Part shown: positions 1-64,000 of the stretch, piece by piece | Layout: every line of letters begins with the position of its first letter | Numbering within the stretch: the first letter of the stretch is position 1 | DNA from: Heliopora coerulea | Taxonomy: Eukaryota; Cnidaria; Anthozoa; Scleralcyonacea; Helioporidae | DNA: 64,000 bases | NCBI GenBank assembly: GCA_030142905.1 | Contig: JASJOG010000190.1 | Coordinates: 248,001-312,000 of the forward strand | Reading direction: 5' to 3' | Position numbers and translations under genes: made by a program | The notes under the pieces: model-generated | What the model was told of the DNA's origin: nothing | Databases searched by the model: none | The model's input: the letters and a program-made list of their open reading frames with translations, nothing else

Positions 1-1
1 G

Positions 2-2077
2 GTCTTCCACCAAGTGTTCGTGGACCAGGTCCCTTTCCAGGTGCCCAACGAGGCCTTCAAGACCGATCTAGGCCTGTATGGGCGGGTGGTTGCAGTGAAG
101 CACCTCCCGGTAAAGGGCTACCCCAACATCCAGTCTGGCACCAGAATGGTGACCATGACCATTAAGACGCCAGTCCCACGTTACATCAGGGTCGCTGGCT
201 TCTCTTGCACCGCCGGCTACAAGGGACAACCTGTCACCTGTAGCCGCTGTGACTCTTCGGGTCACAAAGAGAAGCAGTGCCCATTGAGGACTGGCGCAAA
301 GTCCTTTGCTGGGGCTGTACGGGACCGCAGATCAGGTCCCCCTCCCACCGCCCATACCAGTTCGGGCACCTCGGTCACTTTAGCGGGGGGTCCACGTCAC
401 CAGGACCCCCCCGCAGCTAAAAAGACCTCGGCCCAGCCTCCCGCTACCGGGAAGGGTGCTCCACAGCCTCCCCTCCGCCAAGGGGAGAAAAAACAAGCGC
501 CCAAACCCCGGAATAACACCAACAGCGGGGGGCACAACAAAAAAGCGGCCGAGGCCGATAGTGTGGAGACGGGCAAGGGTACACGCCAGTCTCCCCCCAG
601 TTCGGAGGGAGGGCGTGTGCCCGACCCCTCCCTGTTCCTGGAAAGGATTGCCCCTTTCCCAATAGCGGCCACAGGGGCACCCAAAAAAGGGGGTCGTCGT
701 TCTTCTCTTGGCCCCCTACCCCGTTCCCAAAAACCCCTTACATGTAGTAGGCGGTCGGTGACCATAGCGCGTCACCGTTCAACATCTTGCCGCTCCACCA
801 TCGCGGCAAAAAGGAGTCGCTCCGACGCCTGGCCGGTGCGCAGTGTGCTACCCGGCCGTAAAGGGCGCTTGCGCGTCCTTTGCGCAAAGAGCGGCTCTAC
901 ACCGCCTACTCCTCCCACCACCACCCCTGTGGTCATTTCGGACGCACCTGTCGTGCGCTCCATCGAAGGACCGGCCAATGCATTGGCCATTACCATCCAT
1001 CCTCACAACGGTGAGGATGTTCCCTCGGCCAAGACGTTGGCATTACCTCCAACGTCTACTACCGAAGACCGTACATTGGCCGAGGTGGTCGATGTTCAGG
1101 CCGGTCTTGATAGGGCCCTGGTTCCATATACAGGGCCCCCCGAGGCTGAAGGTTCAGCCTCCGCGTTAGCCATCGTGGATGGTTCTGCCAAACAATTGGA
1201 TCTGCCCCCTACATCATCTGCGGCAGATCCCACATTGGCAGAGATGGCTGACGCCCGTCTCGTCCCTCCTCTCCCGGAGTCCGACTCCGAGGATGACCTG
1301 CGGGGCAACAACGTTGTTGATGTGCCCCTGGGGGAATCCCAGACCCTGGAAGTATTTATGACCGGGGTCTCGACGCCCGTCAACCCAGGCACACCAACGC
1401 CTGAGATCCAGAGTTTTTCTGACTCTGGATCGGAAAGGATGGAGATAGCTTCTTTCTCTCCATCCCAGGACGGTGCTGTCATCCCCCCTGCGCCTACCGC
1501 CGTAGTCGCACAGGTCGCTAATGTGGTCGCATCGGATCACATTAGCCAGTTTACGGCCTCGGAAGAAGGCCTAGTTGTGGTCCACACTGCTTCCCGTGTG
1601 GTGGAGCAGACCACCATCGTGGCCACACAACAGGAGAGTGAGGGAATAATACCTCCCACACCCGGCGTGACAGGGGCCATCCAGCGGACTGTCGTTCAGT
1701 CCGCTGTGGGATCGACGATGGTCCTTCCGCCGGCCGTCCAACGTTGTTCGTTGGCGGAGGGCGGACCCGATTCATTAGGGTCCACCCCCGACTGGCAGCC
1801 ATCCGCGCTGGCACCATTACCTTCTTGCCAGCGCTCCGAGTCTGAGGCCTCTAACCCTCAGCTCACCTACGATGGCTGCTCCGACCAGCTTCCGATGTCC
1901 GACGACGAATACGCGTCGGCATCTGAGTCGAGCGACGACGACAAGACCTTGGCCGTGTCGGTCAAGGTAGAAGAACCATCAACTTTGATGGTTCTACGTC
2001 GTCGTGGTAGCCGTGGCCCCCGTTCGGGGCCGCTGCCGTTACCCCCCTCCGGAGCTTTCCCCAATCGTCGTGGTTAG
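2..2077 (+). CDS. Element T ORF1, RNA-binding protein, 5' partial
   Basis: The frame is open from the first bases of the window, so the true start lies upstream; a GTG at 14 is only the first alternative start codon. Counting from 14, an RRM-like segment is followed by a zinc knuckle C76-x2-C79-x4-H84-x4-C89. This matches the second half of the N-terminal domain seen in the ORF1 of A, B, D and E. Residues after about 100 are low-complexity, Pro/Ser/Thr-rich and increasingly acidic. By analogy with ORF1 proteins of non-LTR elements it should bind element RNA in an RNP. The stop TAG is 36 nt before the ORF2 start. The nucleotide sequence is unusually rich in perfect inverted repeats (separate entry). 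Confidence 0.8.
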   Translation, partial: VFHQVFVDQVPFQVPNEAFKTDLGLYGRVVAVKHLPVKGYPNIQSGTRMVTMTIKTPVPRYIRVAGFSCTAGYKGQPVTCSRCDSSGHKEKQCPLRTGAKSFAGAVRDRRSGPPPTAHTSSGTSVTLAGGPRHQDPPAAKKTSAQPPATGKGAPQPPLRQGEKKQAPKPRNNTNSGGHNKKAAEADSVETGKGTRQSPPSSEGGRVPDPSLFLERIAPFPIAATGAPKKGGRRSSLGPLPRSQKPLTCSRRSVTIARHRSTSCRSTIAAKRSRSDAWPVRSVLPGRKGRLRVLCAKSGSTPPTPPTTTPVVISDAPVVRSIEGPANALAITIHPHNGEDVPSAKTLALPPTSTTEDRTLAEVVDVQAGLDRALVPYTGPPEAEGSASALAIVDGSAKQLDLPPTSSAADPTLAEMADARLVPPLPESDSEDDLRGNNVVDVPLGESQTLEVFMTGVSTPVNPGTPTPEIQSFSDSGSERMEIASFSPSQDGAVIPPAPTAVVAQVANVVASDHISQFTASEEGLVVVHTASRVVEQTTIVATQQESEGIIPPTPGVTGAIQRTVVQSAVGSTMVLPPAVQRCSLAEGGPDSLGSTPDWQPSALAPLPSCQRSESEASNPQLTYDGCSDQLPMSDDEYASASESSDDDKTLAVSVKVEEPSTLMVLRRRGSRGPRSGPLPLPPSGAFPNRRG

Positions 2078-5000
2078 CTCCGACGAGGAGGAGAACCACT
2101 CCTAGACACGACAATGTTCAGCGTGGTCTCGCTAAACATCAACGGTCTTAACGACCGTACTAAGCGGACCACCTTCATTCACTGGTTGCAGTGTTTGAAG
2201 GCTGACATTGTCTGTCTGCAAGAGACGCACGCCGCGTCTCATGCAACATTTCGGAGTTGGTTTTCCAACTCAGGGTATGCGGTAGCTTCTTCCTGCATTT
2301 CCAACAAACGTGCAGGAACGGCTATCCTAGTCTCCTCTAAACACCGCCTAGACAAAGTCTGGCGGGATGAAGCTGGTCGTTTTGTTCAAGCGGAGGTAGG
2401 CATAGGGGAGCAAGTCCTTCGTTTTGTCTCCCTCTATGCCCCAAATAGTAATCCGGCACGAAACAAATTTTTCGCTTCGTTGCCGGATTTAATGGATATG
2501 TGTCGCCCCACATTTGTATGTGGGGATTTTAACGCGGTGTTGGACCCCGACCTCGATCGACGCCATCCTCGATCCTTTCAGAGGCCGGCTCCAAACCGCT
2601 CTGCCGAAAGCGTGACTGCCCTTCAGTCCTTGTTGTCAGCAACTCAGACCTTTCCAACGTGGCGCTCCCTTCACCCAGGAGTACGTACTTACTCCTGGGA
2701 TCATGCTTCGGGAGATTGCTCCTCCCGGATCGACATGATCTGGGCGCCCATAGGTCTGAAGGACCAGATCCAGGACTGCGATTACTATCCATCCTTCTTC
2801 ACGGATCACCGTTATATCCAGGTTACCTTCTCCCTTGACACAACCTCCGAGGTGAGAGGCCCTGGATATTGGAAATTTAACATCTCTCTCCTCGAAGATC
2901 AGGAGTACTGTGATCTCGTGAAGTCGTTCTGGTCCTTTTGGAAGACGCAAGAGTCTGAAGGGGATTTTGAGAACTCCTTGGACTGGTGGGACATGGGGAA
3001 GTTTTATCTCAGGGAGGTAACTCGTAGTTTTGCCAAAACTAAGGCTCTAGCTAGCTCGTCTGCCCAACGCCTCTTGTTGCGCCGCCTCCGAACACTCCAG
3101 CGTCGGTTTGACGCTGGAGATTCGACCGCCTTCGGAGAGCTGTGCGCCGTACAAGAGGAACTGCGAGAACACGAGCTGCGTGCAGCTCAAGCGGCGCAGG
3201 TCCGCTCTCGCTGCAGATGGGCTGAAGAAGGAGAAGTGTCATCTGGCTACTTCTTCTCGCTAGAGCAGAAACATCGATCAAAGCAGACTATGAGTGCCAT
3301 CAAAGACCCTGAGACGGGGACGGTCCACCACGACCCTATTGCCATTTTGGGAGTGTGGCGGGCCTACTACGAGCAGCTCTTTACAGCTCAGAGCTGCGAT
3401 TCCCCTACCCAAGACCACCTGTTGTCCAAGTTAGTCCGGACTCTCGCTCCTGGTGAGCGAGAGCTTTGTGAAGGACTCCTCACGTCGGAAGAGTGCGAAA
3501 CGGCCCTTAAAGGGATGTCTGCTGGTAAGACTCCCGGGTCGGACGGCTTTCCGATGGAGTTCTATTCGCGCTTTTGGCCAGTCCTCGGTGCCGATCTCGT
3601 GCGTATTCTCAATCTAGCGTACGAGGTCGGGCAATTATCCATCTCTCAACGCCGAGGACTTATTATAGTTTTGTATAAAAAGGGCGACCGGTTACTGACA
3701 AAGAACTGGCGCCCAATAAGTCTACTTAACGTAGATTATAAAATCGCCACCCGTGCTATCGCGGGTCGGCTTTTAAAAGTTATCGGTTCGGTGGTGTCAC
3801 CGGACCAAACTTGTGGAGTTCCCGGGAGATCCATAAGCGAAAACCTTTCCACCATCAGGGACCTAATCGACCACGCAGCGATGGAGGATATCCCCGTCGC
3901 CCTTCTCTCCTTAGACCAAGAGAAGGCCTTCGATCGTGTCGACTGGGGATTCCTCTCGCGCGTCTTAGAAACCATGGGTTTCGGTCCCGGTTTTCGCAAG
4001 TGGATCTCCATATTCTATACCAACATAGAATCCGCCGTAGTCATCAACGGTTGGACCTCCCCTAACCTCCACCCGTCTCGTGGAGTGCGACAGGGTTGTC
4101 CTCTCTCCCCGTTACTTTACGTCCTCTGTGCCGAGGTACTAGCTTGCAATCTGCGAGCTGCACCCGGCATCAAGGGAGTCCAACTTCCCAACTCTTTAGA
4201 GGAACTGAGGGTATCGGGGTATGCCGACGACACTACGGTGGTAGTTACTACGGAGAACTCCATCAAAGAAGTTTTAAACGTTTACGACCTCTACGAGCTG
4301 GGCTCGGGGTCGAAACTAAATTTAGGAAAGTCAAAGGCCATGTGGGTCGGCAAATGGAAAGATCGTACCGACCGGCCCCATGGTCTCAATTGGGTAACAG
4401 AGTTACCATTACTCGGGGCAGTGTTTTCTGCCTCGGATTATACAAGTGCCACCTGGGACCCTAAAGTCGAAAAAGTGGAGAAGCGTCTTGCATCCTGGAA
4501 GGGTCGGTCTCTTTCCCTTCAGGGCAAGGCGCTCATTATAAATGCATTAGCATTGTCCCAGATCTGGCACTTGTGCTCTATATTCGTGATGCCAGCAAAG
4601 GTGGCATCGCGAATTAACAAGGCGATTTGGTCTTTCTTTTGGTCGGGCGGCCGAGATCTTGTCGCCCGCAGGAGTATGGTTCAGCCGCGAGCCCACGGAG
4701 GTTTTGGTATCGTGGACTTTCGGTTGAAAGCGGACGCAATGGCGCTCCAGTGGCTAAAGCGTTTCCGCCGTGACTCCTGCGCCAAATGGAGGACCTTCTT
4801 TTTCCATAATTTTTACCGGGTCTTCATGTACGACCCGGTAACATCCTTTAAGTTAGGTAGCACTTTATTTAACCGCACTAGGTGTTCACGTCTCTCGACC
4901 TTTTACAAACATCTGGTCGAGGCCTGGAGCAAATTCCATGGCGGCGCCATGGCAGACGGCCGTTTGGCCCTCGGTGTCGAGCAGGACGCCCCTCTGGAGG

Positions 5001-5576
5001 TGGCGTCCATGTCCACCCAGTCTGCCTATCGTGTTGGACTCGCTATCCAACGCGAACCACCACACTGCGTCGCCAAATTCCGCCCCACCTACGGCGAGCT
5101 CCATTGGCCCGAGACGTGGCACCAATTAAGCTACCTGACTCTGGACAGGACGATAGTTGATCTGAATTGGAAGATCGCGCACGGAGTTTTGTACACCGCC
5201 TCGCGGCTGGTCCGCAGTTTTGGCTACCGCAACGTCGATCCCCGGTGCCATTGCGGTGCAGACGAAGAGACGCTGGCTCATCTCTTCTTCGAATGCTCCT
5301 TTGCGCAGTTTCTGATCAACTGGGTATATTTCCATCTGCTGTCTGTGGATCCATCTGCTGGCCCTTTCACGGTCACCGAAGTTCTCTTCGGTTTTCCGCC
5401 AGCACGCCGCAGACGCATACCCAAGATCGTGATGTGGATGCTCCACGTGATGAAGCATCGCATCTGGCTAGCCCGGAACAACTTTAGGTTCCGCGGAACG
5501 CCACCTGTCCCGGATGATTACATCCAAGGGGCCATCGTCCGTATCAAGTTCGTATTGGCGCTAAGAGCACGCCAAT
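973..5576 (+). other. Hairpin-dense coding region of element T
   Basis: Perfect short inverted repeats follow one another through ORF1 and ORF2. Examples with arms of 8 or more: 973-988 (GGCCAATGCATTGGCC), 998-1019, 1032-1057, 1113-1138, 1142-1161, 1198-1230, 1405-1431, 1437-1465, 1517-1546, 1682-1706, 1805-1834, 1972-1995 (11-bp arms), 2290-2318, 2450-2489, 2506-2525, 3095-3119 (10-bp arms), 3441-3463, 3901-3926, 4814-4840. Many more have 6-7 bp arms, such as 2222-2240, 2254-2271, 4894-4921, 4936-4952 and 5554-5576. I did not see a comparable density in the ORFs of A or E. Confidence 0.75.
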
Positions 5577-5674
5577 GCCATACGGACGCACAACGCGAGC
5601 GTTTTAGAAAAGAGTGGCTCGCAAATGGTACCCTTGGTCGCCTTGTTTCGGAGAAGCTGGTCTTCTCTTTTTAA
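2114..5674 (+). CDS. Element T ORF2: APE endonuclease / reverse transcriptase, 1186 aa
   Basis: ATG start in the context GACAATGTT. The N-terminal APE-type endonuclease has QE37T, GD138FN140, RID207 and D231H232. The RT domain has a SAGKTPGSDG segment, a WRPISLL motif, motif A with D601 (SLDQEKAFD), motif B (RQGCPLSPLLY) and the catalytic YADD at 703-706. Near the C-terminus is a C1045-x-C1047-x7-H1055-x4-C1060 knuckle. All expected catalytic residues are present and the frame is uninterrupted, so this copy could be active. In this family the enzyme nicks the target and primes reverse transcription of its own RNA (TPRT); given the junction, the expected target is the 5' end of U1. It is clearly homologous to, but more divergent than, the ORF2 pair of A and E. 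Confidence 0.95.
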   Translation: MFSVVSLNINGLNDRTKRTTFIHWLQCLKADIVCLQETHAASHATFRSWFSNSGYAVASSCISNKRAGTAILVSSKHRLDKVWRDEAGRFVQAEVGIGEQVLRFVSLYAPNSNPARNKFFASLPDLMDMCRPTFVCGDFNAVLDPDLDRRHPRSFQRPAPNRSAESVTALQSLLSATQTFPTWRSLHPGVRTYSWDHASGDCSSRIDMIWAPIGLKDQIQDCDYYPSFFTDHRYIQVTFSLDTTSEVRGPGYWKFNISLLEDQEYCDLVKSFWSFWKTQESEGDFENSLDWWDMGKFYLREVTRSFAKTKALASSSAQRLLLRRLRTLQRRFDAGDSTAFGELCAVQEELREHELRAAQAAQVRSRCRWAEEGEVSSGYFFSLEQKHRSKQTMSAIKDPETGTVHHDPIAILGVWRAYYEQLFTAQSCDSPTQDHLLSKLVRTLAPGERELCEGLLTSEECETALKGMSAGKTPGSDGFPMEFYSRFWPVLGADLVRILNLAYEVGQLSISQRRGLIIVLYKKGDRLLTKNWRPISLLNVDYKIATRAIAGRLLKVIGSVVSPDQTCGVPGRSISENLSTIRDLIDHAAMEDIPVALLSLDQEKAFDRVDWGFLSRVLETMGFGPGFRKWISIFYTNIESAVVINGWTSPNLHPSRGVRQGCPLSPLLYVLCAEVLACNLRAAPGIKGVQLPNSLEELRVSGYADDTTVVVTTENSIKEVLNVYDLYELGSGSKLNLGKSKAMWVGKWKDRTDRPHGLNWVTELPLLGAVFSASDYTSATWDPKVEKVEKRLASWKGRSLSLQGKALIINALALSQIWHLCSIFVMPAKVASRINKAIWSFFWSGGRDLVARRSMVQPRAHGGFGIVDFRLKADAMALQWLKRFRRDSCAKWRTFFFHNFYRVFMYDPVTSFKLGSTLFNRTRCSRLSTFYKHLVEAWSKFHGGAMADGRLALGVEQDAPLEVASMSTQSAYRVGLAIQREPPHCVAKFRPTYGELHWPETWHQLSYLTLDRTIVDLNWKIAHGVLYTASRLVRSFGYRNVDPRCHCGADEETLAHLFFECSFAQFLINWVYFHLLSVDPSAGPFTVTEVLFGFPPARRRRIPKIVMWMLHVMKHRIWLARNNFRFRGTPPVPDDYIQGAIVRIKFVLALRARQCHTDAQRERFRKEWLANGTLGRLVSEKLVFSF

Positions 5675-5680
5675 CGTTTT

Positions 5681-5907
5681 TAACCTCTTTTGTTAGGTCC
5701 CGGCCTCGGCGGTCGCCTTAATTGGTCGTACTTCCGTTGTCGGGACATTGTTTCTTCTAGGCTTCCTAGGATTCCTGTTTTTAACGTTTTTAACGTTTTT
5801 AACATTTTTAACCTCTTTCTCTTCTAGGTTCCGGCCTCGGCGGTCGCCTTAATTGGTTGTACTTCCGTTGTCGGAACACTAGCTCTTTTAGGTTTCCTAG
5901 GATTCCT
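5681..5907 (+). repeat. Imperfect ~97-bp tandem duplication in element T 3' UTR
   Basis: Unit 1 is 5681-5776 and unit 2 is 5810-5907. Both begin TAACCTCTTT, share CGGCCTCGGCGGTCGCC, and end CCTAGGATTCCT. They are separated by GTTTTTAACG-type repeats. Confidence 0.9.
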
Positions 5908-6017
5908 TTTTTCAATTCTTTTTCTTTTAGAAAAATCTTGCGTCAGAACTTAGCTTCCGACTTTGGGGGTGAGGGTCACGCCCTCAGCTAGTTTGCGGCT
6001 TTGTAGGCCCCCCCTGT

Positions 6018-6069
6018 TAAAGATATACTCATTGCACTTACGCCCTAGGAGCGTAAGAGTATATCTTTA
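6018..6069 (+). promoter_or_regulatory. Element T terminal RNA hairpin with ATTGCAC bulge
   Basis: The outer stem TAAAGATATACTC (6018-6030) pairs perfectly with GAGTATATCTTTA (6057-6069). A 7-nt one-sided bulge ATTGCAC (6031-6037) follows. The inner stem TTACGC (6038-6043) pairs with GCGTAA (6051-6056) around the loop CCTAGGA. ATTGCAC is the core of the U1A-binding loop of U1 stem-loop II, and CTCATTGCACTT (12 nt) is identical to that loop region in the U1 genes here (for example 7279-7290). A role in binding a U1A/SNF-type protein is inference. Confidence 0.7.
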
Positions 6070-6080
6070 TCAAAATAAAA

Positions 6081-6166
6081 CTTACCTGACGCGAGAGGTA
6101 CTTTGATCACGAAGGAAGTCCTCTCAGGATGAGGCCCTCTCATTGCACTTCGATTGGGTTGACTCC

Positions 6167-6198
<32 letters not shown>

Positions 6199-6241
6199 TA
6201 TAATTTCTGGTAGTGGGGACCTGCGTTCGCGCTCGTCCCCT
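6081..6241 (+). ncRNA. U1: U1 snRNA, first 3 nt altered by element T
   Basis: From CTTACCTG onward it is identical to the other copies, but ATA is replaced by AAA from the element tail and the normal upstream promoter is displaced by element T. It probably cannot be transcribed as a normal U1. The ACTTACCTG core that pairs with 5' splice sites survives. Confidence 0.85.
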
Positions 6242-6378
6242 CCCTCCCTCCCTCCCTATCAAAGCGTAAAGCTGAAGTGAAAACGGATTAGTGAGTGAAA
6301 CACGATGTAGGTGATGGTATAGTTCGGTGCGTTCCTAACAATATCTTCGTCCGGTTGGCCGCCACACACAGCGCTAGC

Positions 6379-6385
6379 TATAAAA
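6379..6385 (+). promoter_or_regulatory. TATA-like box upstream of 5S rRNA
   Basis: TATAAAA lies 30 bp upstream of the 5S start at 6409 and recurs at the same offset before every 5S copy. Upstream TATA-like elements near -30 assist TFIIIC/TFIIIB-dependent 5S transcription in many animals. Confidence 0.6.
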
Positions 6386-6408
6386 ATGCTATAGTCCTTA
6401 CGCCTCCT

Positions 6409-6528
6409 GTCTACGACCATACCACCGGGAAAGCACCGGTTCTCGTCAGATCACCGAAGTTAAGCCCGGTCGGGCGGAGTTAGTACTTGGATGGGTGACC
6501 GCCTGGGAATACCCCGTGTTGTAGTCTT
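6409..6528 (+). rRNA. 5S: 5S rRNA copy 1
   Basis: A 120-nt gene starting GTCTACGACC and ending GTAGTCTT. The animal-type internal control region is present (AAGTTAAGC; GTTAGTACTTGGATGGGTGACC split over boxes A to C), and the terminal stem pairs the two ends. No run of four or more T follows directly; the nearest is 6601-6605. Confidence 0.97.
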
Positions 6529-6636
6529 TGTTTGCCGAACAATAAAGTACGCTACAGCAACGTCCGCTGACCAAAACGAACCACAACATGTTTGTCGGCG
6601 TTTTTCGTTCTTAAACTGATTTTTTTCCTTTTCGCT

Positions 6637-6823
6637 ATCGCTTCTCGGCCTCTTGGCTAAGATCAAGTGTAGTATCTGTTCTTATCAGCTTAATATCTGG
6701 TATGCCAGGCAACGCCTGGCTCATATATTAAACTGATTTTTGGACCTCGGCCATGGGATTGAAGCTTGCTTCACCCTGGCCACGGGTTGTCTCGGTCTTG
6801 CACTAAATCCGAGTACGGCCCCT
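6637..6823 (+). ncRNA. U2: U2 snRNA copy 1, intact
   Basis: It starts ATCGCTTCTCGGCC. The branch-site recognition segment GTGTAGTATC is at nt 32-40 and the Sm site ATTTTTGG follows stem-loop II. Stem-loop III has a TGAAGC/GCTTCA core. Stem-loop IV is CTCGG/CCGAG with a loop containing CTTGCAC (6797-6803), the equivalent of the U2B'' site. The exact 3' end is estimated from the length of animal U2. Confidence 0.95.
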
Positions 6824-7217
6824 TCCCCAAAGGGGAAGAACAACAATAACAATTGAAATGATATGAAAGGAAAACGGTCAGAGCAGCAAGTAATGTGTTT
6901 TGTGCGATTACATTTCAGGTCAGCTTTGAATGTGTCCCTGGAGACGAAGCGCCGTGTCTGTGGAGAGCATGATGCGGACAAGGTTGGCTGCTTGGCGATT
7001 GCAAGGAACGACAAGATGACGAACCATCGCCCGCCCGCCCGCCCGCCCGCCCGCCCACCCACAGTTCGAAGGAGTAGCGAAGGAAATGCTAGAGATAAAA
7101 CATGGTAGGTAATCATCTCAGTCATTCCTAGCTAAGTTGATGCACCAAGCAACGTTCCTACCACATGCGACAGTGTGAAATGAACCAATCAAAACGTTGC
7201 CTTTCGCCGGAAAACGC
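6824..7217 (+). other. U2-U1 intergenic spacer (394 bp)
   Basis: No gene seen. Immediately after U2 is a perfect hairpin CTTCCCC-AAA-GGGGAAG (6822-6838), possibly linked to 3'-end formation. A CCCG microsatellite sits at about 7028-7057. The last ~70 bp before U1 should hold the snRNA promoter, but I could not identify a PSE with confidence. Identical spacers follow every U2 3' end in the window, for example 7964-8357, 15375-15768, 17106-17499, 19931-20324, 41088-41481 and 61919-62312. Confidence 0.8.
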
Positions 7218-7306
7218 ATACTTACCTGACGCGAGAGGTACTTTGATCACGAAGGAAGTCCTCTCAGGATGAGGCCCTCTCATTGCACTTCGATTGGGTT
7301 GACTCC

Positions 7307-7338
<32 letters not shown>

Positions 7339-7381
7339 TATAATTTCTGGTAGTGGGGACCTGCGTTCGCGCTCGTCCCCT
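7218..7381 (+). ncRNA. U1: U1 snRNA copy 2, intact
   Basis: Starts ATACTTACCTG, whose ACTTACCTG pairs with 5' splice sites. It contains the stem-loop I GATCACGAAGG element, the stem-loop II loop ATTGCAC at 7282-7288 (U1A/SNF site), the CCCCAAATGTGGG stem-loop III, the Sm site AATTTCTGG, and stem-loop IV GGGGACCTGCGTTCGCG. The length is about 164 nt, as in other animals. Confidence 0.97.
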
Positions 7382-7398
7382 CCCTCCCTCCCTCCCTA
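7376..7398 (+). repeat. TCCC microsatellite after U1
   Basis: A short (TCCC)n tract directly downstream of U1, repeated with the same length in each unit. Confidence 0.9.
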
Positions 7399-7548
7399 TC
7401 AAAGCGTAAAGCTGAAGTGAAAACGGATTAGTGAGTGAAACACGATGTAGGTGATGGTATAGTTCGGTGCGTTCCTAACAATATCTTCGTCCGGTTGGCC
7501 GCCACACACAGCGCTAGCTATAAAAATGCTATAGTCCTTACGCCTCCT

Positions 7549-7668
7549 GTCTACGACCATACCACCGGGAAAGCACCGGTTCTCGTCAGATCACCGAAGT
7601 TAAGCCCGGTCGGGCGGAGTTAGTACTTGGATGGGTGACCGCCTGGGAATACCCCGTGTTGTAGTCTT
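7549..7668 (+). rRNA. 5S: 5S rRNA copy 2
   Basis: Identical to copy 1. Confidence 0.97.
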
Positions 7669-7776
7669 TGTTTGCCGAACAATAAAGTACGCTACAGCAA
7701 CGTCCGCTGACCAAAACGAACCACAACATGTTTGTCGGCGTTTTTCGTTCTTAAACTGATTTTTTTCCTTTTCGCT

Positions 7777-7963
7777 ATCGCTTCTCGGCCTCTTGGCTAA
7801 GATCAAGTGTAGTATCTGTTCTTATCAGCTTAATATCTGGTATGCCAGGCAACGCCTGGCTCATATATTAAACTGATTTTTGGACCTCGGCCATGGGATT
7901 GAAGCTTGCTTCACCCTGGCCACGGGTTGTCTCGGTCTTGCACTAAATCCGAGTACGGCCCCT
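7777..7963 (+). ncRNA. U2: U2 snRNA copy 2, intact
   Basis: Identical to copy 1, with C at nt 16. Confidence 0.95.
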
Positions 7964-8357
7964 TCCCCAAAGGGGAAGAACAACAATAACAATTGAAATG
8001 ATATGAAAGGAAAACGGTCAGAGCAGCAAGTAATGTGTTTTGTGCGATTACATTTCAGGTCAGCTTTGAATGTGTCCCTGGAGACGAAGCGCCGTGTCTG
8101 TGGAGAGCATGATGCGGACAAGGTTGGCTGCTTGGCGATTGCAAGGAACGACAAGATGACGAACCATCGCCCGCCCGCCCGCCCGCCCGCCCGCCCACCC
8201 ACAGTTCGAAGGAGTAGCGAAGGAAATGCTAGAGATAAAACATGGTAGGTAATCATCTCAGTCATTCCTAGCTAAGTTGATGCACCAAGCAACGTTCCTA
8301 CCACATGCGACAGTGTGAAATGAACCAATCAAAACGTTGCCTTTCGCCGGAAAACGC

Positions 8358-8446
8358 ATACTTACCTGACGCGAGAGGTACTTTGATCACGAAGGAAGTC
8401 CTCTCAGGATGAGGCCCTCTCATTGCACTTCGATTGGGTTGACTCC

Positions 8447-8478
<32 letters not shown>

Positions 8479-8521
8479 TATAATTTCTGGTAGTGGGGAC
8501 CTGCGTTCGCGCTCGTCCCCT
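8358..8521 (+). ncRNA. U1: U1 snRNA copy 3
   Basis: Identical to copy 2. Confidence 0.97.
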
Positions 8522-8688
8522 CCCTCCCTCCCTCCCTATCAAAGCGTAAAGCTGAAGTGAAAACGGATTAGTGAGTGAAACACGATGTAGGTGATGGTAT
8601 AGTTCGGTGCGTTCCTAACAATATCTTCGTCCGGTTGGCCGCCACACACAGCGCTAGCTATAAAAATGCTATAGTCCTTACGCCTCCT

Positions 8689-8808
8689 GTCTACGACCAT
8701 ACCACCGGGAAAGCACCGGTTCTCGTCAGATCACCGAAGTTAAGCCCGGTCGGGCGGAGTTAGTACTTGGATGGGTGACCGCCTGGGAATACCCCGTGTT
8801 GTAGTCTT
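8689..8808 (+). rRNA. 5S: 5S rRNA copy 3
   Basis: Identical to copy 1. Confidence 0.97.
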
Positions 8809-8916
8809 TGTTTGCCGAACAATAAAGTACGCTACAGCAACGTCCGCTGACCAAAACGAACCACAACATGTTTGTCGGCGTTTTTCGTTCTTAAACTGAT
8901 TTTTTTCCTTTTCGCT

Positions 8917-8941
8917 ATCGCTTCTCGGCCTATTGGCTAAG
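8917..8941 (+). pseudogene. U2: U2 5' fragment (nt 1-25) before A1
   Basis: Ends ...GGCTAAG where element A1 begins. It carries A instead of C at nt 16 (CCTATTGG). Confidence 0.95.
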
Positions 8942-9353
8942 TGACTGAGCGATCGCAGTTGGAGTTCATCGAGATTTCTACTGTTCTACTTCGAAGCCTG
9001 CGCAGTTCTACGAGCGTCCGTCGATCGTTTGTTCGTGAGTACTTTTTCTGGTTTTGTGACTTTTTGGTACTTTTTGAGGGGTCTAGAGTGGACGCATGCT
9101 AGGTGGAGTCCTCCCCTTAACACTCTAGACTCTCTCTGGTCCTCTCTCCGGCTTACTGGGTAAGCCAGTCGTGGTTTTGGTCCTGTGCATACGTGGTTCC
9201 TGTGGTGCACTATCGTTTTGGCACACTCGACCTTGTGGACATCCAACCGTCCTCCTCCCACAACTCTTGGAGCGGAATCCAGGTTTACTTACCAAAGTAC
9301 CTGTTCGTAAACTCAACAACTGTGAGTTAGCTATTATTTTTTGCATATTTAGT
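8942..9353 (+). other. Element A1 5' UTR with structured uORF
   Basis: The leader starts with TGACTGAGCGATCG, shared with B, and contains TTCTACGAG, shared with B and D. A perfect inverted repeat GTCTAGAGTG (9081-9090) / CACTCTAGAC (9121-9130) encloses GCATGCT and an inner GGAG-TC-CTCC hairpin. An 11-codon uORF (ATG at 9096 to TAG at 9126) sits inside it. E, D and probably B have an equivalent hairpin with changed but still paired arms. Confidence 0.65.
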
Positions 9354-11120
9354 ATGGCCATTCCGTACTCAAATAGAGTGGCCATCGCCGAGTTTCCCGA
9401 GCTCGCACTCAAAAACCAGCCCCGGGTCACTCCTAAAGAGGTCTGGGCCGACTTTTCTAACCAAGCCGCCCCGCTCTTGAATTATTTCGAGTGTATCCAA
9501 TTGATATCCGCCTCGAAATTACGTATCCTTTTCCCCAGTGCCACCCTCATGGAAGACAGCCTCGCGGAAGGCCTTACCTTTCGTGGTCACCCTTTGGCCC
9601 TCACCCCGATCTCCACCAGAAAATGGATCTCGGTGCAAAGACTTCCTTATGGCATCCCACTGGATGAAGTGAAACGGGTCTTGAACCCGTTTGGTAACAT
9701 CTTTCACGCCAAACATGAGTTCATGGAAGGCGTTGCTACTGGCACCATCTCGGTGCAAATGGAGGTGAAAGCGAACATTCCTTCCAAGGTTATGATTAAA
9801 GGCCATTCTTGCCTTATATTTTATAACGGGCAGCAAAGAACTTGCTTCATTTGTCAAGCCCCTGATCATTTGACTAAGAACTGTCCCCGACGTAAAGGAC
9901 AGTCCACCATGCGGGATAACCACCCCGCGTCCCAGCCTTCCACATCTCAGGAACGGGACCACCACCCGCCAATCCACCACCAACGATCTGAGGAGGTGGC
10001 AACAACTGAACATGCCGACCTTCCCTTAGACAGCTCCCAAACAAATGAACACGAGCCTGGAGCGGAGCCCCAGGAACAAGAGGCAATACCCCCAGACTCC
10101 CACCAACAACAGGAGTCAGTGGAGCTGGTCCCTTGCCCACCTACTGACCCTTCCGTCGATACCAACTCCCAGGAACAGGAGGCACCAACCCAAGACTCCC
10201 ACCAACAACAGGAGTCCGAGGAGCTGGTCACGTGCTTACCTACTGACCCTCCCGTAGATTCCAACTCGGTTGTGCCCACAGACCAAGATGAAAACGCATC
10301 GACTGAGGACGCTGTTCATTTACCCTCAGCATCCGACTCCACCTTACCAACTGAGAGTCAGGAACAAAGTGATTCACAAGTTCCAACCTCTCCACAAATC
10401 ACCTCCCCAACTACAGGGGATGATCAGCCATCCACACCATTGGCAGAACCCAACCCTTCCGAACAGCTGTACGTCAGCACAACATATAGTGCAGCGTGTG
10501 TCATCCCCACAGTCGTGATGGCAACCGACCTGCTGCAGTTAGAGCAGCTGGCCCCACCCGACGATGAGACCCTCTCCAACTCTACACCCCAACGCACGTC
10601 GTCGCGAGCTGTTACTTCCACCACCAGCTCCCACACTGCCAAAGGCGTCTCTTCGGTCATCCCCCCCGGAGGCAACGATATCCCAACGCGGAAATCTAGG
10701 CGGTCTAAACAGGCCGAGACAGCGCGCCGCAAGAGCGCAAACCATCCCAAATCATCTAACCCCCCCAAAAACCCCCCCAATACCCCCCATTCCCCTGTGA
10801 CGCGGCGAAACCTCGGTAAAAGACCAAATGCGGCTATGACGTCAAGCTTTAACCCTACGGCACGGAAATCCACATCCCCGAGCCTAGCGGGTACTGGAAT
10901 TTCGGCAAGATTACTGGAAAAACGGAAAAAACCCAATGTTATAAATGTTGATTACGTACCACAAGTTTCTACTCAGAACGCATTTGACTTCCTCGCCACT
11001 TTGAGCGAGGAAGAGGAAAGACCTTTCCTGACTTCTTCAGGGAACTTTCTCCCAGACTCCCCAGTGAGGGATCAGCCACTTCGGCCCAGACCAGCCCTGC
11101 CCCAGGACTCTGGCGAATAA
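9354..11120 (+). CDS. Element A1 ORF1, RRM-like/CCHC protein, 588 aa
   Basis: I chose the ATG at 9354 because the protein then begins MAIPYSNR, matching MAVPYSNR at the start of the E ORF1; the frame is open upstream to 9171 but has no earlier ATG. Residues about 10-85 form a conserved block (PELALK...FECIQL...FRGHP). Residues 90-150 resemble an RRM (RLPYGIP; TGTISVQM). The knuckle is C154-x2-C157-x4-H162-x4-C167. The rest is Pro/Ser/Gln-rich with a 33-residue tandem repeat, then a basic patch (RKSRRSKQ). It is expected to coat element RNA. It differs from A2/A3 by at least one residue (PPDD versus PPDE). Confidence 0.9.
   Translation: MAIPYSNRVAIAEFPELALKNQPRVTPKEVWADFSNQAAPLLNYFECIQLISASKLRILFPSATLMEDSLAEGLTFRGHPLALTPISTRKWISVQRLPYGIPLDEVKRVLNPFGNIFHAKHEFMEGVATGTISVQMEVKANIPSKVMIKGHSCLIFYNGQQRTCFICQAPDHLTKNCPRRKGQSTMRDNHPASQPSTSQERDHHPPIHHQRSEEVATTEHADLPLDSSQTNEHEPGAEPQEQEAIPPDSHQQQESVELVPCPPTDPSVDTNSQEQEAPTQDSHQQQESEELVTCLPTDPPVDSNSVVPTDQDENASTEDAVHLPSASDSTLPTESQEQSDSQVPTSPQITSPTTGDDQPSTPLAEPNPSEQLYVSTTYSAACVIPTVVMATDLLQLEQLAPPDDETLSNSTPQRTSSRAVTSTTSSHTAKGVSSVIPPGGNDIPTRKSRRSKQAETARRKSANHPKSSNPPKNPPNTPHSPVTRRNLGKRPNAAMTSSFNPTARKSTSPSLAGTGISARLLEKRKKPNVINVDYVPQVSTQNAFDFLATLSEEEERPFLTSSGNFLPDSPVRDQPLRPRPALPQDSGE
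10068..10265 (+). repeat. 99-bp tandem duplication inside A1 ORF1
   Basis: Units 10068-10166 and 10167-10265 encode two copies of a 33-residue segment (QEQEA...DSHQQQES...ELV...TDP.VD). The same duplication is present in A2 and A3, so it predates their spread. Confidence 0.9.
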
Positions 11121-11174
11121 GAAATATAGTAAAAGTAATAATTAGTAGTAGTAGTAATCGTAGTAATAATAGAA
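11121..11174 (+). other. Stop-saturated linker between A1 ORF1 and ORF2
   Basis: A 54-nt spacer rich in TAG and TAA (for example TTAGTAGTAGTAGTAATCG) that closes the frames immediately before the ORF2 ATG. It may favour termination followed by reinitiation. The same linker is in A2 (36834-36887) and A3 (44245-44298). Confidence 0.6.
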
Positions 11175-14100
11175 ATGATCAACTTTATCACAATTAATGT
11201 GCAAGGTTTACGCACACTTGCACACCGTCAAGCTTTACTAACCTGGCTCAATAATCTCGGGCCAGACATTATTTGTCTCCAAGAGACCCACGCTACATCT
11301 GACAGGGAGTGCCGAGACTGGTTCTCCGCCACTAATGCATGCAATCAAAAATACAAATATAAATGTACCTCATCCCCCGGAACAGCGCGCAGCTCTGGGG
11401 TTGCCATCCTATATAAACCCTGCTTTCAGGAGGTTAAGAGTTATAGAGATGAGGCCGGTCGTTTAGTCGTTGCGGAATTCAGCCGAGACGATTTAAACTT
11501 CCAGGTCGTGTGTCTATATGGGCCCAATAAGCCAGAAGAAGGCACTGCATTCTTTGAGGCTCTATATCCGGTTATAGACCCTGATATACCGGTGTTGGTT
11601 GCTGGAGACTTCAACACGGTGGTAGACCCCCGTCTGGATCGCTTTGGGTGCAATCCAGACTCGCCGTGGGCGTATAACTGGCCCCCGGCCTTGGCGAATC
11701 TGACGGAGGCGTTCGAGCTCTGCGATGCCTGGCGCGATAAGCACCCAGGAGTAGCGGAGTTCACATGGCGCCGCCCTAATGGTTCCCAGGGGTCCCGGAT
11801 CGACATGATCTGGTTGCCCGAACGGTATATGGGACTTGTCTCGTCGGTGGGGATTTTTCCCTTTTTCCGCTCGGATCACTCTTATGTGCATCTCGAGTTC
11901 GACCTTCCATCAGCAGTCGAGCGAGGCAAGGGTCTCTGGAAATTCAACACGTCTCATCTGTCCGACGAGGCCTTTTGTTCGGAAATCGCACGATTTTGGT
12001 CCGATTGGCGTTCTGAGACTGGTCGCTTCCAATCTCTCTCGTCCTGGTGGGATGCAGGAAAGGTCCGTTTGAAACGACTGATTCGCCAACTATCGCGTGC
12101 GTCGTCCCGTGGTAAGAAGCGTAAGATCCAAGAGTTGAATGCAGCAGTTGCCGATATACAGAAACGGATAAACGACGGTGAACAGCTCCCCGGTCTGTTG
12201 GAAGAAAAGAAGGCAGAGCTGGCATCCGAACTTCTCACGGAAGCGAAGGGAGCACAGCTGCGTGCCAACATCAGGTGGGCGGAAGAAGGGGAGTCGTCTT
12301 CGGCGTACTTCTTGCGTCAAGAGAAAGTCCGTGGTCAGCGAAGGCTCATCCGAGCCATTCGTCGGTCTGATGGCCAGATCGTTAAATCGACAAAGGACAT
12401 ACTTGGCGTCTGGAGGGACTTCTATTTCCGACTGTTCTCCTCGCAACATCTGGAGGATCAAGAACAAGGGGCTTTCCTTTCAAGCCTCGAGCGGAAGTTG
12501 TCCGTTGCCGAGACCGAGTCATGTGAGGGCGACCTCACGGAGGACGAGTGCTTACGGGCACTAAAGCAGATGGCATCCTCCAAAGCACCTGGGGTGGATG
12601 GTCTTCCGGCCGAGTTCTACGTTCGGTTCTGGAGCCTCCTGGGTCCTGACCTCGTCAGGGTGCTAAACTCGTGTTACCGTCGTGGCCGTTTGTCCATGTC
12701 CCAGCGCTCTGGTGCAATAACGCTCTTGTACAAGAAAGGAGATCTCTTGGACACAGCGAATTGGCGTCCCATCACCTTGCTGTGTGTGGACTACAAGATC
12801 GCTGCCAAAGCGTTGTCTAATCGCCTCCTCGGGGTAATTGGTTCCGTGGTATCGCCCGACCAAACTTGTGGCGTTCCCGGCCGGTTCATAGGGGAGAACG
12901 TACGTCTGCTCCACGACGTCGTAGATTACGCCTCACGGGAGGCGGTGCCAGCAGCAATTTTGTCCCTTGATCAGGAAAAAGCCTTCGATCGGGTCGAGTG
13001 GCCCTACTTGGAGAAGGTTCTGGTCGAGATGGGATTTGGACCATCCTTTAGGTCTTGGGTTAGGCTTCTGTACACCGACGTGTACAGCCAAGTTATCGTA
13101 AATGGCTTTGCCACAGAGCTATTTCCGATATCTCGGGGGGTACGGCAGGGTTGCCCACTTTCTCCCCTACTTTACGTCCTCGTTGCCGAGTCATTGGCGT
13201 GCGCGATCCGCGCCGACCACAACATCGTCGGGTTCCCCCTCCCCGGAGGGCGGGAACATGCGAAGATCGTGCAATACGCTGATGACACTTCCATCTTGGT
13301 AACGACGGATTCGTCGGTCCTCGCTTTGGTGGAGTTGTTCGGGAAGTACGAGAAAGCCTCGGGAGCAAAGCTGAACCTTGGCAAATGCCATGGTTTGGTT
13401 TTGGGACCGTGGCGGAACCGTACTTCTTTCCCAGTGGCCTTTCGGTGGTCTTCCAGTCACATAGTGGCTCTAGGTAGCCGTCTCGACATCGACGGCAACC
13501 AAAACTGGGAGCCCCAGGTGACAAAGCTTTCTTCTGTCCTTAACTCTTGGCAGGGCCGTTCCCTTTCGTTCCGGGGGCGCGCGCTAATAGTTAATGTATT
13601 AGGTTTAAGTGTTTTTTGGTATTTGTTTAATGTAGTTTCTGTTCCTAACGACTTAATAAAAAATATTAATAAACTTATATATCCTTTCATTTGGCAGAAA
13701 AAAAGAGAGTGGCTCAGCAGGGACACAGTCTCACAGCCTTTAACTAGGGGGGGGTTACGGGTTGTGGACATCACCCACAAGGTTCTTTCCTTCCGGATCT
13801 GCTGGGCCAAACGCTTCTTACTCGGTGAGAAGCGCAGTTGGCATTCTTTTTTCCGTCACCACCTCCGCCGAGCCTTCCTTGCGGAACCCGTCAGCCGTGC
13901 CTTTAATTTACGGCAGGTCGGCGACTCTACGTTGAGGCGTCTCCCGCCCTTTTATCGCGAGGTGCTCTCTGCGTGGCTTCAAGTTGGCGGCCACCACGCC
14001 CCCGGGGGCTGGGTGATCCCGTGCACGGGTGCTGACCCACTCGACCTGGCCAATGTTTCTGCGCGGGAGACTTACGCCATCTTGCTCAGGAACAAAGGTA

Positions 14101-14699
14101 CAGAGAACCGTTGCGTCGAGAAGTTTTCCGCTCTGGGAGTGGAGTGGCACACCGTGTGGAAGAACCTGGACCAGCTTCGACACGACCGTGCGGCCCTCGA
14201 TACCTCGTGGCTTGTTGCGCACGGCGTGCTTCCAACAGCGGACCGTCTACTTCGGTTTGGTATGTCGGTGTCTCCTTGGTGCCACTGTGGTCGCAGAGAG
14301 TCACTTGAGCACCTTTTCGTAGAGTGTTCTTTTGCATGCAAGCTGATCGACTGGTTCCACGCCCTGGAGTCGAACTACAGGTCATCGTTACCACGCCCAA
14401 CATCGTGCGAAATCCGCTTTGGTTTCAGATCGGCGGATAAAATCCCGGCTGGATTTTCGGTACTGATGGCCTTGGTGAGGCACCAGGTTTGGTTGGCTCG
14501 GAACTTCCATCGCTTTCAGGGTTTTCAGCCGGAGCCCCGGTACTCGCTGGATCGAGTAAAGGCGTCTTTCCGTTTCCTGGCGCGAATCCAACAGCGACAC
14601 GTTCTTCGCTCCACCTTCGAGGAACAATGGCTAGCCGGGGGCGTCCTGGGTACGGTCTTGGGTGATGGTACGCTGGCGTTCCCTGATGAGCTACGGTAA
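11175..14699 (+). CDS. Element A1 ORF2: APE endonuclease / reverse transcriptase, 1174 aa
   Basis: APE endonuclease motifs are QE37T, GD145FN147, RID210 and SD234H235. RT motifs are SKAPGVDG near 470-477, WRPITLL near 530, motif A SLD599QEKAFD605, motif B RQGCPLSPLLY near 658-668, and YADD at 701-704. The C-terminal knuckle is C1036-x-C1038-x7-H1046-x4-C1051. All catalytic residues are present and the frame is intact. The expected role is to nick U2 near nt 25 and prime cDNA synthesis there. The RT and linker regions are very close to E, whereas the ORF1 proteins differ far more. About 13,590-13,690 is conspicuously AT-rich against a GC-rich background. Confidence 0.96.
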   Translation: MINFITINVQGLRTLAHRQALLTWLNNLGPDIICLQETHATSDRECRDWFSATNACNQKYKYKCTSSPGTARSSGVAILYKPCFQEVKSYRDEAGRLVVAEFSRDDLNFQVVCLYGPNKPEEGTAFFEALYPVIDPDIPVLVAGDFNTVVDPRLDRFGCNPDSPWAYNWPPALANLTEAFELCDAWRDKHPGVAEFTWRRPNGSQGSRIDMIWLPERYMGLVSSVGIFPFFRSDHSYVHLEFDLPSAVERGKGLWKFNTSHLSDEAFCSEIARFWSDWRSETGRFQSLSSWWDAGKVRLKRLIRQLSRASSRGKKRKIQELNAAVADIQKRINDGEQLPGLLEEKKAELASELLTEAKGAQLRANIRWAEEGESSSAYFLRQEKVRGQRRLIRAIRRSDGQIVKSTKDILGVWRDFYFRLFSSQHLEDQEQGAFLSSLERKLSVAETESCEGDLTEDECLRALKQMASSKAPGVDGLPAEFYVRFWSLLGPDLVRVLNSCYRRGRLSMSQRSGAITLLYKKGDLLDTANWRPITLLCVDYKIAAKALSNRLLGVIGSVVSPDQTCGVPGRFIGENVRLLHDVVDYASREAVPAAILSLDQEKAFDRVEWPYLEKVLVEMGFGPSFRSWVRLLYTDVYSQVIVNGFATELFPISRGVRQGCPLSPLLYVLVAESLACAIRADHNIVGFPLPGGREHAKIVQYADDTSILVTTDSSVLALVELFGKYEKASGAKLNLGKCHGLVLGPWRNRTSFPVAFRWSSSHIVALGSRLDIDGNQNWEPQVTKLSSVLNSWQGRSLSFRGRALIVNVLGLSVFWYLFNVVSVPNDLIKNINKLIYPFIWQKKREWLSRDTVSQPLTRGGLRVVDITHKVLSFRICWAKRFLLGEKRSWHSFFRHHLRRAFLAEPVSRAFNLRQVGDSTLRRLPPFYREVLSAWLQVGGHHAPGGWVIPCTGADPLDLANVSARETYAILLRNKGTENRCVEKFSALGVEWHTVWKNLDQLRHDRAALDTSWLVAHGVLPTADRLLRFGMSVSPWCHCGRRESLEHLFVECSFACKLIDWFHALESNYRSSLPRPTSCEIRFGFRSADKIPAGFSVLMALVRHQVWLARNFHRFQGFQPEPRYSLDRVKASFRFLARIQQRHVLRSTFEEQWLAGGVLGTVLGDGTLAFPDELR

Positions 14700-15209
14700 G
14701 TTAAGTTCTCTTCTAGAGGCCTACGATCCCTGGAAAGACCATACTTCAAGGCGTCGGTCGCCCCCTCCGGGGCTGATCGGCGGATCAAGGCAGCGCCCGA
14801 TGACTCAGTCGGGACTTCTGGTGAGTCTTTGTAGCTAATTAATTAATTAATTAATTCTAATGTAGTTAAAAGGCATTGCCCGGTTGCCGGGAATACCGAC
14901 ATCGCGCGGGGCTTTCCCGAGCGATGATGGGTCTGCGGACCTCCACGAAATTTCATGCCATTCACAACGAACTTGGTTCCACCTCACCCCCTGGCTGGCG
15001 GTAGTTACTTCTGCTTCCGCTTCGTTGGGGGATCACAATGTCTTTCAGGCATCGGAGAGGGTTTCGCGAGCCCTTTTGGTCTGAGTACCTAGCGATATGG
15101 TACCTCCGTGATGTTTCATCCTGTTGCACACGGCTCCATGGTTAGCGTGCACCGTCGCTAACCCGTACCGAAAGGTACAAGGCTGTACAGGAATGTTGAA
15201 ACTAAAAAC
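14700..15209 (+). promoter_or_regulatory. Element A1 3' UTR with conserved RNA domain
   Basis: An AATT microsatellite (about 14836-14856) is followed by modules shared with B, D and E. These are GGTCTGCGGACC (14930-14941); a hairpin presenting TAGTTACTTCTGCTT between GCGG and CCGC (about 14999-15019); a GGGTTTCGCGAGCCC hairpin; and GAGTACC/GGTACCTC (15083-15106). The terminal domain is 15113-15202: GTTTCA/TGAAAC and TCCTG/CAGGA stems, then TTGCAC (15124-15129) opposite A15187, then ACGGC/GCTGT enclosing GGTTAGCG/CGCTAACC and a GTACC-GAAA-GGTAC hairpin. This is probably the RT recognition region. Confidence 0.75.
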
Positions 15210-15374
15210 AAGATCAAGTGTAGTATCTGTTCTTATCAGCTTAATATCTGGTATGCCAGGCAACGCCTGGCTCATATATTAAACTGATTTTTGGACCTCG
15301 GCCATGGGATTGAAGCTTGCTTCACCCTGGCCACGGGTTGTCTCGGTCTTGCACTAAATCCGAGTACGGCCCCT
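15210..15374 (+). pseudogene. U2: U2 3' fragment (nt 23/26-187) after A1
   Basis: Starts AAGATCAAGTG; AAG may be a 3-bp target duplication. Confidence 0.93.
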
Positions 15375-15768
15375 TCCCCAAAGGGGAAGAACAACAATAA
15401 CAATTGAAATGATATGAAAGGAAAACGGTCAGAGCAGCAAGTAATGTGTTTTGTGCGATTACATTTCAGGTCAGCTTTGAATGTGTCCCTGGAGACGAAG
15501 CGCCGTGTCTGTGGAGAGCATGATGCGGACAAGGTTGGCTGCTTGGCGATTGCAAGGAACGACAAGATGACGAACCATCGCCCGCCCGCCCGCCCGCCCG
15601 CCCGCCCACCCACAGTTCGAAGGAGTAGCGAAGGAAATGCTAGAGATAAAACATGGTAGGTAATCATCTCAGTCATTCCTAGCTAAGTTGATGCACCAAG
15701 CAACGTTCCTACCACATGCGACAGTGTGAAATGAACCAATCAAAACGTTGCCTTTCGCCGGAAAACGC

Positions 15769-15857
15769 ATACTTACCTGACGCGAGAGGTACTTTGATCA
15801 CGAAGGAAGTCCTCTCAGGATGAGGCCCTCTCATTGCACTTCGATTGGGTTGACTCC

Positions 15858-15889
<32 letters not shown>

Positions 15890-15932
15890 TATAATTTCTG
15901 GTAGTGGGGACCTGCGTTCGCGCTCGTCCCCT
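15769..15932 (+). ncRNA. U1: U1 snRNA copy 4
   Basis: Identical to copy 2. Confidence 0.97.
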
Positions 15933-16099
15933 CCCTCCCTCCCTCCCTATCAAAGCGTAAAGCTGAAGTGAAAACGGATTAGTGAGTGAAACACGATGTA
16001 GGTGATGGTATAGTTCGGTGCGTTCCTAACAATATCTTCGTCCGGTTGGCCGCCACACACAGCGCTAGCTATAAAAATGCTATAGTCCTTACGCCTCCT

Positions 16100-16191
16100 G
16101 TCTACGACCATACCACCGGGAAAGCACCGGTTCTCGTCAGATCACCGAAGTTAAGCCCGGTCGGGCGGAGTTAGTACTTGGATGGGTGACC
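16100..16191 (+). pseudogene. 5S: 5S rRNA copy 4, truncated at nt 92
   Basis: Normal to GGATGGGTGACC, then replaced by element F. It loses the last 28 nt, including the 3' strand of the terminal stem. Confidence 0.95.
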
Positions 16192-16940
16192 CGCCATGGT
16201 TCGCTTGTTCAAGGCTAGCTCCGGAGTGAATTCACACATCACAGTGGTTGATGACATAGGACGATATGGGAACCGGTGTAAGACTGCCACAAATTGGCCA
16301 GAAGTAAGGACTTAAATTGGAAGCAAGACTAAGAGTATGAAATACGGACTATGAAATTAGAATATCCCAAGGAAAATTGAATAACTGTGTCGCAAAAAGC
16401 GTGCAGACCAGGACTTCCATTAGGAAGAATTTCACCGAACAAAAAAAAGTGTACGGTTAATAGAAAAACAGACAAAACCGTTGTACCGGGAAATGGGGGA
16501 ATCCTTGTACTACAGCTGGTTGGGTCGCTACAACAAAAAGTGGGGTTAAAAAAATCTGGAAAATCAGGACATTCAGCATGAAAAACGGACTAACGAACCT
16601 TGAACATCCATGAAACTTCGGATACTCTGGCCGCGAAAAGTACCAGAAACCGGACTTCCTTCGGGAAGAATACCAGAATTAGTACCAGATGTGGTTAAAC
16701 AAGTGTTAACGTCGGAGTCATAGTGAGAGTATGGCCTCGGGAGCTTGCGTACATAGTGAGAGTATGGAAACAAGAACAGTGTCTTCTCGGATAAAAAGAC
16801 GATAAAATGTAGGTCCAATTAGAACTCAGAACGAAACATATGTAACACCGATTTAAGGCAGTGCGCCTAGAGTGTCAATAAGTGGAATATGTGTAAGTGT
16901 AAGTTTAAGACCTCTCTAGTAGAGGATGTAAATCCAAAAC
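16192..16940 (+). mobile_element. Element F: non-coding insert replacing the 5S 3' end to U2 nt 25
   Basis: About 749 bp with no convincing ORF; the longest ATG frame at the left edge (16195) is 39 codons. The right end CCAAAAC-AAG-ATCAAG is the same U2 junction as A, B, D and E. The left end lies inside 5S, so about 161 bp of the array (28 nt of 5S, the spacer, 25 nt of U2) is missing. Internally it looks dimeric: related segments start at 16334 and 16575 (241 bp apart), each with a CTTCC/GGAAG hairpin, and CATAGTGAGAGTATGG occurs at 16719 and 16752. It could be a SINE-like passenger of the U2 machinery, or a 5'-truncated unknown element. Confidence 0.65.
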
Positions 16941-17105
16941 AAGATCAAGTGTAGTATCTGTTCTTATCAGCTTAATATCTGGTATGCCAGGCAACGCCTG
17001 GCTCATATATTAAACTGATTTTTGGACCTCGGCCATGGGATTGAAGCTTGCTTCACCCTGGCCACGGGTTGTCTCGGTCTTGCACTAAATCCGAGTACGG
17101 CCCCT
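16941..17105 (+). pseudogene. U2: U2 3' fragment after F
   Basis: Starts AAGATCAAG; no matching 5' fragment exists because of the deletion. Confidence 0.93.
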
Positions 17106-17499
17106 TCCCCAAAGGGGAAGAACAACAATAACAATTGAAATGATATGAAAGGAAAACGGTCAGAGCAGCAAGTAATGTGTTTTGTGCGATTACATTTCAG
17201 GTCAGCTTTGAATGTGTCCCTGGAGACGAAGCGCCGTGTCTGTGGAGAGCATGATGCGGACAAGGTTGGCTGCTTGGCGATTGCAAGGAACGACAAGATG
17301 ACGAACCATCGCCCGCCCGCCCGCCCGCCCGCCCGCCCACCCACAGTTCGAAGGAGTAGCGAAGGAAATGCTAGAGATAAAACATGGTAGGTAATCATCT
17401 CAGTCATTCCTAGCTAAGTTGATGCACCAAGCAACGTTCCTACCACATGCGACAGTGTGAAATGAACCAATCAAAACGTTGCCTTTCGCCGGAAAACGC

Positions 17500-17588
17500 A
17501 TACTTACCTGACGCGAGAGGTACTTTGATCACGAAGGAAGTCCTCTCAGGATGAGGCCCTCTCATTGCACTTCGATTGGGTTGACTCC

Positions 17589-17620
<32 letters not shown>

Positions 17621-17663
17621 TATAATTTCTGGTAGTGGGGACCTGCGTTCGCGCTCGTCCCCT
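17500..17663 (+). ncRNA. U1: U1 snRNA copy 5
   Basis: Identical to copy 2. Confidence 0.97.
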
Positions 17664-17830
17664 CCCTCCCTCCCTCCCTATCAAAGCGTAAAGCTGAAGT
17701 GAAAACGGATTAGTGAGTGAAACACGATGTAGGTGATGGTATAGTTCGGTGCGTTCCTAACAATATCTTCGTCCGGTTGGCCGCCACACACAGCGCTAGC
17801 TATAAAAATGCTATAGTCCTTACGCCTCCT

Positions 17831-17950
17831 GTCTACGACCATACCACCGGGAAAGCACCGGTTCTCGTCAGATCACCGAAGTTAAGCCCGGTCGGGCGGA
17901 GTTAGTACTTGGATGGGTGACCGCCTGGGAATACCCCGTGTTGTAGTCTT
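17831..17950 (+). rRNA. 5S: 5S rRNA copy 5
   Basis: Identical to copy 1. Confidence 0.97.
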
Positions 17951-18058
17951 TGTTTGCCGAACAATAAAGTACGCTACAGCAACGTCCGCTGACCAAAACG
18001 AACCACAACATGTTTGTCGGCGTTTTTCGTTCTTAAACTGATTTTTTTCCTTTTCGCT

Positions 18059-18083
18059 ATCGCTTCTCGGCCTATTGGCTAAG
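18059..18083 (+). pseudogene. U2: U2 5' fragment before B1
   Basis: Nt 1-25 with A at nt 16. Confidence 0.95.
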
Positions 18084-18174
18084 TGACTGAGCGATCGAAG
18101 TCTCTACGAGTTCTACGAGTCCCGCAAGTTTTACGAGTTCTCCGAGTGCTGTTAAGACGCTGGTGGTGGATGCC

Positions 18175-19545
18175 ATGCTTCAGTCGATGACTGATAACAC
18201 TGCCACGTCTTCCTTCGAGTCTAACAACGTCCCAAGTGGTGCCGTGGCTGATGACCGTGCCCTTCGGGGTGGTTCTTTTCAGAGCCTTTCAGCCGCGGCC
18301 CTCCTGCCTCACCAAGACCGATGTGCTTACGTCGCCATTCCAGAATTGGCCCTTCAAGGCAAACCGCCTTTAAAGCCAGACGAAGTTTGGGACACCTTTG
18401 CTAAGGACTTTGCCCCAATCGAGAACTTTTTCAGCTGCATACAGCTTGTTCGACCCAACCGTCTTCGCCTTTGGTGTCCCTCCGCGACCATCCTCGAGGA
18501 TGTTATGGCCACAGGACTAACACTTAGAGGTCACCCCTTAGGAATCAAGCCTGTTATTGATCGATGCTGGCTCACAGTCACGCATCTCCCTTACGGATTG
18601 CCTGAACAAGCCATCAAGGATTTTTTTGCTGATTTCGGCGAGGTTAAATCCCTTCGCTTTGTACAATTCAGGAAAGTTTTTACCGGCACTGTAAAAGTAC
18701 AAATGGTCCTGCATAAGTCAGTTCCTACTCGAATCCGTATACTTGGTCATGCCGGCCTTGTGTACCACCCTGGCCAATCTCGTACCTGCTTTCACTGTGG
18801 GGTGGTAGGACATGAGTCCAAGCGCTGCCCTACAAAGCAACCTGCTCCTACTGTCACCAAGAAGAAGAGTCGATCGAAATCTACGACCGCTCCCAAGCCA
18901 CCTGGTTCAGAACCAGCTACGGATTCCATCCCATCTGAGCCACAACCTGGTTCGTCGCCTGACGATCCACCTGCGGTGGTCATCCAAGACCCCCCTTTGG
19001 ATACCAATGCACCGCAAACCAATTCCTCTGTCCCTGCTGTAGCCACTCTCAATCCCCCTTTGGCTAAGGACATTCCAGTCCTTGATGAGGACGCCACCAC
19101 CATGGCCACCTCGCCACCTAGCTCTCCCATTACCGAGAAACCTCAGGACACTGACCCACATCTCTCCAAAGATGAGGGTGTCACCACTTTGGAGGTCTCC
19201 CTTTCTCCCAAGGGATCTTTTGGCCCTCCGACTTCCGACCACGTCGACGTTCACGTTGACTCAGACACAGTCACACCTCAGAAAGAGGAACAACCTGTTT
19301 TCAAAGTTCGTTTTACAGATCCACCACCTGTTCAACATTTGCTGAACACAAATCGTAAAGCGTCCCGCCGGAGAAAACCAGCACCTATACCCTCCGGCAC
19401 AGGTCTTGCATGTATACGCACTGCAACAACGCCAGCACCAGTTTCTACTGGTACTAAAGAACAAATTGACACTCCGACGGATCCATCGGATCCTTCTAGT
19501 ACGGTGTCCTCCTTATCTGACACAGGTCTGCGGACCTCCACGTAA
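18175..19545 (+). CDS. Element B1 ORF1, RRM-like/CCHC protein, 456 aa
   Basis: First in-frame ATG at 18175; a second at 18187 is possible. The start lies in the segment that is 5' UTR hairpin in A, D and E, so the N-terminus seems newly recruited. Conserved block: IPELALQ...FSCIQLVR...LRGHP. RRM-like region: HLPYGLP...TGTVKVQM. Knuckle: C195-x2-C198-x4-H203-x4-C208, followed by a Lys/Arg patch and a Pro/Ser/Thr tail. It is closer to the D ORF1 than to A or E. An intact frame in an element without RT implies that ORF1 is useful in cis. Confidence 0.88.
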   Translation: MLQSMTDNTATSSFESNNVPSGAVADDRALRGGSFQSLSAAALLPHQDRCAYVAIPELALQGKPPLKPDEVWDTFAKDFAPIENFFSCIQLVRPNRLRLWCPSATILEDVMATGLTLRGHPLGIKPVIDRCWLTVTHLPYGLPEQAIKDFFADFGEVKSLRFVQFRKVFTGTVKVQMVLHKSVPTRIRILGHAGLVYHPGQSRTCFHCGVVGHESKRCPTKQPAPTVTKKKSRSKSTTAPKPPGSEPATDSIPSEPQPGSSPDDPPAVVIQDPPLDTNAPQTNSSVPAVATLNPPLAKDIPVLDEDATTMATSPPSSPITEKPQDTDPHLSKDEGVTTLEVSLSPKGSFGPPTSDHVDVHVDSDTVTPQKEEQPVFKVRFTDPPPVQHLLNTNRKASRRRKPAPIPSGTGLACIRTATTPAPVSTGTKEQIDTPTDPSDPSSTVSSLSDTGLRTST

Positions 19546-19765
19546 TCATCTCGTATCACACACGTTCATTTGTCACCTCACTCCTTCGGCAGGGCGTAGT
19601 TACTTCTGCTTCAGCCCTGTCGGAGGTGACCATGCGGAGAATCTGGCGCAAGGGAGTGGGTTTCGCGAGCCCATTTGATCTGAGTACCTAGCGATATGGT
19701 ACCTCCCTGGGATTTGCCCTGCTTGCACGCAACCTTCGGGTTGACAGGGAAGTCAAATCTAAAAC
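19546..19765 (+). promoter_or_regulatory. Element B1 3' UTR with conserved RNA domain
   Basis: An AGGGC/GCCCT hairpin presents TAGTTACTTCTGCTT, followed by GAGTACC/GGTACCTC (19682-19705). The terminal domain is 19711-19759: GATTTG/CAAATC and CCCTG/CAGGG stems, an internal loop with CTTGCAC (19722-19728) opposite A19744, then CAACC-TTCG-GGTTG. CTTGCAC equals the U2 stem-loop IV loop core. Confidence 0.75.
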
Positions 19766-19930
19766 AAGATCAAGTGTAGTATCTGTTCTTATCAGCTTAA
19801 TATCTGGTATGCCAGGCAACGCCTGGCTCATATATTAAACTGATTTTTGGACCTCGGCCATGGGATTGAAGCTTGCTTCACCCTGGCCACGGGTTGTCTC
19901 GGTCTTGCACTAAATCCGAGTACGGCCCCT
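19766..19930 (+). pseudogene. U2: U2 3' fragment after B1
   Basis: Nt 23/26-187. Confidence 0.93.
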
Positions 19931-20324
19931 TCCCCAAAGGGGAAGAACAACAATAACAATTGAAATGATATGAAAGGAAAACGGTCAGAGCAGCAAGTAA
20001 TGTGTTTTGTGCGATTACATTTCAGGTCAGCTTTGAATGTGTCCCTGGAGACGAAGCGCCGTGTCTGTGGAGAGCATGATGCGGACAAGGTTGGCTGCTT
20101 GGCGATTGCAAGGAACGACAAGATGACGAACCATCGCCCGCCCGCCCGCCCGCCCGCCCGCCCACCCACAGTTCGAAGGAGTAGCGAAGGAAATGCTAGA
20201 GATAAAACATGGTAGGTAATCATCTCAGTCATTCCTAGCTAAGTTGATGCACCAAGCAACGTTCCTACCACATGCGACAGTGTGAAATGAACCAATCAAA
20301 ACGTTGCCTTTCGCCGGAAAACGC

Positions 20325-20413
20325 ATACTTACCTGACGCGAGAGGTACTTTGATCACGAAGGAAGTCCTCTCAGGATGAGGCCCTCTCATTGCACTTCGA
20401 TTGGGTTGACTCC

Positions 20414-20445
<32 letters not shown>

Positions 20446-20488
20446 TATAATTTCTGGTAGTGGGGACCTGCGTTCGCGCTCGTCCCCT
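20325..20488 (+). ncRNA. U1: U1 snRNA copy 6
   Basis: Identical to copy 2. Confidence 0.97.
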
Positions 20489-20655
20489 CCCTCCCTCCCT
20501 CCCTATCAAAGCGTAAAGCTGAAGTGAAAACGGATTAGTGAGTGAAACACGATGTAGGTGATGGTATAGTTCGGTGCGTTCCTAACAATATCTTCGTCCG
20601 GTTGGCCGCCACACACAGCGCTAGCTATAAAAATGCTATAGTCCTTACGCCTCCT

Positions 20656-20775
20656 GTCTACGACCATACCACCGGGAAAGCACCGGTTCTCGTCAGATCA
20701 CCGAAGTTAAGCCCGGTCGGGCGGAGTTAGTACTTGGATGGGTGACCGCCTGGGAATACCCCGTGTTGTAGTCTT
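20656..20775 (+). rRNA. 5S: 5S rRNA copy 6
   Basis: Identical to copy 1. Confidence 0.97.
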
Positions 20776-20883
20776 TGTTTGCCGAACAATAAAGTACGCT
20801 ACAGCAACGTCCGCTGACCAAAACGAACCACAACATGTTTGTCGGCGTTTTTCGTTCTTAAACTGATTTTTTTCCTTTTCGCT

Positions 20884-20942
20884 ATCGCTTCTCGGCCTCT
20901 TGGCTAAGATCAAGTGTAGTATCTGTTCTTATCAGCTTAATA
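20884..20942 (+). pseudogene. U2: U2 5' fragment (nt 1-59) before C1
   Basis: Ends CAGCTTAATA. Its last 21 nt (20922-20942, U2 nt 39-59) are the left target-site duplication of C1. Confidence 0.95.
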
Positions 20943-22689
20943 GATACTCGCTTGGTCTGGCCAATAGGTTCTTCACTCTATTTGGATATTCCTGTTCCTT
21001 ACTTTCTCCGGTTTATCAAGAGTGGTTCGATTTGGTCCAGTGTTCTGTGATTTTCAAGATATCTTCGATTGAAATTTTGCAGTTGGTTTATTATCGTCAA
21101 GAGAAGTCGCCATAATTTCTCCTCGTCTGGTTTTGATACTCTTAGTTGATATTGTTTGTTTTAAAATGGTGCGACTACATTCGTCTCCTCCTCAGATTCC
21201 TAATGGTATACTTCCGAGCCCTAACAGTCCTCCAACTCATGGAAAATCTGCTGAATTTTACGTTGGTCGATCGTATTTCCCACTTCCGCCTCAAGTTGTT
21301 ATTCTCTTAGAAGGTTGCTCGTTATCCGAAATCATCTCCTGGGATATTTCTGTTTCAACAAAGTCTGTCAAACTTAAAATTACTTGGTCTTGTCAAAATC
21401 AACTTGATCAAAGTCCTATTAACCAAGATTTACTCCCATCACATATCCTGAAAGCAATTTCTCCTTATGACCTCGGCCGACCTTCATGGTCTTCTTCTTC
21501 ATCCAAGAACAAACTAGCGCTAAACATCAATTGGCTGTTAAATTCGTGTGGTTTGCCTAATTCGTCTGTTTCTTCGCCTATGATTGGAAATTCTCTTCAA
21601 CATCCAAACTATCCGTTTAAATCATCTAAATCCGCTTATTTCAAGCAAAATTCTGACTCCGGTTATCAAAGTGGCGGTTGCTATGGTCCTGAATCAAATA
21701 ATTGGCGCCAAAACGTATCTCCGCCGTCTAAACCAAAATTCTCTCCTCCTGTTCGATCCAATTCGAAGAACGATGTATATTCTCCTTCTACTAAAGCTCC
21801 GTCATCTCTTGAGAAACTTGTTTTGCCTGAATTAACCATAGAAAAGAAAAATCAAGAAGTCTCATTATATATGCCGAATTCGCCTTCACAACCGGTTAAT
21901 GATTCACTCGCTGACTCCAATCCTATTTCGTCTTCTTCAAATGATGCTAGCGGTGAAGGAACTTACAACATGTCAAACCAATTATGTTCCAACATCTCAT
22001 CTGAAAGTACCATGGTTCCTACAAATGATGATCATTCTCCAAATCCTATTTCAACAAACTCAAAGTTAATAATTGATGATGATAAAGTTGAAAGCTCTTC
22101 TGATGAAGATATTCCTGTCCCTCCACCTGGTTTCCCCAAATCTTTTTATCCCACTCCGAATCCACTTCCCATTATGAAGGATGGTTTTCTTAATCCCAAG
22201 ACCAAAGCAGTGTATATGAATATCTCTGGAAATTGCCGCATGTGTAATAAGAAAATTTCATCATACCTCGTTGATTTACATTTGCTCCAATGTTCTGGCA
22301 TCGATCGTCAATCTGTCGAAGATTTTGTTAATACTGTCATGAAGAAAACCCACCTGAAACGTAAAATGGTCGTAGAAGCTTCTAAACTGTTTTGTAAATT
22401 TGAACTTAGTGAGAAAACACTTCCAAACAAATTTTTCAAGAAATCAAAGGATTATGTCTTTTTTACTAAGAAACTCGAGACTCTTTTTCAAGAACTTGCT
22501 TGTATTGCTTTCCGAAAACTGAACATTCCTGAAACTTATTGTAATTTTAATCTTCTTAAATATGCTGAATAATTAGTTGTTCAGTATATAAATGTAACAC
22601 CTTTAAGATAACTGTTACCAGCATTACTTTGTAAACTCTAAGGAAAGAATGTCAGTCCCATCATTTTTGTTATTGAAATAAATAATCAT
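20943..22689 (+). mobile_element. Element C1: single-ORF insertion at U2 nt 59
   Basis: 1,747 bp flanked by a perfect 21-bp duplication of U2 nt 39-59 (20922-20942 and 22690-22710), so it is a genuine insertion by a staggered cut. It is AT-rich, unlike the other elements. It has a 223-bp leader, one ORF, and a 117-bp tail with AATAAA near its end (about 22677) and no poly(A). No RT or endonuclease is encoded. It is probably a non-autonomous member of a family using the same site as G; U2-targeting elements of the RLE type (Utopia) are known, but I see no evidence for that membership here. Confidence 0.85.
21166..22572 (+). CDS. Element C1 protein, 468 aa, unknown function
   Basis: Start at the first in-frame ATG, in good context (AAAATGG); the frame is open 11 codons further upstream without ATG. 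The N-terminal ~70 residues are hydrophobic/beta-rich (FPLPPQVVILLEG...ISWDISVS...LKITWS). The middle is Ser/Pro/Asn-rich with an acidic stretch (DDDKVESSSDED) before a PPPGFPKSF motif. A C357-x2-C360-x11-H372-x3-C376 zinc-finger-like motif precedes a basic helical C-terminus. The N-terminal pattern weakly resembles that of the G protein. I recognise no family; a gag/ORF1-like nucleic-acid-binding role is a guess. Confidence 0.75.
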   Translation: MVRLHSSPPQIPNGILPSPNSPPTHGKSAEFYVGRSYFPLPPQVVILLEGCSLSEIISWDISVSTKSVKLKITWSCQNQLDQSPINQDLLPSHILKAISPYDLGRPSWSSSSSKNKLALNINWLLNSCGLPNSSVSSPMIGNSLQHPNYPFKSSKSAYFKQNSDSGYQSGGCYGPESNNWRQNVSPPSKPKFSPPVRSNSKNDVYSPSTKAPSSLEKLVLPELTIEKKNQEVSLYMPNSPSQPVNDSLADSNPISSSSNDASGEGTYNMSNQLCSNISSESTMVPTNDDHSPNPISTNSKLIIDDDKVESSSDEDIPVPPPGFPKSFYPTPNPLPIMKDGFLNPKTKAVYMNISGNCRMCNKKISSYLVDLHLLQCSGIDRQSVEDFVNTVMKKTHLKRKMVVEASKLFCKFELSEKTLPNKFFKKSKDYVFFTKKLETLFQELACIAFRKLNIPETYCNFNLLKYAE

Positions 22690-22838
22690 TCTGTTCTTAT
22701 CAGCTTAATATCTGGTATGCCAGGCAACGCCTGGCTCATATATTAAACTGATTTTTGGACCTCGGCCATGGGATTGAAGCTTGCTTCACCCTGGCCACGG
22801 GTTGTCTCGGTCTTGCACTAAATCCGAGTACGGCCCCT
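22690..22838 (+). pseudogene. U2: U2 3' fragment (nt 39-187) after C1
   Basis: Begins with the right copy of the 21-bp duplication. Confidence 0.95.
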
Positions 22839-23232
22839 TCCCCAAAGGGGAAGAACAACAATAACAATTGAAATGATATGAAAGGAAAACGGTCAGAGCA
22901 GCAAGTAATGTGTTTTGTGCGATTACATTTCAGGTCAGCTTTGAATGTGTCCCTGGAGACGAAGCGCCGTGTCTGTGGAGAGCATGATGCGGACAAGGTT
23001 GGCTGCTTGGCGATTGCAAGGAACGACAAGATGACGAACCATCGCCCGCCCGCCCGCCCGCCCGCCCGCCCACCCACAGTTCGAAGGAGTAGCGAAGGAA
23101 ATGCTAGAGATAAAACATGGTAGGTAATCATCTCAGTCATTCCTAGCTAAGTTGATGCACCAAGCAACGTTCCTACCACATGCGACAGTGTGAAATGAAC
23201 CAATCAAAACGTTGCCTTTCGCCGGAAAACGC

Positions 23233-23321
23233 ATACTTACCTGACGCGAGAGGTACTTTGATCACGAAGGAAGTCCTCTCAGGATGAGGCCCTCTCATTG
23301 CACTTCGATTGGGTTGACTCC

Positions 23322-23353
<32 letters not shown>

Positions 23354-23396
23354 TATAATTTCTGGTAGTGGGGACCTGCGTTCGCGCTCGTCCCCT
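23233..23396 (+). ncRNA. U1: U1 snRNA copy 7
   Basis: Identical to copy 2. Confidence 0.97.
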
Positions 23397-23563
23397 CCCT
23401 CCCTCCCTCCCTATCAAAGCGTAAAGCTGAAGTGAAAACGGATTAGTGAGTGAAACACGATGTAGGTGATGGTATAGTTCGGTGCGTTCCTAACAATATC
23501 TTCGTCCGGTTGGCCGCCACACACAGCGCTAGCTATAAAAATGCTATAGTCCTTACGCCTCCT

Positions 23564-23683
23564 GTCTACGACCATACCACCGGGAAAGCACCGGTTCTCG
23601 TCAGATCACCGAAGTTAAGCCCGGTCGGGCGGAGTTAGTACTTGGATGGGTGACCGCCTGGGAATACCCCGTGTTGTAGTCTT
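23564..23683 (+). rRNA. 5S: 5S rRNA copy 7
   Basis: Identical to copy 1. Confidence 0.97.
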
Positions 23684-23791
23684 TGTTTGCCGAACAATAA
23701 AGTACGCTACAGCAACGTCCGCTGACCAAAACGAACCACAACATGTTTGTCGGCGTTTTTCGTTCTTAAACTGATTTTTTTCCTTTTCGCT

Positions 23792-23978
23792 ATCGCTTCT
23801 CGGCCTCTTGGCTAAGATCAAGTGTAGTATCTGTTCTTATCAGCTTAATATCTGGTATGCCAGGCAACGCCTGGCTCATATATTAAACTGATTTTTGGAC
23901 CTCGGCCATGGGATTGAAGCTTGCTTCACCCTGGCCACGGGTTGTCTCGGTCTTGCACTAAATCCGAGTACGGCCCCT
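23792..23978 (+). ncRNA. U2: U2 snRNA copy 3, intact
   Basis: Identical to copy 1. Confidence 0.95.
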
Positions 23979-24372
23979 TCCCCAAAGGGGAAGAACAACA
24001 ATAACAATTGAAATGATATGAAAGGAAAACGGTCAGAGCAGCAAGTAATGTGTTTTGTGCGATTACATTTCAGGTCAGCTTTGAATGTGTCCCTGGAGAC
24101 GAAGCGCCGTGTCTGTGGAGAGCATGATGCGGACAAGGTTGGCTGCTTGGCGATTGCAAGGAACGACAAGATGACGAACCATCGCCCGCCCGCCCGCCCG
24201 CCCGCCCGCCCACCCACAGTTCGAAGGAGTAGCGAAGGAAATGCTAGAGATAAAACATGGTAGGTAATCATCTCAGTCATTCCTAGCTAAGTTGATGCAC
24301 CAAGCAACGTTCCTACCACATGCGACAGTGTGAAATGAACCAATCAAAACGTTGCCTTTCGCCGGAAAACGC

Positions 24373-24461
24373 ATACTTACCTGACGCGAGAGGTACTTTG
24401 ATCACGAAGGAAGTCCTCTCAGGATGAGGCCCTCTCATTGCACTTCGATTGGGTTGACTCC

Positions 24462-24493
<32 letters not shown>

Positions 24494-24536
24494 TATAATT
24501 TCTGGTAGTGGGGACCTGCGTTCGCGCTCGTCCCCT
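24373..24536 (+). ncRNA. U1: U1 snRNA copy 8
   Basis: Identical to copy 2. Confidence 0.97.
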
Positions 24537-24703
24537 CCCTCCCTCCCTCCCTATCAAAGCGTAAAGCTGAAGTGAAAACGGATTAGTGAGTGAAACACGA
24601 TGTAGGTGATGGTATAGTTCGGTGCGTTCCTAACAATATCTTCGTCCGGTTGGCCGCCACACACAGCGCTAGCTATAAAAATGCTATAGTCCTTACGCCT
24701 CCT

Positions 24704-24823
24704 GTCTACGACCATACCACCGGGAAAGCACCGGTTCTCGTCAGATCACCGAAGTTAAGCCCGGTCGGGCGGAGTTAGTACTTGGATGGGTGACCGCCTG
24801 GGAATACCCCGTGTTGTAGTCTT
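24704..24823 (+). rRNA. 5S: 5S rRNA copy 8
   Basis: Identical to copy 1. Confidence 0.97.
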
Positions 24824-24931
24824 TGTTTGCCGAACAATAAAGTACGCTACAGCAACGTCCGCTGACCAAAACGAACCACAACATGTTTGTCGGCGTTTTT
24901 CGTTCTTAAACTGATTTTTTTCCTTTTCGCT

Positions 24932-24956
24932 ATCGCTTCTCGGCCTATTGGCTAAG
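24932..24956 (+). pseudogene. U2: U2 5' fragment before B2
   Basis: Nt 1-25 with A at nt 16. Confidence 0.95.
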
Positions 24957-25047
24957 TGACTGAGCGATCGAAGTCTCTACGAGTTCTACGAGTCCCGCAA
25001 GTTTTACGAGTTCTCCGAGTGCTGTTAAGACGCTGGTGGTGGATGCC

Positions 25048-26418
25048 ATGCTTCAGTCGATGACTGATAACACTGCCACGTCTTCCTTCGAGTCTAACAA
25101 CGTCCCAAGTGGTGCCGTGGCTGATGACCGTGCCCTTCGGGGTGGTTCTTTTCAGAGCCTTTCAGCCGCGGCCCTCCTGCCTCACCAAGACCGATGTGCT
25201 TACGTCGCCATTCCAGAATTGGCCCTTCAAGGCAAACCGCCTTTAAAGCCAGACGAAGTTTGGGACACCTTTGCTAAGGACTTTGCCCCAATCGAGAACT
25301 TTTTCAGCTGCATACAGCTTGTTCGACCCAACCGTCTTCGCCTTTGGTGTCCCTCCGCGACCATCCTCGAGGATGTTATGGCCACAGGACTAACACTTAG
25401 AGGTCACCCCTTAGGAATCAAGCCTGTTATTGATCGATGCTGGCTCACAGTCACGCATCTCCCTTACGGATTGCCTGAACAAGCCATCAAGGATTTTTTT
25501 GCTGATTTCGGCGAGGTTAAATCCCTTCGCTTTGTACAATTCAGGAAAGTTTTTACCGGCACTGTAAAAGTACAAATGGTCCTGCATAAGTCAGTTCCTA
25601 CTCGAATCCGTATACTTGGTCATGCCGGCCTTGTGTACCACCCTGGCCAATCTCGTACCTGCTTTCACTGTGGGGTGGTAGGACATGAGTCCAAGCGCTG
25701 CCCTACAAAGCAACCTGCTCCTACTGTCACCAAGAAGAAGAGTCGATCGAAATCTACGACCGCTCCCAAGCCACCTGGTTCAGAACCAGCTACGGATTCC
25801 ATCCCATCTGAGCCACAACCTGGTTCGTCGCCTGACGATCCACCTGCGGTGGTCATCCAAGACCCCCCTTTGGATACCAATGCACCGCAAACCAATTCCT
25901 CTGTCCCTGCTGTAGCCACTCTCAATCCCCCTTTGGCTAAGGACATTCCAGTCCTTGATGAGGACGCCACCACCATGGCCACCTCGCCACCTAGCTCTCC
26001 CATTACCGAGAAACCTCAGGACACTGACCCACATCTCTCCAAAGATGAGGGTGTCACCACTTTGGAGGTCTCCCTTTCTCCCAAGGGATCTTTTGGCCCT
26101 CCGACTTCCGACCACGTCGACGTTCACGTTGACTCAGACACAGTCACACCTCAGAAAGAGGAACAACCTGTTTTCAAAGTTCGTTTTACAGATCCACCAC
26201 CTGTTCAACATTTGCTGAACACAAATCGTAAAGCGTCCCGCCGGAGAAAACCAGCACCTATACCCTCCGGCACAGGTCTTGCATGTATACGCACTGCAAC
26301 AACGCCAGCACCAGTTTCTACTGGTACTAAAGAACAAATTGACACTCCGACGGATCCATCGGATCCTTCTAGTACGGTGTCCTCCTTATCTGACACAGGT
26401 CTGCGGACCTCCACGTAA
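25048..26418 (+). CDS. Element B2 ORF1, 456 aa
   Basis: Protein identical to B1 ORF1, with the same start reasoning. Confidence 0.88.
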   Translation: MLQSMTDNTATSSFESNNVPSGAVADDRALRGGSFQSLSAAALLPHQDRCAYVAIPELALQGKPPLKPDEVWDTFAKDFAPIENFFSCIQLVRPNRLRLWCPSATILEDVMATGLTLRGHPLGIKPVIDRCWLTVTHLPYGLPEQAIKDFFADFGEVKSLRFVQFRKVFTGTVKVQMVLHKSVPTRIRILGHAGLVYHPGQSRTCFHCGVVGHESKRCPTKQPAPTVTKKKSRSKSTTAPKPPGSEPATDSIPSEPQPGSSPDDPPAVVIQDPPLDTNAPQTNSSVPAVATLNPPLAKDIPVLDEDATTMATSPPSSPITEKPQDTDPHLSKDEGVTTLEVSLSPKGSFGPPTSDHVDVHVDSDTVTPQKEEQPVFKVRFTDPPPVQHLLNTNRKASRRRKPAPIPSGTGLACIRTATTPAPVSTGTKEQIDTPTDPSDPSSTVSSLSDTGLRTST

Positions 26419-26638
26419 TCATCTCGTATCACACACGTTCATTTGTCACCTCACTCCTTCGGCAGGGCGTAGTTACTTCTGCTTCAGCCCTGTCGGAGGT
26501 GACCATGCGGAGAATCTGGCGCAAGGGAGTGGGTTTCGCGAGCCCATTTGATCTGAGTACCTAGCGATATGGTACCTCCCTGGGATTTGCCCTGCTTGCA
26601 CGCAACCTTCGGGTTGACAGGGAAGTCAAATCTAAAAC
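26419..26638 (+). promoter_or_regulatory. Element B2 3' UTR
   Basis: Same modules as the B1 3' UTR. Confidence 0.75.
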
Positions 26639-26803
26639 AAGATCAAGTGTAGTATCTGTTCTTATCAGCTTAATATCTGGTATGCCAGGCAACGCCTGGC
26701 TCATATATTAAACTGATTTTTGGACCTCGGCCATGGGATTGAAGCTTGCTTCACCCTGGCCACGGGTTGTCTCGGTCTTGCACTAAATCCGAGTACGGCC
26801 CCT
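26639..26803 (+). pseudogene. U2: U2 3' fragment after B2
   Basis: Nt 23/26-187. Confidence 0.93.
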
Positions 26804-27197
26804 TCCCCAAAGGGGAAGAACAACAATAACAATTGAAATGATATGAAAGGAAAACGGTCAGAGCAGCAAGTAATGTGTTTTGTGCGATTACATTTCAGGT
26901 CAGCTTTGAATGTGTCCCTGGAGACGAAGCGCCGTGTCTGTGGAGAGCATGATGCGGACAAGGTTGGCTGCTTGGCGATTGCAAGGAACGACAAGATGAC
27001 GAACCATCGCCCGCCCGCCCGCCCGCCCGCCCGCCCACCCACAGTTCGAAGGAGTAGCGAAGGAAATGCTAGAGATAAAACATGGTAGGTAATCATCTCA
27101 GTCATTCCTAGCTAAGTTGATGCACCAAGCAACGTTCCTACCACATGCGACAGTGTGAAATGAACCAATCAAAACGTTGCCTTTCGCCGGAAAACGC

Positions 27198-27286
27198 ATA
27201 CTTACCTGACGCGAGAGGTACTTTGATCACGAAGGAAGTCCTCTCAGGATGAGGCCCTCTCATTGCACTTCGATTGGGTTGACTCC

Positions 27287-27318
<32 letters not shown>

Positions 27319-27361
27319 TATAATTTCTGGTAGTGGGGACCTGCGTTCGCGCTCGTCCCCT
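27198..27361 (+). ncRNA. U1: U1 snRNA copy 9
   Basis: Identical to copy 2. Confidence 0.97.
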
Positions 27362-27528
27362 CCCTCCCTCCCTCCCTATCAAAGCGTAAAGCTGAAGTGA
27401 AAACGGATTAGTGAGTGAAACACGATGTAGGTGATGGTATAGTTCGGTGCGTTCCTAACAATATCTTCGTCCGGTTGGCCGCCACACACAGCGCTAGCTA
27501 TAAAAATGCTATAGTCCTTACGCCTCCT

Positions 27529-27648
27529 GTCTACGACCATACCACCGGGAAAGCACCGGTTCTCGTCAGATCACCGAAGTTAAGCCCGGTCGGGCGGAGT
27601 TAGTACTTGGATGGGTGACCGCCTGGGAATACCCCGTGTTGTAGTCTT
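27529..27648 (+). rRNA. 5S: 5S rRNA copy 9
   Basis: Identical to copy 1. Confidence 0.97.
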
Positions 27649-27756
27649 TGTTTGCCGAACAATAAAGTACGCTACAGCAACGTCCGCTGACCAAAACGAA
27701 CCACAACATGTTTGTCGGCGTTTTTCGTTCTTAAACTGATTTTTTTCCTTTTCGCT

Positions 27757-27815
27757 ATCGCTTCTCGGCCTCTTGGCTAAGATCAAGTGTAGTATCTGTT
27801 CTTATCAGCTTAATA
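27757..27815 (+). pseudogene. U2: U2 5' fragment (nt 1-59) before C2
   Basis: The last 21 nt (27795-27815) are the left target duplication. Confidence 0.95.
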
Positions 27816-29562
27816 GATACTCGCTTGGTCTGGCCAATAGGTTCTTCACTCTATTTGGATATTCCTGTTCCTTACTTTCTCCGGTTTATCAAGAGTGGTT
27901 CGATTTGGTCCAGTGTTCTGTGATTTTCAAGATATCTTCGATTGAAATTTTGCAGTTGGTTTATTATCGTCAAGAGAAGTCGCCATAATTTCTCCTCGTC
28001 TGGTTTTGATACTCTTAGTTGATATTGTTTGTTTTAAAATGGTGCGACTACATTCGTCTCCTCCTCAGATTCCTAATGGTATACTTCCGAGCCCTAACAG
28101 TCCTCCAACTCATGGAAAATCTGCTGAATTTTACGTTGGTCGATCGTATTTCCCACTTCCGCCTCAAGTTGTTATTCTCTTAGAAGGTTGCTCGTTATCC
28201 GAAATCATCTCCTGGGATATTTCTGTTTCAACAAAGTCTGTCAAACTTAAAATTACTTGGTCTTGTCAAAATCAACTTGATCAAAGTCCTATTAACCAAG
28301 ATTTACTCCCATCACATATCCTGAAAGCAATTTCTCCTTATGACCTCGGCCGACCTTCATGGTCTTCTTCTTCATCCAAGAACAAACTAGCGCTAAACAT
28401 CAATTGGCTGTTAAATTCGTGTGGTTTGCCTAATTCGTCTGTTTCTTCGCCTATGATTGGAAATTCTCTTCAACATCCAAACTATCCGTTTAAATCATCT
28501 AAATCCGCTTATTTCAAGCAAAATTCTGACTCCGGTTATCAAAGTGGCGGTTGCTATGGTCCTGAATCAAATAATTGGCGCCAAAACGTATCTCCGCCGT
28601 CTAAACCAAAATTCTCTCCTCCTGTTCGATCCAATTCGAAGAACGATGTATATTCTCCTTCTACTAAAGCTCCGTCATCTCTTGAGAAACTTGTTTTGCC
28701 TGAATTAACCATAGAAAAGAAAAATCAAGAAGTCTCATTATATATGCCGAATTCGCCTTCACAACCGGTTAATGATTCACTCGCTGACTCCAATCCTATT
28801 TCGTCTTCTTCAAATGATGCTAGCGGTGAAGGAACTTACAACATGTCAAACCAATTATGTTCCAACATCTCATCTGAAAGTACCATGGTTCCTACAAATG
28901 ATGATCATTCTCCAAATCCTATTTCAACAAACTCAAAGTTAATAATTGATGATGATAAAGTTGAAAGCTCTTCTGATGAAGATATTCCTGTCCCTCCACC
29001 TGGTTTCCCCAAATCTTTTTATCCCACTCCGAATCCACTTCCCATTATGAAGGATGGTTTTCTTAATCCCAAGACCAAAGCAGTGTATATGAATATCTCT
29101 GGAAATTGCCGCATGTGTAATAAGAAAATTTCATCATACCTCGTTGATTTACATTTGCTCCAATGTTCTGGCATCGATCGTCAATCTGTCGAAGATTTTG
29201 TTAATACTGTCATGAAGAAAACCCACCTGAAACGTAAAATGGTCGTAGAAGCTTCTAAACTGTTTTGTAAATTTGAACTTAGTGAGAAAACACTTCCAAA
29301 CAAATTTTTCAAGAAATCAAAGGATTATGTCTTTTTTACTAAGAAACTCGAGACTCTTTTTCAAGAACTTGCTTGTATTGCTTTCCGAAAACTGAACATT
29401 CCTGAAACTTATTGTAATTTTAATCTTCTTAAATATGCTGAATAATTAGTTGTTCAGTATATAAATGTAACACCTTTAAGATAACTGTTACCAGCATTAC
29501 TTTGTAAACTCTAAGGAAAGAATGTCAGTCCCATCATTTTTGTTATTGAAATAAATAATCAT
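27816..29562 (+). mobile_element. Element C2: single-ORF insertion at U2 nt 59
   Basis: Same as C1, offset by 6,873 bp; 21-bp duplication at 27795-27815 and 29563-29583. It most likely arose by block duplication, not by a second insertion. Confidence 0.85.
28039..29445 (+). CDS. Element C2 protein, 468 aa, unknown function
   Basis: Identical to the C1 protein. Confidence 0.75.
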   Translation: MVRLHSSPPQIPNGILPSPNSPPTHGKSAEFYVGRSYFPLPPQVVILLEGCSLSEIISWDISVSTKSVKLKITWSCQNQLDQSPINQDLLPSHILKAISPYDLGRPSWSSSSSKNKLALNINWLLNSCGLPNSSVSSPMIGNSLQHPNYPFKSSKSAYFKQNSDSGYQSGGCYGPESNNWRQNVSPPSKPKFSPPVRSNSKNDVYSPSTKAPSSLEKLVLPELTIEKKNQEVSLYMPNSPSQPVNDSLADSNPISSSSNDASGEGTYNMSNQLCSNISSESTMVPTNDDHSPNPISTNSKLIIDDDKVESSSDEDIPVPPPGFPKSFYPTPNPLPIMKDGFLNPKTKAVYMNISGNCRMCNKKISSYLVDLHLLQCSGIDRQSVEDFVNTVMKKTHLKRKMVVEASKLFCKFELSEKTLPNKFFKKSKDYVFFTKKLETLFQELACIAFRKLNIPETYCNFNLLKYAE

Positions 29563-29711
29563 TCTGTTCTTATCAGCTTAATATCTGGTATGCCAGGCAA
29601 CGCCTGGCTCATATATTAAACTGATTTTTGGACCTCGGCCATGGGATTGAAGCTTGCTTCACCCTGGCCACGGGTTGTCTCGGTCTTGCACTAAATCCGA
29701 GTACGGCCCCT
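29563..29711 (+). pseudogene. U2: U2 3' fragment (nt 39-187) after C2
   Basis: Begins with the right target duplication. Confidence 0.95.
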
Positions 29712-30105
29712 TCCCCAAAGGGGAAGAACAACAATAACAATTGAAATGATATGAAAGGAAAACGGTCAGAGCAGCAAGTAATGTGTTTTGTGCGATTACA
29801 TTTCAGGTCAGCTTTGAATGTGTCCCTGGAGACGAAGCGCCGTGTCTGTGGAGAGCATGATGCGGACAAGGTTGGCTGCTTGGCGATTGCAAGGAACGAC
29901 AAGATGACGAACCATCGCCCGCCCGCCCGCCCGCCCGCCCGCCCACCCACAGTTCGAAGGAGTAGCGAAGGAAATGCTAGAGATAAAACATGGTAGGTAA
30001 TCATCTCAGTCATTCCTAGCTAAGTTGATGCACCAAGCAACGTTCCTACCACATGCGACAGTGTGAAATGAACCAATCAAAACGTTGCCTTTCGCCGGAA
30101 AACGC

Positions 30106-30194
30106 ATACTTACCTGACGCGAGAGGTACTTTGATCACGAAGGAAGTCCTCTCAGGATGAGGCCCTCTCATTGCACTTCGATTGGGTTGACTCC

Positions 30195-30226
<32 letters not shown>

Positions 30227-30269
30227 TATAATTTCTGGTAGTGGGGACCTGCGTTCGCGCTCGTCCCCT
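30106..30269 (+). ncRNA. U1: U1 snRNA copy 10
   Basis: Identical to copy 2. Confidence 0.97.
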
Positions 30270-30436
30270 CCCTCCCTCCCTCCCTATCAAAGCGTAAAGC
30301 TGAAGTGAAAACGGATTAGTGAGTGAAACACGATGTAGGTGATGGTATAGTTCGGTGCGTTCCTAACAATATCTTCGTCCGGTTGGCCGCCACACACAGC
30401 GCTAGCTATAAAAATGCTATAGTCCTTACGCCTCCT

Positions 30437-30556
30437 GTCTACGACCATACCACCGGGAAAGCACCGGTTCTCGTCAGATCACCGAAGTTAAGCCCGGTCG
30501 GGCGGAGTTAGTACTTGGATGGGTGACCGCCTGGGAATACCCCGTGTTGTAGTCTT
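30437..30556 (+). rRNA. 5S: 5S rRNA copy 10
   Basis: Identical to copy 1. Confidence 0.97.
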
Positions 30557-30664
30557 TGTTTGCCGAACAATAAAGTACGCTACAGCAACGTCCGCTGACC
30601 AAAACGAACCACAACATGTTTGTCGGCGTTTTTCGTTCTTAAACTGATTTTTTTCCTTTTCGCT

Positions 30665-30851
30665 ATCGCTTCTCGGCCTCTTGGCTAAGATCAAGTGTAG
30701 TATCTGTTCTTATCAGCTTAATATCTGGTATGCCAGGCAACGCCTGGCTCATATATTAAACTGATTTTTGGACCTCGGCCATGGGATTGAAGCTTGCTTC
30801 ACCCTGGCCACGGGTTGTCTCGGTCTTGCACTAAATCCGAGTACGGCCCCT
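30665..30851 (+). ncRNA. U2: U2 snRNA copy 4, intact
   Basis: Identical to copy 1; the last intact U2 in the window. Confidence 0.95.
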
Positions 30852-31245
30852 TCCCCAAAGGGGAAGAACAACAATAACAATTGAAATGATATGAAAGGAA
30901 AACGGTCAGAGCAGCAAGTAATGTGTTTTGTGCGATTACATTTCAGGTCAGCTTTGAATGTGTCCCTGGAGACGAAGCGCCGTGTCTGTGGAGAGCATGA
31001 TGCGGACAAGGTTGGCTGCTTGGCGATTGCAAGGAACGACAAGATGACGAACCATCGCCCGCCCGCCCGCCCGCCCGCCCGCCCACCCACAGTTCGAAGG
31101 AGTAGCGAAGGAAATGCTAGAGATAAAACATGGTAGGTAATCATCTCAGTCATTCCTAGCTAAGTTGATGCACCAAGCAACGTTCCTACCACATGCGACA
31201 GTGTGAAATGAACCAATCAAAACGTTGCCTTTCGCCGGAAAACGC

Positions 31246-31334
31246 ATACTTACCTGACGCGAGAGGTACTTTGATCACGAAGGAAGTCCTCTCAGGATGA
31301 GGCCCTCTCATTGCACTTCGATTGGGTTGACTCC

Positions 31335-31366
<32 letters not shown>

Positions 31367-31409
31367 TATAATTTCTGGTAGTGGGGACCTGCGTTCGCGC
31401 TCGTCCCCT
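31246..31409 (+). ncRNA. U1: U1 snRNA copy 11
   Basis: Identical to copy 2. Confidence 0.97.
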
Positions 31410-31576
31410 CCCTCCCTCCCTCCCTATCAAAGCGTAAAGCTGAAGTGAAAACGGATTAGTGAGTGAAACACGATGTAGGTGATGGTATAGTTCGGTGCGT
31501 TCCTAACAATATCTTCGTCCGGTTGGCCGCCACACACAGCGCTAGCTATAAAAATGCTATAGTCCTTACGCCTCCT

Positions 31577-31696
31577 GTCTACGACCATACCACCGGGAAA
31601 GCACCGGTTCTCGTCAGATCACCGAAGTTAAGCCCGGTCGGGCGGAGTTAGTACTTGGATGGGTGACCGCCTGGGAATACCCCGTGTTGTAGTCTT
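31577..31696 (+). rRNA. 5S: 5S rRNA copy 11
   Basis: Identical to copy 1. Confidence 0.97.
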
Positions 31697-31804
31697 TGTT
31701 TGCCGAACAATAAAGTACGCTACAGCAACGTCCGCTGACCAAAACGAACCACAACATGTTTGTCGGCGTTTTTCGTTCTTAAACTGATTTTTTTCCTTTT
31801 CGCT

Positions 31805-31829
31805 ATCGCTTCTCGGCCTCTTGGCTAAG
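31805..31829 (+). pseudogene. U2: U2 5' fragment before B3
   Basis: Nt 1-25 with the normal C at nt 16, unlike the fragments before B1 and B2. Confidence 0.95.
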
Positions 31830-31920
31830 TGACTGAGCGATCGAAGTCTCTACGAGTTCTACGAGTCCCGCAAGTTTTACGAGTTCTCCGAGTGCTGTTA
31901 AGACGCTGGTGGTGGATGCC

Positions 31921-33291
31921 ATGCTTCAGTCGATGACTGATAACACTGCCACGTCTTCCTTCGAGTCTAACAACGTCCCAAGTGGTGCCGTGGCTGATGA
32001 CCGTGCCCTTCGGGGTGGTTCTTTTCAGAGCCTTTCAGCCGCGGCCCTCCTGCCTCACCAAGACCGATGTGCTTACGTCGCCATTCCAGAATTGGCCCTT
32101 CAAGGCAAACCGCCTTTAAAGCCAGACGAAGTTTGGGACACCTTTGCTAAGGACTTTGCCCCAATCGAGAACTTTTTCAGCTGCATACAGCTTGTTCGAC
32201 CCAACCGTCTTCGCCTTTGGTGTCCCTCCGCGACCATCCTCGAGGATGTTATGGCCACAGGACTAACACTTAGAGGTCACCCCTTAGGAATCAAGCCTGT
32301 TATTGATCGATGCTGGCTCACAGTCACGCATCTCCCTTACGGATTGCCTGAACAAGCCATCAAGGATTTTTTTGCTGATTTCGGCGAGGTTAAATCCCTT
32401 CGCTTTGTACAATTCAGGAAAGTTTTTACCGGCACTGTAAAAGTACAAATGGTCCTGCATAAGTCAGTTCCTACTCGAATCCGTATACTTGGTCATGCCG
32501 GCCTTGTGTACCACCCTGGCCAATCTCGTACCTGCTTTCACTGTGGGGTGGTAGGACATGAGTCCAAGCGCTGCCCTACAAAGCAACCTGCTCCTACTGT
32601 CACCAAGAAGAAGAGTCGATCGAAATCTACGACCGCTCCCAAGCCACCTGGTTCAGAACCAGCTACGGATTCCATCCCATCTGAGCCACAACCTGGTTCG
32701 TCGCCTGACGATCCACCTGCGGTGGTCATCCAAGACCCCCCTTTGGATACCAATGCACCGCAAACCAATTCCTCTGTCCCTGCTGTAGCCACTCTCAATC
32801 CCCCTTTGGCTAAGGACATTCCAGTCCTTGATGAGGACGCCACCACCATGGCCACCTCGCCACCTAGCTCTCCCATTACCGAGAAACCTCAGGACACTGA
32901 CCCACATCTCTCCAAAGATGAGGGTGTCACCACTTTGGAGGTCTCCCTTTCTCCCAAGGGATCTTTTGGCCCTCCGACTTCCGACCACGTCGACGTTCAC
33001 GTTGACTCAGACACAGTCACACCTCAGAAAGAGGAACAACCTGTTTTCAAAGTTCGTTTTACAGATCCACCACCTGTTCAACATTTGCTGAACACAAATC
33101 GTAAAGCGTCCCGCCGGAGAAAACCAGCACCTATACCCTCCGGCACAGGTCTTGCATGTATACGCACTGCAACAACGCCAGCACCAGTTTCTACTGGTAC
33201 TAAAGAACAAATTGACACTCCGACGGATCCATCGGATCCTTCTAGTACGGTGTCCTCCTTATCTGACACAGGTCTGCGGACCTCCACGTAA
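31921..33291 (+). CDS. Element B3 ORF1, 456 aa
   Basis: Protein identical to B1 ORF1. Confidence 0.88.
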   Translation: MLQSMTDNTATSSFESNNVPSGAVADDRALRGGSFQSLSAAALLPHQDRCAYVAIPELALQGKPPLKPDEVWDTFAKDFAPIENFFSCIQLVRPNRLRLWCPSATILEDVMATGLTLRGHPLGIKPVIDRCWLTVTHLPYGLPEQAIKDFFADFGEVKSLRFVQFRKVFTGTVKVQMVLHKSVPTRIRILGHAGLVYHPGQSRTCFHCGVVGHESKRCPTKQPAPTVTKKKSRSKSTTAPKPPGSEPATDSIPSEPQPGSSPDDPPAVVIQDPPLDTNAPQTNSSVPAVATLNPPLAKDIPVLDEDATTMATSPPSSPITEKPQDTDPHLSKDEGVTTLEVSLSPKGSFGPPTSDHVDVHVDSDTVTPQKEEQPVFKVRFTDPPPVQHLLNTNRKASRRRKPAPIPSGTGLACIRTATTPAPVSTGTKEQIDTPTDPSDPSSTVSSLSDTGLRTST

Positions 33292-33511
33292 TCATCTCGT
33301 ATCACACACGTTCATTTGTCACCTCACTCCTTCGGCAGGGCGTAGTTACTTCTGCTTCAGCCCTGTCGGAGGTGACCATGCGGAGAATCTGGCGCAAGGG
33401 AGTGGGTTTCGCGAGCCCATTTGATCTGAGTACCTAGCGATATGGTACCTCCCTGGGATTTGCCCTGCTTGCACGCAACCTTCGGGTTGACAGGGAAGTC
33501 AAATCTAAAAC
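33292..33511 (+). promoter_or_regulatory. Element B3 3' UTR
   Basis: Same modules as the B1 3' UTR. Confidence 0.75.
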
Positions 33512-33676
33512 AAGATCAAGTGTAGTATCTGTTCTTATCAGCTTAATATCTGGTATGCCAGGCAACGCCTGGCTCATATATTAAACTGATTTTTGGACCT
33601 CGGCCATGGGATTGAAGCTTGCTTCACCCTGGCCACGGGTTGTCTCGGTCTTGCACTAAATCCGAGTACGGCCCCT
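33512..33676 (+). pseudogene. U2: U2 3' fragment after B3
   Basis: Nt 23/26-187. Confidence 0.93.
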
Positions 33677-34070
33677 TCCCCAAAGGGGAAGAACAACAAT
33701 AACAATTGAAATGATATGAAAGGAAAACGGTCAGAGCAGCAAGTAATGTGTTTTGTGCGATTACATTTCAGGTCAGCTTTGAATGTGTCCCTGGAGACGA
33801 AGCGCCGTGTCTGTGGAGAGCATGATGCGGACAAGGTTGGCTGCTTGGCGATTGCAAGGAACGACAAGATGACGAACCATCGCCCGCCCGCCCGCCCGCC
33901 CGCCCGCCCACCCACAGTTCGAAGGAGTAGCGAAGGAAATGCTAGAGATAAAACATGGTAGGTAATCATCTCAGTCATTCCTAGCTAAGTTGATGCACCA
34001 AGCAACGTTCCTACCACATGCGACAGTGTGAAATGAACCAATCAAAACGTTGCCTTTCGCCGGAAAACGC

Positions 34071-34159
34071 ATACTTACCTGACGCGAGAGGTACTTTGAT
34101 CACGAAGGAAGTCCTCTCAGGATGAGGCCCTCTCATTGCACTTCGATTGGGTTGACTCC

Positions 34160-34191
<32 letters not shown>

Positions 34192-34234
34192 TATAATTTC
34201 TGGTAGTGGGGACCTGCGTTCGCGCTCGTCCCCT
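34071..34234 (+). ncRNA. U1: U1 snRNA copy 12
   Basis: Identical to copy 2. Confidence 0.97.
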
Positions 34235-34401
34235 CCCTCCCTCCCTCCCTATCAAAGCGTAAAGCTGAAGTGAAAACGGATTAGTGAGTGAAACACGATG
34301 TAGGTGATGGTATAGTTCGGTGCGTTCCTAACAATATCTTCGTCCGGTTGGCCGCCACACACAGCGCTAGCTATAAAAATGCTATAGTCCTTACGCCTCC
34401 T

Positions 34402-34521
34402 GTCTACGACCATACCACCGGGAAAGCACCGGTTCTCGTCAGATCACCGAAGTTAAGCCCGGTCGGGCGGAGTTAGTACTTGGATGGGTGACCGCCTGGG
34501 AATACCCCGTGTTGTAGTCTT
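34402..34521 (+). rRNA. 5S: 5S rRNA copy 12
   Basis: Identical to copy 1. Confidence 0.97.
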
Positions 34522-34629
34522 TGTTTGCCGAACAATAAAGTACGCTACAGCAACGTCCGCTGACCAAAACGAACCACAACATGTTTGTCGGCGTTTTTCG
34601 TTCTTAAACTGATTTTTTTCCTTTTCGCT

Positions 34630-34654
34630 ATCGCTTCTCGGCCTATTGGCTAAG
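34630..34654 (+). pseudogene. U2: U2 5' fragment before A2
   Basis: Nt 1-25 with A at nt 16. Confidence 0.95.
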
Positions 34655-35066
34655 TGACTGAGCGATCGCAGTTGGAGTTCATCGAGATTTCTACTGTTCT
34701 ACTTCGAAGCCTGCGCAGTTCTACGAGCGTCCGTCGATCGTTTGTTCGTGAGTACTTTTTCTGGTTTTGTGACTTTTTGGTACTTTTTGAGGGGTCTAGA
34801 GTGGACGCATGCTAGGTGGAGTCCTCCCCTTAACACTCTAGACTCTCTCTGGTCCTCTCTCCGGCTTACTGGGTAAGCCAGTCGTGGTTTTGGTCCTGTG
34901 CATACGTGGTTCCTGTGGTGCACTATCGTTTTGGCACACTCGACCTTGTGGACATCCAACCGTCCTCCTCCCACAACTCTTGGAGCGGAATCCAGGTTTA
35001 CTTACCAAAGTACCTGTTCGTAAACTCAACAACTGTGAGTTAGCTATTATTTTTTGCATATTTAGT

Positions 35067-36833
35067 ATGGCCATTCCGTACTCAAATAGAGTGGCCATCG
35101 CCGAGTTTCCCGAGCTCGCACTCAAAAACCAGCCCCGGGTCACTCCTAAAGAGGTCTGGGCCGACTTTTCTAACCAAGCCGCCCCGCTCTTGAATTATTT
35201 CGAGTGTATCCAATTGATATCCGCCTCGAAATTACGTATCCTTTTCCCCAGTGCCACCCTCATGGAAGACAGCCTCGCGGAAGGCCTTACCTTTCGTGGT
35301 CACCCTTTGGCCCTCACCCCGATCTCCACCAGAAAATGGATCTCGGTGCAAAGACTTCCTTATGGCATCCCACTGGATGAAGTGAAACGGGTCTTGAACC
35401 CGTTTGGTAACATCTTTCACGCCAAACATGAGTTCATGGAAGGCGTTGCTACTGGCACCATCTCGGTGCAAATGGAGGTGAAAGCGAACATTCCTTCCAA
35501 GGTTATGATTAAAGGCCATTCTTGCCTTATATTTTATAACGGGCAGCAAAGAACTTGCTTCATTTGTCAAGCCCCTGATCATTTGACTAAGAACTGTCCC
35601 CGACGTAAAGGACAGTCCACCATGCGGGATAACCACCCCGCGTCCCAGCCTTCCACATCTCAGGAACGGGACCACCACCCGCCAATCCACCACCAACGAT
35701 CTGAGGAGGTGGCAACAACTGAACATGCCGACCTTCCCTTAGACAGCTCCCAAACAAATGAACACGAGCCTGGAGCGGAGCCCCAGGAACAAGAGGCAAT
35801 ACCCCCAGACTCCCACCAACAACAGGAGTCAGTGGAGCTGGTCCCTTGCCCACCTACTGACCCTTCCGTCGATACCAACTCCCAGGAACAGGAGGCACCA
35901 ACCCAAGACTCCCACCAACAACAGGAGTCCGAGGAGCTGGTCACGTGCTTACCTACTGACCCTCCCGTAGATTCCAACTCGGTTGTGCCCACAGACCAAG
36001 ATGAAAACGCATCGACTGAGGACGCTGTTCATTTACCCTCAGCATCCGACTCCACCTTACCAACTGAGAGTCAGGAACAAAGTGATTCACAAGTTCCAAC
36101 CTCTCCACAAATCACCTCCCCAACTACAGGGGATGATCAGCCATCCACACCATTGGCAGAACCCAACCCTTCCGAACAGCTGTACGTCAGCACAACATAT
36201 AGTGCAGCGTGTGTCATCCCCACAGTCGTGATGGCAACCGACCTGCTGCAGTTAGAGCAGCTGGCCCCACCCGACGAAGAGACCCTCTCCAACTCTACAC
36301 CCCAACGCACGTCGTCGCGAGCTGTTACTTCCACCACCAGCTCCCACACTGCCAAAGGCGTCTCTTCGGTCATCCCCCCCGGAGGCAATGATATCCCAAC
36401 GCGGAAATCTAGGCGGTCTAAACAGGCCGAGACAGCGCGCCGCAAGAGCGCAAACCATCCCAAATCATCTAACCCCCCCAAAAACCCCCCCAATACCCCC
36501 CATTCCCCTGTGACGCGGCGAAACCTCGGTAAAAGACCAAATGCGGCTATGACGTCAAGCTTTAACCCTACGGCACGGAAATCCACATCCCCGAGCCTAG
36601 CGGGTACTGGAATTTCGGCAAGATTACTGGAAAAACGGAAAAAACCCAATGTTATAAATGTTGATTACGTACCACAAGTTTCTACTCAGAACGCATTTGA
36701 CTTCCTCGCCACTTTGAGCGAGGAAGAGGAAAGACCTTTCCTGACTTCTTCAGGGAACTTTCTCCCAGACTCCCCAGTGAGGGATCAGCCACTTCGGCCC
36801 AGACCAGCCCTGCCCCAGGACTCTGGCGAATAA
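35067..36833 (+). CDS. Element A2 ORF1, 588 aa
   Basis: As A1 ORF1 except one Asp-to-Glu change (PPDEETLS) and a synonymous change in the codon before DIP; the 33-residue tandem repeat is present. Start chosen at MAIPYSNR. Confidence 0.9.
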   Translation: MAIPYSNRVAIAEFPELALKNQPRVTPKEVWADFSNQAAPLLNYFECIQLISASKLRILFPSATLMEDSLAEGLTFRGHPLALTPISTRKWISVQRLPYGIPLDEVKRVLNPFGNIFHAKHEFMEGVATGTISVQMEVKANIPSKVMIKGHSCLIFYNGQQRTCFICQAPDHLTKNCPRRKGQSTMRDNHPASQPSTSQERDHHPPIHHQRSEEVATTEHADLPLDSSQTNEHEPGAEPQEQEAIPPDSHQQQESVELVPCPPTDPSVDTNSQEQEAPTQDSHQQQESEELVTCLPTDPPVDSNSVVPTDQDENASTEDAVHLPSASDSTLPTESQEQSDSQVPTSPQITSPTTGDDQPSTPLAEPNPSEQLYVSTTYSAACVIPTVVMATDLLQLEQLAPPDEETLSNSTPQRTSSRAVTSTTSSHTAKGVSSVIPPGGNDIPTRKSRRSKQAETARRKSANHPKSSNPPKNPPNTPHSPVTRRNLGKRPNAAMTSSFNPTARKSTSPSLAGTGISARLLEKRKKPNVINVDYVPQVSTQNAFDFLATLSEEEERPFLTSSGNFLPDSPVRDQPLRPRPALPQDSGE

Positions 36834-36887
36834 GAAATATAGTAAAAGTAATAATTAGTAGTAGTAGTAATCGTAGTAATAATAGAA

Positions 36888-39800
36888 ATGATCAACTTTA
36901 TCACAATTAATGTGCAAGGTTTACGCACACTTGCACACCGTCAAGCTTTACTAACCTGGCTCAATAATCTCGGGCCAGACATTATTTGTCTCCAAGAGAC
37001 CCACGCTACATCTGACAGGGAGTGCCGAGACTGGTTCTCCGCCACTAATGCATGCAATCAAAAATACAAATATAAATGTACCTCATCCCCCGGAACAGCG
37101 CGCAGCTCTGGGGTTGCCATCCTATATAAACCCTGCTTTCAGGAGGTTAAGAGTTATAGAGATGAGGCCGGTCGTTTAGTCGTTGCGGAATTCAGCCGAG
37201 ACGATTTAAACTTCCAGGTCGTGTGTCTATATGGGCCCAATAAGCCAGAAGAAGGCACTGCATTCTTTGAGGCTCTATATCCGGTTATAGACCCTGATAT
37301 ACCGGTGTTGGTTGCTGGAGACTTCAACACGGTGGTAGACCCCCGTCTGGATCGCTTTGGGTGCAATCCAGACTCGCCGTGGGCGTATAACTGGCCCCCG
37401 GCCTTGGCGAATCTGACGGAGGCGTTCGAGCTCTGCGATGCCTGGCGCGATAAGCACCCAGGAGTAGCGGAGTTCACATGGCGCCGCCCTAATGGTTCCC
37501 AGGGGTCCCGGATCGACATGATCTGGTTGCCCGAACGGTATATGGGACTTGTCTCGTCGGTGGGGATTTTTCCCTTTTTCCGCTCGGATCACTCTTATGT
37601 GCATCTCGAGTTCGACCTTCCATCAGCAGTCGAGCGAGGCAAGGGTCTCTGGAAATTCAACACGTCTCATCTGTCCGACGAGGCCTTTTGTTCGGAAATC
37701 GCACGATTTTGGTCCGATTGGCGTTCTGAGACTGGTCGCTTCCAATCTCTCTCGTCCTGGTGGGATGCAGGAAAGGTCCGTTTGAAACGACTGATTCGCC
37801 AACTATCGCGTGCGTCGTCCCGTGGTAAGAAGCGTAAGATCCAAGAGTTGAATGCAGCAGTTGCCGATATACAGAAACGGATAAACGACGGTGAACAGCT
37901 CCCCGGTCTGTTGGAAGAAAAGAAGGCAGAGCTGGCATCCGAACTTCTCACGGAAGCGAAGGGAGCACAGCTGCGTGCCAACATCAGGTGGGCGGAAGAA
38001 GGGGAGTCGTCTTCGGCGTACTTCTTGCGTCAAGAGAAAGTCCGTGGTCAGCGAAGGCTCATCCGAGCCATTCGTCGGTCTGATGGCCAGATCGTTAAAT
38101 CGACAAAGGACATACTTGGCGTCTGGAGGGACTTCTATTTCCGACTGTTCTCCTCGCAACATCTGGAGGATCAAGAACAAGGGGCTTTCCTTTCAAGCCT
38201 CGAGCGGAAGTTGTCCGTTGCCGAGACCGAGTCATGTGAGGGCGACCTCACGGAGGACGAGTGCTTACGGGCACTAAAGCAGATGGCATCCTCCAAAGCA
38301 CCTGGGGTGGATGGTCTTCCGGCCGAGTTCTACGTTCGGTTCTGGAGCCTCCTGGGTCCTGACCTCGTCAGGGTGCTAAACTCGTGTTACCGTCGTGGCC
38401 GTTTGTCCATGTCCCAGCGCTCTGGTGCAATAACGCTCTTGTACAAGAAAGGAGATCTCTTGGACACAGCGAATTGGCGTCCCATCACCTTGCTGTGTGT
38501 GGACTACAAGATCGCTGCCAAAGCGTTGTCTAATCGCCTCCTCGGGGTAATTGGTTCCGTGGTATCGCCCGACCAAACTTGTGGCGTTCCCGGCCGGTTC
38601 ATAGGGGAGAACGTACGTCTGCTCCACGACGTCGTAGATTACGCCTCACGGGAGGCGGTGCCAGCAGCAATTTTGTCCCTTGATCAGGAAAAAGCCTTCG
38701 ATCGGGTCGAGTGGCCCTACTTGGAGAAGGTTCTGGTCGAGATGGGATTTGGACCATCCTTTAGGTCTTGGGTTAGGCTTCTGTACACCGACGTGTACAG
38801 CCAAGTTATCGTAAATGGCTTTGCCACAGAGCTATTTCCGATATCTCGGGGGGTACGGCAGGGTTGCCCACTTTCTCCCCTACTTTACGTCCTCGTTGCC
38901 GAGTCATTGGCGTGCGCGATCCGCGCCGACCACAACATCGTCGGGTTCCCCCTCCCCGGAGGGCGGGAACATGCGAAGATCGTGCAATACGCTGATGACA
39001 CTTCCATCTTGGTAACGACGGATTCGTCGGTCCTCGCTTTGGTGGAGTTGTTCGGGAAGTACGAGAAAGCCTCGGGAGCAAAGCTGAACCTTGGCAAATG
39101 CCATGGTTTGGTTTTGGGACCGTGGCGGAACCGTACTTCTTTCCCAGTGGCCTTTCGGTGGTCTTCCAGTCACATAGTGGCTCTAGGTAGCCGTCTCGAC
39201 ATCGACGGCAACCAAAACTGGGAGCCCCAGGTGACAAAGCTTTCTTCTGTCCTTAACTCTTGGCAGGGCCGTTCCCTTTCGTTCCGGGGGCGCGCGCTAA
39301 TAGTTAATGTATTAGGTTTAAGTGTTTTTTGGTATTTGTTTAATGTAGTTTCTGTTCCTAACGACTTAATAAAAAATATTAATAAACTTATATATCCTTT
39401 CATTTGGCAGAAAAAAAGAGAGTGGCTCAGCAGGGACACAGTCTCACAGCCTTTAACTAGGGGGGGGTTACGGGTTGTGGACATCACCCACAAGGTTCTT
39501 TCCTTCCGGATCTGCTGGGCCAAACGCTTCTTACTCGGTGAGAAGCGCAGTTGGCATTCTTTTTTCCGTCACCACCTCCGCCGAGCCTTCCTTGCGGAAC
39601 CCGTCAGCCGTGCCTTTAATTTACGGCAGGTCGGCGACTCTACGTTGAGGCGTCTCCCGCCCTTTTATCGCGAGGTGCTCTCTGCGTGGCTTCAAGTTGG
39701 CGGCCACCACGCCCCCGGGGGCTGGGTGATCCCGTGCACGGGTGCTGACCCACTCGACCTGGCCAATGTTTCTGCGCGGGAGACTTACGCCATCTTGCTC

Positions 39801-40412
39801 AGGAACAAAGGTACAGAGAACCGTTGCGTCGAGAAGTTTTCCGCTCTGGGAGTGGAGTGGCACACCGTGTGGAAGAACCTGGACCAGCTTCGACACGACC
39901 GTGCGGCCCTCGATACCTCGTGGCTTGTTGCGCACGGCGTGCTTCCAACAGCGGACCGTCTACTTCGGTTTGGTATGTCGGTGTCTCCTTGGTGCCACTG
40001 TGGTCGCAGAGAGTCACTTGAGCACCTTTTCGTAGAGTGTTCTTTTGCATGCAAGCTGATCGACTGGTTCCACGCCCTGGAGTCGAACTACAGGTCATCG
40101 TTACCACGCCCAACATCGTGCGAAATCCGCTTTGGTTTCAGATCGGCGGATAAAATCCCGGCTGGATTTTCGGTACTGATGGCCTTGGTGAGGCACCAGG
40201 TTTGGTTGGCTCGGAACTTCCATCGCTTTCAGGGTTTTCAGCCGGAGCCCCGGTACTCGCTGGATCGAGTAAAGGCGTCTTTCCGTTTCCTGGCGCGAAT
40301 CCAACAGCGACACGTTCTTCGCTCCACCTTCGAGGAACAATGGCTAGCCGGGGGCGTCCTGGGTACGGTCTTGGGTGATGGTACGCTGGCGTTCCCTGAT
40401 GAGCTACGGTAA
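36888..40412 (+). CDS. Element A2 ORF2: APE endonuclease / reverse transcriptase, 1174 aa
   Basis: Translates like A1 ORF2, with all catalytic residues present (E37, D145, D210, H235, D599, YADD 701-704). Confidence 0.96.
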   Translation: MINFITINVQGLRTLAHRQALLTWLNNLGPDIICLQETHATSDRECRDWFSATNACNQKYKYKCTSSPGTARSSGVAILYKPCFQEVKSYRDEAGRLVVAEFSRDDLNFQVVCLYGPNKPEEGTAFFEALYPVIDPDIPVLVAGDFNTVVDPRLDRFGCNPDSPWAYNWPPALANLTEAFELCDAWRDKHPGVAEFTWRRPNGSQGSRIDMIWLPERYMGLVSSVGIFPFFRSDHSYVHLEFDLPSAVERGKGLWKFNTSHLSDEAFCSEIARFWSDWRSETGRFQSLSSWWDAGKVRLKRLIRQLSRASSRGKKRKIQELNAAVADIQKRINDGEQLPGLLEEKKAELASELLTEAKGAQLRANIRWAEEGESSSAYFLRQEKVRGQRRLIRAIRRSDGQIVKSTKDILGVWRDFYFRLFSSQHLEDQEQGAFLSSLERKLSVAETESCEGDLTEDECLRALKQMASSKAPGVDGLPAEFYVRFWSLLGPDLVRVLNSCYRRGRLSMSQRSGAITLLYKKGDLLDTANWRPITLLCVDYKIAAKALSNRLLGVIGSVVSPDQTCGVPGRFIGENVRLLHDVVDYASREAVPAAILSLDQEKAFDRVEWPYLEKVLVEMGFGPSFRSWVRLLYTDVYSQVIVNGFATELFPISRGVRQGCPLSPLLYVLVAESLACAIRADHNIVGFPLPGGREHAKIVQYADDTSILVTTDSSVLALVELFGKYEKASGAKLNLGKCHGLVLGPWRNRTSFPVAFRWSSSHIVALGSRLDIDGNQNWEPQVTKLSSVLNSWQGRSLSFRGRALIVNVLGLSVFWYLFNVVSVPNDLIKNINKLIYPFIWQKKREWLSRDTVSQPLTRGGLRVVDITHKVLSFRICWAKRFLLGEKRSWHSFFRHHLRRAFLAEPVSRAFNLRQVGDSTLRRLPPFYREVLSAWLQVGGHHAPGGWVIPCTGADPLDLANVSARETYAILLRNKGTENRCVEKFSALGVEWHTVWKNLDQLRHDRAALDTSWLVAHGVLPTADRLLRFGMSVSPWCHCGRRESLEHLFVECSFACKLIDWFHALESNYRSSLPRPTSCEIRFGFRSADKIPAGFSVLMALVRHQVWLARNFHRFQGFQPEPRYSLDRVKASFRFLARIQQRHVLRSTFEEQWLAGGVLGTVLGDGTLAFPDELR

Positions 40413-40922
40413 GTTAAGTTCTCTTCTAGAGGCCTACGATCCCTGGAAAGACCATACTTCAAGGCGTCGGTCGCCCCCTCCGGGGCTGATCGGCGGATCA
40501 AGGCAGCGCCCGATGACTCAGTCGGGACTTCTGGTGAGTCTTTGTAGCTAATTAATTAATTAATTAATTCTAATGTAGTTAAAAGGCATTGCCCGGTTGC
40601 CGGGAATACCGACATCGCGCGGGGCTTTCCCGAGCGATGATGGGTCTGCGGACCTCCACGAAATTTCATGCCATTCACAACGAACTTGGTTCCACCTCAC
40701 CCCCTGGCTGGCGGTAGTTACTTCTGCTTCCGCTTCGTTGGGGGATCACAATGTCTTTCAGGCATCGGAGAGGGTTTCGCGAGCCCTTTTGGTCTGAGTA
40801 CCTAGCGATATGGTACCTCCGTGATGTTTCATCCTGTTGCACACGGCTCCATGGTTAGCGTGCACCGTCGCTAACCCGTACCGAAAGGTACAAGGCTGTA
40901 CAGGAATGTTGAAACTAAAAAC
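40413..40922 (+). promoter_or_regulatory. Element A2 3' UTR
   Basis: Same modules as the A1 3' UTR, ending ...AAAAAC before AAG-ATC. Confidence 0.75.
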
Positions 40923-41087
40923 AAGATCAAGTGTAGTATCTGTTCTTATCAGCTTAATATCTGGTATGCCAGGCAACGCCTGGCTCATATATTAAACTGA
41001 TTTTTGGACCTCGGCCATGGGATTGAAGCTTGCTTCACCCTGGCCACGGGTTGTCTCGGTCTTGCACTAAATCCGAGTACGGCCCCT
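40923..41087 (+). pseudogene. U2: U2 3' fragment after A2
   Basis: Nt 23/26-187. Confidence 0.93.
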
Positions 41088-41481
41088 TCCCCAAAGGGGA
41101 AGAACAACAATAACAATTGAAATGATATGAAAGGAAAACGGTCAGAGCAGCAAGTAATGTGTTTTGTGCGATTACATTTCAGGTCAGCTTTGAATGTGTC
41201 CCTGGAGACGAAGCGCCGTGTCTGTGGAGAGCATGATGCGGACAAGGTTGGCTGCTTGGCGATTGCAAGGAACGACAAGATGACGAACCATCGCCCGCCC
41301 GCCCGCCCGCCCGCCCGCCCACCCACAGTTCGAAGGAGTAGCGAAGGAAATGCTAGAGATAAAACATGGTAGGTAATCATCTCAGTCATTCCTAGCTAAG
41401 TTGATGCACCAAGCAACGTTCCTACCACATGCGACAGTGTGAAATGAACCAATCAAAACGTTGCCTTTCGCCGGAAAACGC

Positions 41482-41570
41482 ATACTTACCTGACGCGAGA
41501 GGTACTTTGATCACGAAGGAAGTCCTCTCAGGATGAGGCCCTCTCATTGCACTTCGATTGGGTTGACTCC

Positions 41571-41602
<32 letters not shown>

Positions 41603-41645
41603 TATAATTTCTGGTAGTGGGGACCTGCGTTCGCGCTCGTCCCCT
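41482..41645 (+). ncRNA. U1: U1 snRNA copy 13
   Basis: Identical to copy 2. Confidence 0.97.
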
Positions 41646-41812
41646 CCCTCCCTCCCTCCCTATCAAAGCGTAAAGCTGAAGTGAAAACGGATTAGTGAGT
41701 GAAACACGATGTAGGTGATGGTATAGTTCGGTGCGTTCCTAACAATATCTTCGTCCGGTTGGCCGCCACACACAGCGCTAGCTATAAAAATGCTATAGTC
41801 CTTACGCCTCCT

Positions 41813-41932
41813 GTCTACGACCATACCACCGGGAAAGCACCGGTTCTCGTCAGATCACCGAAGTTAAGCCCGGTCGGGCGGAGTTAGTACTTGGATGGGT
41901 GACCGCCTGGGAATACCCCGTGTTGTAGTCTT
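41813..41932 (+). rRNA. 5S: 5S rRNA copy 13
   Basis: Identical to copy 1. Confidence 0.97.
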
Positions 41933-42040
41933 TGTTTGCCGAACAATAAAGTACGCTACAGCAACGTCCGCTGACCAAAACGAACCACAACATGTTTGTC
42001 GGCGTTTTTCGTTCTTAAACTGATTTTTTTCCTTTTCGCT

Positions 42041-42065
42041 ATCGCTTCTCGGCCTATTGGCTAAG
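42041..42065 (+). pseudogene. U2: U2 5' fragment before A3
   Basis: Nt 1-25 with A at nt 16. Confidence 0.95.
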
Positions 42066-42477
42066 TGACTGAGCGATCGCAGTTGGAGTTCATCGAGATT
42101 TCTACTGTTCTACTTCGAAGCCTGCGCAGTTCTACGAGCGTCCGTCGATCGTTTGTTCGTGAGTACTTTTTCTGGTTTTGTGACTTTTTGGTACTTTTTG
42201 AGGGGTCTAGAGTGGACGCATGCTAGGTGGAGTCCTCCCCTTAACACTCTAGACTCTCTCTGGTCCTCTCTCCGGCTTACTGGGTAAGCCAGTCGTGGTT
42301 TTGGTCCTGTGCATACGTGGTTCCTGTGGTGCACTATCGTTTTGGCACACTCGACCTTGTGGACATCCAACCGTCCTCCTCCCACAACTCTTGGAGCGGA
42401 ATCCAGGTTTACTTACCAAAGTACCTGTTCGTAAACTCAACAACTGTGAGTTAGCTATTATTTTTTGCATATTTAGT

Positions 42478-44244
42478 ATGGCCATTCCGTACTCAAATAG
42501 AGTGGCCATCGCCGAGTTTCCCGAGCTCGCACTCAAAAACCAGCCCCGGGTCACTCCTAAAGAGGTCTGGGCCGACTTTTCTAACCAAGCCGCCCCGCTC
42601 TTGAATTATTTCGAGTGTATCCAATTGATATCCGCCTCGAAATTACGTATCCTTTTCCCCAGTGCCACCCTCATGGAAGACAGCCTCGCGGAAGGCCTTA
42701 CCTTTCGTGGTCACCCTTTGGCCCTCACCCCGATCTCCACCAGAAAATGGATCTCGGTGCAAAGACTTCCTTATGGCATCCCACTGGATGAAGTGAAACG
42801 GGTCTTGAACCCGTTTGGTAACATCTTTCACGCCAAACATGAGTTCATGGAAGGCGTTGCTACTGGCACCATCTCGGTGCAAATGGAGGTGAAAGCGAAC
42901 ATTCCTTCCAAGGTTATGATTAAAGGCCATTCTTGCCTTATATTTTATAACGGGCAGCAAAGAACTTGCTTCATTTGTCAAGCCCCTGATCATTTGACTA
43001 AGAACTGTCCCCGACGTAAAGGACAGTCCACCATGCGGGATAACCACCCCGCGTCCCAGCCTTCCACATCTCAGGAACGGGACCACCACCCGCCAATCCA
43101 CCACCAACGATCTGAGGAGGTGGCAACAACTGAACATGCCGACCTTCCCTTAGACAGCTCCCAAACAAATGAACACGAGCCTGGAGCGGAGCCCCAGGAA
43201 CAAGAGGCAATACCCCCAGACTCCCACCAACAACAGGAGTCAGTGGAGCTGGTCCCTTGCCCACCTACTGACCCTTCCGTCGATACCAACTCCCAGGAAC
43301 AGGAGGCACCAACCCAAGACTCCCACCAACAACAGGAGTCCGAGGAGCTGGTCACGTGCTTACCTACTGACCCTCCCGTAGATTCCAACTCGGTTGTGCC
43401 CACAGACCAAGATGAAAACGCATCGACTGAGGACGCTGTTCATTTACCCTCAGCATCCGACTCCACCTTACCAACTGAGAGTCAGGAACAAAGTGATTCA
43501 CAAGTTCCAACCTCTCCACAAATCACCTCCCCAACTACAGGGGATGATCAGCCATCCACACCATTGGCAGAACCCAACCCTTCCGAACAGCTGTACGTCA
43601 GCACAACATATAGTGCAGCGTGTGTCATCCCCACAGTCGTGATGGCAACCGACCTGCTGCAGTTAGAGCAGCTGGCCCCACCCGACGAAGAGACCCTCTC
43701 CAACTCTACACCCCAACGCACGTCGTCGCGAGCTGTTACTTCCACCACCAGCTCCCACACTGCCAAAGGCGTCTCTTCGGTCATCCCCCCCGGAGGCAAT
43801 GATATCCCAACGCGGAAATCTAGGCGGTCTAAACAGGCCGAGACAGCGCGCCGCAAGAGCGCAAACCATCCCAAATCATCTAACCCCCCCAAAAACCCCC
43901 CCAATACCCCCCATTCCCCTGTGACGCGGCGAAACCTCGGTAAAAGACCAAATGCGGCTATGACGTCAAGCTTTAACCCTACGGCACGGAAATCCACATC
44001 CCCGAGCCTAGCGGGTACTGGAATTTCGGCAAGATTACTGGAAAAACGGAAAAAACCCAATGTTATAAATGTTGATTACGTACCACAAGTTTCTACTCAG
44101 AACGCATTTGACTTCCTCGCCACTTTGAGCGAGGAAGAGGAAAGACCTTTCCTGACTTCTTCAGGGAACTTTCTCCCAGACTCCCCAGTGAGGGATCAGC
44201 CACTTCGGCCCAGACCAGCCCTGCCCCAGGACTCTGGCGAATAA
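42478..44244 (+). CDS. Element A3 ORF1, 588 aa
   Basis: Identical to A2 ORF1. Confidence 0.9.
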   Translation: MAIPYSNRVAIAEFPELALKNQPRVTPKEVWADFSNQAAPLLNYFECIQLISASKLRILFPSATLMEDSLAEGLTFRGHPLALTPISTRKWISVQRLPYGIPLDEVKRVLNPFGNIFHAKHEFMEGVATGTISVQMEVKANIPSKVMIKGHSCLIFYNGQQRTCFICQAPDHLTKNCPRRKGQSTMRDNHPASQPSTSQERDHHPPIHHQRSEEVATTEHADLPLDSSQTNEHEPGAEPQEQEAIPPDSHQQQESVELVPCPPTDPSVDTNSQEQEAPTQDSHQQQESEELVTCLPTDPPVDSNSVVPTDQDENASTEDAVHLPSASDSTLPTESQEQSDSQVPTSPQITSPTTGDDQPSTPLAEPNPSEQLYVSTTYSAACVIPTVVMATDLLQLEQLAPPDEETLSNSTPQRTSSRAVTSTTSSHTAKGVSSVIPPGGNDIPTRKSRRSKQAETARRKSANHPKSSNPPKNPPNTPHSPVTRRNLGKRPNAAMTSSFNPTARKSTSPSLAGTGISARLLEKRKKPNVINVDYVPQVSTQNAFDFLATLSEEEERPFLTSSGNFLPDSPVRDQPLRPRPALPQDSGE

Positions 44245-44298
44245 GAAATATAGTAAAAGTAATAATTAGTAGTAGTAGTAATCGTAGTAATAATAGAA

Positions 44299-47200
44299 AT
44301 GATCAACTTTATCACAATTAATGTGCAAGGTTTACGCACACTTGCACACCGTCAAGCTTTACTAACCTGGCTCAATAATCTCGGGCCAGACATTATTTGT
44401 CTCCAAGAGACCCACGCTACATCTGACAGGGAGTGCCGAGACTGGTTCTCCGCCACTAATGCATGCAATCAAAAATACAAATATAAATGTACCTCATCCC
44501 CCGGAACAGCGCGCAGCTCTGGGGTTGCCATCCTATATAAACCCTGCTTTCAGGAGGTTAAGAGTTATAGAGATGAGGCCGGTCGTTTAGTCGTTGCGGA
44601 ATTCAGCCGAGACGATTTAAACTTCCAGGTCGTGTGTCTATATGGGCCCAATAAGCCAGAAGAAGGCACTGCATTCTTTGAGGCTCTATATCCGGTTATA
44701 GACCCTGATATACCGGTGTTGGTTGCTGGAGACTTCAACACGGTGGTAGACCCCCGTCTGGATCGCTTTGGGTGCAATCCAGACTCGCCGTGGGCGTATA
44801 ACTGGCCCCCGGCCTTGGCGAATCTGACGGAGGCGTTCGAGCTCTGCGATGCCTGGCGCGATAAGCACCCAGGAGTAGCGGAGTTCACATGGCGCCGCCC
44901 TAATGGTTCCCAGGGGTCCCGGATCGACATGATCTGGTTGCCCGAACGGTATATGGGACTTGTCTCGTCGGTGGGGATTTTTCCCTTTTTCCGCTCGGAT
45001 CACTCTTATGTGCATCTCGAGTTCGACCTTCCATCAGCAGTCGAGCGAGGCAAGGGTCTCTGGAAATTCAACACGTCTCATCTGTCCGACGAGGCCTTTT
45101 GTTCGGAAATCGCACGATTTTGGTCCGATTGGCGTTCTGAGACTGGTCGCTTCCAATCTCTCTCGTCCTGGTGGGATGCAGGAAAGGTCCGTTTGAAACG
45201 ACTGATTCGCCAACTATCGCGTGCGTCGTCCCGTGGTAAGAAGCGTAAGATCCAAGAGTTGAATGCAGCAGTTGCCGATATACAGAAACGGATAAACGAC
45301 GGTGAACAGCTCCCCGGTCTGTTGGAAGAAAAGAAGGCAGAGCTGGCATCCGAACTTCTCACGGAAGCGAAGGGAGCACAGCTGCGTGCCAACATCAGGT
45401 GGGCGGAAGAAGGGGAGTCGTCTTCGGCGTACTTCTTGCGTCAAGAGAAAGTCCGTGGTCAGCGAAGGCTCATCCGAGCCATTCGTCGGTCTGATGGCCA
45501 GATCGTTAAATCGACAAAGGACATACTTGGCGTCTGGAGGGACTTCTATTTCCGACTGTTCTCCTCGCAACATCTGGAGGATCAAGAACAAGGGGCTTTC
45601 CTTTCAAGCCTCGAGCGGAAGTTGTCCGTTGCCGAGACCGAGTCATGTGAGGGCGACCTCACGGAGGACGAGTGCTTACGGGCACTAAAGCAGATGGCAT
45701 CCTCCAAAGCACCTGGGGTGGATGGTCTTCCGGCCGAGTTCTACGTTCGGTTCTGGAGCCTCCTGGGTCCTGACCTCGTCAGGGTGCTAAACTCGTGTTA
45801 CCGTCGTGGCCGTTTGTCCATGTCCCAGCGCTCTGGTGCAATAACGCTCTTGTACAAGAAAGGAGATCTCTTGGACACAGCGAATTGGCGTCCCATCACC
45901 TTGCTGTGTGTGGACTACAAGATCGCTGCCAAAGCGTTGTCTAATCGCCTCCTCGGGGTAATTGGTTCCGTGGTATCGCCCGACCAAACTTGTGGCGTTC
46001 CCGGCCGGTTCATAGGGGAGAACGTACGTCTGCTCCACGACGTCGTAGATTACGCCTCACGGGAGGCGGTGCCAGCAGCAATTTTGTCCCTTGATCAGGA
46101 AAAAGCCTTCGATCGGGTCGAGTGGCCCTACTTGGAGAAGGTTCTGGTCGAGATGGGATTTGGACCATCCTTTAGGTCTTGGGTTAGGCTTCTGTACACC
46201 GACGTGTACAGCCAAGTTATCGTAAATGGCTTTGCCACAGAGCTATTTCCGATATCTCGGGGGGTACGGCAGGGTTGCCCACTTTCTCCCCTACTTTACG
46301 TCCTCGTTGCCGAGTCATTGGCGTGCGCGATCCGCGCCGACCACAACATCGTCGGGTTCCCCCTCCCCGGAGGGCGGGAACATGCGAAGATCGTGCAATA
46401 CGCTGATGACACTTCCATCTTGGTAACGACGGATTCGTCGGTCCTCGCTTTGGTGGAGTTGTTCGGGAAGTACGAGAAAGCCTCGGGAGCAAAGCTGAAC
46501 CTTGGCAAATGCCATGGTTTGGTTTTGGGACCGTGGCGGAACCGTACTTCTTTCCCAGTGGCCTTTCGGTGGTCTTCCAGTCACATAGTGGCTCTAGGTA
46601 GCCGTCTCGACATCGACGGCAACCAAAACTGGGAGCCCCAGGTGACAAAGCTTTCTTCTGTCCTTAACTCTTGGCAGGGCCGTTCCCTTTCGTTCCGGGG
46701 GCGCGCGCTAATAGTTAATGTATTAGGTTTAAGTGTTTTTTGGTATTTGTTTAATGTAGTTTCTGTTCCTAACGACTTAATAAAAAATATTAATAAACTT
46801 ATATATCCTTTCATTTGGCAGAAAAAAAGAGAGTGGCTCAGCAGGGACACAGTCTCACAGCCTTTAACTAGGGGGGGGTTACGGGTTGTGGACATCACCC
46901 ACAAGGTTCTTTCCTTCCGGATCTGCTGGGCCAAACGCTTCTTACTCGGTGAGAAGCGCAGTTGGCATTCTTTTTTCCGTCACCACCTCCGCCGAGCCTT
47001 CCTTGCGGAACCCGTCAGCCGTGCCTTTAATTTACGGCAGGTCGGCGACTCTACGTTGAGGCGTCTCCCGCCCTTTTATCGCGAGGTGCTCTCTGCGTGG
47101 CTTCAAGTTGGCGGCCACCACGCCCCCGGGGGCTGGGTGATCCCGTGCACGGGTGCTGACCCACTCGACCTGGCCAATGTTTCTGCGCGGGAGACTTACG

Positions 47201-47823
47201 CCATCTTGCTCAGGAACAAAGGTACAGAGAACCGTTGCGTCGAGAAGTTTTCCGCTCTGGGAGTGGAGTGGCACACCGTGTGGAAGAACCTGGACCAGCT
47301 TCGACACGACCGTGCGGCCCTCGATACCTCGTGGCTTGTTGCGCACGGCGTGCTTCCAACAGCGGACCGTCTACTTCGGTTTGGTATGTCGGTGTCTCCT
47401 TGGTGCCACTGTGGTCGCAGAGAGTCACTTGAGCACCTTTTCGTAGAGTGTTCTTTTGCATGCAAGCTGATCGACTGGTTCCACGCCCTGGAGTCGAACT
47501 ACAGGTCATCGTTACCACGCCCAACATCGTGCGAAATCCGCTTTGGTTTCAGATCGGCGGATAAAATCCCGGCTGGATTTTCGGTACTGATGGCCTTGGT
47601 GAGGCACCAGGTTTGGTTGGCTCGGAACTTCCATCGCTTTCAGGGTTTTCAGCCGGAGCCCCGGTACTCGCTGGATCGAGTAAAGGCGTCTTTCCGTTTC
47701 CTGGCGCGAATCCAACAGCGACACGTTCTTCGCTCCACCTTCGAGGAACAATGGCTAGCCGGGGGCGTCCTGGGTACGGTCTTGGGTGATGGTACGCTGG
47801 CGTTCCCTGATGAGCTACGGTAA
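44299..47823 (+). CDS. Element A3 ORF2: APE endonuclease / reverse transcriptase, 1174 aa
   Basis: Identical to A2 ORF2; intact catalytic motifs. Confidence 0.96.
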   Translation: MINFITINVQGLRTLAHRQALLTWLNNLGPDIICLQETHATSDRECRDWFSATNACNQKYKYKCTSSPGTARSSGVAILYKPCFQEVKSYRDEAGRLVVAEFSRDDLNFQVVCLYGPNKPEEGTAFFEALYPVIDPDIPVLVAGDFNTVVDPRLDRFGCNPDSPWAYNWPPALANLTEAFELCDAWRDKHPGVAEFTWRRPNGSQGSRIDMIWLPERYMGLVSSVGIFPFFRSDHSYVHLEFDLPSAVERGKGLWKFNTSHLSDEAFCSEIARFWSDWRSETGRFQSLSSWWDAGKVRLKRLIRQLSRASSRGKKRKIQELNAAVADIQKRINDGEQLPGLLEEKKAELASELLTEAKGAQLRANIRWAEEGESSSAYFLRQEKVRGQRRLIRAIRRSDGQIVKSTKDILGVWRDFYFRLFSSQHLEDQEQGAFLSSLERKLSVAETESCEGDLTEDECLRALKQMASSKAPGVDGLPAEFYVRFWSLLGPDLVRVLNSCYRRGRLSMSQRSGAITLLYKKGDLLDTANWRPITLLCVDYKIAAKALSNRLLGVIGSVVSPDQTCGVPGRFIGENVRLLHDVVDYASREAVPAAILSLDQEKAFDRVEWPYLEKVLVEMGFGPSFRSWVRLLYTDVYSQVIVNGFATELFPISRGVRQGCPLSPLLYVLVAESLACAIRADHNIVGFPLPGGREHAKIVQYADDTSILVTTDSSVLALVELFGKYEKASGAKLNLGKCHGLVLGPWRNRTSFPVAFRWSSSHIVALGSRLDIDGNQNWEPQVTKLSSVLNSWQGRSLSFRGRALIVNVLGLSVFWYLFNVVSVPNDLIKNINKLIYPFIWQKKREWLSRDTVSQPLTRGGLRVVDITHKVLSFRICWAKRFLLGEKRSWHSFFRHHLRRAFLAEPVSRAFNLRQVGDSTLRRLPPFYREVLSAWLQVGGHHAPGGWVIPCTGADPLDLANVSARETYAILLRNKGTENRCVEKFSALGVEWHTVWKNLDQLRHDRAALDTSWLVAHGVLPTADRLLRFGMSVSPWCHCGRRESLEHLFVECSFACKLIDWFHALESNYRSSLPRPTSCEIRFGFRSADKIPAGFSVLMALVRHQVWLARNFHRFQGFQPEPRYSLDRVKASFRFLARIQQRHVLRSTFEEQWLAGGVLGTVLGDGTLAFPDELR

Positions 47824-48333
47824 GTTAAGTTCTCTTCTAGAGGCCTACGATCCCTGGAAAGACCATACTTCAAGGCGTCGGTCGCCCCCTCCGGGGCTGA
47901 TCGGCGGATCAAGGCAGCGCCCGATGACTCAGTCGGGACTTCTGGTGAGTCTTTGTAGCTAATTAATTAATTAATTAATTCTAATGTAGTTAAAAGGCAT
48001 TGCCCGGTTGCCGGGAATACCGACATCGCGCGGGGCTTTCCCGAGCGATGATGGGTCTGCGGACCTCCACGAAATTTCATGCCATTCACAACGAACTTGG
48101 TTCCACCTCACCCCCTGGCTGGCGGTAGTTACTTCTGCTTCCGCTTCGTTGGGGGATCACAATGTCTTTCAGGCATCGGAGAGGGTTTCGCGAGCCCTTT
48201 TGGTCTGAGTACCTAGCGATATGGTACCTCCGTGATGTTTCATCCTGTTGCACACGGCTCCATGGTTAGCGTGCACCGTCGCTAACCCGTACCGAAAGGT
48301 ACAAGGCTGTACAGGAATGTTGAAACTAAAAAC
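47824..48333 (+). promoter_or_regulatory. Element A3 3' UTR
   Basis: Same modules as the A1 3' UTR. Confidence 0.75.
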
Positions 48334-48498
48334 AAGATCAAGTGTAGTATCTGTTCTTATCAGCTTAATATCTGGTATGCCAGGCAACGCCTGGCTCATA
48401 TATTAAACTGATTTTTGGACCTCGGCCATGGGATTGAAGCTTGCTTCACCCTGGCCACGGGTTGTCTCGGTCTTGCACTAAATCCGAGTACGGCCCCT
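48334..48498 (+). pseudogene. U2: U2 3' fragment after A3
   Basis: Nt 23/26-187. Confidence 0.93.
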
Positions 48499-48892
48499 TC
48501 CCCAAAGGGGAAGAACAACAATAACAATTGAAATGATATGAAAGGAAAACGGTCAGAGCAGCAAGTAATGTGTTTTGTGCGATTACATTTCAGGTCAGCT
48601 TTGAATGTGTCCCTGGAGACGAAGCGCCGTGTCTGTGGAGAGCATGATGCGGACAAGGTTGGCTGCTTGGCGATTGCAAGGAACGACAAGATGACGAACC
48701 ATCGCCCGCCCGCCCGCCCGCCCGCCCGCCCACCCACAGTTCGAAGGAGTAGCGAAGGAAATGCTAGAGATAAAACATGGTAGGTAATCATCTCAGTCAT
48801 TCCTAGCTAAGTTGATGCACCAAGCAACGTTCCTACCACATGCGACAGTGTGAAATGAACCAATCAAAACGTTGCCTTTCGCCGGAAAACGC

Positions 48893-48981
48893 ATACTTAC
48901 CTGACGCGAGAGGTACTTTGATCACGAAGGAAGTCCTCTCAGGATGAGGCCCTCTCATTGCACTTCGATTGGGTTGACTCC

Positions 48982-49013
<32 letters not shown>

Positions 49014-49056
49014 TATAATTTCTGGTAGTGGGGACCTGCGTTCGCGCTCGTCCCCT
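48893..49056 (+). ncRNA. U1: U1 snRNA copy 14
   Basis: Identical to copy 2. Confidence 0.97.
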
Positions 49057-49223
49057 CCCTCCCTCCCTCCCTATCAAAGCGTAAAGCTGAAGTGAAAACG
49101 GATTAGTGAGTGAAACACGATGTAGGTGATGGTATAGTTCGGTGCGTTCCTAACAATATCTTCGTCCGGTTGGCCGCCACACACAGCGCTAGCTATAAAA
49201 ATGCTATAGTCCTTACGCCTCCT

Positions 49224-49343
49224 GTCTACGACCATACCACCGGGAAAGCACCGGTTCTCGTCAGATCACCGAAGTTAAGCCCGGTCGGGCGGAGTTAGTA
49301 CTTGGATGGGTGACCGCCTGGGAATACCCCGTGTTGTAGTCTT
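49224..49343 (+). rRNA. 5S: 5S rRNA copy 14
   Basis: Identical to copy 1. Confidence 0.97.
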
Positions 49344-49451
49344 TGTTTGCCGAACAATAAAGTACGCTACAGCAACGTCCGCTGACCAAAACGAACCACA
49401 ACATGTTTGTCGGCGTTTTTCGTTCTTAAACTGATTTTTTTCCTTTTCGCT

Positions 49452-49476
49452 ATCGCTTCTCGGCCTCTTGGCTAAG
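49452..49476 (+). pseudogene. U2: U2 5' fragment before D1
   Basis: Nt 1-25 with C at nt 16. Confidence 0.95.
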
Positions 49477-49607
49477 TCCAGAGGTCCGATCGTTCGTGGT
49501 GTTCCGCAAGCTAGAAGCAAGTCTCCGAGTTCTACGAGTCTTCAAACGCGCTGGGGGTGGATCCATGCTCAGGATTCGTCTTGTAACACTCCCACGCGTC
49601 GTCGAGT

Positions 49608-51020
49608 ATGGCAACTGATTCCGAGTGTCCCACAACGTTTGCAGCAGTCGTGGCTGGTGACCGTGCCATTCGTGGTGGCTCTTCTCAGAGCCTTCCAGTT
49701 GCGGCTGCTTCTACCGTCCCTTTACCTGACCGATGTGCGTACGTCGACATTCCCGAGTTGGCGCTGAAGGACAAACCGAAGGTCCGTGCAGCAGAGGTAT
49801 GGGATGAATTCTGTCAAGAGTTCTCCCCTCCGGAACGCTACTTCTCCTGTATCCAGCTTGTTCGACAAAACCGCTTAAGGATTTGGTGCACCTCTTCCGT
49901 CATCCTTGAAGATGTGTGTAACACTGGCCTTACTCTTCGAGGTCATCCCGTCTTGATCCGGCCCATTCAGGATCGCAGTTGGCTTACTGTCACCCATCTG
50001 CCCTACGGCCTTCCGCTTGAAGCCATCAAGGAATTTTTTTCCCAATATGGCGAAGTGAAAGCTATCCGACCGGTGTTGTTCCGTAATGTTCACACCGGTA
50101 CAATCAAGGTCAAAGTCCAGCTCCATACCACAGTTCCAACTCGGGTTCGAATCTGTGGTCACGCAGGCCTGGTCTATCACCAAGGTCAGACCAGAACATG
50201 TTACAACTGCAATCAAGATGGCCATGAGGCTAAAAAGTGCCCAAAGAGACAACAGCCTCAACAGAAGAAACCAAAGAAATCTAAAGACTCTAAGCGTAAA
50301 GAGAGTTCTCAAACTTCCAGTTCCACTGTTACTGCAACGGAGATAACGCCGCCTTCCCAGGCTGATGTCCCCTCGACCTCTACATCTCAAGAGGATGAGT
50401 TACCCGAACCTCCGACAAAGAAAGTCGTTCTGGAAGAGACCACTTCTGAGTTGACGGATCCTTCCATAGTTCTGGTGCCCCCTCCTCCGGTGATAACCAC
50501 CGACATGGTCGTGGACCCCACAGACCTTCCAGTCCCTTCGGAGAATACTCCTGATTTACCTGTTGCCCCTACCGTCACTACGGAGACCACCACCTCTGTT
50601 GATACTCCACAACTGGTAGTGGATCCTCCACAGGCCTTTATTGGCACAGCTGTTACCACTGAGAAGCCTATGGCTACTGAGCCAACTACGTCTCAGCAGG
50701 AAGAGGCTCTTCCACCAAAACCTAATCGCCCGTTCGCTGATGCGTTGGCGTGCCTACGTAAGAGAACTAAACCGCATCCCGTATACGCCCCCAAACAAGA
50801 AACGGACTTTGTTCGCGAGCTAACAGTTGGGGAAACGGAAGATGGTGAACCTATTTTGGGCGGACCGTCAGTTAAGTACATTACAGATCGTATTAAACGC
50901 CAGTACAAAGGCGTTACAAACGTTGTAGTGGAAGAGGCAATTGCCAATCTTGTCTTTAAAAATGCTAAAGGGGACACCATAGTAGAGTTCCCGTATGAGT
51001 TAGAACATTCTTCTGTTTAA
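49608..51020 (+). CDS. Element D1 ORF1, RRM-like/CCHC protein, 470 aa
   Basis: ATG in the context GAGTATGGC. Conserved block IPELALKDK...FSCIQLVRQ...LRGHP; RRM-like HLPYGLP...TGTIKVKV; knuckle C188-x2-C191-x4-H196-x4-C201, then a Lys-rich patch (KKPKKSKDSKRK). A Thr/Pro/Val-rich linker leads to a folded-looking C-terminus (ITDRIKRQYKGV...) that B lacks. It is closest to the B ORF1. The intact frame in two copies suggests selection on ORF1. Confidence 0.9.
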   Translation: MATDSECPTTFAAVVAGDRAIRGGSSQSLPVAAASTVPLPDRCAYVDIPELALKDKPKVRAAEVWDEFCQEFSPPERYFSCIQLVRQNRLRIWCTSSVILEDVCNTGLTLRGHPVLIRPIQDRSWLTVTHLPYGLPLEAIKEFFSQYGEVKAIRPVLFRNVHTGTIKVKVQLHTTVPTRVRICGHAGLVYHQGQTRTCYNCNQDGHEAKKCPKRQQPQQKKPKKSKDSKRKESSQTSSSTVTATEITPPSQADVPSTSTSQEDELPEPPTKKVVLEETTSELTDPSIVLVPPPPVITTDMVVDPTDLPVPSENTPDLPVAPTVTTETTTSVDTPQLVVDPPQAFIGTAVTTEKPMATEPTTSQQEEALPPKPNRPFADALACLRKRTKPHPVYAPKQETDFVRELTVGETEDGEPILGGPSVKYITDRIKRQYKGVTNVVVEEAIANLVFKNAKGDTIVEFPYELEHSSV

Positions 51021-51295
51021 TGTGTAGTTATTCATTTTCATAACTCCACCGAAACTTTCGTCTTACATCCGAGCTTTTCACACGCACTCTCCTTGCAGGG
51101 CGTAGTTACTTCTGCTTCAGCCCTGTCGGGAGTGACCAGACGTATCCGGCGCAACGGAGAGGGTCTCGCGAGCCCTTTTGGTCTGAGTACCCAGCGATAT
51201 GGTACCTCCGCGGATTAAGGCCTTTGCACACCACCTCCAGGGCCCATTGCACCGTCGGGTCCGTTATAGGTGGTAAGGTCGTATAACTCCAAAAC
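51021..51295 (+). promoter_or_regulatory. Element D1 3' UTR with conserved RNA domain
   Basis: A CAGGGC/GCCCTG hairpin presents TAGTTACTTCTGCTT, followed by the GAGTACC/GGTACCTC hairpin. The terminal domain is GGCCT (51219-51223)/AGGTC (51276-51280), TTGCAC (51224-51229) opposite A51275, ACCACCT/AGGTGGT, then GGGCCC/GGGTCC closing a loop ATTGCACCGTC (51246-51256). Confidence 0.78.
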
Positions 51296-51460
51296 AAGAT
51301 CAAGTGTAGTATCTGTTCTTATCAGCTTAATATCTGGTATGCCAGGCAACGCCTGGCTCATATATTAAACTGATTTTTGGACCTCGGCCATGGGATTGAA
51401 GCTTGCTTCACCCTGGCCACGGGTTGTCTCGGTCTTGCACTAAATCCGAGTACGGCCCCT
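51296..51460 (+). pseudogene. U2: U2 3' fragment after D1
   Basis: Nt 23/26-187. Confidence 0.93.
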
Positions 51461-51854
51461 TCCCCAAAGGGGAAGAACAACAATAACAATTGAAATGATA
51501 TGAAAGGAAAACGGTCAGAGCAGCAAGTAATGTGTTTTGTGCGATTACATTTCAGGTCAGCTTTGAATGTGTCCCTGGAGACGAAGCGCCGTGTCTGTGG
51601 AGAGCATGATGCGGACAAGGTTGGCTGCTTGGCGATTGCAAGGAACGACAAGATGACGAACCATCGCCCGCCCGCCCGCCCGCCCGCCCGCCCACCCACA
51701 GTTCGAAGGAGTAGCGAAGGAAATGCTAGAGATAAAACATGGTAGGTAATCATCTCAGTCATTCCTAGCTAAGTTGATGCACCAAGCAACGTTCCTACCA
51801 CATGCGACAGTGTGAAATGAACCAATCAAAACGTTGCCTTTCGCCGGAAAACGC

Positions 51855-51943
51855 ATACTTACCTGACGCGAGAGGTACTTTGATCACGAAGGAAGTCCTC
51901 TCAGGATGAGGCCCTCTCATTGCACTTCGATTGGGTTGACTCC

Positions 51944-51975
<32 letters not shown>

Positions 51976-52018
51976 TATAATTTCTGGTAGTGGGGACCTG
52001 CGTTCGCGCTCGTCCCCT
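51855..52018 (+). ncRNA. U1: U1 snRNA copy 15
   Basis: Identical to copy 2. Confidence 0.97.
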
Positions 52019-52185
52019 CCCTCCCTCCCTCCCTATCAAAGCGTAAAGCTGAAGTGAAAACGGATTAGTGAGTGAAACACGATGTAGGTGATGGTATAGT
52101 TCGGTGCGTTCCTAACAATATCTTCGTCCGGTTGGCCGCCACACACAGCGCTAGCTATAAAAATGCTATAGTCCTTACGCCTCCT

Positions 52186-52305
52186 GTCTACGACCATACC
52201 ACCGGGAAAGCACCGGTTCTCGTCAGATCACCGAAGTTAAGCCCGGTCGGGCGGAGTTAGTACTTGGATGGGTGACCGCCTGGGAATACCCCGTGTTGTA
52301 GTCTT
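52186..52305 (+). rRNA. 5S: 5S rRNA copy 15
   Basis: Identical to copy 1. Confidence 0.97.
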
Positions 52306-52413
52306 TGTTTGCCGAACAATAAAGTACGCTACAGCAACGTCCGCTGACCAAAACGAACCACAACATGTTTGTCGGCGTTTTTCGTTCTTAAACTGATTTT
52401 TTTCCTTTTCGCT

Positions 52414-52438
52414 ATCGCTTCTCGGCCTCTTGGCTAAG
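52414..52438 (+). pseudogene. U2: U2 5' fragment before D2
   Basis: Nt 1-25 with C at nt 16. Confidence 0.95.
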
Positions 52439-52569
52439 TCCAGAGGTCCGATCGTTCGTGGTGTTCCGCAAGCTAGAAGCAAGTCTCCGAGTTCTACGAG
52501 TCTTCAAACGCGCTGGGGGTGGATCCATGCTCAGGATTCGTCTTGTAACACTCCCACGCGTCGTCGAGT

Positions 52570-53982
52570 ATGGCAACTGATTCCGAGTGTCCCACAACGT
52601 TTGCAGCAGTCGTGGCTGGTGACCGTGCCATTCGTGGTGGCTCTTCTCAGAGCCTTCCAGTTGCGGCTGCTTCTACCGTCCCTTTACCTGACCGATGTGC
52701 GTACGTCGACATTCCCGAGTTGGCGCTGAAGGACAAACCGAAGGTCCGTGCAGCAGAGGTATGGGATGAATTCTGTCAAGAGTTCTCCCCTCCGGAACGC
52801 TACTTCTCCTGTATCCAGCTTGTTCGACAAAACCGCTTAAGGATTTGGTGCACCTCTTCCGTCATCCTTGAAGATGTGTGTAACACTGGCCTTACTCTTC
52901 GAGGTCATCCCGTCTTGATCCGGCCCATTCAGGATCGCAGTTGGCTTACTGTCACCCATCTGCCCTACGGCCTTCCGCTTGAAGCCATCAAGGAATTTTT
53001 TTCCCAATATGGCGAAGTGAAAGCTATCCGACCGGTGTTGTTCCGTAATGTTCACACCGGTACAATCAAGGTCAAAGTCCAGCTCCATACCACAGTTCCA
53101 ACTCGGGTTCGAATCTGTGGTCACGCAGGCCTGGTCTATCACCAAGGTCAGACCAGAACATGTTACAACTGCAATCAAGATGGCCATGAGGCTAAAAAGT
53201 GCCCAAAGAGACAACAGCCTCAACAGAAGAAACCAAAGAAATCTAAAGACTCTAAGCGTAAAGAGAGTTCTCAAACTTCCAGTTCCACTGTTACTGCAAC
53301 GGAGATAACGCCGCCTTCCCAGGCTGATGTCCCCTCGACCTCTACATCTCAAGAGGATGAGTTACCCGAACCTCCGACAAAGAAAGTCGTTCTGGAAGAG
53401 ACCACTTCTGAGTTGACGGATCCTTCCATAGTTCTGGTGCCCCCTCCTCCGGTGATAACCACCGACATGGTCGTGGACCCCACAGACCTTCCAGTCCCTT
53501 CGGAGAATACTCCTGATTTACCTGTTGCCCCTACCGTCACTACGGAGACCACCACCTCTGTTGATACTCCACAACTGGTAGTGGATCCTCCACAGGCCTT
53601 TATTGGCACAGCTGTTACCACTGAGAAGCCTATGGCTACTGAGCCAACTACGTCTCAGCAGGAAGAGGCTCTTCCACCAAAACCTAATCGCCCGTTCGCT
53701 GATGCGTTGGCGTGCCTACGTAAGAGAACTAAACCGCATCCCGTATACGCCCCCAAACAAGAAACGGACTTTGTTCGCGAGCTAACAGTTGGGGAAACGG
53801 AAGATGGTGAACCTATTTTGGGCGGACCGTCAGTTAAGTACATTACAGATCGTATTAAACGCCAGTACAAAGGCGTTACAAACGTTGTAGTGGAAGAGGC
53901 AATTGCCAATCTTGTCTTTAAAAATGCTAAAGGGGACACCATAGTAGAGTTCCCGTATGAGTTAGAACATTCTTCTGTTTAA
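52570..53982 (+). CDS. Element D2 ORF1, 470 aa
   Basis: Protein identical to D1 ORF1, although the 3' UTR has diverged slightly. Confidence 0.9.
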   Translation: MATDSECPTTFAAVVAGDRAIRGGSSQSLPVAAASTVPLPDRCAYVDIPELALKDKPKVRAAEVWDEFCQEFSPPERYFSCIQLVRQNRLRIWCTSSVILEDVCNTGLTLRGHPVLIRPIQDRSWLTVTHLPYGLPLEAIKEFFSQYGEVKAIRPVLFRNVHTGTIKVKVQLHTTVPTRVRICGHAGLVYHQGQTRTCYNCNQDGHEAKKCPKRQQPQQKKPKKSKDSKRKESSQTSSSTVTATEITPPSQADVPSTSTSQEDELPEPPTKKVVLEETTSELTDPSIVLVPPPPVITTDMVVDPTDLPVPSENTPDLPVAPTVTTETTTSVDTPQLVVDPPQAFIGTAVTTEKPMATEPTTSQQEEALPPKPNRPFADALACLRKRTKPHPVYAPKQETDFVRELTVGETEDGEPILGGPSVKYITDRIKRQYKGVTNVVVEEAIANLVFKNAKGDTIVEFPYELEHSSV

Positions 53983-54257
53983 TGTGTAGTTATTCATTTT
54001 CATAACTCCACCGTAATTTTCGTCTTACATCCGAGCTTTTCACACGCACTCTCCTTGCAGGGCGTAGTTACTTCTGCTTCAGCCCTGTCGGGAGCGACCA
54101 GACGTATCCGGCGCAACGGAGAGGGTCTCGCGAGCCCTTTTGGTCTGAGTACCCAGCGATATGGTACCTCCGCGGATTAAGGCCTTTGCACACCACCTCC
54201 AGGGCCCATTGCACCGTCGGGTCCATTATAGGTGGTAAGGTCGTATAACTCCAAAAC
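53983..54257 (+). promoter_or_regulatory. Element D2 3' UTR
   Basis: TTGCAC internal loop at 54186-54191; ATTGCAC hairpin loop at 54208-54214. Confidence 0.78.
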
Positions 54258-54422
54258 AAGATCAAGTGTAGTATCTGTTCTTATCAGCTTAATATCTGGT
54301 ATGCCAGGCAACGCCTGGCTCATATATTAAACTGATTTTTGGACCTCGGCCATGGGATTGAAGCTTGCTTCACCCTGGCCACGGGTTGTCTCGGTCTTGC
54401 ACTAAATCCGAGTACGGCCCCT
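54258..54422 (+). pseudogene. U2: U2 3' fragment after D2
   Basis: Nt 23/26-187. Confidence 0.93.
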
Positions 54423-54816
54423 TCCCCAAAGGGGAAGAACAACAATAACAATTGAAATGATATGAAAGGAAAACGGTCAGAGCAGCAAGTAATGTGTTTT
54501 GTGCGATTACATTTCAGGTCAGCTTTGAATGTGTCCCTGGAGACGAAGCGCCGTGTCTGTGGAGAGCATGATGCGGACAAGGTTGGCTGCTTGGCGATTG
54601 CAAGGAACGACAAGATGACGAACCATCGCCCGCCCGCCCGCCCGCCCGCCCGCCCACCCACAGTTCGAAGGAGTAGCGAAGGAAATGCTAGAGATAAAAC
54701 ATGGTAGGTAATCATCTCAGTCATTCCTAGCTAAGTTGATGCACCAAGCAACGTTCCTACCACATGCGACAGTGTGAAATGAACCAATCAAAACGTTGCC
54801 TTTCGCCGGAAAACGC

Positions 54817-54905
54817 ATACTTACCTGACGCGAGAGGTACTTTGATCACGAAGGAAGTCCTCTCAGGATGAGGCCCTCTCATTGCACTTCGATTGGGTTG
54901 ACTCC

Positions 54906-54937
<32 letters not shown>

Positions 54938-54980
54938 TATAATTTCTGGTAGTGGGGACCTGCGTTCGCGCTCGTCCCCT
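54817..54980 (+). ncRNA. U1: U1 snRNA copy 16
   Basis: Identical to copy 2. Confidence 0.97.
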
Positions 54981-55147
54981 CCCTCCCTCCCTCCCTATCA
55001 AAGCGTAAAGCTGAAGTGAAAACGGATTAGTGAGTGAAACACGATGTAGGTGATGGTATAGTTCGGTGCGTTCCTAACAATATCTTCGTCCGGTTGGCCG
55101 CCACACACAGCGCTAGCTATAAAAATGCTATAGTCCTTACGCCTCCT

Positions 55148-55267
55148 GTCTACGACCATACCACCGGGAAAGCACCGGTTCTCGTCAGATCACCGAAGTT
55201 AAGCCCGGTCGGGCGGAGTTAGTACTTGGATGGGTGACCGCCTGGGAATACCCCGTGTTGTAGTCTT
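55148..55267 (+). rRNA. 5S: 5S rRNA copy 16
   Basis: Identical to copy 1. Confidence 0.97.
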
Positions 55268-55375
55268 TGTTTGCCGAACAATAAAGTACGCTACAGCAAC
55301 GTCCGCTGACCAAAACGAACCACAACATGTTTGTCGGCGTTTTTCGTTCTTAAACTGATTTTTTTCCTTTTCGCT

Positions 55376-55400
55376 ATCGCTTCTCGGCCTATTGGCTAAG
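55376..55400 (+). pseudogene. U2: U2 5' fragment before E
   Basis: Nt 1-25 with A at nt 16. Confidence 0.95.
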
Positions 55401-55814
55401 ACAATTGGTGCCTGTGAACGTCCGTAGCGATCAACGTTTGAAGACTCTCGTGGTTTTCCTGCTGTTTGCTGTTTGCTGTTGGTTTTCGTGGGGGCTAAGG
55501 TGGATGCATGCTTCTGGAGTCCTCCAGATAACACCTTAGTCCACTTCCTTCGTGTTTGGTTCGTTTGGTTCGTTTGGCTTGGAGTTCCAGTGTTCCTGAC
55601 CGTGCTGCATCGCAGTGGTTCTTTTTGGAGCCTTGGGCACTGGACGTCCGCTGGTAGCTGGTTGCTGGTTGCTGGTTTTGGTCTTTCGCGTGGGGGACTG
55701 CCTGCACTTGGGCGGTAGTCCCGTGTCCCACATTTGGTGGATCGTATCTGTTCGGTGTATCCTTGTGGTATCCTTTTTTCTTCTTCTTTGTGTGTGTAGC
55801 TCTAGCTCTAAGTA
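55401..55814 (+). other. Element E 5' UTR with structured uORF
   Basis: The hairpin CTAAGGTG (55495-55502) / CACCTTAG (55532-55539) encloses GCATGCT and an inner TCTGGAG-TC-CTCCAGA hairpin. A 7-codon uORF (ATG CTT CTG GAG ... TAA) lies inside. Short repeats such as GCTGTTT and GGTTGCTGGTTGCTGG follow. Confidence 0.65.
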
Positions 55815-57719
55815 ATGGCGGTACCATACTCAAATCGGTCCGCCCTGTGTACCTTACCGGAACTCTGCCTAAGAGGCAAGCCTCAGGTCACCGAGGCTGA
55901 GCTCCGGCGTAGTTTTTTAACTGTGGCAAACCCTCTTTCTTCGGCATTTGCCTGCATACAGCTCCTCTCGGCCAATGAGATCAGGTTGTGTTTTACGTCT
56001 ACCCGACAGATGGAAGACGTAATGAACACGGGGCTCGTGTTTAGGGGCCACCCATTGACCCTGGGACCCATTCATACCAAAAAATGGGTCACAATTCGAC
56101 GCCTTGCATATGGAACGCCGCACGACTTCGTGAGCAAGGCCCTTGCACCTTATGGCGAAGTGTCCACCATTCGACCCGAAGTCATCGACCGTGTGGCTAC
56201 AGGCACTCTCTTCGCCCACGTGGACCTCAGAAAAGACATCCCGTCACGGTTGAGGATCCGAGGCCACAACTGTGTGCTATGGTACAGGGACCAACCCCGT
56301 ACCTGCTTTTTGTGTGGTCAGCATGGCCACGAAAGACGACACTGCCCGCAACGGCGTGGCCAACGCCTATTGGTCCCGCAACAGTCAAGTCGGGAACCAG
56401 AAAGGCCCAGCCGCCAAACCTCCACCGCTCCTTCCGTGAGCCAGGCGCTCTCGCCTTCGGGGCCACCATCCCATAGCCCCCCTCAGCTGCGGCGTCTTGC
56501 CACTACTGTGGCCACAACCCTACCCAACGCTCCCAGCGGCACACCACGCAAAGTTACCCCTGGTCGCTCGTACGCAGCCGCGACTGTTCAGGAACAGCCC
56601 ATTTCGGTTCCTTCCCGCTTTGCTGTGCTGCCAGTGGAGGATCTGCCCCAGGAAGATCTGCCCCAGGACGACCTGCCCCGTGCAGATACGTCCCAAGCTA
56701 AGCCCCAACGAGAACGGGGACGCAAGGGTAGGAGATCACGGCGATCCCGGCAACGGGCAGCCGCACGCCTCATCCCACCAGGCAAGATTGACTCTGCCCA
56801 GGACATACGACGGGCCCTCGGTGAGGAAGCCCCCACCGGCCCTTGTCCACCTCAAGTAGTGACGTCTCAGACGTCTACTGAGAAGTCTCTTGCCCCCGCT
56901 GCCACCAGCGCAGCCCCCCCTCCATCGGGGGAAAATGTTGGGGAAATGTCCTCCCCTCAAGCAACGCCCCCCGCCCGGGACCAGCCGGACAGTACTCCCC
57001 TCTCCTTCAGTAAAGAGAGCGTGGAAGCCTTCCTTCCGGCCCCCCAGGAAGGAATGGCAGACGACTCGACCCCGGAGGGTGTCGACGAACTCGGGGACTC
57101 CGATAAGGAACCCCCGCAGAAGAAGCCCTACCAGCCCACCACGGCAGGGCCCCTGGTGGCCTCACCTCCGCATTCGGTAGGTGACGCCTTTCTCCCCTTA
57201 GTCTCGGGAGTCTCAGCCCCTTTCGGCCTCCCTTCGGTGCCCGCGGAGCCCAAGTTCTCGTCCGCAAACGCACCCTCAACCACACCACCTGCCACCGAGA
57301 AAGGGACAGCCAAAGGGCAGAAAGTTCAGCCCGAACAGTCAGGGCCGTCTAAGAGCACTGGCAAAAATGCGGGCTCCAAGAAAAACCGTCGGAACGCGCC
57401 ACGTTCGGACCCACCGTTCGACCCATTCACGCGCCGACGAACCGCGCCACGGTTGCCCGTGGGCGCAACAAAAAGACGCTTGCCCGTGGGCGCAACAAAA
57501 AGACGCTTGCCGTCATCAACTTCTAGCCTCCCGAAGGAGGCAATAACAGCACCGCCAACCTTGGCGGAGACTCACCCAGCGACCCCCTCTGTTCCTGAGG
57601 AGGAGTCGCTTCTTACCCTCTCGGGCAGTTTGCGCTCTCCAGAACGTTCGTGCCCTTCAGAGCGCATACCGAACCCTCCCTTTGAAGGTTCGGATCAGTT
57701 GACTAATCAAACACAATGA
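55815..57719 (+). CDS. Element E ORF1, RRM-like/CCHC protein, 634 aa
   Basis: Starts MAVPYSNR. N-terminal block PELCLRGK...FACIQLL...FRGHP; RRM-like RRLAYGTP...TGTLFAHV; knuckle C154-x2-C157-x4-H162-x4-C167, at the same residue numbers as in A. The long Pro/Ser-rich tail has an EDLPQ/DDLPR repeat, an Arg-rich patch (RGRKGRRSRRSRQR) and a 27-bp exact tandem duplication (57453-57479, 57480-57506). Its TGA stop overlaps the ORF2 ATG as ATGA. Confidence 0.92.
   Translation: MAVPYSNRSALCTLPELCLRGKPQVTEAELRRSFLTVANPLSSAFACIQLLSANEIRLCFTSTRQMEDVMNTGLVFRGHPLTLGPIHTKKWVTIRRLAYGTPHDFVSKALAPYGEVSTIRPEVIDRVATGTLFAHVDLRKDIPSRLRIRGHNCVLWYRDQPRTCFLCGQHGHERRHCPQRRGQRLLVPQQSSREPERPSRQTSTAPSVSQALSPSGPPSHSPPQLRRLATTVATTLPNAPSGTPRKVTPGRSYAAATVQEQPISVPSRFAVLPVEDLPQEDLPQDDLPRADTSQAKPQRERGRKGRRSRRSRQRAAARLIPPGKIDSAQDIRRALGEEAPTGPCPPQVVTSQTSTEKSLAPAATSAAPPPSGENVGEMSSPQATPPARDQPDSTPLSFSKESVEAFLPAPQEGMADDSTPEGVDELGDSDKEPPQKKPYQPTTAGPLVASPPHSVGDAFLPLVSGVSAPFGLPSVPAEPKFSSANAPSTTPPATEKGTAKGQKVQPEQSGPSKSTGKNAGSKKNRRNAPRSDPPFDPFTRRRTAPRLPVGATKRRLPVGATKRRLPSSTSSLPKEAITAPPTLAETHPATPSVPEEESLLTLSGSLRSPERSCPSERIPNPPFEGSDQLTNQTQ
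57453..57506 (+). repeat. 27-bp exact tandem duplication in E ORF1
   Basis: TTGCCCGTGGGCGCAAC... occurs twice in frame, duplicating a basic LPVGATKRR segment. Confidence 0.92.
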
Positions 57720-60700
57720 TTAGTCTCATTACTATTAATGTTCAAGGTCTACGGACCTTGACGCATCGCCAGGCTCTGATGTCCTGGCTCAACTGTTTTA
57801 AACCTGATGTAGTCTGTATGCAGGAAACGCATGCCACTTCTGAAGCTGAGCTAGAGCAATGGTTTAGTAAAAGTAATTTAAATATTAATAATAAATTAAA
57901 TTATCTTAGTGTCTCGTCCCCCGGTACAACGCGAAGCGCAGGGGTGGCCCTCCTTTATAAGCCCTGTTATCAGGTGGTGAAAAAAGTGCGAGACGAGGCC
58001 GGTCGTTTAATCGTTGCGGAACTTCGCCGAGACGATCTAAACTTCCAGGTCGTGTGTCTGTATGGACCTAATAATAAGGATGACGGCGCTGTTTTTTTCG
58101 AATCCCTTTATCAGGCCATAGACCCAGACCTCCCGGTGTTTCTCTGCGGAGATTTCAACACCGTGGTCAATCCCCGCTTGGATCGCTTTGGTTGCAATCC
58201 AGAGTCGTATTGGGCGTATAACTGGTCCTCAACATTGAGTGACCTAATGGCTGCGTTCGAACTCTGTGATGCCTGGCGTATGAAACACCCAGGGGACGCA
58301 GAGTACACGTGGCGACGACCCAATGGCGCGCAGGGGTCCCGGATCGATATGATCTGGCTACCCGAAAGGTATTTCGGGTTTGTCTCGTCGGTGGGGATCT
58401 ACCCCTTTTTCCGCTCGGATCACTCTTATGTGTATCTCGAGATCGACCTTCCATCAGCTGTCGAGCGAGGCAAAGGCCTGTGGAAGTTTAACACGTCTCA
58501 CCTGTCAGACGAGGCCTTCTGTGCTGAAATCGCACGATTTTGGGCGGATTGGCGTCGTGAGATGGATACTTTCCATTCTCTCTCGTCCTGGTGGGATGCA
58601 GGAAAGGTCCGCTTAAAAGGACTGATTCGCAGATTGTCGAGTGCATCGTCCCGCGATAAGAAGCGTAAGATCCGAGAGTTAAACGCAGCAGTCGCCGATA
58701 TCCAAAAGCGCATAGACAACGGTGAACAGCTCCCCGGTCTGTTGGAGGAAAAAAAGGCAGAGCTGACCTCCGAACTCCTTTCCGAGGCGAGGGGGGCCCA
58801 GTTGCGTGCCAACATTAGGTGGGCAGAAGAAGGGGAGTCGTCTTCGGCATACTTCTTGCGTCAAGAGAAAGTCCGAGGTCAGCGAAGGCTCATTCGAGCC
58901 ATTCGTCGATCTGATGGTCAGATCGTTAAATCGACACAGGACATCCTAGGCGTCTGGAGGGACTACTATTTCCGACTGTTCTCCTCGCAACATCTCGAGG
59001 ATCAAGAACAAGGGGCTTTTCTTTCGAGCCTTGAGCGGAAGTTGTCCGCCGCCGAGTCCGAGTCATGTGAGGGAGACCTCACGGAGGAAGAGTGCTTACG
59101 GGCCCTCAAGCAAATGGCATCCTCCAAAGCACCTGGGGTGGATGGTCTACCTGCCGAATTCTATGTTCGGTTCTGGAGCCTCCTGGGTCCCGACCTTGTA
59201 AGGGTGCTAAACTCGTGTAACCGTTGTGGCCGCTTGTCCCTGACCCAACGCTCTGGTGCAATAACGCTCCTGTACAAGAAGGGAGACCTCTTGGACACGG
59301 CGAACTGGCGTCCCATCACTTTATTGTGTGTGGACTATAAGATCGCCGCCAAAGCGTTATCTAATCGCCTCCTTAATGTAATAGGTTCCGTGGTCTCGCC
59401 CGATCAGTCGTGTGGGGTCCCGGGCCGCTTCATTGGGGAGAACGTTCGTCTTCTTCAGGACATCGTAGATTACGCCAACACCGAGGCGGTGCCAGCAGCA
59501 ATTCTTTCCCTTGATCAGGAAAAAGCCTTCGACCGAGTAGAGTGGACCTACATGGAGAAGGTTCTGGTCAAGATGGGTTTCGGGACGTCCTTTTGTGGAT
59601 GGGTTAGGTTATTGTACACGAATGTGTACAGCCGGGTTATCGTGAATGGCTTTGCCACGGAGCCATTTCCGGTTTCCAGGGGGGTGCGGCAGGGTTGTCC
59701 CCTTTCCCCACTACTTTACGTCCTCGTTGCGGAGTCGTTGGCATGTGCAGTTCGCGCAGACGACACCATCGTCGGCTTTCCCCTCCCCGGAGGGCGGGAG
59801 CGCGCGAAAATTGTACAATACGCCGACGACACGTCCATAACCGTGACGACTGACTCGTCGGTCCTGTCTTTGGTGGAGTTGTTCGGGAGGTACGAAAAAG
59901 CCTCGGGGGCCAAACTCAACCCGGGCAAATGTCACGGTCTCTTGTTGGGACCTTGGCGCAACCGTACTTCCCTCCCAATGGATTTTCGGTGGTCTTCGGG
60001 TCACATCGTTGCACTCGGCAGCCGTCTTAGCAACGATGGTGGTGAGGACTGGGGGCCCCGCGTCGCAAAGCTGCAAGCCACGCTGCATGCTTGGCGCGAA
60101 AGAAAACTGTCTTTCCGGGGACGAGCTGTAATTGTTAACGTACTTGGTCTTTCTATTTTTTGGTATCTAGCAAACTTGGTAACTCTTCCTAACAATATCA
60201 TCAAAAAGGTAAATAGTTTAATTTTTAGTTTTGTTTGGGGAAAGAAAAGAGAGTGGCTCAGCAGGGACACAGTCTCACAGCCAATAGCCAGGGGGGGGCT
60301 AGGGGTTGTGGACATCGCCAAAAAGGTTTCTGCTTTCCAGGTCGTGTGGGCCAAGCGCTTCTTGGTAGGTGAGAAGCGTGGTTGGCAGCTCTTTTATCGC
60401 CACTACCTCCGTCGGGCCTTCCTAGCGGAACCAGTCAGCCGAGCCTTCAATTTACGGCAGGTCGGCGCCTCCACACTGAGGAAAATCCCCCTTTTCTATC
60501 GCGAGGTGCTCTCTGCGTGGCTCCAAGTAGGCGGCCATCACGCTCCCGGGGGCTGGGTGGTACCGCGCACGGGCGCCGAGCCACTGGCTCTGAACAACGT
60601 TACTGTCAGGGAGGTCTACGACATCCTCGTCAGGAACACCGGACACGAGCACCGGTGCGTCGAGAAGTATTCCGCCATCGGAGTGGAGTGGCGTACCGTG

Positions 60701-61327
60701 TGGAAGAACCTGGACCAGCTACGACACGACCGTGCAGCGCGCGATACCTCGTGGCTTACAGCGCACGGCGTGCTTCCAACAGCGGACCGACTACTGCGGT
60801 TCGGTATGTCGGTGTCTCCTTGGTGTCACTGTGGCCGTAGAGAGTCCATCGAGCACCTTTTTGTGGAGTGTCCTTTTGCTTCTTCGCTGATCGACTGGCT
60901 CCACGCCTTGATGTCGCAATTTAGGTCATCCCAGCCGCGCCCAGTGTCGTGCGAGATCCGTTTTTCTTTTAGGAAGGCGGATTCCATTCCGACCGGTTTT
61001 TCGGTCCTGATGGCCTTGTTGAGACATCAAGTATGGATATCCCGCAACTTTTTTAGGTTCGAACATCTTCAGCCGGAGCCCCGGTATGCTTTGGAGCGAA
61101 TCAAGTCGTCGTTCCGGTTCTTGGCGCGCTTAGAACTGCGTCATTCGTTGCGCTCGTACGTAGAGCAGCAATGGTTAGCCGGGGGTGTCCTGGGTACGGT
61201 CTGTGGCGATGGTACGCTGGCGTTCCCTGATGAGCTCCGCTCTCGCCTAGGGGGGGACCCGTCTTCTGCGCGGGGAATAGAGGCACCCGGCTCCCGGAAT
61301 GACCCGACATCTCAGGGCGTCGGTTGA
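57716..61327 (+). CDS. Element E ORF2: APE endonuclease / reverse transcriptase, 1203 aa
   Basis: ATG overlaps the ORF1 stop (ATGA), a layout that suits termination-reinitiation. Endonuclease motifs are QE37T, GD146FN148, RID near 211 and SDH near 235. RT motifs are SLDQEKAFD near 600, RQGCPLSPLLY and YADD near 702-705; the C-terminal knuckle CHC...H...C is as in A. It is about 30 residues longer than A ORF2, through a C-terminal extension after the shared GTLAFPDELR. All catalytic residues are present. An AT-rich island occurs at about 60,170-60,250, matching the position of the one in A. Confidence 0.96.
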   Translation: MISLITINVQGLRTLTHRQALMSWLNCFKPDVVCMQETHATSEAELEQWFSKSNLNINNKLNYLSVSSPGTTRSAGVALLYKPCYQVVKKVRDEAGRLIVAELRRDDLNFQVVCLYGPNNKDDGAVFFESLYQAIDPDLPVFLCGDFNTVVNPRLDRFGCNPESYWAYNWSSTLSDLMAAFELCDAWRMKHPGDAEYTWRRPNGAQGSRIDMIWLPERYFGFVSSVGIYPFFRSDHSYVYLEIDLPSAVERGKGLWKFNTSHLSDEAFCAEIARFWADWRREMDTFHSLSSWWDAGKVRLKGLIRRLSSASSRDKKRKIRELNAAVADIQKRIDNGEQLPGLLEEKKAELTSELLSEARGAQLRANIRWAEEGESSSAYFLRQEKVRGQRRLIRAIRRSDGQIVKSTQDILGVWRDYYFRLFSSQHLEDQEQGAFLSSLERKLSAAESESCEGDLTEEECLRALKQMASSKAPGVDGLPAEFYVRFWSLLGPDLVRVLNSCNRCGRLSLTQRSGAITLLYKKGDLLDTANWRPITLLCVDYKIAAKALSNRLLNVIGSVVSPDQSCGVPGRFIGENVRLLQDIVDYANTEAVPAAILSLDQEKAFDRVEWTYMEKVLVKMGFGTSFCGWVRLLYTNVYSRVIVNGFATEPFPVSRGVRQGCPLSPLLYVLVAESLACAVRADDTIVGFPLPGGRERAKIVQYADDTSITVTTDSSVLSLVELFGRYEKASGAKLNPGKCHGLLLGPWRNRTSLPMDFRWSSGHIVALGSRLSNDGGEDWGPRVAKLQATLHAWRERKLSFRGRAVIVNVLGLSIFWYLANLVTLPNNIIKKVNSLIFSFVWGKKREWLSRDTVSQPIARGGLGVVDIAKKVSAFQVVWAKRFLVGEKRGWQLFYRHYLRRAFLAEPVSRAFNLRQVGASTLRKIPLFYREVLSAWLQVGGHHAPGGWVVPRTGAEPLALNNVTVREVYDILVRNTGHEHRCVEKYSAIGVEWRTVWKNLDQLRHDRAARDTSWLTAHGVLPTADRLLRFGMSVSPWCHCGRRESIEHLFVECPFASSLIDWLHALMSQFRSSQPRPVSCEIRFSFRKADSIPTGFSVLMALLRHQVWISRNFFRFEHLQPEPRYALERIKSSFRFLARLELRHSLRSYVEQQWLAGGVLGTVCGDGTLAFPDELRSRLGGDPSSARGIEAPGSRNDPTSQGVG

Positions 61328-61753
61328 CCCTCTCCTGGGATGACCGACGGGCCGGGTGCAACGCCTGGTGATTTAGCCAGGATTCTCTTAGTCTTTTCTA
61401 AGATAGTTAATTTTTTCTGTGGTGCCCCGACGCGGGGACCAACCGCCGGGAGAGGCTTTCTCTTCCGGTGACGGGTCTGCGGACCCACGACCAACTCATG
61501 CCAGTCACATTATCATTGGTCCACCTCAACCCCGAGCCGGCGGTAGTTACTTCTGCTTCCGCGCAGGTGAGGGGATCACATTTGTCTATCAGGCATAAGG
61601 AGAGGGTTCCGCGAGCCCTTTTGGTCTGAGTACCTAGCGATATGGTACCTCCGTGTTGTTTCATCCTATTGCACACAGCTCCAGGTCACGCATTGCACCG
61701 TCGCTGACCAGTGCCGAAAGGTACAAGGCTGTATAGGACGTGAAACTTAAAAC
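61328..61753 (+). promoter_or_regulatory. Element E 3' UTR with conserved RNA domain
   Basis: A GCGG/CCGC hairpin presents TAGTTACTTCTGCTT, followed by GAGTACC/GGTACCTC. The terminal domain is GTTTCA (61658-61663)/TGAAAC (61741-61746), TCCTA/TAGGA, TTGCAC (61669-61674) opposite A61733, and ACAGC/GCTGT, enclosing a hairpin that exposes ATTGCACCGT (61692-61701) and a GTGCC-GAAA-GGTAC hairpin. TCCTA/TAGGA here versus TCCTG/CAGGA in A is a compensatory pair. Confidence 0.8.
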
Positions 61754-61918
61754 AAGATCAAGTGTAGTATCTGTTCTTATCAGCTTAATATCTGGTATGC
61801 CAGGCAACGCCTGGCTCATATATTAAACTGATTTTTGGACCTCGGCCATGGGATTGAAGCTTGCTTCACCCTGGCCACGGGTTGTCTCGGTCTTGCACTA
61901 AATCCGAGTACGGCCCCT
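61754..61918 (+). pseudogene. U2: U2 3' fragment after E
   Basis: Nt 23/26-187. Confidence 0.93.
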
Positions 61919-62312
61919 TCCCCAAAGGGGAAGAACAACAATAACAATTGAAATGATATGAAAGGAAAACGGTCAGAGCAGCAAGTAATGTGTTTTGTGC
62001 GATTACATTTCAGGTCAGCTTTGAATGTGTCCCTGGAGACGAAGCGCCGTGTCTGTGGAGAGCATGATGCGGACAAGGTTGGCTGCTTGGCGATTGCAAG
62101 GAACGACAAGATGACGAACCATCGCCCGCCCGCCCGCCCGCCCGCCCGCCCACCCACAGTTCGAAGGAGTAGCGAAGGAAATGCTAGAGATAAAACATGG
62201 TAGGTAATCATCTCAGTCATTCCTAGCTAAGTTGATGCACCAAGCAACGTTCCTACCACATGCGACAGTGTGAAATGAACCAATCAAAACGTTGCCTTTC
62301 GCCGGAAAACGC

Positions 62313-62401
62313 ATACTTACCTGACGCGAGAGGTACTTTGATCACGAAGGAAGTCCTCTCAGGATGAGGCCCTCTCATTGCACTTCGATTGGGTTGACTC
62401 C

Positions 62402-62433
<32 letters not shown>

Positions 62434-62476
62434 TATAATTTCTGGTAGTGGGGACCTGCGTTCGCGCTCGTCCCCT
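62313..62476 (+). ncRNA. U1: U1 snRNA copy 17
   Basis: Identical to copy 2. Confidence 0.97.
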
Positions 62477-62643
62477 CCCTCCCTCCCTCCCTATCAAAGC
62501 GTAAAGCTGAAGTGAAAACGGATTAGTGAGTGAAACACGATGTAGGTGATGGTATAGTTCGGTGCGTTCCTAACAATATCTTCGTCCGGTTGGCCGCCAC
62601 ACACAGCGCTAGCTATAAAAATGCTATAGTCCTTACGCCTCCT

Positions 62644-62763
62644 GTCTACGACCATACCACCGGGAAAGCACCGGTTCTCGTCAGATCACCGAAGTTAAGC
62701 CCGGTCGGGCGGAGTTAGTACTTGGATGGGTGACCGCCTGGGAATACCCCGTGTTGTAGTCTT
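62644..62763 (+). rRNA. 5S: 5S rRNA copy 17
   Basis: Identical to copy 1. Confidence 0.97.
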
Positions 62764-62871
62764 TGTTTGCCGAACAATAAAGTACGCTACAGCAACGTCC
62801 GCTGACCAAAACGAACCACAACATGTTTGTCGGCGTTTTTCGTTCTTAAACTGATTTTTTTCCTTTTCGCT

Positions 62872-62929
62872 ATCGCTTCTCGGCCTCTTGGCTAAGATCA
62901 AGTGTAGTATCTGTTCTTATCAGCTTAAT
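62872..62929 (+). pseudogene. U2: U2 5' fragment (nt 1-58) before G
   Basis: Ends CAGCTTAAT and then diverges; within one base of the C insertion point. Confidence 0.95.
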
Positions 62930-64000
62930 CAGTTGTACACGGAAAATCACTTACACCTCGGAATTGGCCGTCCGGGGGGATTTTGGAAGCATTTGGCCAT
63001 CTCCTTACTGCGCTTGCGCAATGGGAGGGCCGGTTAAACCGGCCTCAACGAACCCCTGGTATACCCAGTCAGGGGCCGTACAGCACTCAAGTGCTCCCCG
63101 GGTGCAGATACTGGGGCCGCACGCCCTCCCTACGGGGGGGGCCGGCGGTCCTGTATACCAACCCCGGGGGGCCGGCCACGCGCGCAACTGGGTATGCGCA
63201 TGCGCTCCAGGTCTCCTGGGCCCGCCACGCTCTTGCCTACCTTTCCCTCTTCGAAGTCTGGTGGAATCCACAGCCTCTGGTCCTCCCTCCAAGTGGAATA
63301 TATCACAAGACTCTGGTCTTTATACTGTAACCTTCGCCTGGCCTACTTGTGGTTCCCGGACCTCCGCGCCGTTCCTGGCCTTTCCTCCCACAATATTGAC
63401 AACATTGGAACTACTCTCTCCTATCAACTTGAAATGGACTGTCAATTATTCTGGAAACACTTTGAACGCCTCCCTGGTCTTCTCCAGCGTCACTTCTACC
63501 ACCTCAACGAACCCTTCGACTCCCATCCGCCGTCCTCGTGGTCCTGAATCTTCTCCTGACACTGGTTACTCCTCGCCTGGTTCCTCTCCCTCATCATCGT
63601 CCGACCTCCATCCCGAGCCACTTTCCGACCGTCTTGACCGTCTCCGCATCTCTCCACCTGAATTCGATTCTCCTATATACTCCGACCCACCAACCCCTCC
63701 CGCTGCATCTGATCCGAAGAAACAAACCAAAATCATGGCAAAAGATGCAAATATCCCATCCCCATCTGGTCCACCGTCTGTCCGTAGACCCCCACCTGCC
63801 CACGCACATCGTCTGGAAGCATCTGGTCCACAGAAACCATTAAAACCCACGGAAAGAGATGCTACAACTCCGTCCAAATCCTGTCCGACGTCTGTCCCCC
63901 CATCTTCACCTCCTCTCTCACCCCATATGACTGCATCTGGTCCAAAGTCAAAATTAAAACCAATGATAAAAGATGCTACAACTCAACCTTCAACACAAGC
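62930..64000 (+). mobile_element. Element G: insertion at U2 nt 58, 3' end outside window
   Basis: Starts CAGTTGTACACGG. It is GC-rich at first, with palindromic stretches such as GGCCGGTTAAACCGGCC (63029-63045). One long frame runs to the window end. It uses the same U2 site as C, so it may be the coding-capable relative of C. No RT domain is reached before the window ends. Confidence 0.75.
63021..64000 (+). CDS. Element G protein, 3' partial, at least 326 codons
   Basis: First in-frame ATG at 63021 (MGGPVKPAS), open to the last base of the window. The same frame is also open upstream through the element start into U2, so a non-ATG start cannot be excluded. After a Gly/Pro-rich start comes a hydrophobic segment (FLAFPPTILTTLELL...LKWTVNYS) resembling the N-terminus of the C protein in pattern, then Ser/Pro-rich sequence. 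Near the end are three degenerate repeats of a (A)SGPK..LKP..KDATT type. I recognise no domain. It could be the N-terminal part of a larger element protein. Confidence 0.65.
   Translation, partial: MGGPVKPASTNPWYTQSGAVQHSSAPRVQILGPHALPTGGAGGPVYQPRGAGHARNWVCACAPGLLGPPRSCLPFPLRSLVESTASGPPSKWNISQDSGLYTVTFAWPTCGSRTSAPFLAFPPTILTTLELLSPINLKWTVNYSGNTLNASLVFSSVTSTTSTNPSTPIRRPRGPESSPDTGYSSPGSSPSSSSDLHPEPLSDRLDRLRISPPEFDSPIYSDPPTPPAASDPKKQTKIMAKDANIPSPSGPPSVRRPPPAHAHRLEASGPQKPLKPTERDATTPSKSCPTSVPPSSPPLSPHMTASGPKSKLKPMIKDATTQPSTQ

Follow-up and report, generated by a model that had tools for sequence, protein, structure and literature searches.

Why should retrotransposons that insert into U1 and U2 genes end in a stem carrying UUGCAC, the core of a protein-binding site of the U1 and U2 RNAs themselves? 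The question is raised by a stretch of 64,000 nucleotides from Heliopora coerulea, here called the window (C102:248001-312000, C102 being the contig of the window, in a genome of 430 Mb), which is a portion of a tandem U1-5S-U2 gene array with a repeat unit of 1140 bp. A sequence-only reading of the window had described a TTGCAC box at the 3′ end of four element families and proposed that it mimics the U1A/U2B″/SNF binding site and might recruit an SNF-type protein, with possible consequences for localisation, RNA stability or polyadenylation.

Non-LTR elements in the U1-5S-U2 array

Genes of the array are interrupted by non-LTR elements of the APE/RT type (A, E and F, in which PF03372 for APE and PF00078 for RT were matched) and by ORF1-only relatives (B and D) with an RRM and a zinc knuckle (CCHC), in which no RT match was found. 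The elements have the same orientation as the snRNA genes, and the elements and structures located below lie on the plus strand. Element A (8942..15209; further copies end at 40922 and 48333) is inserted in U2 between ..GGCTAAG and AAGATC.., with AAG on both sides. The same U2 site is used by B (18084..19765, 484 aa; further copies end at 26638 and 33511), D (49477..51295, 477 aa; second copy ending at 54257) and E (55401..61753, ORF1 of 635 aa, ORF2 of 1206 aa), and in all four the 3′ flank begins at U2 nucleotide 23. Element F (1..6079), whose 5′ end lies beyond the window, abuts U1 nucleotide 3 with its 3′ end (ACTTACCTG). Elements at U2 nucleotide 23 (U2-23) have no long poly(A) tail but terminate in AAAAC or a few further A. 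Exact matching in C102:1-200000 found 35 U2 copies interrupted at nucleotide 23 and none uninterrupted, and U1 interrupted at the element-F site in 8 of 43 cases; in the window, 10 U2 copies were interrupted at the nucleotide-23 site and seven were not, and one of 17 U1 copies was interrupted.

The ORF2 products of F and A are about 40% identical. The B and A 3′ UTRs match at 76%, D has A-type motifs by eye, and the F 3′ UTR has no evident module in common with those of A, B, D and E, again by eye. To judge from the one 3′ UTR type that they have, A, B, D and E are therefore not independent inventions. Upstream of the box, the motif TCTGAGTACCYAGCGATATGGTACCTCC is conserved in the 3′ UTR (A 15080-15107, B 19679-19706, D 51182-51209, E 61625-61652). 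B and D, with no RT match but a 3′ UTR of the type seen in A and E, resemble half-LINEs. Nineteen database proteins are similar to the D ORF, and for 15 of the 19 the longest contigs measure 1.4-1.9 kb.

U2-targeting APE elements are already known: according to PMC4640811, Keno, of the Tx1 clade, is a non-LTR element with APE and RT in U2 genes. A and E are like Keno in domain content and in being inserted in U2, but the insertion site here differs, as the flank of A, B, D and E at U2 nucleotide 23 lies 16 nt upstream of the Utopia/Keno flank, which we infer from PMC4640811 to be U2 from nucleotide 39. Utopia likewise inserts specifically into U2, but with a restriction-like endonuclease (RLE), whereas A, E and F have APE and not RLE.

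A few further arrangements were observed. A second U2 site is occupied by elements C (window 20942-22689) and H (62930-64000), of which C shows a 20-bp target duplication (TCTGTTCTTATCAGCTTAAT) and a 499-aa ORF without a Pfam match at 1e-3. In G (window about 16192-16940) and J (L053 about 2789-3871), a 5S gene is broken at an identical point and joined to U2 nucleotide 23; J has repeated GACACAGTGAGAGTGTG-like motifs and no plus-strand ORF of 120 aa ending before the junction. Near position 1786 of locus L028, a chimeric tail joins an E-type 3′ UTR to a D-type last stretch, which suggests template switching or recombination between families.

The ORF1 proteins combine two RRM-like domains with a CCHC knuckle, and the matches listed for them are PSPC1/NONO, SFPQ, HuC, TDP-43 and hnRNP A1/A2. 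A structural model of D ORF1 shows two RRM-like folds (mean pLDDT 82, pTM 0.53). An ORF1 RRM reading RNA as U1A does was considered and found unsupported, with no U1A among the listed matches and with a D model of this pTM.

Terminal structures of A, B, D and E

The TTGCAC positions reported before (15124, 19723, 51224 and 61669) are all correct, and the common plan described for the four tails, i.e., an outer helix, TTGCAC opposite a single A, and an inner helix, is present in each. In A, the structure covers 15113..15202, with TTGCAC at 15124-15129 opposite A15187 between an outer helix (15119-15123/15188-15192) and an inner helix (15130-15135/15181-15186). In B (19711..19759), the loop CTTGCACG at 19722-19729 faces A19744 (outer helix 19717-19721/19745-19749, inner helix 19730-19734/19739-19743). 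D (51212..51290) has its internal TTGCAC at 51224-51229 opposite A51275 (outer helix 51219-51223/51276-51280, inner helix 51230-51236/51268-51274), and E (61658..61747) at 61669-61674 opposite A61733 (outer helix 61664-61668/61734-61738, inner helix 61675-61680/61727-61732). A few nucleotides separate the end of the stem from the integration junction.

D and E carry a second box in a hairpin loop of 11 nt closed by a C-G pair, C-[ATTGCACCGTC]-G (loops at 51246-51256 and 61692-61702). This extent, 11 nt with C-G closing, corrects the earlier description of the loop. The loop had been read as an addition of D and E, but it need not have been added because A has a degenerate second box, GTGCACC, in a side hairpin at 15140-15163. 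Of the two pair changes cited as compensatory, TCCTG/CAGGA to TCCTA/TAGGA is so, but GTACC/GGTAC to GTGCC/GGTAC is one-sided (A-U to G-U).

Fold z-scores were −4.17 (A), −1.85 (B), −2.23 (D) and −3.04 (E); the tails of C and G gave 0.51 and −0.44. According to the structure descriptor (see below) and the unpaired probabilities of the partition function, the core is unpaired in its loop, more weakly so in F and in B, where the box is partly paired in the ensemble.

The tail of the U1 element F

The last 62 nt of F contain a terminal structure (6018..6069) in which ATTGCAC at 6031-6037 is bulged after a C-G pair, between a 13-bp outer helix and an inner helix of 6 bp (6038-6043/6051-6056). The fold z-score is −6.27; the minimum-energy fold pairs the box in part, and the form with an open box is 0.2 kcal/mol worse. 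The F box, CTCATTGCACTT, is identical to host U1 stem-loop II (SLII) over 12 nt, the longest match of 21 tail-RNA comparisons and one that was reached in 0 of 300 dinucleotide shuffles. The tails of A, B, D and E match U1 or U2 over no more than 6-8 nt.

The plan compared with shuffles and controls

A descriptor of the internal plan (helices of 5 bp or more, 0-2 nt facing the box, no more than two G-U pairs per helix) was applied to all 72 TTGCAC of the window on both strands. It was passed by 10 of 10 internal tail boxes, F included, versus one of the 62 remaining TTGCAC, those of the U1 and U2 genes and of the D/E hairpins being counted among the 62. At seven loci outside the window (L001-L007), 2 of 20 TTGCAC passed. 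When the hexamers in 120-nt tails of A, B, D, E and F were compared, TTGCAC alone had the plan in all five. When the box was held fixed and the flanks were shuffled, the plan appeared in 43 (A), 8 (B), 45 (D), 50 (E) and 32 (F) of 4000 trials (0.2-1.3%).

Because the B tail and the 3′ halves of D, I and J come out misaligned in MAFFT, we took pair changes from helices defined by hand, and an alignment of 14 tails, which leaves out B, F, G, K and repeat copies, was used for the two boxes only. Nine of ten inner and outer helix columns vary on both sides among A, B, D, E and F; because the sequences are few and four of them have one 3′ UTR type, these changes count as support for conserved pairing and as nothing stronger. 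In the 14-tail alignment, the GCAC of the two boxes makes up 8 of the 12 invariant columns. The core is kept across families while the stems change on both sides.

The box across families and the genome

Our survey covered 200 kb of C102, the window and 30 further loci, and families I, J, K and M were named by eye. Dropped from it were the U2_39 row at C102:144697, where element A precedes a U2 that differs by one base, and the U1_3 rows L016 and L029, in which U1 has a variant promoter but no insertion. By eye, nine families can be told apart among the U2-23 elements: A, B, D, E, I, K and M have TTGCAC, J has TAGCAC in both boxes, and G (3′ junction at 16941) has no box in its tail. The statement that the box marks all four U2-targeting families therefore holds for A, B, D and E, but the set was incomplete, with C and G lacking the box and the U1 element F having it. 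At least one exact UUGCAC is found in A, B, D, E, F, I, K and M; the internal box of I is CCGCAC or CTGCAC.

Among 31 distinct tails (28 U2-23, three U1), the internal plan was found in 26, 22 with TTGCAC and four with a changed box (three I, one J), and was absent from five, namely both K tails, L028, L029 and G. The 11-nt hairpin loop with the box directly after the closing C-G pair occurs in D, E, I, J, K and M, as C-[ATTGCACCGTC]-G (D, E and I), C-[ATTGCACTACA]-G (M), C-[ATAGCACTACC]-G (J) and C-[CTTGCACACCC]-G (K); next to the loop, E and M have just 2 bp before a bulge, and the E-type copies L030 and L032 lack the hairpin.

Within the last 100 nt, TTGCAC was present in 34 of 35 U2-23 elements and 8 of 8 U1 elements of C102:1-200000, and in 9 of 10 and 1 of 1 of the window, counts in which the copies are not independent. 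Random 100-nt stretches contained it in 1224 (C102:1-200000) and 1514 (window) of 20000 draws. Genome-wide, there are 153 exact junctions of AAAM with AAGATCAAGTGTAGTATC, and TTGCAC lies 59-89 nt before AAACAAGATC.. at 58 places; in this distance range, reversed patterns gave none.

At the U2 nucleotide-39 site, whose flank is used by C and by the element at C102:155942, both element types surveyed are without the box, as is a bivalve U2 element (L003, a contamination). The box is therefore not needed for U2 insertion in general. A scan of the genome contigs found seven distant RT loci, with a U2 gene at L003 only, and viral contigs scanned for the junction, RT and the 3′ UTR module held no relatives.

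Likeness to the U1A/U2B″/SNF site

Host U1 SLII has its core at 7283..7288 in a 10-nt loop, C-[ATTGCACTTC]-G. The core of host U2 stem-loop IV (SLIV), TCTTGCACTAAAT at 7938..7943, lies in a 13-nt loop in the centroid fold; for UCUUGCACUAAAU of SLIV, an 11-nt loop results only if a U-U pair closes it, as such a pair does in human U2. The element loops are like these sites in having UUGCAC right after the closing pair in a loop of 10-11 nt, with a C-G closing pair like that of U1 SLII; K and B, like host U2 SLIV, read CUUGCAC. The element loops differ from these sites in lying on a retrotransposon 3′ end, often with two boxes per stem, and in that binding is putative. Several lines support the proposed resemblance: the UUGCAC core is matched exactly, six families have 11-nt loops closed by C-G, F matches U1 SLII over 12 nt, GCAC is invariant in both boxes of the 14 tails, and the elements are inserted in the two genes whose RNAs bind SNF/U1A/U2B″.

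U1A recognises AUUGCAC in hairpin or internal loops, according to PMC2203988 and PMC5807370. Following PMC2203988, changing G4 or A6, both of which are within the invariant GCAC columns, costs human U1A 6.4-6.8 kcal/mol, and A1G costs 5 kcal/mol. An A at position 1 after a C-G pair, the high-affinity U1 form, is present in the hairpins of D, E, I and M and in F; J also has A after C-G, but continues with UAGCAC. The A, B and K boxes and the internal boxes of D and M do not have this arrangement: nucleotide 1 is G in A and M, C in B and K, and U in D (internal boxes, the hairpin for K). By the position-1 substitutions of PMC2203988, human U1A would bind internal boxes of the forms GUUGCAC, CUUGCAC and UUUGCAC poorly, although C is also found at this position in host U2. 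For SNF, PMC5992148 describes contacts to UUGCA and C13 and a helpful C:G closing pair, and states that SNF serves both U1 and U2 RNAs in metazoans except jawed vertebrates. A search of the genome with U1A RRM1, which scores best candidates only, gave one match (C179:1637788; 80% over residues 25-83), as would be expected where one SNF serves both snRNPs (PMC5992148).

A further comparison is offered by the polyadenylation-inhibitory element (PIE) of U1A mRNA, which has two internal boxes; in the U1A UTR RNA, a single A stands opposite the box. What the elements have in common with the PIE is a box of the AUUGCAC type at the 3′ end of an mRNA, in an internal loop with a helix on either side; D, E and M have two sites. 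Unlike the PIE, the elements have one internal and one hairpin box, and an effect on polyadenylation is putative.

Alternative explanations

Based on these results, we consider it fairly probable that the element 3′ RNAs carry a putative docking site for a host U1A/SNF-type protein, a copy of the U1 SLII/U2 SLIV site. The main rival holds that stem and box are a signal for the element's own protein (ORF2 RT or ORF1) and resemble an SNF site by coincidence; we regard it as rather unlikely, and just as doubtful its corollary that the signal is common to autonomous elements and to the ORF1-only B and D, which would borrow their enzyme. The stem does end where RT recognition would need it, a few nucleotides before the junction, and B and D, without an RT match, have the 76% 3′ UTR match of B to A and, by eye, the motifs that D has in common. 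Given ORF2 products 40% identical between F and A, the motif could be ancestral, and J, without a plus-strand ORF of 120 aa before its junction, has both boxes changed to TAGCAC as if following one reader. However, the UUGCAC core, its place after C-G and the 10-11-nt loop would then match by chance (1 in 4096 for the hexamer). Further, no U1A is among the ORF1p matches listed (best 60 of 82 by sequence, best 50 of 1383 by fold), and the aromatics that U1A stacks on C5 and A6 are, by eye, not conserved across ORF1p.

We give little credence to the box being an snRNA fossil, captured by template switching at the element 3′ end and since inherited as a functionless remnant. For elements in U1/U2 genes, a template jump into U1 or U2 RNA is plausible, and F has its 12 nt of U1 SLII, but the matches of A, B, D and E are only 6-8 nt long, and stems are altered on both sides with GCAC invariant. 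A chance motif in a structured 3′ UTR, to which the frequency of TTGCAC in the window could point (it is common because U1 and U2 genes hold it), is scarcely credible in view of the flank shuffles (0.2-1.3%), the window controls (1/62) and the recurrence over families.

Possible role of the proposed docking site

For the docking site, we propose the following course. The element RNAs present UUGCAC once or twice, either within an internal loop (where one A faces the box in A, B, D and E), or in an 11-nt hairpin loop closed by C-G, or in both, and a host U1A/SNF-type protein may bind there. Binding could make the element RNA resemble an snRNA and retain it in the nucleus close to the U1/U2 arrays; according to PMC3338655, U1 and U2 loci are associated with Cajal bodies. 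It may also suppress polyadenylation, as U1A does at its own PIE, where two boxes hold a U1A dimer that blocks poly(A) polymerase (PMC9977717), so that an exact 3′ end would be kept for target-primed reverse transcription. The co-orientation with the snRNA genes and the AAAAC ends without long poly(A) suit a defined 3′ end. The terminal stem probably also serves recognition by the reverse transcriptase. On the other hand, the A preferred ahead of UUGCAC is absent in A and B, the J boxes are altered alike, I departs from the core, G and the U2-39 elements are without the box, five of the 31 tails do not show the internal plan, and the box is partly paired in F and B, all of which we count against docking. 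More tentatively, and with less confidence than in the docking site as such, we suggest that the RNA may be disguised as an snRNA and that SNF might carry the RNP to the U1/U2 arrays, one host protein thereby acting for U1- and U2-targeting families.

Among the open-access papers searched, none joined U1A, retrotransposon and AUUGCAC, and a broader search had none on point among the 15 of 133 matches listed. To our knowledge, this would be the first case of a LINE 3′ UTR copying an snRNA protein site. The finding bears on how site-specific LINEs find few genes in a large nucleus: the structure may mark the element RNA or steer it to the U1/U2 genes, and, if true, an snRNP-protein site on element RNA would be a homing or RNA-disguise mechanism linking U1- and U2-targeting families.
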